Below are positions 1-40,920 of a stretch of 40,920 nucleotides of DNA, in pieces; positions within the stretch are counted from its first letter, which is position 1, and each line of letters opens with the position of its first letter. The translations under genes were made by a program, and so were the position numbers. The notes under the pieces are model-generated. The model saw only the letters and a list, made by a program, of their open reading frames with translations. It did not search any database and was not told where the DNA came from. Origin of the DNA: Methanobacteriota archaeon (GTDB lineage Archaea > Thermoplasmatota > Poseidoniia > Poseidoniales > Poseidoniaceae); NCBI GenBank assembly GCA_002722695.1, contig PBMS01000022.1, positions 4,246-45,165 of the forward strand. The letters run 5' to 3'.

Positions 1-959
1 TTCCGCTCGGCATCGTTGAGCAAGGTTTCGTTCATGTCGATGGGGGAGCGGTAGTGAGCGTTGATGAGCGCAAAGCGAAGCACCATGGCATCAACCTTGG
101 TCAAGATGTCGCGAATGGTCCAAAAGTTGCCGAGGGATTTGCTCATCTTCTCGCCGTCAATGTTGACGAAACCGTTGTGCAACCAATGGTGAACGACGGG
201 GGAATGACCGGTGTGGCATTCTCCCTGGCAAATTTCTGCTTCGTGGTGAGGAAATCGCAGGTCGTGCCCGCCGCCGTGGATGTCGAACTCCTTTCCGAAG
301 TAATCCATTGACATCGCCGTGCACTCGATGTGCCAGCCAGGTCGCCCCGGGCCCCACGGCGAATCCCAAGTTGGTTCCTCAGGTTTGGCCGCTTTCCACA
401 GTGCGAAGTCTTTGTGGTCGCGCTTCCCTGAACCGGTTTTATCGACACGACCGCCTGCTCCTGACCGCACGGCGTCGATGGACTGTCCGGTCAGTTGGCC
501 GTATTTTTCAGGGGCAGATTCCACATCAAAGTACACTCCGTCGTCGGCCACATAGGCGTTGCCTTTGTCGATAAGGTCCTGCGTGATACGAATCATGTCG
601 TCCACGTATTCTGTGCAGCGAGGGTAGTCGTCGGCTCGAAGAATGTTCAGTGCGTCCATGTCCTCGTAATAGGTCTGAATGTTCTGGTCGACCAATGCCT
701 TCCAATCTCCGTCGAGTTCGTTGGCGCGGTGGATGATTTTATCATCGATGTCCGTGAAATTCTGAACGTAGTGCACGTCGTAACCGCTGGATTCGAGCCA
801 CCGGTGGATGAGGTCGAACGCCAAATAGCAACGGGCGTGGCCCAAATGACACCTGTCGTAGACGGTGACACCGCAGACGTACATCGAGACCTTGCCCGGC
901 TCCAAGGTGGTGAACTCCACCTTTTCGCGGCGCCGTGTGTCGTGCATGCGAATGGGCAT
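1..959 (-). CDS. cysS: Cysteinyl-tRNA synthetase, N-terminal part (cut by window edge)
   Basis: Charges tRNA-Cys with cysteine in the cytosol. About 319 residues are visible and the C-terminal part lies beyond base 1. Class I signatures are clear: the HIGH-type motif HLGHAR at residues 38-43 and GEKMSKSLGN near residue 270. The zinc site of the family is also present: Cys29 in YVCGVTVYD, the Cys in GWHIECTAMS, and the His/Glu of FPHHEAEICQGE. The ATG at 959 is chosen because an in-frame TAG lies six codons upstream with no ATG between; ATG at 947 is a weaker alternative. It is divergently transcribed from the dehydrogenase at 1027. The family call is certain; only the missing 3' end is unknown. 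Confidence 0.97.
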   Translation of the reverse strand, partial: MPIRMHDTRRREKVEFTTLEPGKVSMYVCGVTVYDRCHLGHARCYLAFDLIHRWLESSGYDVHYVQNFTDIDDKIIHRANELDGDWKALVDQNIQTYYEDMDALNILRADDYPRCTEYVDDMIRITQDLIDKGNAYVADDGVYFDVESAPEKYGQLTGQSIDAVRSGAGGRVDKTGSGKRDHKDFALWKAAKPEEPTWDSPWGPGRPGWHIECTAMSMDYFGKEFDIHGGGHDLRFPHHEAEICQGECHTGHSPVVHHWLHNGFVNIDGEKMSKSLGNFWTIRDILTKVDAMVLRFALINAHYRSPIDMNETLLNDAER

Positions 960-1026
960 GTGCTTCAGAATGGGCTAAGGGGGGTTGCATTTGAAGGTTC
1001 ATACGATACCTGAGTGTGGGCAGCGT
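960..1026. promoter_or_regulatory. Divergent intergenic region between cysS and the SDR gene
   Basis: These 67 bases separate two divergent start codons, so they must hold both promoters or their 5' leaders. I see no convincing TATA box; the only slightly AT-richer patch is around 1000-1010. The assignment rests on gene orientation alone. Confidence 0.4.
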
Positions 1027-2046
1027 ATGGACGGGTCGGGTGCGAAGCGAATTTTCGTAACCGGTGTGAACGGTCATATCGGCAATCACATCGTCCGAGA
1101 TCTTCTCCAGCACGGCTACACCGTGCGTGGATCGGTGCGAGACCTGTCCGATCCGTCCAAAACCAAACACGTTCTCGCTCACGCAGCGGCCTTGGGTCTG
1201 GAGCGTAACCTCGAACTGGTCGAGGGCGACGTGTTGGATGCGGACGTCTGGTCCGAGCTCCTGAACGGGTGCGATGGATTGTTCCACACGGCGACCGTCT
1301 ACTCAAACCGAGGGCCTGCAACCGAAATCATCGACACGGCAAACAAAGGCACGTCCCACCTCCTCCGGGCTGCCGCCCAAGCCGGTGTGCGCCGCATCGT
1401 TTACACCTCAAGCACCGCTGCAATCGGTACCAAACCGAAAGGAACTACGAAGGATGAATCGGTGTGGAACGAGGACGCAGTCTTGCCGTACACGACGGCC
1501 AAAACGCAATCCGAGCGCTTGGCTTGGAAACTGGCGGAGGAGCACGGACTGGACTTACGCGTCATCAACCCAACCGCCGTGCTCGGTGGAGGCTTTGTTC
1601 GGCCGACACCGAGCGTTGATTTCTTTCAAGACGCCATCGCAGGACGCTTCCCCGTGGCGCCAAAGTTCCCCATGTCGGTCGTGCATGTTCGAGACGTTGC
1701 GAAAGCCCACCGGCGTGCTTACGAGGTCGACGAAGCAAGCGGTCGGTTCATTTTGGCTCCGCACGCCAACATCACGCTGTCCACCATATGCAAGCGCATT
1801 CGGACGCTCAACCCGACCACAAAATCACCGAAGCACAGTCTACCCAACTTTCTGGTTCCCATCGCAGTCTTGCAGGACTGGTTGGGTGGAATGTTCGGCC
1901 GCCAACGCCAACTTACGCGAGCCGTAGCCAAAAATCTAATCCAGGGCGACACCAACTACTCAAGCACCAAAGCGGAGAAGGTCCTCGGGATGGAATGGGA
2001 GGAGTTTGACACATGCATCCAAGATACGGTCGACGCCTTCCTCTGA
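1027..2046 (+). CDS. NAD(P)-dependent epimerase/dehydratase (extended SDR, dihydroflavonol-4-reductase-like)
   Basis: Predicted cytosolic oxidoreductase of 339 residues. The N-terminal Rossmann motif TGVNGHIG (residues 12-19) binds the dinucleotide. The catalytic Tyr-x3-Lys is Tyr155/Lys159 in PYTTAK, preceded by the Ser/Thr patch TSSTAAIG near residue 127. The overall pattern is that of the dihydroflavonol reductase-like branch of extended SDRs, which reduce or epimerise sugars, sterols or polyketide-like carbonyls; the substrate cannot be read here. ATG 1027 places the Rossmann strand at the usual distance from the start; a TTG at 985 is open but would add 14 residues running into the divergent promoter. 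The last 34 bases overlap the following membrane-protein gene, suggesting co-transcription. Confidence 0.9.
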   Translation: MDGSGAKRIFVTGVNGHIGNHIVRDLLQHGYTVRGSVRDLSDPSKTKHVLAHAAALGLERNLELVEGDVLDADVWSELLNGCDGLFHTATVYSNRGPATEIIDTANKGTSHLLRAAAQAGVRRIVYTSSTAAIGTKPKGTTKDESVWNEDAVLPYTTAKTQSERLAWKLAEEHGLDLRVINPTAVLGGGFVRPTPSVDFFQDAIAGRFPVAPKFPMSVVHVRDVAKAHRRAYEVDEASGRFILAPHANITLSTICKRIRTLNPTTKSPKHSLPNFLVPIAVLQDWLGGMFGRQRQLTRAVAKNLIQGDTNYSSTKAEKVLGMEWEEFDTCIQDTVDAFL

Positions 2047-2702
2047 CCGAGGCCCAGGGACGCTTGGCGTGCCTGCTCTCGTGGTCGGTTCCCTCTGCAG
2101 CCATCCTCGTTGCCACGGTGCTGAATCTGTTCGATGACCCACGTGCCGTTCCGTTTTTTGTTTCGGAGGTTGACGAGAAAGGGCTCCAAGACGTCGTGTT
2201 CACCGCCGGCCTGAGTTTTGCTGGAATCGCTCAACTCATCCACGCTTGGCACCTCTACCACACGCTCGATGCTCAGCTCCCACGCCTCTGGTTTGCAGCA
2301 ACGCTGGTGGGCATGGTCGCGGCGTTCAACTGCGTACTGGTGAGTCACTACGACATGTTTGACCACCTCAACGAACACATCATCACCGCCATGCTTGCGT
2401 TTGGCGGCGGTGTGCTGTGGGCCGTGTTGAGCGTCCCCGCGCTTGGCCGCCACGCCACAGCGGCAGGACAGCGAATGCGAAAAATCGGTGCCAGCATGGC
2501 GGCCGTCGGGTTCGTCGTGATGCTGATGGCCTTCAACCCGGTGGCGAACTCCATCGACGCAACGGGCCTGACCACGAAGGAATTCCTGAACGAGGCGCAA
2601 GAAGCGGTCGTCATCGCAGCACCGGCGGAGTACGTCCTCGTCGCTGGCCTGATGGTTTGTTTGGCGTCCTACAGGCACGAACTTCAGTCCAAGAGCGAGT
2701 GA
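2013..2702 (+). CDS. Six-helix integral membrane protein of unknown function
   Basis: A 229-residue hydrophobic protein with six likely membrane segments, roughly at residues 19-40, 58-85, 90-112, 118-141, 150-172 and 196-221. The connecting loops are short and no catalytic motif is visible. The arrangement loosely resembles Frag1/DRAM or DUF998-type six-helix proteins, but I cannot confirm a family. The start at 2013 overlaps the end of the upstream dehydrogenase by 34 bases in another frame, which implies translational coupling. It ends just before the convergent small gene at 2709. Confidence 0.75.
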   Translation: MHPRYGRRLPLTEAQGRLACLLSWSVPSAAILVATVLNLFDDPRAVPFFVSEVDEKGLQDVVFTAGLSFAGIAQLIHAWHLYHTLDAQLPRLWFAATLVGMVAAFNCVLVSHYDMFDHLNEHIITAMLAFGGGVLWAVLSVPALGRHATAAGQRMRKIGASMAAVGFVVMLMAFNPVANSIDATGLTTKEFLNEAQEAVVIAAPAEYVLVAGLMVCLASYRHELQSKSE

Positions 2703-2708
2703 TTCGAA

Positions 2709-3023
2709 TTACGATGAACGCAGGTTGAGAAGTTCACTTGGCACCCGATAGGTGTAGGATCCGTGGGAACCGATCAGGCTCAAGGCGGTGAGGTCGTCCT
2801 CAAACACCACGTCCGTGAACGTGTTTTCAATGGCATGCAACGGCATGCTTGCAGCCATCTTGCCCGACCTGTTGAGAACAAGACCCGTGGCGACGTGAGG
2901 GGCCAACGAGGTGAATCCCACGGAAGCGGCATCGGCGCTTACGACGCCCAGACCTTCGAACATGCGCTCGAAGGTTTCCACAACGGACGGCCAGTCGCTT
3001 TCCAGTGCGAACTTCACGACCAC
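2709..3023 (-). CDS. Small conserved-looking hypothetical protein
   Basis: A 104-residue ORF downstream of mutY on the same strand, 38 bases after the mutY stop. The only usable starts are GTG codons at 3023 or 3017; an in-frame TAA lies a few codons upstream. The protein has mixed alpha/beta composition with no Cys and no membrane segment. It ends with the pattern TYRVPSELLNLR, which looks like a folded-domain terminus rather than random translation. It fills the gap between two convergent genes exactly. No family is recognised; it could be a small mutY-linked accessory protein. Confidence 0.6.
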   Translation of the reverse strand: MVVKFALESDWPSVVETFERMFEGLGVVSADAASVGFTSLAPHVATGLVLNRSGKMAASMPLHAIENTFTDVVFEDDLTALSLIGSHGSYTYRVPSELLNLRSS

Positions 3024-3061
3024 CGGTGGGTGCTGGAAGGTTTAGCCCTTTGCTCGCTCGT

Positions 3062-4048
3062 TCACCGGCTCTTATCGGTCGGGACCGTCGCCAATTCGAG
3101 CACCTTGATGTCCAGCGCCGACAAGGCCACCGAATCCGGAGGGGTACCTGTGCTGCAATCTGCGTTGGTGCGTCGATGAACGTGAACGGTGAATCTTCGA
3201 TGACTCAGCTCGTGGCGAAGCGTGCCGCAGAAGGCTGTCGATGGGTGGTGTTCAACGGGCCCCTCGGCGTACTGCGGACCCCAGAGGCCGGCGAACATGC
3301 CCGACATTGGTCGTTGACTCAGCACCGGATACCCGTCCGACGCCAGTTCAACCACAACCGTCAGTTCCACGTCGATTTTTCTCTGTTTTTTGGCGGTAGG
3401 ATAACGCTCGGGTGCAGCCCTACCTCGGCACGAAGGGACCAAAGGACATGCCTCGCATCGGACCCTTCGTGGGGTGCACACCGTGGCCCCCAACTCCATC
3501 AACGCTTGATTCCAATCACCCGGGCGGTGGATTTGGAGCGCTGCATCGGCCCAATCTTGGACATCCTTTGCAGTGGGTTCGGTTTGCGCCGTGTGTCGAG
3601 CCATGACGCGCCGGATGTTACCGTCCACGCACGCCACGGGTTGCCCAAAGGCAATGCTGGCCACGGCCGCCGCCGTGTAAGGCCCGATTCCGGGCAACGT
3701 TAGGAGCTCGGCGTACGTTCCGGGGAGTTCACCGTTGAACCCATCCTTGTCTTTGGTGAGCATCACCCGCTGGCTCAGGGCGTGGAGACGACGGGCTCGG
3801 CTGTAATATCCAGCGCCCTCCCACGCCTTCAGAACCGCATCAACGCTGGCCCGAGACATGGACGCTACGGTGGGGAAGGTTTCGACCATCCGTCGCCAGT
3901 AGACCAACCCCCTGGTGACTTGTGTTTGTTGGAGCAGAACCTCGCTCAACAGGATGCTCCAGGGGTCGCGGGTCCGTCGCCAGGGAAGGTCTCGCTGATG
4001 GTGATCGTACCACGCCAGCAAAGCCTGCTGGTCGTCGGTTGTCAGCAC
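3062..4048 (-). CDS. mutY: A/G-specific adenine glycosylase MutY
   Basis: Base-excision repair enzyme that removes adenine mispaired with 8-oxoguanine. The 328-residue protein has the catalytic Glu36 in LLSEVLLQQTQV, the helix-hairpin-helix LPGIGPYTA at 118-126 and the catalytic Asp142 in VDGNIRRVMAR. The [4Fe-4S] ligands are Cys191, 198, 201 and 207, with spacing C-x6-C-x2-C-x5-C. A C-terminal region (about 225-315) matches the NUDIX-like 8-oxoG recognition domain. The start is a GTG at 4048. The stop codon of the upstream Hdr-like gene sits inside a TGAGGGTG ribosome-binding sequence only four bases from this GTG, so translation is probably coupled. Confidence 0.95.
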   Translation of the reverse strand: MLTTDDQQALLAWYDHHQRDLPWRRTRDPWSILLSEVLLQQTQVTRGLVYWRRMVETFPTVASMSRASVDAVLKAWEGAGYYSRARRLHALSQRVMLTKDKDGFNGELPGTYAELLTLPGIGPYTAAAVASIAFGQPVACVDGNIRRVMARHTAQTEPTAKDVQDWADAALQIHRPGDWNQALMELGATVCTPRRVRCEACPLVPSCRGRAAPERYPTAKKQRKIDVELTVVVELASDGYPVLSQRPMSGMFAGLWGPQYAEGPVEHHPSTAFCGTLRHELSHRRFTVHVHRRTNADCSTGTPPDSVALSALDIKVLELATVPTDKSR

Positions 4049-4057
4049 GCCGCACCC

Positions 4058-6115
4058 TCAAGCTTCTGCGGTTTCCGACGGGGTTTCGGCCGCTGCTTTC
4101 TTCGCTTCGATTTTGGCATCGTTTGCTTTGATTTGCTCCCAAACAAGTTCGGCCACGTCCTTGACTTCCATCTCAGATCCGATGGCGCTCAATCCGTCCG
4201 TGACCATCGTTGAGCAGAACGGGCAGCCGACAGCCACGGTGTCGGCCCCGGTGGCGGCGAGTTCCTTTGAACGAATCACGTTGACTCGGTCGTAGCCCTC
4301 GTCCACATGTTCCTCCATCCACATCTGAGCGCCACCGGCTCCACAACAGAAGGAATCACGACCGTGGCGTTCCGCTTCCACGTCGACGCCTCCGATGGCG
4401 TCTCGAGGTGCGTCCAACTCGCCACCAATACGACCCAAGTAGCACGGGTCGTGGAAGGTGATCGAACCGTCGTGTTTGGGTTCTGGGAGCTTGCCTTCGG
4501 ATTGAAGATGACTGATGAGTTGCGAGTGGTGCATGACTTCAATGTCCTCGCCGCCGTAGTCCTTGTACTCCTTGCCCAGCGTGTGGAAACAGTGCGGGCA
4601 GGAGGCGACGATCTTCTTCACGCCGATCTCCTCGAACGTGGACAGGTTGGTTTCGGCGAGCATTTGGAACAGATATTCGTTGCCAGCGCGACGCGCGGCA
4701 TCGCCCGTGCACCCTTCCTGCATGCCCAGGATACCAACGTCAAGGCCGGCTTCTTTCATGATGCTGATGGTGTCTCTGGCCACCTTTTTGTTTCGTTCGT
4801 CAAAGGACGCTGCGCACCCAGCGAAGTAGATGTATTCAGCCGGTTCAGCCACTTTTACGTCCAGTCCTTCTGCCCATTCGCCTCGCTCGTGGGCGGGCAA
4901 ACCGTACGGGTTGGAATCGGATTCGAGGTTCTCAATGGTGGCCATGAGCGGCAGGACGGTGGCCTCCACGCTCTCGTCAAATTCCATTCGCTCCATCATC
5001 AAATGTCGACGAGCGTCGGTGAGTTTGGGCACGTGGTCGATGTAGATTGGGCAGGCTTCCACGCACGCATGGCAGGTTGTGCAGGCCCAAATGGAACCCT
5101 CACCGAAACGTGCGATGATGTCCTCTTCGGGGCTTTCACCTGCGAACAAGGTGGTTGCGTGGTCGTTGGCGTAGTGGCGCACATCGTGAATGATTTGCAT
5201 GGGGTTGAGGTCTTTGCCGCTGGCGTAGGCAGGACAGACGTCTTGGCAGCGTGCGCAGGAGGTGCACGCCCACCCGTCGATGAGGTCGCGCCATGTGAAG
5301 TCGGAGTAATTCACCGCTCCGAAGGATTCGACGTCAAGGTCGTCGAGCAGCACGGCCTTGCCGCTTTCACCACGAGCCAGCGGTTCCATGGTTGCCATCG
5401 GTCGTAGGTCGTGAAAGAACACGTTGGGGAAGGCCATCACCAAATGCATGTGCTTCGAGAGAGGGATGAGGAAGAGGAAGACGCAGATGGCCAGCATGTG
5501 GGCCCAATACGCAGCGACAACGACGCTGGTGGAAGGGACGAGGGACGAGGCCACCCAAGCCCCGATCGGTTCCCAGGTGGAGGACACCGTCGACTCGCCT
5601 GCCTCCACGACGAAGGAGGTGGTGGTGATGGTCATGATGAGCAGCAAAATGACGTTGCCTTCCAACTGCGATTTCCCTTTGAGTTTCTCAGGCGTAAACA
5701 CCACGCGACGAATCAGGGCCAACACGCATCCAACAAGCGCGATGGTGTACCCCGTTTCGACCATGAGGTTCCACGGACCGCGGGCCAGTTCGGGCAGGAC
5801 CTTTTGCGAAAATTGGTTGCCGCTTGCGAGGTCGAACATGTCCGATGAAAGCATGAGAAATCCCCAAAACATCAGGACGTGAATGCCACCAGCGATTCGG
5901 TCTTTGAGCACCTTTTTCTGTCCCAGCCAGCCGGTGAGCACCTCGGAAACACGGTTGCCCCAGTTGTCGAACCGGTTCTCGGGTTTTCCCACGAGCACCA
6001 GCTTGGTAGCTTTCCAAACCTGGTAGCCAAAAAAGCCGCCTGAGACGCCAAACAGCACCAACAGGATGGCCCAGCCCGGAACGGGTCCATACTGCATAAA
6101 CAGGGGGTGTTCCAT
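4058..6115 (-). CDS. Membrane-bound heterodisulfide reductase-like Fe-S oxidoreductase (HdrE/HdrD-type fusion)
   Basis: A 685-residue protein predicted to pass electrons between a membrane carrier (quinone or haem) and a soluble partner. The N-terminal part (about 1-240) carries around five membrane helices of the nitrate-reductase-gamma/HdrE type. Two ferredoxin-like [4Fe-4S] motifs follow: Cys284, 287, 290, 294 (CTSCARCQDVCP) and Cys345, 348, 351, 355 (CTTCHACVEACP). Two CCG domains of the HdrD/HdrB type complete it, the second with the FCCGAGGAQMW motif. Such proteins often take electrons from ETF or act in DsrMK-like complexes; no partner is encoded here. ATG 6115 is preferred; a TTG at 6160 would extend the protein by 15 residues. 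It precedes mutY by nine bases. Confidence 0.88.
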   Translation of the reverse strand: MEHPLFMQYGPVPGWAILLVLFGVSGGFFGYQVWKATKLVLVGKPENRFDNWGNRVSEVLTGWLGQKKVLKDRIAGGIHVLMFWGFLMLSSDMFDLASGNQFSQKVLPELARGPWNLMVETGYTIALVGCVLALIRRVVFTPEKLKGKSQLEGNVILLLIMTITTTSFVVEAGESTVSSTWEPIGAWVASSLVPSTSVVVAAYWAHMLAICVFLFLIPLSKHMHLVMAFPNVFFHDLRPMATMEPLARGESGKAVLLDDLDVESFGAVNYSDFTWRDLIDGWACTSCARCQDVCPAYASGKDLNPMQIIHDVRHYANDHATTLFAGESPEEDIIARFGEGSIWACTTCHACVEACPIYIDHVPKLTDARRHLMMERMEFDESVEATVLPLMATIENLESDSNPYGLPAHERGEWAEGLDVKVAEPAEYIYFAGCAASFDERNKKVARDTISIMKEAGLDVGILGMQEGCTGDAARRAGNEYLFQMLAETNLSTFEEIGVKKIVASCPHCFHTLGKEYKDYGGEDIEVMHHSQLISHLQSEGKLPEPKHDGSITFHDPCYLGRIGGELDAPRDAIGGVDVEAERHGRDSFCCGAGGAQMWMEEHVDEGYDRVNVIRSKELAATGADTVAVGCPFCSTMVTDGLSAIGSEMEVKDVAELVWEQIKANDAKIEAKKAAAETPSETAEA

Positions 6116-6247
6116 GGTCCTCACCGGCTCGGCGCCTTGGCGCTCAAACTCTCCAAACAAAGGCGTACTTTGAATCCACCGTCAAAACACGTACGAATCG
6201 GTGCGGTGTGCAACAAGGAATATGAAGCCCGGCCCCCAGAAAGCACC

Positions 6248-7240
6248 ATGGGTGAGGAAACAGCAGTGGTGGTCGCCAGCGCCCCCGGTAAATGCATCCT
6301 CTTTGGAGAGCACGCCGTCGTTTACGGCGAACCGGCCGTTGCGGTCGCCATCGAGCAGCGTCTCACCGTCTCCATGTCAAACGCTGGAACCTGGAGCGTT
6401 GACGGCAGCGCACTGGACAATCAGAAACACCCGCACATCACCATGCTCCGGAACGCTTGGCTGAAGGACGCACCCCCCATGGCCCTCCATGTTTCAGGGG
6501 ACATACCGAGCGCCTCGGGGCTGGGTTCAAGCGCTGCGTTGAGCGCCGCTGTGGGGGCGGCCATGCACCATCTATCAAACCCCAGCAAAGGGATCGATCG
6601 AGACGGGTTGAGCGCCTTCGCTCATCGTGCGGAAGCCCACGCCCAAGAGGGTCGGGCCTCACCCATGGACGCCAGCACGAGCGTTGAGGGAGGTGTGGTG
6701 GTGGTGTCCGACCGAAAAGAGTCGGTGGGGCGGTGGCTCTACACCCGTCGCTTGACGACTCCGGAAGGCGAGCGAACGTGGGAAGTCCACGGTTTGAAAC
6801 CACCTGAAGACGAGGTCTATCTCGTCCTCGGAAACACCGGCGTTTACGCACCGACCTCACAACAAGTTGCAATGGTGGCGCAAGCCCTGGAGGCCGCACC
6901 CTCACGAATCCAAGAAATCCAAGCGATCGGCGCCATCGCCCGCCGCGGCCTGGCCGCCTTGGTGAAGGGCGATTACGAAGCCGTGGGGCACGCGATGAGT
7001 GAGAATCAACTGCTGCTTCGAAACCTCGGGGTTTCCTCGCCGGAGTTGGAGTCGTTGATTCAGGCTGCTGCCCCCTCGTCCCTCGGCGCCAAGCTGACCG
7101 GTGCCGGGGGTGGAGGGTGCATGGTCGCCTTGACGCGGGACCCAAAACAAACCAGCGAAGCCATTGAATTGGCAGGCGGCCGAACCCTGATTTCGAGCAT
7201 CGGAAACGGCGGAGTTCGTCTCGACAAGTCGGTCAATTGA
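6248..7240 (+). CDS. mvk: Mevalonate kinase
   Basis: Phosphorylates mevalonate in the isoprenoid route used for archaeal ether lipids. The 330-residue GHMP kinase shows motif 1 PGKCILFGEHAVVYG (13-27), the ATP-binding motif PSASGLGSSAALSA (87-100), the catalytic Asp141 in SPMDASTSVEGG and motif 3 KLTGAGGGGCMVAL near residue 285. ATG 6248 is chosen because family members begin about ten residues before motif 1; the frame is open further upstream to 6107, but those residues are Arg/Pro-rich and would overlap the divergent gene start. The length is typical of archaeal mevalonate kinases. TBP follows in the same direction but has its own promoter. Confidence 0.96.
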   Translation: MGEETAVVVASAPGKCILFGEHAVVYGEPAVAVAIEQRLTVSMSNAGTWSVDGSALDNQKHPHITMLRNAWLKDAPPMALHVSGDIPSASGLGSSAALSAAVGAAMHHLSNPSKGIDRDGLSAFAHRAEAHAQEGRASPMDASTSVEGGVVVVSDRKESVGRWLYTRRLTTPEGERTWEVHGLKPPEDEVYLVLGNTGVYAPTSQQVAMVAQALEAAPSRIQEIQAIGAIARRGLAALVKGDYEAVGHAMSENQLLLRNLGVSSPELESLIQAAAPSSLGAKLTGAGGGGCMVALTRDPKQTSEAIELAGGRTLISSIGNGGVRLDKSVN

Positions 7241-7262
7241 ACTCCTTGATGCAGAAATCTCC

Positions 7263-7270
7263 TTTATATA
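7263..7270 (+). promoter_or_regulatory. TATA box of the TBP gene
   Basis: TTTATATA followed by TTAAA is the clearest TATA box in this GC-rich window. Its centre lies about 26 bases before the ATG at 7293, the usual TATA-to-transcription-start distance in archaea, so the transcript is probably leaderless and begins at or next to that ATG. As the promoter of the TBP gene it is also a candidate site for autoregulation (inference). Confidence 0.75.
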
Positions 7271-7292
7271 TTAAATGCGATTCGGGCTTTAT

Positions 7293-7907
7293 ATGACCAC
7301 CGATGAAGAACGCCTCACCGTCGTGAACGTTGTCGCAAGCACTCGTGTTGCAGAAGAACTCGATCTCCCCGACATTGCCATTCAACTCAACTGCGAGTAC
7401 GAACCCGAGCAGTTTCCCGGCGTCGTCTACCGAGTGACCGAACCAAAACTGGCCATCCTCATGTTCCGTTCGGGACGAGCGGTCTGCACCGGCGGGAAGG
7501 ACGAAGACAACATCCACACCGGTATCGACCGGATGATCAAGGACCTGCGCGCAGCAGGCATTGAGACGTGGGACCTCAAGGACGTCACCATTGAAGTCCA
7601 GAACATGGTCGCCACCTACGCTCTTCACTACCCCGAAGACTACGACGGTGTCGACAAGTTTACCGGCGAGCCCCAAGCGGGTGTGCCTCGAAAGCTCAAC
7701 CTCAACCACCTTACCTTCCACCTGCCCTTTGACAAAGTGGAATACGAACCCGAGCAGTTCCCCGGACTCATCTACCGCCTCGACGACCCCAAGGTCGTTT
7801 GCCTCATTTTCGGCTCAGGTAAAATGGTCATCACCGGCGCTCGACACAAGGACGAAATCCTCGAAGCTGTCGAAATCATCAAAGACGAACTCGCTGACCT
7901 CTTGTGA
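7293..7907 (+). CDS. tbp: TATA-binding protein (archaeal TBP)
   Basis: General transcription factor that binds and bends TATA boxes and recruits TFB and RNA polymerase. The 204-residue protein has two TBP repeats, starting at VNVVAST (11-17) and QNMVATY (103-109). All four DNA-kinking Phe positions appear kept: Phe41 and Phe58 in repeat 1, Phe156 and Phe173 in repeat 2. Repeat 2 carries about 20 extra residues (roughly 114-134, DYDGVDKFTGEPQAGVP) between its first strand and helix, absent from repeat 1 and from typical archaeal or eukaryotic TBPs. An ATG at 7275 is in frame, but the TATA spacing favours 7293. The stop overlaps the GTG at 7904, a possible alternative start of the next gene. 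Confidence 0.95.
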   Translation: MTTDEERLTVVNVVASTRVAEELDLPDIAIQLNCEYEPEQFPGVVYRVTEPKLAILMFRSGRAVCTGGKDEDNIHTGIDRMIKDLRAAGIETWDLKDVTIEVQNMVATYALHYPEDYDGVDKFTGEPQAGVPRKLNLNHLTFHLPFDKVEYEPEQFPGLIYRLDDPKVVCLIFGSGKMVITGARHKDEILEAVEIIKDELADLL

Positions 7908-7927
7908 GCACCACCGGCCCACAGGTC

Positions 7928-7934
7928 GGAGGAG
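7928..7934 (+). promoter_or_regulatory. Ribosome-binding site that fixes the start of the first PKD surface protein
   Basis: GGAGGAG lies eight bases before the ATG at 7943. It favours that start over the upstream GTG at 7904, which overlaps the TBP stop and has no such site. Confidence 0.7.
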
Positions 7935-7942
7935 AAGCGTTG

Positions 7943-10900
7943 ATGTTCTTCCGACCCCGTGGCTTTGGCATGGGGGACGTGCGTTTGAGCCGAGTCGTCC
8001 CCGCTGCACTGGTGTTGTTGCTTCTGCTCAATCTCGTTCCACTTCAGCACCACGATGTGCTGGGCGATGAGAGGGTTTCTCGAAGTCAAGGAAGCGACCC
8101 CGGGGTTTCCGACGTACCGACCTGGCGTGTGGGCGATCGGTGGATTTACTCTGGAACGTTCGACCCGAGCATTCTCGTGACCGACACCGGCGTTGACGCC
8201 ACGGTGGGCGAAATCCAAGGCGACACAACGTCCGAAGTGACCGCCATATCGATGCAAAACGTGGACAACATGTCCGTCCTGGCTTACACCCTCCGCTCCT
8301 CGGCCAACTTTGACAAGTCGGGCGTTTCACTGGAAGGTTTTGGTGGGAACGTCTACATTCAATACACCCAAACGGAGTATCTCCGAGTGAGTGATCTGGC
8401 GCCGATTCGAAGCGAGCTTGACATGTACATTCGATTTGTCCCAAGCGGCATCTCGTTCCTGGAGCAAATCCTCGGCGACATCACCATCACGACGACGTAT
8501 TCTCCGGTAAACGAGAACTACGATTTCCCGATGCGAGCCAACGAACGTTGGACCACCACAACGACGTCCACCTCCACGTGGTCGGGGCAAAGCGACTACA
8601 TCACGCCGTTTCCGCCTCCTGAAACCGACACCAACACGACCACATGGGTGGTGACGGATGTTGGAAAACCCTCCAACGATTTCGGCCTCACCACCGACTA
8701 CAACGGCTGCAATGCGTCTTACGAGATGACCTCCTACAACCGAGACGGTGTTTCGGAAGGTTATCGCTGGTATTGTCCAGAAGTCCGAAACTACGCATGG
8801 CTTCACACCTCAGAAGACATCGGTCTGACCATTGATTTCCGCTTGAAGCGGTACGACCCTGTGGGCGCCACGGGTGTGGAGCCCTACGGGAACCCCGGCG
8901 TTCGCGACGACTGCTTGGACGTGGCACCTGAGCGTCAAGTCACCGCCCTCAACACCCCCATGGAAGTGTGGGTGCACGCCTCAGCCTCTTGCTTCACCAA
9001 CCCGGCCGGTCAGACCGTCGAACTGCACCACGAGGTCGAAGGCATCGTCGCCACCATGACCACCGCCGCCAACGGCAGTGCATCGACCACCATCGACATA
9101 GGAGACGCACTTGATTCCTCGGCCACTCAGCTCGACTATGCAAGCCACGGCTTGGTGGCAAAATCGGGCAACAGTGTGGGCGCAGCGACCGTCACACTCG
9201 ACCAGTACCTCGTGGGTTTGGACGTGTTTGCTGATGAGGAAGCGACGGTCATCCTGCGAAATCGTAGCGGCGAAATCACGCCGTTGAATGCGCTCTCCGG
9301 ATACAACGTCCTGCCGGGCGACACGTTGGACATCGAGGTCTCCTTCAACAATCGCGGCATCTCAACCTCTTCCGCCACCGACGCCCGATTGACGCTGCCG
9401 GACGGCGTGGCCACCACCTATCAGCTCCCCGCTTTGCAAACCTATCAAGCGCACAAAGTCAACACGGTCTGGACCGTTCCTGAACAAACGGCCATCGGTC
9501 CACTTCAACTCCTCTGGGAGGCCGATGTTTCTCAGGTAAACAGCGCTGATGCAAATCTCCAGAACAACCTTGGAAGCGTCGATCTGTTCGTTGGGCGCCT
9601 CCCCACGCCCGTCGCCCAGGAAGCCGATGGGTTGACCCGTGAAGTCATTCTCATCAACGCCAGCGAGAGTTTCGATGAGGACGGCGGCGACGTGTCGTGC
9701 GAGTTCCTCGTTCCGTTTGATGACGGCACACGGATCTGGGATTATGAAAAGGTCGTTTCCCCCGCTTGCACGCTGAACTACACGTGGATCGACGACGGCG
9801 TTTACCCCGTGGAGATAACGGTCGAGGACGAAGAGCGAGACACGAGCGTCATGACCCTCAACGTCACCGTTGAAAACCGTGCCCCAAAGATTGAGGTTCG
9901 GAGTCAGCGAACCGAAGCAAAGGTGGAATACCCCATCACCCTGTACGCCTTCGCCAACGATTCAGATTCTGAAAAAGTGTGGCCCGGTGTGGTTGACGTG
10001 TACTGGCCCGGAGCCAACTGCAAGGAGGGCTACTACACCCGTGTTTGCACCACCACTTCAAACGTTGAGGGCTCCAAGACGTTCACGGCGGTGGGCACCG
10101 ACGACGACAGCGCAACGGCTTCGGCGACGTTTGACGTCGAATTCACCAACATTCAACCTCACAGCATCAACATTCAGATGGTGGACGAGGGCGGTCCCAT
10201 CGCCATGGACGCCCAAGACACATGGCAGGTGGTGGAAGACCAGTTCGTCAGCGTTCGAGGTCAAGCGCAAGACTCGGTTGACGACATCGAGGGACTCACG
10301 CACACATGGTGGCCCGACGATGCTCAACCGTCACTCATTCGTGTGTTCGACGGACGGACCTCAGAGTACGACATGGTGTGGTTTGAGGCTGGCCTTCACA
10401 AGATGAGGCTGGAGGTCACCGATTCAGAAGGCGCCTCGAGCGGCGTGGAGGAGCGCTGGGTAAACGTCCAAAATCTTCCGCCGACCATCGAGCCCATCGC
10501 ACCCGTTCTTCCCGTCGCAGAAGGCCAAACGGTCAGCGTCTCGGGTCGCTCATCCGACACGCCCTCCGATCTCTCCACGCTGATTCGATGCTGGGACATT
10601 GACCCGAGCATGGATTCCGACGACATTGGAAGTGCGGACGACGATTGCGACGTGATCGGCGACAACCTCACCGTGGCGTGGAACCGCAGCGGCACCCAGA
10701 AACTCGTGTACCACGTCACCGATGACGACGGTGCCACCACCAGCGAGGTGCTCGAGGTGCTGGTGCTCAACACCCCACCCATCGTGAGGACAACCACCTT
10801 TTCCTGCGTCGCCTACGCCAACTGCCTGTTGGATGCGAGCAGCACGTGGGACGCTGAGAACGACATCAAAGACCTCACCGTGGCGTGGGACATCGATGTT

Positions 10901-11458
10901 TCCGTGGACAGCAATGAAGACGGCATTCCCGACAACGATGCAGATCTCATTGGCAAAACCGTGTCGTACATGTTCAAAGAAGACGGTCTCCACTCCGTGA
11001 AGGTCATGGCCTGGGACGAAGACCCTGAACGACCCGGCATGAAGGTCATCACGTTCGCTGTGCTGCCAGCCGACCGTACACCGATCGAAAACCTCGGCGC
11101 TGCCCTGGTGGGCGAAGAGGCGAGCCCCGTCGCCCAGCTGAGTCTCCTCGCAGCGATGCTGCTGCTGGTTCTCCTGTTCTCCAGGCGAGGACGAAAAGCT
11201 GAGCCAACCGATGCATGGGACAAGGTTTCGGACGCGCTGACGGTTGGGCTGTTCACCGACCGAGAGGAGCAGGTCAAACAAAAACGTCCAGAAGGCCCGC
11301 CACCCGACTACCTGTTCCAATCCGACCTGCAAACCGCACCGTCCGGCACCGTGGCGGACCACAACGGACCACCGCTGCCGCCGTCTGGACTGCCGGAGGG
11401 ATGGACGATGGAGCAATGGGAGCACTACGGACAGCAATTTTTGGATTCACAGGCCTGA
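7943..11458 (+). CDS. Large secreted, membrane-anchored surface protein with CARDB-like and PKD-like domains (paralogue 1)
   Basis: A 1171-residue surface protein. A basic N-terminus and a hydrophobic stretch (about residues 19-33) form a signal sequence. Residues about 60-310 form a domain shared with the next gene, opening with the pattern WRVGDRWIY. A CARDB/adhesion-like segment follows (about 410-550), then five PKD-like beta-sandwich domains, several ending in a DDDGA-type turn and containing Asp-rich, calcium-binding-like loops. One transmembrane helix lies near 1062-1079, followed by a basic stop-transfer RRGRK and a cytoplasmic tail of about 90 residues ending in GLPEGWTMEQWEHYGQQFL. 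No catalytic motif is seen, so adhesion, S-layer or substrate-binding roles are all possible. Function is inferred from architecture only. Confidence 0.85.
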   Translation: MFFRPRGFGMGDVRLSRVVPAALVLLLLLNLVPLQHHDVLGDERVSRSQGSDPGVSDVPTWRVGDRWIYSGTFDPSILVTDTGVDATVGEIQGDTTSEVTAISMQNVDNMSVLAYTLRSSANFDKSGVSLEGFGGNVYIQYTQTEYLRVSDLAPIRSELDMYIRFVPSGISFLEQILGDITITTTYSPVNENYDFPMRANERWTTTTTSTSTWSGQSDYITPFPPPETDTNTTTWVVTDVGKPSNDFGLTTDYNGCNASYEMTSYNRDGVSEGYRWYCPEVRNYAWLHTSEDIGLTIDFRLKRYDPVGATGVEPYGNPGVRDDCLDVAPERQVTALNTPMEVWVHASASCFTNPAGQTVELHHEVEGIVATMTTAANGSASTTIDIGDALDSSATQLDYASHGLVAKSGNSVGAATVTLDQYLVGLDVFADEEATVILRNRSGEITPLNALSGYNVLPGDTLDIEVSFNNRGISTSSATDARLTLPDGVATTYQLPALQTYQAHKVNTVWTVPEQTAIGPLQLLWEADVSQVNSADANLQNNLGSVDLFVGRLPTPVAQEADGLTREVILINASESFDEDGGDVSCEFLVPFDDGTRIWDYEKVVSPACTLNYTWIDDGVYPVEITVEDEERDTSVMTLNVTVENRAPKIEVRSQRTEAKVEYPITLYAFANDSDSEKVWPGVVDVYWPGANCKEGYYTRVCTTTSNVEGSKTFTAVGTDDDSATASATFDVEFTNIQPHSINIQMVDEGGPIAMDAQDTWQVVEDQFVSVRGQAQDSVDDIEGLTHTWWPDDAQPSLIRVFDGRTSEYDMVWFEAGLHKMRLEVTDSEGASSGVEERWVNVQNLPPTIEPIAPVLPVAEGQTVSVSGRSSDTPSDLSTLIRCWDIDPSMDSDDIGSADDDCDVIGDNLTVAWNRSGTQKLVYHVTDDDGATTSEVLEVLVLNTPPIVRTTTFSCVAYANCLLDASSTWDAENDIKDLTVAWDIDVSVDSNEDGIPDNDADLIGKTVSYMFKEDGLHSVKVMAWDEDPERPGMKVITFAVLPADRTPIENLGAALVGEEASPVAQLSLLAAMLLLVLLFSRRGRKAEPTDAWDKVSDALTVGLFTDREEQVKQKRPEGPPPDYLFQSDLQTAPSGTVADHNGPPLPPSGLPEGWTMEQWEHYGQQFLDSQA
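9604..11076 (+). repeat. Five tandem PKD-like domains in paralogue 1
   Basis: Five degenerate protein repeats of about 90-100 residues, separated by NRAP, NIQP, NLPP and NTPP type junctions. Each has the PKD-like pattern of an Asn/Asp/Ser-rich first strand (for example NASESFDEDGG) and a closing V-x-D-x-D/E segment. Repeats 4 and 5 carry Asp-rich loops that begin with WDID. Confidence 0.7.
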
Positions 11459-11508
11459 GGATAACGAAGAGGACATTCACTTTTGTATCAGGAGTGCGAC
11501 CAAGGAAT

Positions 11509-14500
11509 ATGTTCGGCCGGACCTGCCAAGCGACCCTTCTCATCGCCCTTTTCCTCGCTTCTTTAGGAACGGGCGTAGTACAATCCTCGTATGGACTTGA
11601 TGAATCACCAACCCAGCAACGCTCTGAGAGCGTGAGTGGTGTGGTGGACATCCCAAACTACCGCATCGGCGATGAATGGGTCTATGAAACCCAATTTGAC
11701 GTCGCCCAACTCATTGCACAAGCCAACGTCTCCGCCCAGTTGAACACGCTCACGGGCGACACCACCAACGAGGTGACGGACATCACCTACACCACGGACA
11801 CCGATGGAACCACGGTTCTCACCTACGAAGTCGACATTTCAGGTACCTTCACCAGCGCCACCGCAAGCGACAGATGCGGTGCAAGCCTTGAAGGGAACAC
11901 CGGTCGACTCAACATTGACTACCAGGGCCTCGACGTGATCCGTGCTCGGGATCTGGCACTCATCACCTCGGATTTCTTCCTCGGTGTGGATTTCATTCCC
12001 TGCGTTTTCGGAGCCCCACTGGGTTTCCTAAAGCAGGATCTCGGGGACTTGACCTTCAACAATTCCTACTCGCCAGCCAAGGAAAGACATGACTTCCCGC
12101 TCAAAACTGGAGACCAGTGGTACATGCCCTTCAGCGCCACGACCGTGGTGTCCGGGTCGTCCGATTACTTCGATCCGTCTCAATTCGATTCGACCGAAGC
12201 AGAAAACAACTCCTGGCAAGTTATCAAAAATGAAGCCCCGAATGAAGATGAATACACGCCCCAGTACACGGGTTGCGACGACTCCTACAAAATCGCCGAA
12301 TGGAACGCAACGGGCGTAAACTCTGGATTCAACTGGTACTGTCCTGCGGTACGAGGAAGCGTTTGGAACAAAATCATCAACCCTGCTGGATTCTCAATCG
12401 ACTGGATTTTGAAGACCTACAACCCCTCGGATTCCAACAACGTCGTCGCCTCATCGTCGCCGGGGGGCAGGAACACACAGATCAACGTTCAAACCACCAC
12501 AACGGCCACCCTGCCCAACGCTGTTGAACAACTTTCAATCGACTACACTGTGGCAGGCTCGCCGGTCATACCCATCAAAAACACCAATCTCCAACTCCGC
12601 TATGAAATCGCAAACACCATCACCAACCCCACGACCGACAACAACGGCCAGGCACAGGTGGCCCTGAACGTCTCGGACCAGGTTGACGACACGATAACAC
12701 AGAGCGATCACACCAGCAACGGGGTGGTCGTTTACGACCCGGTTGACCGGGTGGTAGGAGCGACAACGGTGGTCCAAGACCTGAGCGTGGTTGGCGTGGA
12801 TTTGGTTGCCCAAGCGAACTCGGTCATCGTTGAGCGGACGCGCAACGGAAGCACAACAACGCTCAGCGCCTCCATTGGATACAACGCACTCCCGGGCGAT
12901 GTTCTCAGTTTTTCTCTTCCTGCACAGAACCGCGGAGTGCTTACGGCCCCCTCCACGTTCATGGAGATTGAGACCCCGGACGGCGTCGTGACCCGAGAAG
13001 CGCTCTCCGCCATCGCACCCTACGCTGAGGAACGGTTGGAAGTGGACTGGTCCGTTCCCACCGACATGGCGATCGGCACCGCTGACATGTCGTTCACCGT
13101 TGACCCTGATGAGAACGTCACCGCCGATGCCAATCGGAGCAACAACGCTGCATCGTTGTCCATCTTCATCGGCCGCGCACCCACCGCTGATTTGCAGGTT
13201 GACGAAGGGAAATACACCTTCGAGAACATCACCTTGAACGCCTCTGAGAGCTTTGATATCGATGGCGGAAGCGTTGATTGTCGATTTGAAATTGAATCTC
13301 GAGTTGGTCTCATCGACGTCATTGAGGCCCCGGATTGCTGGACGCAGTGGAACTGGTCCAACAGCGGCACGTGGAGCGTCAAAGTGATCGTCATCGACGA
13401 AGAGTTGGACACGGACGAAGTGCAGGTGGACGTGGTGGTTCTGAATCGGGCTCCGGTGTTCAACCTCACACACCCGACCTCGGTTGAAGTGGAATCCCCC
13501 ATCACCGCACAAGCGGTGAACATCGAAGACATCGACACCTCGTCGCCATCCGGTCAGCAAGTCACGATATCATGGCCGGGGTTGGATTGCGACGAGGGAA
13601 TTACCCAACCCACGTGCACGTTTACGCCCACCGTTGAAGGTCCGCTCAACATCACCGCCATCGCCACCGATGACGACGGGGACACCACCATCATCTACGG
13701 GGAAGTGATGGTCCTCAACATCCCTCCAACCATCACGCCGCCCACCCTGTTCAAAGGCGGAGAGGAAATCGTTGCGGATGAAAACGGGACTTGGCATCTC
13801 AACGAAGACGAAGTGGCCCTTCTGAAGGCGGTTGCAACCGACTCTGCCAACGATGCAGGAACCGTCATTGTCGAGTGGCACCCCTCGCTTGCCGATGAGA
13901 ACTGGACCATCAGCAGCATCGGTGTGGCCTCGTCTGAGCCGGTCTCATGGAACACCTCCGGGATGCACACCGTGCAGGTGCGGGCCATCGACGACGACGG
14001 TGCCTCATCGGAACTGCAGCAAGCCACCGTGATGATTCACAACGTTGCACCGAGCGTTTCCGGACTGCCAGGCAACACACCCGTCTTTGAAGACGATCCG
14101 CTCGACCTGACGGTCGTGCCCAGCGACACACCCTCGGACATTGACACGCTGGAGGTGTGTTGGGATCTGGACGCAAATGTGGACGGGGACAACGACGGTG
14201 TGGCCGACAACGACTGCGAGCAAACCGGAGATTCCATTGTGGCATCGTGGTCCACCGAAGGCATTCGAATGATTACGGTAACCGTCACGGACGACGACGG
14301 AGCCTCGGCTCAACAAAGCATGAACGTCAGTGTACTGAATTTGCCCCCGACCGCCGTTATCGCAGAACTCACACCTCTTGACGGCCTCACAGAAGGCGAC
14401 AACCTCACCCTCACTGGGTTGAACTCAAGCGATACCGAGGGCGACAAACTTACCCTTGCTTATCGGTGGGACGCGTCGTTCTTGGACAGCGATCTTGACG

Positions 14501-15144
14501 GCGAGAAAACGGGGGATGACGACCATGTTGGAGACACATGGACCGTTGAAGACCTGCCAGCAGGGACCCACACCTTCGTGTTGACCATCACGGACGACAA
14601 CGGGCTCACAAGCCAGGTCGAAATGATCATCTCTGTCGCAGAAGCACCACCGGACGGAATCTTTGAGACCATCAGCACCGCCGTTGGTGGCACCACGACC
14701 GCCATCGTTCTGGGTTTGCTTGGATTCATCATCGTGGGCTTGGTGCTCTTTTTGCTCTTCACTCGCCGAGGCAGCTCCGACCTGGAGGACTTCAGCGTGT
14801 TTGAACAGGGCCAGCTCGCCACAGCCCAGAAACCGGTCGCAGTCCTGCCAGAGGAGCAGCCAGCGGTCCAACCGGCGCAGACCGAGCCAATGGCAACTCA
14901 AGCCACACCCACCGACGCCTACGCCTCTCCGGTTGAAGCCCCCGCTCCTGAGAACACTGGCCCGCCGCTGCCCGCAACCGGGCTACCCGATGGTTGGACC
15001 ATGGAACAGTGGAACTACTACGGCGCACAGTGGCTCGAGGCCAATCAGCCCGCTCCTGCCCCTGTTCAACCCATAGTTTCACAAACTCCACCAGCCACTG
15101 ACGCTCCAGAGTTGCAATCGTTGCTCGACGATTTGGACTTCTGA
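11509..15144 (+). CDS. Large secreted, membrane-anchored surface protein with CARDB-like and PKD-like domains (paralogue 2)
   Basis: A 1211-residue paralogue of the preceding gene, separated by 50 bases. It has the same order: signal peptide (residues 1 to about 30, hydrophobic TLLIALFLASLG), an N-terminal domain opening with YRIGDEWVY and containing the shared NWYCPAVR-type signature, a CARDB-like segment, five PKD-like domains and one membrane helix near 1064-1084 followed by TRRGSS. The cytoplasmic tail of about 127 residues is Pro/Gln/Ala-rich and contains GLPDGWTMEQWNYYGAQWL, then ends in an acidic LLDDLDF. The start is ATG 11509; a GTG at 11494 in frame is possible. The domain-by-domain match shows a tandem duplication of a whole gene. 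Function is not known beyond a surface role. Confidence 0.85.
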   Translation: MFGRTCQATLLIALFLASLGTGVVQSSYGLDESPTQQRSESVSGVVDIPNYRIGDEWVYETQFDVAQLIAQANVSAQLNTLTGDTTNEVTDITYTTDTDGTTVLTYEVDISGTFTSATASDRCGASLEGNTGRLNIDYQGLDVIRARDLALITSDFFLGVDFIPCVFGAPLGFLKQDLGDLTFNNSYSPAKERHDFPLKTGDQWYMPFSATTVVSGSSDYFDPSQFDSTEAENNSWQVIKNEAPNEDEYTPQYTGCDDSYKIAEWNATGVNSGFNWYCPAVRGSVWNKIINPAGFSIDWILKTYNPSDSNNVVASSSPGGRNTQINVQTTTTATLPNAVEQLSIDYTVAGSPVIPIKNTNLQLRYEIANTITNPTTDNNGQAQVALNVSDQVDDTITQSDHTSNGVVVYDPVDRVVGATTVVQDLSVVGVDLVAQANSVIVERTRNGSTTTLSASIGYNALPGDVLSFSLPAQNRGVLTAPSTFMEIETPDGVVTREALSAIAPYAEERLEVDWSVPTDMAIGTADMSFTVDPDENVTADANRSNNAASLSIFIGRAPTADLQVDEGKYTFENITLNASESFDIDGGSVDCRFEIESRVGLIDVIEAPDCWTQWNWSNSGTWSVKVIVIDEELDTDEVQVDVVVLNRAPVFNLTHPTSVEVESPITAQAVNIEDIDTSSPSGQQVTISWPGLDCDEGITQPTCTFTPTVEGPLNITAIATDDDGDTTIIYGEVMVLNIPPTITPPTLFKGGEEIVADENGTWHLNEDEVALLKAVATDSANDAGTVIVEWHPSLADENWTISSIGVASSEPVSWNTSGMHTVQVRAIDDDGASSELQQATVMIHNVAPSVSGLPGNTPVFEDDPLDLTVVPSDTPSDIDTLEVCWDLDANVDGDNDGVADNDCEQTGDSIVASWSTEGIRMITVTVTDDDGASAQQSMNVSVLNLPPTAVIAELTPLDGLTEGDNLTLTGLNSSDTEGDKLTLAYRWDASFLDSDLDGEKTGDDDHVGDTWTVEDLPAGTHTFVLTITDDNGLTSQVEMIISVAEAPPDGIFETISTAVGGTTTAIVLGLLGFIIVGLVLFLLFTRRGSSDLEDFSVFEQGQLATAQKPVAVLPEEQPAVQPAQTEPMATQATPTDAYASPVEAPAPENTGPPLPATGLPDGWTMEQWNYYGAQWLEANQPAPAPVQPIVSQTPPATDAPELQSLLDDLDF
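13180..14655 (+). repeat. Five tandem PKD-like domains in paralogue 2
   Basis: Five protein repeats in the same order as in paralogue 1, with junctions NRAP, NIPP, NVAP and NLPP and closing turns such as TDDDGD, DDDGAS and TDDNGL. Repeats 4 and 5 carry Asp-rich loops (VDGDNDGVADND and DSDLDGEKTGDDD) resembling calcium-binding DxDxDG motifs. Confidence 0.7.
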
Positions 15145-15153
15145 GGAAGGGAC

Positions 15154-15729
15154 ATGGGAAGTTTATGGCAGTTTTTCGGTTTGCCTGACCCCGAAGGCGG
15201 CGCTCCAACCTCTCGTGCACCACCCGGCGCAGCACCAACCTCCAATGAACCGGTGTCGTTGTCGACAGGTGAACCCAACGCCACACCGTCGCAGCCGGTC
15301 CTCAAGGAAAACGAACGTGAACCTCCTGCGCACAACCTCAGTGGACTGCGAACCCCGCCACCTGCGTGGAACGGACCGCTCACCCCAGACGGAGAAGCGT
15401 TCCACGATCTTGGCTTCGTGGTTCAACGAAACCAGCCTCTTCCAAACAAAGCCCTGCGGTACATCGCGCCGGACGTGATGAAACGCATTCCCACGACGGC
15501 GATGTTGGAGCGCGTGCTGCAGGGTGACACCGCCATTGTGGACCTTCGCTCATTGGTGCACATGGAAAGCCATCAAATGGCGTGTCGTCGAGAGATCAAG
15601 CACATGGCCGACCAGGCTCGCGTCAACGTGTTCTCCCTTGATGCGGAGGACAAGTTGCTGATGATTCCCGGTCAAAACGTGGTGGTCGACATGGAACGTC
15701 ATGAACTCGGCCTGACCCCGCTGCTTTGA
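15154..15729 (+). CDS. sepF: SepF-like cell division protein (DUF552)
   Basis: Probable FtsZ membrane anchor and division-ring organiser. The 191-residue protein opens with MGSLWQFFGL, a short amphipathic segment like the membrane-targeting helix of SepF. A disordered Pro-rich linker follows (about 15-90), then a C-terminal SepF domain (about 98-185) with the strand-helix-strand pattern around GDTAIVDLRSL, a helix with REIKHMADQ, and the final strand LLMIPGQNVVVD. It starts nine bases after paralogue 2, with a purine-rich ribosome-binding sequence that includes the upstream stop codon (TGAGGAAGGG), so it is likely co-translated with the surface proteins. Archaeal SepF homologues are known FtsZ anchors; the assignment here rests on the fold pattern and the N-terminus. 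Confidence 0.82.
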   Translation: MGSLWQFFGLPDPEGGAPTSRAPPGAAPTSNEPVSLSTGEPNATPSQPVLKENEREPPAHNLSGLRTPPPAWNGPLTPDGEAFHDLGFVVQRNQPLPNKALRYIAPDVMKRIPTTAMLERVLQGDTAIVDLRSLVHMESHQMACRREIKHMADQARVNVFSLDAEDKLLMIPGQNVVVDMERHELGLTPLL

Positions 15730-16296
15730 TCACTGCGTGGACGCTAGGGTTTCAAGGAATTCCATGGCCCCCGCTGCAAGCCCCAAAACCGTGCATTCTT
15801 GCCCCTCCACCAGACGGGCATGCTCACCCATGGGACCTGCAAGGTCGTATCCCCCTGCTTTTCCGACCCATGAATTTGAAGTGAGCAGGGCTTCCAATTC
15901 ACCGGAGGTCAATTCAGGTACCGAGACCAAGGCGGACTCGCACCATTGATGCCATGCGCCGTTCCATCGAACGGCTGTGGCCGACCAAACCTGATGCATG
16001 CGGCCGCTCAGTCGCACAAGCATGGTGGCGGCATGGGCAAGGTCTCGAGGTTTCCCCATGCTCAAGGAATGCTCATCGGGATCGCTGAGCATGGTGTCGG
16101 CAACAATGACGAGCGAGTGATTGGTTTCGGGAAGAGCTTCGGCTTTCCGGAGACACACCGCCAAAACCTGTTGCTCAACGGTTCCTGACGGAGGGGTCTC
16201 GTCAACACCCACGAGCCCCTCATGATGGAGGTTCGGAAAAAGCGGTTGAAGCAAGGCGCACCGTCGCGGTGAATTCGACGCCAACCAGACATCCAT
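15730..16296 (-). CDS. maf: Maf-like nucleotide pyrophosphatase
   Basis: Predicted to hydrolyse non-canonical or modified nucleoside triphosphates to monophosphates (house-cleaning). The 188-residue protein has the family opening LASNSPRR (5-12), the Glu/Asp pair in VDETPP (37-42), and the central VVADTMLSDP motif with the catalytic Asp. A later GKAGGYDLAG corresponds to the conserved KAGAYxIQG segment. It is convergent with sepF, the two stop codons being directly adjacent. ATG 16296 begins right at the first beta-strand, typical for Maf. Confidence 0.92.
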   Translation of the reverse strand: MDVWLASNSPRRCALLQPLFPNLHHEGLVGVDETPPSGTVEQQVLAVCLRKAEALPETNHSLVIVADTMLSDPDEHSLSMGKPRDLAHAATMLVRLSGRMHQVWSATAVRWNGAWHQWCESALVSVPELTSGELEALLTSNSWVGKAGGYDLAGPMGEHARLVEGQECTVLGLAAGAMEFLETLASTQ

Positions 16297-16388
16297 GTTA
16301 CGATGAGCCGGACGAGGGCCTTGGAGATTCCCATGGTTTGCATGGGTGATATTGAAGAATCATCCGGACAACCGAAGAAGCGAGCCGC

Positions 16389-17108
16389 ATGTCCGAGATT
16401 GAACGCATCCCAACCCATGTCGAAGGACTGGACGAAAAAATGCAGGGCGGTATCCCGCAGGGACACATCAGCATCGTCGCTGGAGCCTCCGGCGCAATGA
16501 AGTCAAGCCTGACCTTTTCGATGCTCTACAACGCTGTGCTCTACGGCGAGACGAGCGGCATCTACGTCACCCTCGAGCAGGGGAAGGATTCTCTCCGCTC
16601 GCACATGGCCAACATGGGGATGAACGTCGACGACCCTCGAGTTCGAAACCGAATCGCCATCATCGATCTGGCCGATCTTCGAGTTCAACTCGACGAGCAA
16701 GGCATGACCAATCGGGTGGACTGGATGGGACAACTCATCAAACAGTTGACGTCCTATCGACAGTCCATCGGGTTTGAGCTGTTGGTGTTTGACTCCCTGG
16801 GCGCCTTCTTCACCTTGACCAAGATGGACAATCCACGCGACGAAATTTTCCGCTTGTTCGAAGCCGTTCGACGACTTGAGTTGACCTCGTTCTTCATTTG
16901 CGAGATGACGGGTGAGGACCACAAGCAATTCGGCGAATACGGGGTCGAGGACTACCTGTCGGACGGCGTGATGCATCTTGTCATGGAGCGGGACGGGGAC
17001 GATGTCAGGCGAAAGTTAGGCATCGTCAAGATGCGACACACCAACCACCTTTTGGGCTACAAACCGTTCAATTGGAAAGAAAGCGAACAGCGCTTCACCA
17101 TCATCTGA
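16389..17108 (+). CDS. KaiC-like RecA-superfamily ATPase
   Basis: A 239-residue single-domain ATPase of the KaiC/RadA-related group found widely in archaea. The Walker A region is AGASGAMKSS (31-40), where the usual Gly before Lys is replaced by Met; similar MKS forms occur in some archaeal KaiC-like proteins. The segment VTLEQGKD (60-67) matches the KaiC catalytic Glu region, and Walker B is LLVFDS (131-136). There is no second KaiC domain and no C-terminal phosphorylation segment. The role is unknown; archaeal relatives are linked to signalling and to motility regulation. It is divergent from maf and convergent with glmS. Confidence 0.85.
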   Translation: MSEIERIPTHVEGLDEKMQGGIPQGHISIVAGASGAMKSSLTFSMLYNAVLYGETSGIYVTLEQGKDSLRSHMANMGMNVDDPRVRNRIAIIDLADLRVQLDEQGMTNRVDWMGQLIKQLTSYRQSIGFELLVFDSLGAFFTLTKMDNPRDEIFRLFEAVRRLELTSFFICEMTGEDHKQFGEYGVEDYLSDGVMHLVMERDGDDVRRKLGIVKMRHTNHLLGYKPFNWKESEQRFTII

Positions 17109-17111
17109 GGT

Positions 17112-18935
17112 TCACTCAACGGTCACCGATTTGGCCAAGTTTCGTGGTCGGTCCACGTCTCGACCCAAACGCAACGCGGTTTCGTACGCCATAAGTTGCA
17201 ACGGTAACACCGTGAGCAGGGGCGTGAGCCACGGGTGAATCGACGGAACGGCGATGGAGACGTCGCCCTCCGAAGCGATGGAATCGCCTTTCTCATGAAT
17301 CAAAATCACCTTCGCCCCTCGCGCTTTTACTTCATGCAGGGCCGACATGGTCTTTTCCTTGAGGTGGTCGTTGGGGGCGATGACCACGACAGGGCTCCCC
17401 TCCTCGAGCAGAGCGATGGGGCCGTGTTTCATTTCACCAGCCGGATAGGCCAGGCAGGGAATGTAGGCCAGCTCCATGAGTTTGAGCGCACCCTCCTTGG
17501 CGACGGTGGCGGAAAGACCCCGTCCAAGGAAGAGGACGGATTGAGCCTCGCACAGCAAATCCACGGCGTCGTTAATGGGGCCGATGTCCTCGAAGTACGT
17601 CTCCATCAGGTGAGGGGCTTGTTGGAGGTGGTGAATCAAGTCCCTGCCGTCGTCCTTTGAGAGATGTCGTGTTCGTCCCAGTTGCGTGGCAAAAATCGTC
17701 AGCGCCGCCACCATGTTCGTGAAGGCTTTGGTCGAGGCCACCGATTGTTCGGGACCGGAGTGAATGTAAACCCCTTGACCGCAAAGGCGTGCGATGGTTG
17801 AGCCGACCACGTTGACAACGCCAAAGACTTGGCCACCCTTGAGCTGAATTTCTTTGATGGCAGAGATGGTGTCTGCGGTCTCACCGGATTGAGAAACGGC
17901 GAGGTAAATCGCTTTTGGATTGATGACGGTGTCGTTGTTTCGAAATTCACTTGAGATGTGGGCGACGGCCGGAATCCTCCCCATTTTTTCGATGAGCATT
18001 TGCCCGATCTCTGCCGCGTAGGCAGCGGTTCCACAACCCAGCAGACGAACGTGCGGGGCTTGCACCAACGTGGCGTGGTCCAAACCCATACCACCCAATC
18101 GTCCCGTCCCCATCTCACGATCAACTCGTCCAGCGATGCACTGACGCAAAGCGTCGGGTTGCTCGTAGATTTCTTTGTGCATGTAGTGGGGTGCGTCCCC
18201 CAGTTCAGCTTCGCCCCATGCTTCCTCAAGCACGGTTATGCTGGGTTCAACGGCGTCTCCACGTATTGAAGTGACGCTGATGGAATCGCGCTCGATCACG
18301 GCAACATCCCCGTCTTCAAGGTACACCACTCGCTGGGTATGAGCCGTCAATGGATGCGGGTCGCTGGACACGAAGGTCTCGCCCTCACCCTGTCCGATGA
18401 TCAGCGGCGAGCCGTTTCGGGCGCAGATCAGCACGTCGTGTTCCTTGAACAAGATGCACAAGCCCCAGGTGCCGCGAAGGCGACGCAACGTGTTCTGAAC
18501 AGACTTGAGCGGGGTCGACCCGTTCTTGAGTTCAAGAGCGATCATGTGCACGAGCACCTCAGAATCCGTTTCACTCACGCATTCAATGCCTCGCTTGGCG
18601 AGACCTTTTCGGAGTTGCTGATAGTTTTCGATGATGCCGTTGTGAACGAGGTGGACGGTGCCTTCAACCGAGGCGTGCGGGTGCGTGTTCACCTGCGTCA
18701 CACCCCCGTGGGTGGCCCACCGGGTGTGTGCGATGCCCAACGACCCATCGACACTGGGAGGAAGAATCGCCTTCAAATCGGCCACTTTGCCGACGGTTTT
18801 GTGGGTCTGAATCGATTCACCGTCGTCCACAGCCACACCGGTTGAGTCGTACCCTCGGTATTCGAGGCGACGCAAACCCTCAACCAAAATCGGCAGGGCT
18901 TGTTGGTGCCCAATGTAGCCGAAGATGCCGCACAC
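17112..18935 (-). CDS. glmS: Glutamine--fructose-6-phosphate aminotransferase (isomerizing)
   Basis: Makes glucosamine-6-phosphate from fructose-6-phosphate and glutamine, the entry to UDP-GlcNAc-type sugars. The 607-residue length matches the family. The N-terminal glutaminase domain starts MCGIFGYIGHQ, with Cys2 as nucleophile, and has the conserved RWATHGG and HNGIIENY patterns. Two SIS isomerase domains follow, with SQSGETADT and the C-terminal end LAKSVTVE. The start codon is GTG at 18935; the ribosome-binding sequence TGAGGTG five bases upstream includes the stop codon of the subtilase gene, so the two are probably translated together. The product could supply amino sugars for surface glycans. 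Confidence 0.97.
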   Translation of the reverse strand: MCGIFGYIGHQQALPILVEGLRRLEYRGYDSTGVAVDDGESIQTHKTVGKVADLKAILPPSVDGSLGIAHTRWATHGGVTQVNTHPHASVEGTVHLVHNGIIENYQQLRKGLAKRGIECVSETDSEVLVHMIALELKNGSTPLKSVQNTLRRLRGTWGLCILFKEHDVLICARNGSPLIIGQGEGETFVSSDPHPLTAHTQRVVYLEDGDVAVIERDSISVTSIRGDAVEPSITVLEEAWGEAELGDAPHYMHKEIYEQPDALRQCIAGRVDREMGTGRLGGMGLDHATLVQAPHVRLLGCGTAAYAAEIGQMLIEKMGRIPAVAHISSEFRNNDTVINPKAIYLAVSQSGETADTISAIKEIQLKGGQVFGVVNVVGSTIARLCGQGVYIHSGPEQSVASTKAFTNMVAALTIFATQLGRTRHLSKDDGRDLIHHLQQAPHLMETYFEDIGPINDAVDLLCEAQSVLFLGRGLSATVAKEGALKLMELAYIPCLAYPAGEMKHGPIALLEEGSPVVVIAPNDHLKEKTMSALHEVKARGAKVILIHEKGDSIASEGDVSIAVPSIHPWLTPLLTVLPLQLMAYETALRLGRDVDRPRNLAKSVTVE

Positions 18936-18944
18936 AACGACACC

Positions 18945-21900
18945 TCAGAGGTCAAAATCCGTGCCGCAAACGGGACAGGTGGTGCGCTTGAGCATGAGGT
19001 CCTTGACGCTGAAGTTGGCTTGACAGGCTGGACAGGTCACGTCTCGCTTCAGATCCGGCAGCGGCATGCCGGGAGCCGGTAGGGGGAGGGTACCGTCGAG
19101 CGGTGGCAGCGCCGCCGTGGGTGGAGGTAGTTCGCCGGGCACCGGCAGACCGGGGAGAGGCGGGAGGCCCTTTTCGAGGACCTCGGCCATTTCCCGCATC
19201 TGCTTCCGCTTCATGCGACGTTCAAGACGAGCGTTTCCTTCCCCCTCTTCCAACTTCCGTTCGAGTTCAGCGGCCAGAGTTTCCTCCTCGTCCTCAACAA
19301 GGACTGCAACCGGGGCCTGAACGGTCAACTCTTCATCGTCGTCAACCACGGTAAGCAACGGACCGTCGTCCTGCTCGGGGGTGATCATGACCTCGACGGA
19401 TTCTGTGTCGTCATCGGAATCGCCCATTTCTTCAAGCAATTCATCAACCTCGCTGCGGGATCGACGGACGACCACAGCGATCGACACCAAGAAGAGTCCC
19501 AACAGGCCGACACCAACGCCAAGGATGCGGAGTTTGATTTCCCTTGATTCACCGGGGAGATAATCCAGCAGCGTTTCGAGCAAACCGGGTGCAGCAACTC
19601 CTGAGGACGAACCTGAGAGCACCGCAAGCGTGGTCAGGCTGAGCGAGCCTGTTGGTGAAACGGTGCACAAAATGGTGTCCTCTTCCATGGAGCCAATGCC
19701 AAACAGGAAGCCCTGGTCCAGCATGTTGGACATACCTGACAGTTCAAGTCCATCGTTTTCGGCCACCAAGCCGAGGCGGTGCACGGGACCGTTGAGGTTG
19801 ATTTCGTCGTGATGGAGGTACAGGCCTTCCTCACGGAGGTCGAAGTGCACACCGGTTGCGCCCGGGGCCAACAAACGCTGAGGCTCAGCACCCGACCACA
19901 AGGCGTTGGTGTTCGCCACAACCACGTTGGACGTCTTTCCTTGGCCTTCAATCCATGAAGAAATCAACCGGTCTTCGCCGTCCTGCACGAGGACTTCCAT
20001 GATCGGGTGGGATGCATCGTCTCCGACGGAGTACTGGAAACTCCACGTGGACGACGTGTAGGATCCGTGCGTGTACATCATTCCGACACGCTCCACACCG
20101 GTCACATCGTCTCGGTATTCTTGATAGAGGAGGTGGAGATACTCCTCGCCGAAACCAACCGCCAGCGGTTGAGCATCTCCGGGTCGGATGTCGATGTCGG
20201 AAAGCACCGTGATGGGGGTGGTCCACGAAGAGCCACGGTCGGGGGTGGGGGACGAGATGACAAACAGCGACGTGATGTCCTGCCAAGAGCCGCTGGTGGA
20301 GAGGTCTCTGTGATACCCGGCGAGGACCATCGTTCCGTCGTACTGGTCGAAGGTGAAGCCGTAGTAGGAACCCTCCGACAGCTTGAGGGAGGGCATGTGA
20401 TAGTGCTTTGGGGTGGTTTTCCCCGCTGCCGAGATCGACGTCATGGCGATGTCGGTAAGGATGTAGCCTTCAACGCTGAGCGAGCGACGGGTCCAAGCCG
20501 CTTGAATCAGGCCGTCGTCTCGCTGGTAGACGGCGAGTTCACCGCCCCAATTCTCCTCGAGAACCACGCCACCGACCAGCGAGCGCTGAGAGGTGATGGT
20601 TCGGGCGTGGAGCTCACCGTCGATCGTCGTGAACAAGAGAGCCCCGTCGTCCAAGCCAACGAAGTCCACCGCCACCTCACCGGTTGCGAGCGAAATCCCG
20701 TTTTTGGAGCCTTCTCGGAGGTCGGCGACGGTCACGTTGAATCGCAGTTCGTTGTGCTCAATTTCAACACCTGAACCGCTGAGAACCGCCCGATACGAAG
20801 CCGCTCCCGGATCGTACAGAACATCCTCAAACACGGCGTTTGCAAAACCAGATGTGGTGGTGGAGCCGGGGACGAGCGCCAGAGACGCTTCCTGGATTCG
20901 ATTCCAACCGTCGCCTTCAACCCATTCGTCCAGTCCGAGGTTCAGATTGCTCGCATCGGTCTGTCCTAGGTTGTCCACCCTAACCCTGATTTCGTAGGGA
21001 ACACCGGGGACAGGCACGTCGGGCGAAGTTCGTGAAGAACCTGGAAGGAAACGCAGCATCGGTTCAACCGGCCGTTCGTCAACGATGAAACTGAACGTGT
21101 AGGTGTTGTCGGTGCGGTCGGGATCGTCGTACTGTTGCGTGGGGTCAATCGAAAGCGTGACGTCGTGAGTTCCTGCTTCCGTGGCCCACCAGTACAACGT
21201 GACCGAAACACTCTCACCTTGTTCGAGCTGGGTAACTTTGCCCTCAGAGGGGTATGTGGTGGAGTCGCTGCCTTCGCCTTCGAGGGTTAGATACACTTCA
21301 TTGGCGTCCAAATCGCCGATGTTTCTCAAGCCAAATCGGACCTCGAGGACCGTACCCGCAACGGCGTTGTTGACCGGCAAGCCTCCGTCGTAAACACCCA
21401 CGGTGCCGGTGAAGGCGAAATTGGGGGCAGCCGGCAGGTTGTCCACTTCGTACGTGCGTTTGACGACGTCGCTGACGGCGCCACTGGTGTTCACCATGCG
21501 GACGCTGATTCGGTGCGAGCCGTCGCTGACTTGGGTGGAATCCCAGGAGAAGGACCATGATTGCGAGCCTTCCTCTTGTTCTTGGAGATCATCGCCGAGT
21601 TGCCAATCATCGCCGCCCACCTTGTACTCCACTCGATCGTGGTCGGTGCCCTCAACGGTGCCGGAGAAATCCACCAGACCCACCAAGGCAGTGCCGAGAG
21701 CGGGCTCGCTGATGGACACCGTCATGCGAGCGAAACGAACGATTCGAACATCCATGAACGAGGCCTCGCCGTCTTCGTTGAGGGCTCGAGCGTAGATGAG
21801 GGTGTAGTCTTCGTCTTCGTTGACCCAATCGTCGTCCACGGTGATATCAAAATACCAATCCTCAACCGTTCCATCGGCACCCAGCCAGTTGGTCAAGTCG

Positions 21901-23837
21901 GTGCTGTCGCCGTCTTCCTCGAATTGTTCCAGTTTCACTTGGACCTCAAGGTAGTTGGTATCGCTGGTGTCGGTTGTTCCTTCAACCGAGAGCGTGTTGC
22001 CGGCAAGATAGAGCGTTTGATTTACCGGTGCAGACATGCTGACGTCGTAGCCCAAACCATCGTCGTCCTCGGGCGGAGGCGCGATGATGATGTCGCCGTT
22101 GTCCTCGAGCGGCGTGCACGCTCGATCGAGCACGGTGTCCAGTGCGCACGATGCGTCAACTAGACCGAAACCCCACTTGTCGTTCCAGCGGTCGGACACA
22201 TCCGTTTCGCTGGCGGTTCCTTTGACCTCGGAGGAATTTCGAAGTATGTTTCGAACGTCCTCAGGGTCAAGGGTGTCGTCGGCTTGCAGAAGGGTGGCCA
22301 CAATACCAGAAACAAGGGGCGTGGCCATGCTCGTGCCGTCTTTTGAATCGTAATCGTTGTCGGCCAGTGCTCGGTCGGGTTGTCCCGGGAAGGAAGGCCC
22401 CGTTGCAGCGGTGGCCGACAGAATGCCGGAGCCGTAGGCGGTCAGGTCGGGTTTGAGTTCGTCCCACTCGTCGTCGTCGCCGTCGTCGAGGCGCGGCCCC
22501 CAGTTGGAATAGGACGCCATTGCATCGTCGGTTCTGTTCACGGTGTTTCGGTCGTTCACTGCGCCGATGGAAATGGCACCGTCGGCGCTGGCCGGGGAAG
22601 GCACGCGCTTGGTACCGTCGTTGCCCATGGCCACGATGCAGACGATGCCAGCGTCTCGAGCGTCGTTGACGAGACGCGCCTCGGCCCCTGAGCCGTTGTC
22701 GCCCTCGTCACCGGGGTTCAGTGGGCTGCTGAGAGAGCCAAACGACATGGACCCGATATCGATACCTCGACTCGTTTCGTTGTTGCCCCAGTTCGTGTCT
22801 TTGTTGTTGATCATCCACTGGATGCCGTTGAGCGATGCTTGGGAGTTGGTGCCGCCCGAGTCGGTCAGGACCTTGATGTCGACAAGAAACGCACCCATAC
22901 CGGTGCCCGTGTGAACACGGTCGCCACCGCCCGTCCCCAGAGCGGTGGCTGCCACGTGGGTTCCGTGACCTTGGCCGTCGTCAGGGTCAACCGTTCCGTC
23001 AGGGTTTGAGGCCGACGAAGTGGCGTCGAACCCGGCCACCCACTTTTGATCGTTGTAGCTGGTTGCGTCACTGTCCGGTTCGTCGTCGACGTCGTCGAAG
23101 TCGTTCAACGCACGATGTTCGTTGTCAACGCCCGTGTCGAGCACGGCGATGACCACGCCTTCACCGTTGTACCCCCGTTCGTACGTGCTGGCGGAATACA
23201 CCTCGGAAGGCATGGACCGAGCGGCCTCAGACGCCACACCGTTGAACGGAATCATGACGTTTTGCATCTCGACCACCACCACACCCGGAAGCGAATAAAT
23301 GTCCATCAGTGCACTGACGGGAACCTTGTCAACGACCACTGAATCGATGGATTCCATGATTTGGAACCATGCACCTTGCTCGACGCCCATCCAACCGTGA
23401 TCGTTGAGGACGCGTTCGAGCGCAGCCACTTCGTGGTCGTTGGGCGCCCACGCATAATCGACCACAATCGCCACCGTTTTGCGACCGTCAGGACCGATGA
23501 CCGCCGTGGGGGAGATGGATTCTTGGCCGTCGAGGACACGCTGCAGTCGGTCGTCCATTCCGTTCCAATCGAGGTCTGGACCGTAGCTCAGCCACCATCG
23601 GTCCGGTTCAGCCGAACCACGGTCGCCCCGGTCAATGGCTCGCGTGGGGCGTTCGCAGAGCTCATCGCCGCACATCAGCGGAGGCAATCCATCAACGAGA
23701 ATTGGGGGTTCGTGGTCGGACGCAGGGGAGGCTTGAACCGGGTGTGTTAGAAGTCCCCCACTGACATCGGCGAGGAGCATCAAAAAGGCAAAGAGAACGG
23801 CGCCGAATCGAATGGAATGCCGGGGTGCACTTCGCAT
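18945..23837 (-). CDS. Giant membrane-anchored subtilisin-like serine protease with C-terminal zinc ribbon
   Basis: A 1630-residue exported protease. A signal sequence (hydrophobic AVLFAFLMLLADVSG) is followed by a propeptide-like region, then an S8 peptidase domain (about 215-560) with Asp234 (VLDTGVD), His291 (GHGTHVA), Asn406 (AMGNDG) and Ser503 (DGTSMATP). Ig/CARDB-like domains and a beta-rich region follow. One membrane helix sits near 1434-1455, then an acidic, coiled-coil-like cytoplasmic tail (about 1460-1560), a Pro-rich stretch and a zinc ribbon with CPAC and CPVC pairs (about 1604-1626). ATG 23837 is supported by GGAGAGG seven bases upstream; a GTG at 23900 is open in frame. The rhomboid gene lies 88 bases upstream on the same strand. 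It likely degrades external protein at the cell surface. Confidence 0.92.
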   Translation of the reverse strand: MRSAPRHSIRFGAVLFAFLMLLADVSGGLLTHPVQASPASDHEPPILVDGLPPLMCGDELCERPTRAIDRGDRGSAEPDRWWLSYGPDLDWNGMDDRLQRVLDGQESISPTAVIGPDGRKTVAIVVDYAWAPNDHEVAALERVLNDHGWMGVEQGAWFQIMESIDSVVVDKVPVSALMDIYSLPGVVVVEMQNVMIPFNGVASEAARSMPSEVYSASTYERGYNGEGVVIAVLDTGVDNEHRALNDFDDVDDEPDSDATSYNDQKWVAGFDATSSASNPDGTVDPDDGQGHGTHVAATALGTGGGDRVHTGTGMGAFLVDIKVLTDSGGTNSQASLNGIQWMINNKDTNWGNNETSRGIDIGSMSFGSLSSPLNPGDEGDNGSGAEARLVNDARDAGIVCIVAMGNDGTKRVPSPASADGAISIGAVNDRNTVNRTDDAMASYSNWGPRLDDGDDDEWDELKPDLTAYGSGILSATAATGPSFPGQPDRALADNDYDSKDGTSMATPLVSGIVATLLQADDTLDPEDVRNILRNSSEVKGTASETDVSDRWNDKWGFGLVDASCALDTVLDRACTPLEDNGDIIIAPPPEDDDGLGYDVSMSAPVNQTLYLAGNTLSVEGTTDTSDTNYLEVQVKLEQFEEDGDSTDLTNWLGADGTVEDWYFDITVDDDWVNEDEDYTLIYARALNEDGEASFMDVRIVRFARMTVSISEPALGTALVGLVDFSGTVEGTDHDRVEYKVGGDDWQLGDDLQEQEEGSQSWSFSWDSTQVSDGSHRISVRMVNTSGAVSDVVKRTYEVDNLPAAPNFAFTGTVGVYDGGLPVNNAVAGTVLEVRFGLRNIGDLDANEVYLTLEGEGSDSTTYPSEGKVTQLEQGESVSVTLYWWATEAGTHDVTLSIDPTQQYDDPDRTDNTYTFSFIVDERPVEPMLRFLPGSSRTSPDVPVPGVPYEIRVRVDNLGQTDASNLNLGLDEWVEGDGWNRIQEASLALVPGSTTTSGFANAVFEDVLYDPGAASYRAVLSGSGVEIEHNELRFNVTVADLREGSKNGISLATGEVAVDFVGLDDGALLFTTIDGELHARTITSQRSLVGGVVLEENWGGELAVYQRDDGLIQAAWTRRSLSVEGYILTDIAMTSISAAGKTTPKHYHMPSLKLSEGSYYGFTFDQYDGTMVLAGYHRDLSTSGSWQDITSLFVISSPTPDRGSSWTTPITVLSDIDIRPGDAQPLAVGFGEEYLHLLYQEYRDDVTGVERVGMMYTHGSYTSSTWSFQYSVGDDASHPIMEVLVQDGEDRLISSWIEGQGKTSNVVVANTNALWSGAEPQRLLAPGATGVHFDLREEGLYLHHDEINLNGPVHRLGLVAENDGLELSGMSNMLDQGFLFGIGSMEEDTILCTVSPTGSLSLTTLAVLSGSSSGVAAPGLLETLLDYLPGESREIKLRILGVGVGLLGLFLVSIAVVVRRSRSEVDELLEEMGDSDDDTESVEVMITPEQDDGPLLTVVDDDEELTVQAPVAVLVEDEEETLAAELERKLEEGEGNARLERRMKRKQMREMAEVLEKGLPPLPGLPVPGELPPPTAALPPLDGTLPLPAPGMPLPDLKRDVTCPACQANFSVKDLMLKRTTCPVCGTDFDL

Positions 23838-23844
23838 GGCTTCG

Positions 23845-23851
23845 CCTCTCC
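23845..23851 (-). promoter_or_regulatory. Ribosome-binding site of the subtilase gene
   Basis: On the minus strand this reads GGAGAGG and stands seven bases before the ATG at 23837. It supports that start over the upstream GTG at 23900. Confidence 0.6.
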
Positions 23852-23925
23852 GTGTTGAGGAAGGCTTACCCACCTTTGATTCTATCCTCCCATGTATCAC
23901 GCTGTCCAGCGATTCCCCGCTTTAT

Positions 23926-24972
23926 TCATCTGGGGGGCCACTCGAGGTGAGACGGGTCGGACGAACACTGCACATGAGGTCCGCTTGAGCGTTCAACCAG
24001 TCCGAGAGATGCACCGCAAACGGGGCATGTTCCAGCGTCAGCGAGGTGCTCCATCCATGCGGCTCGTGTCTCCGGTTCATCGCTGGCTTGAACGAGATTT
24101 TTCAGCGGTTCTCGAAGATGTTTCGGAACCTCGAGTCCCATGGCCGTCCACGGGTCGTCCACCTTGCTGAGGTCAACCATCGTCGCTTTCAATCGACGTC
24201 GTTGGGCAGCGTGAGCCGCACCCTGAGTGGGTCCACCGTCCACCACGCCGAGTTCAACCGGTCCGCCACGGGCGACCAGCGGTAAAAGGGCGTAAGCAGC
24301 AACAAAGCCCCCGATGTGAGCCATGTGAGCGATGCCGCTGGAAACCCCAGATTCCATGGTTGCCAGGGCACGAGCGAGTTCGAGGCCAAAATACAACAGG
24401 GCGATGAAGACCACCGGCCAAGGTCGTATGAGCAGCAGAGGAAACGGAATCTCATCTTTTGGCCACCCTGCAAGATACGCGCCCAGCAACCCAAACGCCG
24501 CTCCTGACGCACCCAGAGCGGGCGTGATCGAGTCGGCGTTGAACAGCACCCACCCCAACGAACCACCCAACAGACCGATGACATAGATCGCCGCAAAGCG
24601 TCTCGGGCCGAGACGTTGTTCCAAAGGCACCCCGACCAGTGCGAGGATCAGCACGTTGCCGAGAACGTGCATCATGTCCCCTTGGCTGTGCAAGAACCCT
24701 GCCGTAGCCAGAGTGTGGACAAATTCGGGTTCAAAGGAACGAACAGGCACCAACACGAAGTCGCTCCACACCCAGTATTCCACGGCCCCCCAACCGTAGA
24801 GCATCGACCAGAACACCTGAACCACAGCACCCAACAAGACGCTGACCGTGATGCCCATGGCGATGGAGGTTCTGCTGCGTGCTGCGTAAACGATGGGGGA
24901 AAGGACCGCAAGAAACCAAACGACGAGCACACCCAACTCCAGCGGGGAGAAGAGGGCCACGGCGAAGACCAT
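23926..24972 (-). CDS. Rhomboid-family intramembrane serine protease with C-terminal zinc ribbon
   Basis: A 348-residue membrane protease predicted to cleave transmembrane substrates. Rhomboid motifs are clear: HVLGNVLILALVG (102-114), the catalytic Ser156 in GASGAAFG and the His219 in AHIGGFVAAY, set within six or seven membrane helices. After the last helix, a cytosolic tail has a basic AQRRRLK stretch and ends in a likely zinc ribbon, CPVC near residue 316 and a later HVQCSSDPSH. That C-terminal ribbon is not part of the core rhomboid fold. The start is ATG 24972; the frame is open about 109 codons further upstream, but that would run through the divergent ABC gene. It lies upstream of the subtilase on the same strand. 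Confidence 0.92.
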   Translation of the reverse strand: MVFAVALFSPLELGVLVVWFLAVLSPIVYAARSRTSIAMGITVSVLLGAVVQVFWSMLYGWGAVEYWVWSDFVLVPVRSFEPEFVHTLATAGFLHSQGDMMHVLGNVLILALVGVPLEQRLGPRRFAAIYVIGLLGGSLGWVLFNADSITPALGASGAAFGLLGAYLAGWPKDEIPFPLLLIRPWPVVFIALLYFGLELARALATMESGVSSGIAHMAHIGGFVAAYALLPLVARGGPVELGVVDGGPTQGAAHAAQRRRLKATMVDLSKVDDPWTAMGLEVPKHLREPLKNLVQASDEPETRAAWMEHLADAGTCPVCGASLGLVERSSGPHVQCSSDPSHLEWPPR

Positions 24973-25061
24973 GTGGACCCCTCTGCCTCCCTCTCTTTTG
25001 AGTTGATGTCTTGTCGGGACAAAACAGGAGGGTTCTTGCTTGAACGGGGTTTCCCCGCACC
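24973..25061. promoter_or_regulatory. Divergent intergenic region between rhomboid and ccmA-like genes
   Basis: The 89 bases between two divergent start codons contain purine-rich tracts that can serve as ribosome-binding sites (AGGAGGG at about 25026-25032 on the plus strand; GGGAGG on the minus strand). A short inverted repeat, TTGTC-GG-GACAA, sits at 25011-25022. No strong TATA box is visible. Confidence 0.4.
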
Positions 25062-26279
25062 ATGGCCACGACGCTCTTGCATCTCTCACAGGTGCAAGTT
25101 CGTCGCGGCATGCGAACGGTGCTCGACGGTCAAGAATTGACCGTTGAAAGCGGCCAAACCGTCGTGCTCTGGGGAGCGAACGGGACGGGAAAATCGACCC
25201 TTCTTGAAACCGCTGCAGGTCTCCTTCCACTTGAGGTTGGGCACGTACAGCACGGCGATTCGGTCGTCCTTGATTCGGAAGGGCGGCGCCGACGCACACC
25301 TCTTACGCTGGGTGTCGTGCTCCAAAAGAACGGGATGCTGGGCGCTGAACGGGTCGGTGAACACCTCCGGTGCGCCATGTCGATGAGCGGGCAAAGCATC
25401 GACATCGAGCCCTTCCTCAAGGCCTTTCACTTGACCCACAGAGCCAACGACACGGTCGCTCAACTTTCACAAGGCCAAGCACGAAAAGTCGCCGTCCTTG
25501 CGGGCCTTCTACCGGCGTTTGCAAGCCGGGCCCCCGGCCTGGTCATGCTGGACGAACCCGACGCAGGCCTGGACCACGACGCAGTGGTCGCTCTGTGCGG
25601 TTGGCTGGACGAGTTGAGAGCCCGTGGTCACGGACTGCTCCTAGCGACCCACGATGACCGTTTGCGAGCGCACGCAACGCACGTGCTGGACCTTGCCAAG
25701 GACGGCGTGAAGCCTCTCGACGAGATTCCTGCTCTGCCCGACGTCCACGAACGAACATCCACTCCAACTCGCCCCCTGGCCGCTGGAGGCTTTGGTGTTC
25801 GAATGCATGTGCGAACCATGATGTGGCTCAACACCAACGCAATGGCGGCGTTGCTGACGTTGGGCGTGATGCTCGCCATGGGTGAATTCATGAGTGAGCT
25901 CGACGGCATGCAGCAACTCGGCGTTGTCTTGGCGCCTGCGTTGGCTGCCGGATTGTGCGGTGAACCCTTGGTCGCTGCACTGCGAGAGGAACGAGCCGGG
26001 GTTTGGTGGCGAGCGGTGAACCGGAGCGAGCCTCATGCCTCGTGGCTTCCGTTGCTGATCGGCTTGGCGGTCGGTTTTTTCTCGGCCACGGCGCTTGCCT
26101 ATCCGTTGGATGCCACAACGCTCGGAGCCGCAGGGTTGCTTTGTTTCGTCGTCTGGCACGGTGTCGGATGGATGCAGCGTTCCACCCAACGACTCGCACG
26201 ACCGCAAGCCGTGTTCGTCGGTTTGTTGACGCCCGTGTTGATCCTGCCGTATTCGCTTCTGGTTAGCCTGTTGTCCTGA
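25062..26279 (+). CDS. CcmA-like ABC ATPase fused to a CcmB-like membrane domain
   Basis: A 405-residue protein joining an ABC ATPase to a membrane domain in one chain. Walker A is GANGTGKST (38-46), the Q-loop Gln88, signature LSQGQ (135-139), Walker B VMLDEP (161-166) and the H-loop His197. The ATPase resembles CcmA, the ATPase of the cytochrome c maturation (System I) haem-handling complex. Residues about 255-405 hold roughly five hydrophobic helices, where standard CcmB has six in about 220 residues. The next genes encode CcmC and a CcmD-like miniprotein, which supports a Ccm role. Whether the membrane part is a reduced CcmB is an inference; the fused arrangement is unusual for this system. 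Confidence 0.82.
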   Translation: MATTLLHLSQVQVRRGMRTVLDGQELTVESGQTVVLWGANGTGKSTLLETAAGLLPLEVGHVQHGDSVVLDSEGRRRRTPLTLGVVLQKNGMLGAERVGEHLRCAMSMSGQSIDIEPFLKAFHLTHRANDTVAQLSQGQARKVAVLAGLLPAFASRAPGLVMLDEPDAGLDHDAVVALCGWLDELRARGHGLLLATHDDRLRAHATHVLDLAKDGVKPLDEIPALPDVHERTSTPTRPLAAGGFGVRMHVRTMMWLNTNAMAALLTLGVMLAMGEFMSELDGMQQLGVVLAPALAAGLCGEPLVAALREERAGVWWRAVNRSEPHASWLPLLIGLAVGFFSATALAYPLDATTLGAAGLLCFVVWHGVGWMQRSTQRLARPQAVFVGLLTPVLILPYSLLVSLLS

Positions 26280-26322
26280 GGCGAACATCAACTTCAAGGG
26301 GGATTGGCCGACACCGAAGGCC

Positions 26323-27018
26323 ATGAAGCCGGGGGAAACGCTGTTGTTCCTTGGCTTCGGCGGCATCGGCGCCACGCTCCTTCTGGCGCTCCTCTGGGCG
26401 CCGAGCGTCTCGCTTGAAGCGTTTGAATCTCCTGCAGCCCAGCGCATCTTCTACTGGCACGTTCCAGCTGCGTGGGCTGCCTTCATCGCCTTTGGAGCCC
26501 TGTTCATCGGTTCTGCGGGGTGGTTGTTCCGACGCTCAGAGCAGATGTGGCGACTCCACGTGGCCGGCTCAGAAGCCGGCTTGGCCTGCGGCCTGATGGC
26601 GGTCTGGTCGGGTTGCGTCTGGGGAGCCGCAGAGTGGGGCACACCGTGGGATTGGACCGACGTGCGTCTGAACACCTTCGGATTGCTCACCCTGTTGTCG
26701 ATTTACGTCGTTCTCGGGCGGGGCAGCCAACCCGACGGGGTGGAAACACGTGACACGTTTGCCGCCTTCGGTTTGTACGGGTTTGTTTTGGTGCCCGTGA
26801 CCTACATCGCCACCCGAATATGGACGATTCGACACCCCGGTCCAGTCGTGGGCACCGGCGACGACGGTTCAATCAACGGCGACATGAGCCTTGTCCTGCT
26901 TTTGGGCGCCATCTCGTTTACGGTGTTCATCGTCGGGCACATCATGGCCTCGATGCGACTGACGGCCCTCGAACAACGTCTGGAACGCTTGCAGACCTCA
27001 ACCGATGGAGGCGAATGA
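26323..27018 (+). CDS. ccmC: Cytochrome c maturation protein CcmC (haem exporter subunit)
   Basis: Membrane protein that loads haem onto the chaperone CcmE outside the membrane. The 231-residue protein has six hydrophobic helices and the family tryptophan-rich WWD motif at 100-116 (WGAAEWGTPWDWTDVRL). Conserved external histidines are probably His46 (IFYWHVPAAW) and His171 (TIRHPGPV). The C-terminus is a short charged helix. It follows the CcmA-like fusion by 43 bases, and its TGA is immediately followed by the ATG of the CcmD-like ORF. The genes for CcmE, CcmF and CcmH are not in this window. Confidence 0.92.
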   Translation: MKPGETLLFLGFGGIGATLLLALLWAPSVSLEAFESPAAQRIFYWHVPAAWAAFIAFGALFIGSAGWLFRRSEQMWRLHVAGSEAGLACGLMAVWSGCVWGAAEWGTPWDWTDVRLNTFGLLTLLSIYVVLGRGSQPDGVETRDTFAAFGLYGFVLVPVTYIATRIWTIRHPGPVVGTGDDGSINGDMSLVLLLGAISFTVFIVGHIMASMRLTALEQRLERLQTSTDGGE

Positions 27019-27189
27019 ATGGAGGGCATGACGCACTTGGCCGTCGCCTATTTTGGCATGCTGTTGGCCATCGCACTCTGGACATGGACCGTCGTTCAAC
27101 GAAGCCGGAGGCTGGATGCGCGTTTGGACGCCTTGGAAGCGGCCCAGCGAGGTCCTCCTGAACAAATCGGTGAGAAAACCGACGATTGA
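27019..27189 (+). CDS. ccmD: CcmD-like single-helix miniprotein
   Basis: A 56-residue ORF that starts directly after the ccmC stop codon. It has one membrane helix (about residues 6-24, ending in LWTWTVVQRSRR) followed by a charged helix (LDARLDALEAAQR). Size, position after ccmC and one-helix-plus-basic-stop topology all match CcmD, the small subunit that holds CcmE in the CcmABC complex. CcmD sequences are poorly conserved, so the call leans on context. The downstream nmd3-like start at 27249 lies 59 bases beyond. Confidence 0.75.
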   Translation: MEGMTHLAVAYFGMLLAIALWTWTVVQRSRRLDARLDALEAAQRGPPEQIGEKTDD

Positions 27190-27248
27190 GCCTCTCCGAA
27201 GGCGTAGTCTTTCAAAGCCACCGCTGCGAGCCACCGCTGGCGAAGTGC

Positions 27249-28328
27249 ATGGCGACCGACCTAGGGGGCGATTTTTGCTTGGTGTGCGGCGCCGAGCCCC
27301 CGCTGTTCGGCGATCGAATGTGCGAACCGTGTTTGCGCGCCCGGACCGTTCTTGCGAAAGTGCCCGAAAACGTTCCGTGGGTTCGATGCGCCCGATGCGG
27401 GATCGTTGAAATCGATGGAAAGTGGGAAAACACGACCGAAGACGAAGTCTGGGACGAATTGCTTCATCGAAACCTTGTGGTTCACGAGCGGGCGGAAGAC
27501 ATCCAATTGGGGATGGAACCGGTGAAGGTCTCTGACCGACACACCTTGCTTCACATACAACTCGAAGGCGTCATTGACAATCTGTTGTTTCAGGAGGAGC
27601 ACACCATGCGAGCCCGCATGGCCAACGGCGTTTGTTTAACCTGCACCCGCCGTGCTGGTAACTACTTCGAAGCCACGGTCCAATTGCGATCCAGTGCTCG
27701 ACGATTGAGCGAGGACGAATTCACCAAACTGCGCAGGACACTGGACGCCGTTCTTGAGAAGCTCTCCGACGATCCGATGTTTTTCATCACCACCGAGGGG
27801 CCGGTCACCGGAGGCTACGACGTCGTGCTGGGCAGCAAGGGGCTTGCGCGTGCTTGGGGGCGCCACCTCGTCAACGAATACGGCGGTATGGTCGTTGAAA
27901 CGAACTCAACGGTCGGCCGAAAGGACGGCGTTGACGTCACCAGACTCACCTTGCTCTATCGAAAGCCAGGCTACGAGATTGGGGATGTGGTTCACTGGCG
28001 TAATCATGTTTGGCGGCCCTCGGCATGGACAAAGGACGGCGCCATCATGGAGCGCGTCGACCGACGTGAACGAACGGGCGCCACGTGGCGGGATTTGGAA
28101 TCGGCCAAGGTGGTCGCTCAACGACACGAGTTGGTGGAGGTTGAATTTGTGAACGAAGACGCATCGGTGGGTGAGTTCCTCAATCCGACGACCTGGACGA
28201 TGGAATCCGTTCGACTCCCCTACGAACACACACCCGGGCGAACGGGCCTCCTCGTTCGATACGATGACGCATGGCTCGGCCTCCCGTTCATGGCGATGGA
28301 CGCACCAGAACCACCGGAGGAAGCATGA
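27249..28328 (+). CDS. nmd3: NMD3-like ribosome biogenesis protein
   Basis: Archaeal relative of eukaryotic NMD3, the adaptor that binds nascent large ribosomal subunits. The 359-residue protein has the N-terminal multi-zinc region: Cys10/13 (CLVC), Cys25/28 (CEPC), Cys47/50 (CARC), and a fourth pair in NGVCLTCTRRAGNYFEATVQ (about 125-145), a hallmark of the family. OB/SH3-like beta-rich segments follow. Archaea lack nuclear export, so the role is likely subunit maturation. ATG 27249 sits just before the first zinc pair; a TTG at 27186 is in frame and would overlap the ccmD-like stop. Its TGA overlaps the ATG of the next gene (ATGA), implying coupling. Confidence 0.92.
   Translation: MATDLGGDFCLVCGAEPPLFGDRMCEPCLRARTVLAKVPENVPWVRCARCGIVEIDGKWENTTEDEVWDELLHRNLVVHERAEDIQLGMEPVKVSDRHTLLHIQLEGVIDNLLFQEEHTMRARMANGVCLTCTRRAGNYFEATVQLRSSARRLSEDEFTKLRRTLDAVLEKLSDDPMFFITTEGPVTGGYDVVLGSKGLARAWGRHLVNEYGGMVVETNSTVGRKDGVDVTRLTLLYRKPGYEIGDVVHWRNHVWRPSAWTKDGAIMERVDRRERTGATWRDLESAKVVAQRHELVEVEFVNEDASVGEFLNPTTWTMESVRLPYEHTPGRTGLLVRYDDAWLGLPFMAMDAPEPPEEA
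28316..28321 (+). promoter_or_regulatory. Ribosome-binding site of the PGI/PMI gene
   Basis: GGAGGA within the last codons of the nmd3-like gene, three bases before ATG 28325 and six before ATG 28328. It indicates translation coupled to the upstream gene. Confidence 0.6.
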
Positions 28329-29434
28329 TGCAGAGCGAAGAACATACAGAACAAGAACCCACACTCATCGACTTGGCAGAACGCTTTGATTCCGAGGGGA
28401 TGGTCGGCTTCACACGCTCCTTCCACAGCGACCTGCGCAACGGGTTTTCATCCGTTAACAGCGAACGCTATCCCTGGCTTGACGACCTCAAGAAGGCCCC
28501 GTGGAGCGGTGTTCTTTGTTTGGGCATGGGCGGAAGCGCTGCCGGAGGCGATTTCTTGGCCGCGCTTACGGCCCACGCAGGAGGATGCCCTGTGATGGTG
28601 CACCGTGACTATCGCCTTCCTGCATGGTTTGACGCCACGTGGTTGGTCATCGCCACGAGCCACAGCGGGAACACCGAGGAGACCATTGACGCTGCGGAAG
28701 ACGCCCTAAAGCAAGGTGCAACGGTCATCGTCATCGCCACCGGAGGCGTGCTCGCTGGCCTGTCTGAGCTCTCCCCCAACTGTCATCTTGTTCCCTCCGT
28801 GGGTGGGCAACCACCTCGAACCGCGTTTGGTCATATCTTTAGCCGCCAAGTGGCCGTGATGGAACACCTCGGTTTGATGGAAGCGCAAGACGATGCGGCC
28901 CGAGAAGCCATGCTGGAACGATTGGCCGCAAACAACGAGCATTTCGACGTCTTGTCTCAGCCCGAAGGTGACATTGCCTTGCTGGCTGCAGGACTGATGA
29001 ACCAGCCACTCGCTGTTCTCGGGCCGACCGAACTTCAGCCCGTGTTGAATCGATTCAAGAACCAGATGAACGAAAACGCTGCCCGTTTCGTTCGCCTGGG
29101 AACCCTGCCCGAGATGAACCACAACGAAAGCGTGGCGTGGGGAGGCGTTGGGCCGGACGCCGACCCAACGGCCTCGGAACAAGCCGTGCTGTTGTTGACC
29201 TGGCCCGGTATGCACCCTCGAGTTCAGCAGCGACTTGACTGGATGGTTGCCCACGCTTCGACCGAGACGGCTTGGAACCTGGTGGGCGAGGGACAATCCC
29301 TGTTGGAGTGCCTGCTTTACCACTGCATGGTCATGGACTGGTTGTCCATCACGTTGGCGTTTCTTCACGGCAAGGACCCTGCGGCGATCGGACCCATCAA
29401 CGCGTTGAAGGCGCACCTCAACTCGGTTCAGTAG
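28325..29434 (+). CDS. Bifunctional phosphoglucose/phosphomannose isomerase
   Basis: Interconverts glucose-6-P, fructose-6-P and mannose-6-P in the cytosol. The 369-residue SIS-domain protein has GMGGSAAGGDFL (about 62-73), SHSGNTEET (about 112-120) as the phosphate-binding Ser/Thr loop, and the family-specific PEMNHNESVAW segment (about 262-272) with the catalytic Glu/His region. A GGAGGA ribosome-binding site at 28316-28321 lies inside the 3' end of nmd3; two ATG codons (28325, 28328) are possible, and 28328 has the better spacing. The gene ends tail to tail with, and overlapping by seven bases, the M23-like gene. Its product feeds mannose and amino-sugar donors for glycosylation. Confidence 0.94.
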   Translation: MMQSEEHTEQEPTLIDLAERFDSEGMVGFTRSFHSDLRNGFSSVNSERYPWLDDLKKAPWSGVLCLGMGGSAAGGDFLAALTAHAGGCPVMVHRDYRLPAWFDATWLVIATSHSGNTEETIDAAEDALKQGATVIVIATGGVLAGLSELSPNCHLVPSVGGQPPRTAFGHIFSRQVAVMEHLGLMEAQDDAAREAMLERLAANNEHFDVLSQPEGDIALLAAGLMNQPLAVLGPTELQPVLNRFKNQMNENAARFVRLGTLPEMNHNESVAWGGVGPDADPTASEQAVLLLTWPGMHPRVQQRLDWMVAHASTETAWNLVGEGQSLLECLLYHCMVMDWLSITLAFLHGKDPAAIGPINALKAHLNSVQ

Positions 29435-30066
29435 AGGGGCCCACAAATAAGACGCGGGTCGGGGTAGTTCTCCAAAGCACTGAGACGGTTTTCAGGCCGA
29501 ACCACACCGGGCAAGTCTCCGTTGACGGGCTCGTTCCATGAGAGTTGCACATGCACGTGGGGCGGCCAGCCACCGTTTTCCTCTTCATGACCCATCGCCG
29601 CCAAGATGTCTCCCTTGCTGAATGCGTCTCCGGCGCTCCAATGGGCGATGCTGTCCCAACTCAAATGGCCGTAAAGGACCCAAAAGGTGCGTTCATGCTC
29701 GCTCAACGGACCACCGACGCGCTCAGGAAGTCGCAAGGTGTGTTTCGTGATGAGGGTTGGACCGTACGAACCGTCCTCGTCGTTCACCGTCACAGCGGCC
29801 ACCTCACCAGCATCGAAGGCGTGAACCGGCGTGTGAACGGGAGCCCCAAGGTCGAGGCCAACGTGGTGGCTGCGTTGTCCCTTAAACAGTTCAGTGGTGT
29901 ACATGGCTGGGCGGTGCTCATCGTATCGACCCACCGAGTACGGGTACGGCGCCGACCACCCGTCTGGGCTGGGTCGGGTGAAGTCGTGGACCCAATACGG
30001 TCCGTCGAAGATCACGGTCGGGTGAAAGGGAAACTCTTCGCCTGAGCCCATGGGCCGGGGAAGCAT
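29428..30066 (-). CDS. M23/LytM-type metallopeptidase-like protein
   Basis: A 212-residue protein of the lysostaphin/M23 fold. Predicted zinc ligands are His68 and Asp72 in HHVGLDLGAPV, and the second His of PPHVHVQLS near 168-172; YGHLS near 133 supplies the conserved middle His. In bacteria such enzymes cut peptidoglycan, which archaea lack, so the substrate is unclear: a surface protein, a bacterial wall or another ligand. No signal peptide is visible at the N-terminus (MLPRPMGSGEEFPF), suggesting a cytosolic protein or non-classical export. ATG 30066 is the only good start; the divergent GT-C gene begins 57 bases away. Confidence 0.85.
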   Translation of the reverse strand: MLPRPMGSGEEFPFHPTVIFDGPYWVHDFTRPSPDGWSAPYPYSVGRYDEHRPAMYTTELFKGQRSHHVGLDLGAPVHTPVHAFDAGEVAAVTVNDEDGSYGPTLITKHTLRLPERVGGPLSEHERTFWVLYGHLSWDSIAHWSAGDAFSKGDILAAMGHEEENGGWPPHVHVQLSWNEPVNGDLPGVVRPENRLSALENYPDPRLICGPLY

Positions 30067-30123
30067 CGAATCTACTTGAGGTTTCGGAGAATCATCAAAG
30101 CATGACTTGACCGTGCCACCCTC

Positions 30124-32421
30124 ATGCTCGGCAGTGCACTGGTCGTTCTTGCGCCGAGCATGCTGCCGGGCTGGGCCTTGGCAACGGTGTTGGACGGCAG
30201 CGGTGACCGCTTCAGAAAGGCCCTTCTCGCACCTGCCCTAGGGTTGCTGTTGATGTACGGTGTCTCGGGCACGTTGGTGGTGCTCGACCTTTGGTCACCA
30301 ATCCTACTCGCCGTGTGTTTGATTGCGCTCAACGGGTTTGCCTACCGCATGATTCACCAGCGCCACGAGGTTCTCGCAAAGCGAACCCGATGGCAGATGC
30401 TGGAGGCCGCCATGCACGGGGAAATCTCGGACGAAAGCGACGCTTCCTCGTTGAGCGAGGAAGCGGAAATTCAACTTGGTTTTCAGCGCAGTCGGTCCAC
30501 CGTTTTGTTGGGGGTAAGTGTAGCAATCGCCGCCACCGCTTTCCTTCCAACCCTCCTCCAGAGGCTGCCGTTTGGTGTGGACTGGATCGGGTTTGCAATG
30601 CTCACTCAACAACTGGTGTTGGAAGGGAACCTCACCCTGCCGGGCACCAACCAAGGGTTCTGGACCTACCCACCGGCGTTCCCGTCAACCGCAGCATGGA
30701 TCGCCGTGTTGACCGGCGTGAACGCCGGCCAAGCCGTGTTCCACCTTGGGCACTACACGCTGTTCGTCCTCCTCCTCGGCATGATGGGTGCCATGGACCG
30801 CCACGGTGCGGGGGCGTACGCCATGTTTTCCATGGGCCTTGGCATCGGCTTGTTCGCCAAAACCTTCGACTCAGGGTTTCCCAGCGTGGCCAGCCAGCTC
30901 GGTTTGGTCGTTGGCGTGTTGGTGTTGTTTCGGCACACGGACCAGCGGCAACGACATCACACCCTCGGCTTGTGTTTGGCCCTGTATTCGGTCGCACTCA
31001 TCCACCCCACCGGTGCCATCTACCTCGCACTTCTGTTGCTGAGTCATGTGCTGCACGGACTGTCCATCGACGACGAGGAGCAACGAGAACGCCTACGCAA
31101 ACTCACCTACGTCGCCTCTACGTTCATCACGATCGGCTTTGCAGTGGCTCTGCTCGTCATCGCTCCGCGTCTGTTCGACGAAGCCGTGTTCTCCGAGTAC
31201 GGCTGGCAGGGTGGACGGCCCCTGCTGGTCTACAACGGGGTGCTGCTGGCGGTGGCCGCCGCGGCCGCTTGGGGACTGAGAACCACGTTGGAGGGGCGCA
31301 TCGCCACCACGTGGTTCGCTCTTCTTTGGCTCCTGAGTGTCGTTCATCTGGTCGAAGGATTACGCAACGTTCCGGTGTTGTCCCTGCTCTCGTACACCCT
31401 CTACTCGATGGCGTTGCACGCCTTCCATGTCCCGCTGGCCGTGCTCGTTGCGCTTTGGCTTTCACCCCACACAGCGCTCACCGGGCTTGAGGACACCCCT
31501 CCAACAACCACCGGCCCACCCCAAGCCTTCGCTGCGGGGCTGATGGTGCTGGTCGTGTTGGGGACCCTTTTCGCCCAAACCGTGGCCTTCTCCCTCTCGC
31601 AGCACGAAGAGCTGCTGGCGGTTTCTCCAGGAGACTTGGCGCTACGAGACGTCCTCGAGGATGTTGAAGGGGCGGTGTTCACCGAAAACATGCACTGGGG
31701 CTATCTTTGGAATGCGCCAGATGGGGTTGAAGCAACCTCCATTCCGACCCTAGGACTTGTGCACCTGGACAGCAGCGAACAGTCCTCGGCAACCCAAGCT
31801 ATGTTCCACGACAACACGACCTATTTCCTCAAACACGACATGCTTCACGCCTTGACCTCGCCGCTCGGCACCATGCAGTGGACCCTCGCTGAATCGCCTT
31901 ACTGGGACGTGAAAGCACAAAACGACGGGGCCGTGCTGTGGGAATTGCACCCCGAGGGCGACGGGGAAGCGGTTCAATTGGACGGCATTGACGAGGACGA
32001 CTGTCCTGCGTGCATCGCCCGAGTTGACCCGTGGCGGAATCACAAATTCCGCGATCCAATGAACTTGGGGGACGACCGTCCGTTCCTTCCCGAGGGTACA
32101 ACGGGTACGGTCAGCCTCGATCCACCCTTTTTTGCCACCAAACTGTGCCTGACCTACGAACTCATCGGAAGAACCGATGCGTTGTATTTCCAAGCCACTC
32201 AAGGGCTCGACCGACCCTATCACGGGCTCCGAAGTGACGCTGGATACCATCAAGCCTGTTTTGGAGTTGACAACAGCACGGCGCTCACCGAAGTTCGATT
32301 GGAATGGGACGCCGAGGAACCCCGCCGTTGGCTCAATCCGCTGGGCCTGTCCGGGCGAGACACCGTTTTGATCGACCGGACCGGTGTGAAGCTCCATTGG
32401 TGGTCATGGTCAGGTGAATGA
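30124..32421 (+). CDS. Polytopic membrane protein, probable GT-C-type glycosyltransferase
   Basis: A 765-residue membrane protein with about 11-13 hydrophobic helices. Two helices (about 1-75) precede a cytosolic acidic loop (about 80-120), then further helices run to about 480, and a soluble domain follows (about 495-765). The first large external loop contains PFGVDWIGFAML (about 155-165), where an Asp near the membrane edge would fit the GT-C catalytic pattern. The soluble part is beta-rich with AVFTENMHWGYLW. No exact family is recognised; membrane-spanning sugar transferases or O-antigen-like enzymes are alternatives. The stop overlaps the start of a GT2 gene (ATGA), which strengthens the link to glycan synthesis. 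Confidence 0.75.
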   Translation: MLGSALVVLAPSMLPGWALATVLDGSGDRFRKALLAPALGLLLMYGVSGTLVVLDLWSPILLAVCLIALNGFAYRMIHQRHEVLAKRTRWQMLEAAMHGEISDESDASSLSEEAEIQLGFQRSRSTVLLGVSVAIAATAFLPTLLQRLPFGVDWIGFAMLTQQLVLEGNLTLPGTNQGFWTYPPAFPSTAAWIAVLTGVNAGQAVFHLGHYTLFVLLLGMMGAMDRHGAGAYAMFSMGLGIGLFAKTFDSGFPSVASQLGLVVGVLVLFRHTDQRQRHHTLGLCLALYSVALIHPTGAIYLALLLLSHVLHGLSIDDEEQRERLRKLTYVASTFITIGFAVALLVIAPRLFDEAVFSEYGWQGGRPLLVYNGVLLAVAAAAAWGLRTTLEGRIATTWFALLWLLSVVHLVEGLRNVPVLSLLSYTLYSMALHAFHVPLAVLVALWLSPHTALTGLEDTPPTTTGPPQAFAAGLMVLVVLGTLFAQTVAFSLSQHEELLAVSPGDLALRDVLEDVEGAVFTENMHWGYLWNAPDGVEATSIPTLGLVHLDSSEQSSATQAMFHDNTTYFLKHDMLHALTSPLGTMQWTLAESPYWDVKAQNDGAVLWELHPEGDGEAVQLDGIDEDDCPACIARVDPWRNHKFRDPMNLGDDRPFLPEGTTGTVSLDPPFFATKLCLTYELIGRTDALYFQATQGLDRPYHGLRSDAGYHQACFGVDNSTALTEVRLEWDAEEPRRWLNPLGLSGRDTVLIDRTGVKLHWWSWSGE

Positions 32422-33161
32422 AGGGAAACACCATGAGGAAGGATGACGAGCGGGTTGCCATGGAGCACCTCGTGGTCATGCTTCCCGTGCTCAACGAAGC
32501 GCAGGGTTTGGCGTGGGTGCTGGACCGAATTCCCTACAAGCGGTTGGAGGCCATGGGCTACAGGACCACGGTGCTGGTGATGGACGGTCACAGCACGGAT
32601 TCAACCCAACAGGTCGCAAAGGACTACGGCGTTTCGTTTGTCGAACAGGACGAGCACGGTAAGGGGGCAGCCATTCGACACGGTTTTCGGGAAGCTCATG
32701 CTCTGGAGGCCGACGCCGTGGTCATGCTGGACGCTGACGGGACGTACGCCCCCAAGGAAATGACGAGATTGTTGCGAAAGCTCCGAAATCACAGCGTCGT
32801 CATTGGCGACCGGCTCAACGGCACCATGGCACCCAACGCCATGACGCGTCTGAATTTTATCGGCAACCACCTTCTGACGTGGTTGGCCACCGCTTTGTTT
32901 GGAGCCACCACATCCGATGTTTGTTCCGGCTATTGGGCGTTCAGTCGACAAGCCATCGAAGCGCTCCGGCTCAACAGTCAATCCTTTGAAATCGAGGCCG
33001 AGATGTTTGCAAGCATGGTGCACCAGCGGGTGCCGTTTGGCTTTGTGCCCATCAGTTATGCTGCACGCATTGGGGATGCCAAGCTCGGCTCAACCGCTGA
33101 CGGGTGGCGTATTTTACGGAAGTTGATCACCCGTCGAATCTTTCCAGAACCGTTGTTGTAA
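32418..33161 (+). CDS. Family 2 glycosyltransferase (dolichol-phosphate sugar transferase-like)
   Basis: A 247-residue GT-A fold enzyme, likely transferring a sugar from a nucleotide donor to a polyprenyl phosphate. The nucleotide-binding start VVMLPVLNEAQGL (about 19-31), the MDGHSTDST loop, EHGKGAAIRHGF, the metal-binding LDADGTY (about 98-104) and the acceptor region CSGYWAFSR all fit the DPM1/DPG synthase group. It has no C-terminal membrane helices, so it would be peripheral. The ATG at 32418 overlaps the upstream stop; ATG 32433 preceded by AAGGGA is an alternative. The pair could make and then use a lipid-linked sugar for surface glycosylation. Confidence 0.9.
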   Translation: MKGNTMRKDDERVAMEHLVVMLPVLNEAQGLAWVLDRIPYKRLEAMGYRTTVLVMDGHSTDSTQQVAKDYGVSFVEQDEHGKGAAIRHGFREAHALEADAVVMLDADGTYAPKEMTRLLRKLRNHSVVIGDRLNGTMAPNAMTRLNFIGNHLLTWLATALFGATTSDVCSGYWAFSRQAIEALRLNSQSFEIEAEMFASMVHQRVPFGFVPISYAARIGDAKLGSTADGWRILRKLITRRIFPEPLL

Positions 33162-33203
33162 TCTTTGCCAAGCACTCAAGACCGATGTCCACGTGGACCC
33201 TTC

Positions 33204-34271
33204 ATGCAACGGCTCAAGGTCGTCGTGTTGGGGGCCGGTGGCCTGGTCGCTCAACGCCTCCAGCAACGTCTGGTCCACCACCCTTGGTTTCGCTTGACAG
33301 CGGTTGCTGGCTCCCCACGATTCCGGGGAAAGCCGCTCAGCGATGTCCCGTGGGCGTTGGACCAACAGAGGCCCGACCTTCCTGAAATGTCGGTCGAGGA
33401 TGTAGCGGACGAGGCGACCATCTCGAGGTTGGTCGAAGACGGTGTGTCCGTGGCGTTTTCATCCCTGCCCTCCGAGGAAGCGCGCCGTTTGGAGCCCATG
33501 TGGGTTGAAGCGGGGATGACCGTGTTTTCAAACGCCGGTGCGTACCGGGGCGTCAGCGGCGTACCGCTGGTCATTCCCGAGGTCAACCCTGAGGCCCTGG
33601 GACAAACCGGGCTCCTGCGCCACGCGTGCGCAACCAACTGCACCCTGTTGCCGCTCGTTCTTCCCCTCGCCTCGCTTCACGAGGCGTTTGGCGTGCAATC
33701 TTACCGGATGCGGAGCGAGCAGGGGCTCTCCGGTGGAGGCCATGCCTACATGCAACAGGCCATGGCCGAAGGCTCAGTGGACACCAGCATTCCCGGTGAA
33801 GCGGAAAAAACCGCAACCGAACTCGAGCACGTCCTGGGCTGGTCGGGTCAAGCCTCGTTGAGTTGCCAGCGTGTGATGAGGTCGGACGGTCATCACGTCT
33901 TCGTTGAACTGGAGGTCGAGCAAGAGGTTGACCACGATGCCGTTCAGACGGTGCTTAAGCAATGGTCAGAACGTCATCGATCAACGCTCCCCAGCGCTCC
34001 ACATCAACCGTTGATGCTGGTGCCCTCCATCGACGTTGAATCCCATCTCTTTGCCGACGGCAGCGGTTACCCTCAACGTCCCGATCCTGCGATGGATTTG
34101 AAAGCCGGCATGGCGATTGTGGTGGGCAACATCGCCTGCCCCACCCCGCACCTGGTTCGGTTCGAAGCGTTCAGCCACAACACGATTCGAGGTGCTGCCG
34201 GCGGCGTGATTTACCTCGCAGAGTTGGCCCACGACATGCAACTCCTGCCCGTCAACCCCGTTCACCCGTAG
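33204..34271 (+). CDS. asd: Aspartate-semialdehyde dehydrogenase (archaeal type)
   Basis: Reduces aspartyl phosphate to aspartate semialdehyde for threonine, methionine and lysine synthesis. The 355-residue protein has the Rossmann start VVVLGAGGLVAQ (6-17), GSPRFRGKPLSDV (36-48), the catalytic Cys146 in ATNCTLLPLVLPL, SEQGLSGGGH near 178-187, GEAEKTATELEHVLG and the catalytic His in RVMRSDGHHVFV. These match the archaeal/fungal Asd branch rather than ArgC, which was considered. ATG 33204 begins right at the first beta-strand; a TTG at 33165 would add 13 residues. No other amino-acid biosynthesis gene adjoins it. Confidence 0.9.
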   Translation: MQRLKVVVLGAGGLVAQRLQQRLVHHPWFRLTAVAGSPRFRGKPLSDVPWALDQQRPDLPEMSVEDVADEATISRLVEDGVSVAFSSLPSEEARRLEPMWVEAGMTVFSNAGAYRGVSGVPLVIPEVNPEALGQTGLLRHACATNCTLLPLVLPLASLHEAFGVQSYRMRSEQGLSGGGHAYMQQAMAEGSVDTSIPGEAEKTATELEHVLGWSGQASLSCQRVMRSDGHHVFVELEVEQEVDHDAVQTVLKQWSERHRSTLPSAPHQPLMLVPSIDVESHLFADGSGYPQRPDPAMDLKAGMAIVVGNIACPTPHLVRFEAFSHNTIRGAAGGVIYLAELAHDMQLLPVNPVHP

Positions 34272-34311
34272 GGTAAAAGGTTGGAACCGCCTCCTCGGAT
34301 TGGGTGCCGGG

Positions 34312-35364
34312 ATGGGAATAACCGCAATGATTCCAGACATGACCATCGGTCAACTCATGAACGAAGCATCGGCTCGCTGGGGCGAAATCTGGGACCCGCA
34401 ATCCACCCGCATGACGTTGCTCCTTCTGTGCCCACGCAAGGAACGCAAGATGATGGAGTTGCACGGGGACATGGTTGAGCACGGACAGCCCGTCGTCTCC
34501 GTTTTCCATCGACCCCGAGCCGAGGCTCACCTGCTTACCGAACAGGGCTTTGACCCTCGCGCGGCCTCGTTCATGTTCGTGAACATCGCCACGGCGGACA
34601 TGGGTCCATGGATGCAGCAACTCGTGAACAACGAGGGTTGGCTGAGAAATTCGGTCGAATTGGCCCCGACGCCCTTCTCCGTCGGTTTGCCTTCCCAACG
34701 ACCGTTTGAGGCCTTGCAAACGCTGTGCTTTCGACACCCCTCCTTACCCGCTTTGGAGCGGTATTTCCTTCCCTTCCCAGCCGAATCACTCCCGGGCAAA
34801 TGCTTCGTCAGCCTCCCGCGTCGTGCGGCAGCCGAAATGGCTCGCCAACAAGCGGAAGTGCTCGGCGTTGGACGTTTGGACAAGCCCGCTCCGCCCGAAC
34901 CAGAACCGGTGGCACCCGCTCAACCGTCCACCAAGGTCGAACCGACCACGCCGGCCGGCGACACCGGTGAAGGCCCGCTTGAGGAGGAGACTGTCGAGAC
35001 CACGCCCGTCAAACCGGTTGATGTCCCGCTACCACCCGGTGCCTCGCCGGACCCTGAACCGAGTGTACCTCTTCCAGCAAACCAACCCTCCGAGGCACCC
35101 GAGCTGACGGTCGCTGAAGCCGTTCCACCGACGCCTGAAGCTGAGGAAGCCAAGGCCGTCAATTTGCCCGAGGTGGTGGAAGAGGTGGAAGACGTCTCTG
35201 AAATCGAAGTCGAGTTGAGAGCGTTCTTCCAAGAGCTCATCGATGCGGGTGTTGAACCTGCAGCCTTCATGGACGACCCGCGCTGGGAAGACATCAGCGA
35301 GCGAGCCATTGCCGAAGGCTTGGAAACATGGCCCATCCTCTTGCAAATGACCGCAATGGAGTGA
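34312..35364 (+). CDS. Hypothetical protein with Pro/Glu-rich linker
   Basis: A protein of about 350 residues that I do not recognise. Residues 1 to about 170 look like a folded alpha/beta domain (strands around TLLLLCPRK and ASFMFVNIA, then a Leu-rich helical part). Residues about 185-290 are a low-complexity linker rich in Pro, Glu, Thr and Val, and the last 55 or so form acidic amphipathic helices ending in LETWPILLQMTAME. There is no signal peptide or membrane helix, so it is probably cytosolic. The start is uncertain: TTG 34300, ATG 34312 and ATG 34327 are all in frame. It sits between asd and a zinc-ribbon miniprotein. Confidence 0.75.
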   Translation: MGITAMIPDMTIGQLMNEASARWGEIWDPQSTRMTLLLLCPRKERKMMELHGDMVEHGQPVVSVFHRPRAEAHLLTEQGFDPRAASFMFVNIATADMGPWMQQLVNNEGWLRNSVELAPTPFSVGLPSQRPFEALQTLCFRHPSLPALERYFLPFPAESLPGKCFVSLPRRAAAEMARQQAEVLGVGRLDKPAPPEPEPVAPAQPSTKVEPTTPAGDTGEGPLEEETVETTPVKPVDVPLPPGASPDPEPSVPLPANQPSEAPELTVAEAVPPTPEAEEAKAVNLPEVVEEVEDVSEIEVELRAFFQELIDAGVEPAAFMDDPRWEDISERAIAEGLETWPILLQMTAME

Positions 35365-35409
35365 GAAGGTCTAAATCAAACGTCACTGAACAACCTCCGA
35401 GGGAGCACC

Positions 35410-35601
35410 ATGGGGTTCTGCATCAACTGCGGCCAACAACATCCCGACGGCACGCGATTCTGTCGATTCTGTGGCAACCAACAACCGGGTGAGCAACTCC
35501 TCCAACGGTTGCGAGTCGAAGCCCAGCAAATCCACAGCATGCGCGTGCAAATGCAATCTCAGACGCCTCAAGGCAACCCCTACCAACAACGTCGCTGGTG
35601 A
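35410..35601 (+). CDS. Zinc-ribbon miniprotein
   Basis: A 63-residue protein opening MGFCINCGQQHPDGTRFCRFCG, cut here into its key parts: the pairs CINC (4-7) and CRFC (18-21) form a treble-clef or double-zinc-ribbon site. A Gln/Arg-rich helical tail follows. GAGGGAG stands a few bases before the ATG. It directly precedes the METTL5-like methylase gene by five bases. The function is not known; a nucleic-acid- or protein-binding adaptor is likely. Confidence 0.8.
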   Translation: MGFCINCGQQHPDGTRFCRFCGNQQPGEQLLQRLRVEAQQIHSMRVQMQSQTPQGNPYQQRRW

Positions 35602-35606
35602 GGTGA

Positions 35607-36260
35607 ATGCGCCCGAAGCATTTGGCGATGGCGCTTTCAAAACTCCTTCCGCACCCGTGCACGGACGTCTCGCTTGAACAGTACGCCACCGAAGGAGACT
35701 TGGCCGCCTATTGGCTGCTGGCCGTGGAGCAATTGGATGGATTGGAAGGAAAAACCGTGCTGGATTTGGGAGCAGGGAACGGCGTCCTCGGGCTCGGTGC
35801 GCTCATGTTGGGTGCCTCAAAGGTCATCATGGTGGAAACCGATGACGACGCCCTCGGTGTTCTGAGGCGCAACATCGAGGCCCTTGATGGAGATCTGGCC
35901 GTGCGGACGTCGGTCAAGAAAGCCTATCTTGGCCGGGACGACGTCTCCACCGATGGCGTTGACATCGTGCTCATGAATCCGCCGTGGGGCGTGCAGAAAC
36001 CAAAGGCGGACCGCCCGTTTCTGGATGCGGCGTTTTCAAGCCAAGCCGGGGCCGTCCATCTCCTCCACAGCGGCCGAGCCGCCCACCTCGAGGCGATGGC
36101 AAGAGACCACGGATGGCAGGCCGAGGCGATTTTGCGAACCGATTTCAGACTCCCCGCCACCTACGCCCATCACGCACAACGCCGTGGGTCCACGGACGTG
36201 ATGTGTTGGCGGTTTCATCGACCCGGTGATGCCCGTCTCTCGACTGAAAACGATGTCTGA
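35607..36260 (+). CDS. METTL5-like RNA methyltransferase
   Basis: A 217-residue SAM-dependent methylase of the archaeal/eukaryotic METTL5 group, whose eukaryotic member makes m6A in small-subunit rRNA. The N-terminal signature SLEQYATEGDLAAYWL (22-37) corresponds to the family LEQYxT motif. Motif I is VLDLGAGNGVLGLGAL (51-66) and the catalytic motif is NPPW (124-127) in place of the common NPPF. The start at 35607 comes right after a TGAGGTG sequence that also holds the upstream stop; ATG 35628 is an alternative. Near neighbours nmd3 and csl4 also concern ribosome or RNA metabolism. Confidence 0.88.
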   Translation: MRPKHLAMALSKLLPHPCTDVSLEQYATEGDLAAYWLLAVEQLDGLEGKTVLDLGAGNGVLGLGALMLGASKVIMVETDDDALGVLRRNIEALDGDLAVRTSVKKAYLGRDDVSTDGVDIVLMNPPWGVQKPKADRPFLDAAFSSQAGAVHLLHSGRAAHLEAMARDHGWQAEAILRTDFRLPATYAHHAQRRGSTDVMCWRFHRPGDARLSTENDV

Positions 36261-36267
36261 TGCGTAT

Positions 36268-36293
36268 GAGGGGTTCAAAAGGAGGGAACCCTC
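36268..36293 (+). other. Potential stem-loop between the methylase and csl4-like genes
   Basis: GAGGGGTTC and GAACCCTC can pair (one bulged G) around a loop AAAAGGAGG, giving an eight-base-pair stem. It lies in the leader of the csl4-like gene and holds a GGAGG sequence. It may be an RNA processing signal or a chance fold. Confidence 0.3.
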
Positions 36294-36356
36294 GCCTCAA
36301 TTCAGCGAACGACGTGCGACCCATCTCGGGCCATGTCTGCACAAGGAATGAGAATC

Positions 36357-37784
36357 ATGACGGCGAGCCTCGTCACCCCGGGAAGCATCATCGCCAAAGA
36401 GGGCGAACACGAACAAGGCGAAGGAACCGCCCTCGCAGACGGGAACATTGTTTCGACGGTCGTGGGTTATGTCCAGGTTGAGCACGGCGCTATCAGCGTC
36501 ACGGCCTCAAAATCGATCGTCGAACCAGCTGTCGGGGACACCGTTCTGTGCGAAGTGGTGAAACTCAACGAGAAGCACGGCGAAGCCATGATTCTTTGCG
36601 TTGAAGGAAAACCTGGCTCGCTCCAACCCCAGCACCTCTACGGCCAGTTCTTCGTGACCGGCTTGGTCGACCGCTTCATGCACCAAACTTCGGACGCCAT
36701 GCGCCGGCGCGATGTTTGTCGTGCGCTCGTCAAGGAGGTTGAGCCGGTGGTGCGCCTTGATTTCCGAGAGCGAAACGATTGCGGCGTGCTGCACGCCATT
36801 TGCCCGCCATGCGGCAGCGAGCTGCACGCCGAATTGGACGGCGATTGGAACGTCAAGTGCGACAATTGTGGATACCAATCCTATCGGGCTCTCGCTGACA
36901 ACTTTGGTGCTGGCTGGGCTGAACTCGACCAGGGAGCAAGCGCTCTCAACAACGCAGGTAAGCGCTGGGGATCAGCGGCTGAGGCCCTCTTCGCAAAAGG
37001 ACCCGCCGGCCGAGCGACCTTCATCGCTGCCGACGTCCGCGAAGATGGGCGAGAGCGCACGTATTTCCGATTCGAAGGCCAAGCCGGCGGGCGCGGAGGC
37101 GGTGGACGACAGCGAGCCGCTCCGGGCACACGTCTGTTCGTCGGCGGCTTGCCCCGAGAGGTTGGCACCGACGAACTTCGAGACTTGTTCAAGTCGCACG
37201 GCGACATGACCGACTGCGTCGTGCTCACCGACGATGCCGGCGTGAATCGAGGATTTGGATTCGTCACCTACGCCGAGAAAGCGATGGCTGAAGCAGCCAT
37301 CAAGGCCCTTGATGGGCACCGCATCAATGGACGACGCATCGGTGTTCGCGACGCAGACGACGACAAGAAGAAGGGTCGAAAAGAGCGAAAGGAACCTGAA
37401 GGCCTCAAACTCTACATCGGCAACCTTCCCTTCTCTGCGACCCAGGAACAACTGAAGACGCTCGTTGCTGCTCACGCCACCGTGAACGAAGTGGTCCTGG
37501 CCACCGGACCCGGTGGAAAAGCCAAGGGCTTCGGCTTCGTGTTCATCGCTGAGAAGGACAAGGGTGAATCGGTGGTCGCTGCTCTGAACAACACCGAAAT
37601 TGAAGGTCGCAGAATCAAGGTCGACATCGCCAATTCCAAGGGCGGTAAAGGCGGCCGTAGCGGTCGCACCGGCGGCCGCGGCGGCAGCGGTGAAGGAAAA
37701 TCATCTCGAGAAATGCAGGCACTCCGTGAGGAAGGCGAAGGTGGAAAGAAGCGCAAGCGACGCCCTCGTCCAAAGAAGGATTGA
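36357..37784 (+). CDS. csl4: Exosome subunit Csl4 fused to two RRM domains
   Basis: Csl4 is the RNA-binding cap subunit of the archaeal exosome, which degrades and tails RNA. The first 180 or so residues are Csl4: VTPGSIIAKEGEHEQGEG at the N-terminus, an S1-like beta-barrel (about 60-145) and the C-terminal zinc ribbon with Cys149, 152, 168, 171. A glycine/arginine-rich linker leads to RRM1 (259-332; RNP2 LFVGGL, RNP1 RGFGFVTY) and RRM2 (350-425; RNP2 LYIGNL, RNP1 KGFGFVFI), and a Gly/Arg/Lys-rich tail. Normal archaeal Csl4 ends near residue 180-190. AAGGA nine bases upstream supports ATG 36357; ATGs at 36333 and 36348 are in frame. The fusion is one uninterrupted reading frame. Confidence 0.9.
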   Translation: MTASLVTPGSIIAKEGEHEQGEGTALADGNIVSTVVGYVQVEHGAISVTASKSIVEPAVGDTVLCEVVKLNEKHGEAMILCVEGKPGSLQPQHLYGQFFVTGLVDRFMHQTSDAMRRRDVCRALVKEVEPVVRLDFRERNDCGVLHAICPPCGSELHAELDGDWNVKCDNCGYQSYRALADNFGAGWAELDQGASALNNAGKRWGSAAEALFAKGPAGRATFIAADVREDGRERTYFRFEGQAGGRGGGGRQRAAPGTRLFVGGLPREVGTDELRDLFKSHGDMTDCVVLTDDAGVNRGFGFVTYAEKAMAEAAIKALDGHRINGRRIGVRDADDDKKKGRKERKEPEGLKLYIGNLPFSATQEQLKTLVAAHATVNEVVLATGPGGKAKGFGFVFIAEKDKGESVVAALNNTEIEGRRIKVDIANSKGGKGGRSGRTGGRGGSGEGKSSREMQALREEGEGGKKRKRRPRPKKD

Positions 37785-37809
37785 AGGCGTTTCCCTCGCT
37801 GCTCGACTC

Positions 37810-39600
37810 ATGGTTGAATCGTCCGAGCCAGGTTGGTTGGTGCTGGACGGTTATGAAGACGAGCCGGCTGCGTTTGGTGTTCCACCCTACGTCGGTTTTC
37901 ACGTGCGCTATGTTTGCGGGGTTTTGGAAACCGCCGGTGTTCCCTACGAGTACATCACCGTCGATCGGTATCGACAGGCGCTGAAACAACACCCAGACGA
38001 CGTTCAACAACGCCTCGCCACGTATCGTGGAGTGGTCTGCATCGCTGGTGCGGTGGTGCCGGGCAAGTACTTGCGAGGCACGCCCATCTCGCTGAAAGAA
38101 ACTCAAGCCTTGATTCAGAGCATACCCCACGGTACCCCTTCGCTGTTTGGAGGATGGGCCGTACGCGGGTGGAAGCAACAGGGCTGGACACCTCTTCGAA
38201 GCAACCTCTTCTTGGCGGTTCAGGACACGGACGCTACGCTCCACCACTTTCTCAAATCCGGTGAGTGGAAACATCACCGTCGAACGGCTGAACAATGGAC
38301 CGCTTGGGCCCACGCCGGCGCGACCAGCAACGCCGTGACCGATCATCCGGACCTTGGTACGGAGGACAACCCAGGCCCGTTGACGTTCGAAGTCGAGGTC
38401 TACCAGGGTTGCGTGCGCTACAAGCGAGGGTGCAAGTTCTGCATCGAACCAAAAAAGGGGGTTCCCATTTGGCGGACGCCCGAGGACATCGTTGAAGAAG
38501 TGCGACTGGCGCACGAAAACGGTGTGCATCACGTCCGTCTGGGCGGCATGACCGACACCTACACGTACATGGCCGACGGAGTAAAGGAATTGGAATACCC
38601 TGTTCCCAATCCAGAGCCCATCGCTCGACTTCTTCACGGTCTTCGTGAGGACGAACGCCTCGACGTTCTTCACACCGACAACGGAAACCCGTCCATCATT
38701 GCCGAAAACCTTGAACCTTCAGAGGCCATCACCAGAACCCTTGTTGAAACCCTCTCCGACGGTGCTGTCCTGTCCTTCGGATTGGAGTCCGCCGACCCGA
38801 GTGTTCACGAGGCCAACTGGCTGAATTGCGATCCCGCACAACTCAAGACAGCCATTCGTCTCATCAACAAACACGGCCGAGTTCGTGGTGATCGTGGCCT
38901 GCCCACCTTGTTGCCCGGTCTCAATTTCATCGCTGGACTCAACGGGGAAACCGAGGCGACGTACGACATGAACATGGCCCTTCTCAAGAACATACGAGCA
39001 GAAGGCCTGCTTCTCCGGCGCATCAACATCCGCCAGGTCGAAGGCGAGGGGTTCCAAGACATACCCCCGGTGGCCTTTTCCAACTTCAAGGAGGCCTGCA
39101 GAGACGAAATCGACAAACCACTCCTCCGAGAGTTGTTTCCCCTCGGCCATGTGATCCACGATGTCCACTGGGAAGCTCACGGCGGGCGAACCCGCCTACC
39201 CGTCCACGAAACGGACGTTCATCGGCACGCCGATGTCCACGGGAAGGCTGGCATAACGTTCGGTCGCCAAATCGGCGCCTACCCGATCTTGGTGGGCGTG
39301 GAATACAAGATTCCACTCGAGACCCAATCCAGCGTGATGATCACCGGCCACGGGGCTCGATCGATCACAGGTGTGGAACTCGGCTTGGACCCGCTGCGCG
39401 TGTCCGAAAAACAACTTGAGGCCATCCCAGGCATCGGAAAGAACTCAGCGTGGAACCTTGTCGCCGCCCGAGCCAAAGCGCTCAGCAAACGAAAAACAGG
39501 CCGCCCGTTTGACACACCGCAATCGTGGTTTGAGCAGGCGAAGGTCCTCTGGAACGACGATTTTGAACCGTTTTTCAGCCCCTCCAGTCATTATGAATGA
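37810..39600 (+). CDS. Radical SAM enzyme with C-terminal helix-hairpin-helix (COG1031-like)
   Basis: A 596-residue protein. Residues 1 to about 150 resemble a B12-binding-like or Rossmann domain (WLVLDGYEDEPAAFGVP). The radical SAM cluster motif is Cys201, Cys208, Cys211 (GCVRYKRGCKFC), spacing C-x6-C-x2-C instead of C-x3-C-x2-C, as seen in the archaeal COG1031 group. The core barrel follows, including the LRRINIRQVEGEGFQD segment. A helix-hairpin-helix, LEAIPGIGKNSAWNLVAAR (about 536-554), closes the protein and suggests nucleic-acid binding. ATG 37810 begins right before the first strand; the frame is open upstream into csl4, but those residues are low complexity. The substrate is unknown. 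Confidence 0.88.
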   Translation: MVESSEPGWLVLDGYEDEPAAFGVPPYVGFHVRYVCGVLETAGVPYEYITVDRYRQALKQHPDDVQQRLATYRGVVCIAGAVVPGKYLRGTPISLKETQALIQSIPHGTPSLFGGWAVRGWKQQGWTPLRSNLFLAVQDTDATLHHFLKSGEWKHHRRTAEQWTAWAHAGATSNAVTDHPDLGTEDNPGPLTFEVEVYQGCVRYKRGCKFCIEPKKGVPIWRTPEDIVEEVRLAHENGVHHVRLGGMTDTYTYMADGVKELEYPVPNPEPIARLLHGLREDERLDVLHTDNGNPSIIAENLEPSEAITRTLVETLSDGAVLSFGLESADPSVHEANWLNCDPAQLKTAIRLINKHGRVRGDRGLPTLLPGLNFIAGLNGETEATYDMNMALLKNIRAEGLLLRRINIRQVEGEGFQDIPPVAFSNFKEACRDEIDKPLLRELFPLGHVIHDVHWEAHGGRTRLPVHETDVHRHADVHGKAGITFGRQIGAYPILVGVEYKIPLETQSSVMITGHGARSITGVELGLDPLRVSEKQLEAIPGIGKNSAWNLVAARAKALSKRKTGRPFDTPQSWFEQAKVLWNDDFEPFFSPSSHYE

Positions 39601-39614
39601 TTAATTATTCATAA
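39591..39614. promoter_or_regulatory. AT-rich 24-base palindrome before the SMUG1 gene
   Basis: Arms TTATGAAT and ATTCATAA flank GATTAATT, so 11 of 12 base pairs match and the other is a G-T wobble. The left arm runs through the stop codon of the radical SAM gene. The right half resembles a TATA box about 30 bases before the SMUG1 ATG. It could be a promoter with operator or a transcription terminator. Confidence 0.5.
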
Positions 39615-39639
39615 CGCATATCTGCTCGTTTCTTCGTCG

Positions 39640-40452
39640 ATGAGACTTGAAAACCACTATCAAGCGCCGACATCACGGCGACACGTGGCCAACATCGAGC
39701 GACTCAAACAAGCCGCAAAACGTCTCTCCGTTGCGTGCGATGAGGCCATTTCGAAACTGGAAGCATCTGGCTCGGTTGCGCACGCCACCAATCCGCTGGA
39801 TTACGCCTGGCCACATCATGAACAATTCATTGAGCAGTGGGGAGGGCTGGGGGCGACCACGTTGCTGCTGGGGATGAATCCAGGCCCGTGGGGCATGGCC
39901 CAAACCGGCGTGCCGTTTGGTGCCACGCACGTGGCCAGGGACTTCCTGCGTATCGAGGCGAAAGAACTCACGACGCCCGTCAACGCCCACCCGAAGCGAC
40001 CCATCGTGGGCATGAGTTTGGAGCGACAAGAGGTCTCGGGCACACGCCTTTGGAACTTGATGGAGGAACTCTACGGCTCGCCGGAGGTCACCTTTGCTCA
40101 TCTGTTCGTTGTCAACCACTGTCCGCTCTTGCTGCTCGGAGATCGCGGTCAAAACATCACACCCGACAAGGTACCCAAAGCTCTGATCGAACCCGTGCTT
40201 GAGGCGTGCGATGAACACCTACGAGAAGTGGTTGACATCCTCGGAATCACTCGAATCGTGGGCGTGGGTAAGTACGCCGAAGCGCGGGCCCGACAGGCGT
40301 TCAACGCAGAGAGGAACGGTCCGGGCACCACCTCAGACGGCACGGAGGTCGTCATCACCACCTGCTGGCACCCCAGTCCAGCAAGCCCTCTGGCCAACCG
40401 AAACAACGGAGCGGATTGGCGCGAAAACGTCCGAAACGTCCTCATCGGCTAA
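39640..40452 (+). CDS. SMUG1-like uracil-DNA glycosylase
   Basis: Removes uracil and some oxidised pyrimidines from DNA. The 270-residue protein has the family signature GMNPGPWGMAQTGVPFG (78-94) with the catalytic Asn80, the conserved HPKRPIVGMSLERQEVSG segment, NHCPLLLLG, and HPSP (244-247) with the catalytic-loop His. This is the family 3 (SMUG1) pattern. The family is common in vertebrates and some bacteria but unusual in archaea, which more often use families 4 and 5. The start is ATG 39640, just downstream of the AT-rich palindrome. The next gene begins about 40 bases after its stop. Confidence 0.93.
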   Translation: MRLENHYQAPTSRRHVANIERLKQAAKRLSVACDEAISKLEASGSVAHATNPLDYAWPHHEQFIEQWGGLGATTLLLGMNPGPWGMAQTGVPFGATHVARDFLRIEAKELTTPVNAHPKRPIVGMSLERQEVSGTRLWNLMEELYGSPEVTFAHLFVVNHCPLLLLGDRGQNITPDKVPKALIEPVLEACDEHLREVVDILGITRIVGVGKYAEARARQAFNAERNGPGTTSDGTEVVITTCWHPSPASPLANRNNGADWRENVRNVLIG

Positions 40453-40492
40453 CGGGGTGATGTTCAAATGCTCAGCGCCCCACACCCAGTCC

Positions 40493-40920
40493 ATGGAACC
40501 CTTTGAACTCGCATGGGAACGCCAGCCTGACGACCGACAGTGGAAGAAGCCCGAGGGCGACGACCCACGAACCTTGTACCAGATGCTGATGACCAGCGTG
40601 GACCGGTTCGGAGACCTTCCGTGCTTCGGCTACATCCCCGCACCCGGGATGCCTCGCGTTCACATCACGTACAACGAATTTGGCGAACTCGCAACGGCCG
40701 TTGGAAAGCAACTCGCTTCGGTGGGTGTCACGTCCGGTGACCGTGTGGCCATGATTCTCAACAATTCCGTGGAATGGGCCGCTCTCTCCTACGGCGCCAA
40801 CGCCATCGGCGCTGCTTACACCGCCATGTACACCCATCAACACGGATCGGAATGGGCGTACATCCTGAACGACTCCACACCATCCATCCTCGCCGTTGCC
40901 GACACCGCTGTGCTCGACAA
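40493..40920 (+). CDS. AMP-forming acyl-CoA synthetase, N-terminal part (cut by window edge)
   Basis: The first 142 or so residues of an adenylate-forming enzyme that activates fatty acids to acyl-CoA. The segment FELAWERQPDD, then TYNEFGELATAVGKQLAS and GDRVAMILNNSVEWAALS match the N-terminus of long-chain acyl-CoA synthetases, followed by GAAYTAMYT. The P-loop and catalytic motifs lie beyond the right edge. ATG 40493 begins the recognisable part; ATG 40460 is in frame and would add eleven residues. It follows the SMUG1 gene in the same direction. Chain length preference cannot be read. Confidence 0.88.
   Translation, partial: MEPFELAWERQPDDRQWKKPEGDDPRTLYQMLMTSVDRFGDLPCFGYIPAPGMPRVHITYNEFGELATAVGKQLASVGVTSGDRVAMILNNSVEWAALSYGANAIGAAYTAMYTHQHGSEWAYILNDSTPSILAVADTAVLD

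Follow-up and report, generated by a model that had tools for sequence, protein, structure and literature searches.

A Csl4 exosome subunit fused to two RNA-recognition motifs in marine Poseidoniaceae archaea

Introduction

RNA-recognition motifs (RRMs) are uncommon in archaea, and a gene that joins two of them in one frame to Csl4, a cap subunit of the exosome, raises the question of what such a protein is, how it arose and what the RRMs do on the exosome. The gene lies in a window of 40,920 nucleotides (the whole stretch of DNA that was analysed) from an archaeal genome whose family is, by inference, Poseidoniaceae (marine group IIa), with relatives that include Poseidonia and Candidatus Poseidoniales MAGs. 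The sister family is presumed to be Thalassarchaeaceae (group IIb). Natural substrates of the archaeal exosome are little known, and its described RNA-binding parts are Rrp4 and DnaG (PMC7667871). Csl4 itself is anchored to the exosome ring by its N-terminal domain (PMC4227792).

Gene and protein architecture

The gene and its domains are listed in Table 1. Conservation of the N-terminal sequence MT[A/P/T]SLVTPG among relatives favours 36357 as the start over 36333, where the longer mechanical ORF begins. In the AlphaFold2 model the three Csl4 domains and both RRMs are folded (pLDDT about 90), with disordered segments between them. The initial annotation had described a complete Csl4 (N-terminal domain, S1-like barrel and four-Cys ribbon) in one frame with two RRMs that have intact RNP1 and RNP2 motifs and are followed by a basic tail; this description is borne out by the NF034126 and PF00076 matches, the model, the conserved RNP aromatics and the G/R/K-rich composition of the tail.

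Table 1. Features of the Csl4-RRM-RRM gene and its neighbours, in positions of the window
Feature	Position	Strand	Basis or remark
Small-domain methyltransferase gene, upstream	35607..36260	+	Pfam; conserved csl4 neighbour
Csl4-RRM-RRM gene	36357..37784	+	475 aa plus stop; single open frame without internal stop; layout repeated in 11/11 sampled family genera
Csl4 N-terminal domain, residues about 1-55	36357..36521	+	ECR1_N at residues 5-41; structure match Csl4 2ba1_A
Csl4 S1-like barrel, residues about 56-142	36522..36782	+	covered by NF034126 and 2ba1 alignments; strands in model
Csl4 zinc ribbon, residues 143-185, Cys 149, 152, 168, 171	36783..36911	+	conserved columns; 2ba1 alignment
Poseidoniales-specific post-ribbon segment and G/R linker to residue about 257	36912..37127	+	common to sister family
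RRM1, residues 260-328	37134..37340	+	PF00076, 74 bits; RNP conservation
RRM1 RNP2, LFVGGL	37134-37151	+	
RRM1 RNP1, RGFGFVTY	37248-37271	+	
RRM2, residues 352-421	37410..37619	+	PF00076, 51 bits; RNP conservation
RRM2 RNP2, LYIGNL	37410-37427	+	
RRM2 RNP1, KGFGFVFI	37524-37547	+	
G/R/K-rich disordered tail with short predicted helix, residues 450-460, SREMQALREE	37629..37781	+	model
Radical SAM gene, downstream	37812..39600	+	Pfam; 27 bp past stop; probable start 37812

The first half of the protein is identifiable as Csl4 by several measures. The archaeal Csl4 equivalog model NF034126 covers residues 5-183 with 96.4 bits (cut-off 90), the ECR1_N profile is also matched above its cut-off, and Foldseek ranks A. 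fulgidus Csl4 (2ba1_A, E=2.1e-16) first among structures that resemble the predicted fold. Of the four zinc-ribbon Cys, C149 never varies in the alignment, and the other three (C152, C168 and C171) occur in at least 90% of sequences. No second Csl4 was found in the window's genome, in which the other, weaker Csl4-profile match fits Rrp4, a protein that scores low on this profile. The equivalog match, the three domains with their four Cys and the position as sole Csl4 alongside Rrp41, Rrp42 and Rrp4 genes all agree with this assignment. The Csl4 half is diverged (89 bits in a local Csl4 model, versus 168-302 bits for standalone Csl4), which makes its docking on the ring less than certain.

The RRM_1 profile (PF00076) matches two stretches of the second half, with 117 bits combined and separate E-values of 1.3e-20 and 1.5e-13, and these are the sole RRMs found in the window's genome (available assembly 71% complete). 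The RNP2 aromatic is F in 44/44 RRM1 sequences and Y or F in 46/46 RRM2 sequences; the RNP1 aromatics are F/F throughout both sets. Both RRMs combine the RRM fold with RNP1 and RNP2 motifs that keep all canonical RNA-contacting aromatics, from which RNA binding is predicted.

Residues about 190-228, which follow the ribbon and were overlooked in the initial annotation, are a conserved segment found only in Poseidoniales Csl4. The model has helices at residues 194-220 of this region and disorder at 221-251. The within-genus peak of conservation (highest identity, lowest dN/dS) lies at 36912-37040 of the window (residues about 186-228) plus the linker. At the other end of the protein, a strict pattern for the tail motif SREMQALREE finds it in 27 of 43 window-family relatives and in 0/30 of the sister family.

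Distribution of the fusion

A whole-protein search of 146 family genomes gave a match in 137, with all 11 genera represented. Most of these matches cover nearly all 475 residues in one open frame; the remainder are mostly truncated by contig ends or are weak Rrp4-type matches. Two loci differ from the common layout. One window-family genome (L162, G031:C65) has its own fused gene plus a sister-type Csl4-finger-RRM gene that is 91% identical to a sister-family sequence, which points to bin contamination or transfer. In the Poseidonia assembly UBA8339, RRM1 is duplicated in part and the protein reaches 579 aa (L144, 834-2570), perhaps through a local duplication in the assembly.

The sister family has a fusion of another composition, in which Csl4 is followed by a CxxC-x17-CxxC zinc finger (PF23477/TIGR04272), one RRM and an RG-rich tail (loci L063-L092; in the L063 protein the finger-RRM fusion is placed at residues 265-300 and 332-401). 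The finger is present in 30/30 sister-family sequences and in 0/43 from the window's family. Sister-family matches to the window protein stop at about residue 254, with the single RRM further downstream and mostly in the same frame as Csl4 (frame about 424-505 aa). This spacing had hinted at a second, degenerate RRM, a candidate that was rejected as the stretch is the PF23477/TIGR04272 finger in all 30 sequences. The question of whether the fusion is clade-wide thus has a divided answer: Csl4-RRM-RRM occurs in all 11 genera of Poseidoniaceae, but the order-wide feature is Csl4 with an RRM and not Csl4 with two RRMs, because the sister family carries a zinc finger and a single RRM.

Beyond the family, the distribution search covered the phylum Thermoplasmatota. 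In the next order of the class, Csl4 is plain (about 182-184 aa) and one free RRM protein is present (frame 85-105 aa); in other Thermoplasmatota Csl4 is likewise plain and RRMs, where present, are free (frames about 80-160 aa). Free RRMs are gone from Poseidoniales, the exception being one genome, G007, which has small extra ones. Among 30 standalone relatives Csl4 ends 0-12 residues after the ribbon, as had been stated for archaeal Csl4 generally, so that the window protein is about 290 residues longer. Separate encoding of Csl4 and the RRM protein in relatives had been named as evidence against the fusion; such an arrangement occurs only outside Poseidoniales, where it fits a pre-fusion state, and the fusion is not refuted. 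In the next order, the free RRM genes lie near genes for a transporter, a metallo-beta-lactamase fold protein and an acyl-CoA dehydrogenase, a setting that offers no clue to function. Other long open frames with Csl4 in Thermoplasmatota were rejected as further fusions, the excess being upstream frame without a recognisable domain, except for C-terminal RG-rich tails in three species. These tails (L229, L230 and L231, Thermoplasmatota families f7 and f15) are RG/R-rich, have 69-114 residues and are apparently an independent basic extension at the same Csl4 end.

Origin of the RRMs

The best RRM profile for the fused RRMs is that of the prokaryotic Rbp family (NCBIfam NF058537), which ranks above eukaryotic ones. 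Its score of 100.8 bits for the window protein is the sum of two domains, and the sister-family RRM scores 77.3. The RRMs are not classed as Rbp regulators, which are free-standing and pass the cut-off with a single domain, because here they are fused and the window protein reaches its score only through the sum of two domains. RRM1 scores about 50-60 bits against single eukaryotic RRM domains and 57 bits against the free RRM of the next order. A eukaryotic origin is not supported, since eukaryotic scores do not exceed that of the free next-order RRM and the Rbp profile is best, although the origin is not proven; the parallel drawn in the initial annotation with eukaryotic RNA processing holds for function at most. 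Low sequence identity over a short domain falls short of proving that the free RRM of the next order is the source, and a search of plasmids for RRMs returned no match.

A tree of the RRMs from a 74-column alignment, in which domains are short and branches long, places window-family RRM1 copies in one clade (100/92) and sister-family RRMs in another (99/96). These two groups and the least diverged RRM2 copies stand apart from free RRMs (inner group 99/95, wider 91/79), while faster RRM2 copies scatter without forming a single RRM2 clade, perhaps due to long branches. The sequences fit one fusion followed by RRM duplication in Poseidoniaceae, and other histories are also possible given the short domains and long branches. 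Judged from the distribution, a plain Csl4 and a free prokaryotic-type single-RRM protein, the condition outside the order, would have preceded the fusion of an RRM onto Csl4 in the Poseidoniales ancestor. Two outcomes would then have followed: the RRM would have been duplicated in Poseidoniaceae, and in the sister family Csl4 and its one RRM would have come to flank a CxxC-x17-CxxC finger.

Selection and genomic context

Median dN/dS within genus, for which values are rough because dS is near saturation, is 0.08 for Csl4, 0.045 for the post-ribbon segment and linker, 0.06 for RRM1, 0.10 for RRM2 and 0.16 for the tail. Every domain is under purifying selection, and RRM1 and RRM2 are constrained like Csl4.

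Homologues of the upstream methyltransferase are found on 65/69 window-family loci, 28/30 sister-family loci and 12/30 outgroup loci, and homologues of the downstream radical SAM gene on 60/69 window-family loci. As the methyltransferase neighbour also occurs on outgroup loci, the fused gene occupies the ancestral csl4 place. Further upstream, positions 34300-35364 encode a 354 aa acidic, Pro/Glu-rich protein with no Pfam match and with homologues on 54/69 family loci. The window also encodes a subtilase of 1651 aa that carries CARDB and Ig-like domains (18945-23900, minus strand) and, near it, very large PKD-domain proteins (7904-11458 and 11215-15144).

Exosome partners and DnaG

The fusion sits in an organism with the remaining exosome, since Rrp4, Rrp41, Rrp42 and DnaG are present in the same genome. 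The gene order psmA-SBDS-rrp4-rrp41-rrp42 occurs at G000:C6 (psmA by sequence reading). The scores of Rrp42 and Rrp4 fall below their strict cut-offs, and that of Rrp41 falls just short. A third protein with an RNase PH domain (L191, 596-1528; G000:C15:21485-21874) reads like bacterial RNase PH; it is present in other Poseidoniales genomes searched and absent from two next-order genomes.

DnaG is an archaeal cap component that is normally recruited by Csl4. Its C-terminal motif DG[IV][IV][TS]QR is present in 12/12 non-Poseidoniales sequences (one with G for D) and in 0/11 from Poseidoniales (loci without it are L194, L206-L214, L216 and L217), a loss that is only suggestive because the whole of DnaG is diverged in Poseidoniales. 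The DnaG C-terminal domain is required for exosome binding in S. solfataricus (PMC4227792). Because this exosome-binding domain has changed in the same lineage, the RNA-recognition cap may have been rewired, such that the Csl4 RRM arms took over substrate targeting (e.g., A-rich tail recognition) from DnaG; we offer this as a tentative suggestion that is unlikely to be correct.

Proposed function

We read the gene as the Poseidoniaceae exosome cap subunit Csl4 with a C-terminal RNA-capture module, in which the RRMs are substrate-recruiting arms, and assign this reading a probability of roughly 0.7. This module would begin with the conserved post-ribbon segment and continue through a flexible linker and the RRM pair to the basic tail. 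By homology, the Csl4 part would dock on the Rrp41/Rrp42 ring. The RRMs, on flexible linkers, would take hold of single-stranded RNA and concentrate selected RNAs at the pore, which would bias degradation and 3'-tailing towards them. A cap with up to three Csl4 copies could place up to six RRMs round the pore. A laboratory fusion at the Csl4 C-terminus behaves in this way: S. solfataricus Csl4 with an RNA-binding DnaG domain fused at its C-terminus bound poly(A) and formed the fastest-degrading exosome, so that a hand-made fusion gives the cap RNA binding and speeds A-rich RNA decay (PMC4227792). By analogy, the RRM arms probably let the Poseidoniales exosome choose its own RNA substrates, which is elsewhere a job of separate helper proteins. 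A point against RNA capture is that RRMs can also bind proteins.

Instead of choosing substrates for decay, the RRMs could hold the exosome on another ribonucleoprotein, such as the ribosome, an rRNA precursor or a nascent transcript. Such tethering would agree with the small-domain methyltransferase gene that adjoins csl4, with the ribosome assembly factor SBDS in the exosome operon and with tandem RRMs known in ribosome-bound proteins, among which chloroplast ribosomal protein cS22 appears in the structure matches. However, the gene order predates the fusion and is thus uninformative about the RRMs specifically, and we consider tethering distinctly unlikely. It is more improbable still that the protein has left the exosome to become a free two-RRM RNA-binding protein with a relic Csl4 scaffold. 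Divergence of the Csl4 sequence in Poseidoniales and loss from the DnaG C-terminal domain of a motif kept elsewhere would suit such a departure, but members of both families still score above the Csl4 equivalog cut-off, purifying selection acts on all domains, the zinc ribbon persists, as do the ring genes, and a second Csl4 was not seen. An assembly or frameshift artefact that fused two adjacent genes has a negligible chance, because nothing was found in its favour beyond the window's genome being an incomplete assembly in 50 contigs, whereas relatives in more than 100 genomes carry the same fusion, with the same junction in separately assembled genomes from more than 100 species and a conserved junction sequence under purifying selection, so that the fusion is real.

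Comparison with known systems

A core exosome subunit that carries its own RNA-recognition arms is undescribed in the searchable literature; as the initial annotation had supposed, no description of a Csl4-RRM fusion was found in open-access publications. RRMs have been fixed across the order Poseidoniales as part of a core machine. Two sister families fused Csl4 differently and the neighbouring order retains the unfused state, which makes cap-borne RNA binding testable by comparison and by domain removal. Known archaeal Csl4 proteins (NF034126/PRK09521; A. fulgidus 2BA1, S. solfataricus) have the same domain order, and the exosome ring and Rrp4 accompany Csl4 in the window's genome too, but they end right after the ribbon, whereas the window protein adds about 290 residues with two RRMs. 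The closest engineered counterpart is Csl4-NT, in which the DnaG N-terminal domain was joined to S. solfataricus Csl4 (PMC4227792). It likewise carries an extra RNA-binding domain at the Csl4 C-terminus, but was made in the laboratory with another RNA-binding domain, while the Poseidoniales fusion is natural and RRM-based; evolution has, in effect, repeated the laboratory experiment in widespread marine archaea. Prokaryotic Rbp proteins (NF058537) share the canonical RNP motifs, but are free small proteins in related archaea. RNP1 ends in EM in the free archaeal RRMs, compared to mostly TY/TF (RRM1 and sister family) or FI (RRM2) in the fused ones. Eukaryotic tandem-RRM proteins (hnRNP A1/A2, HuD, Sex-lethal, PABP) have two RRMs with a short linker and are the top PDB matches of the RRM half, but they are without a Csl4 part, and profile scores of the window RRMs favour prokaryotic Rbp. 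Eukaryotic cofactors such as RBM7 of the NEXT complex use an RRM to deliver RNA to the exosome, but are separate proteins; in Poseidoniales the RRM is built into the cap subunit itself, for which the same role is proposed.
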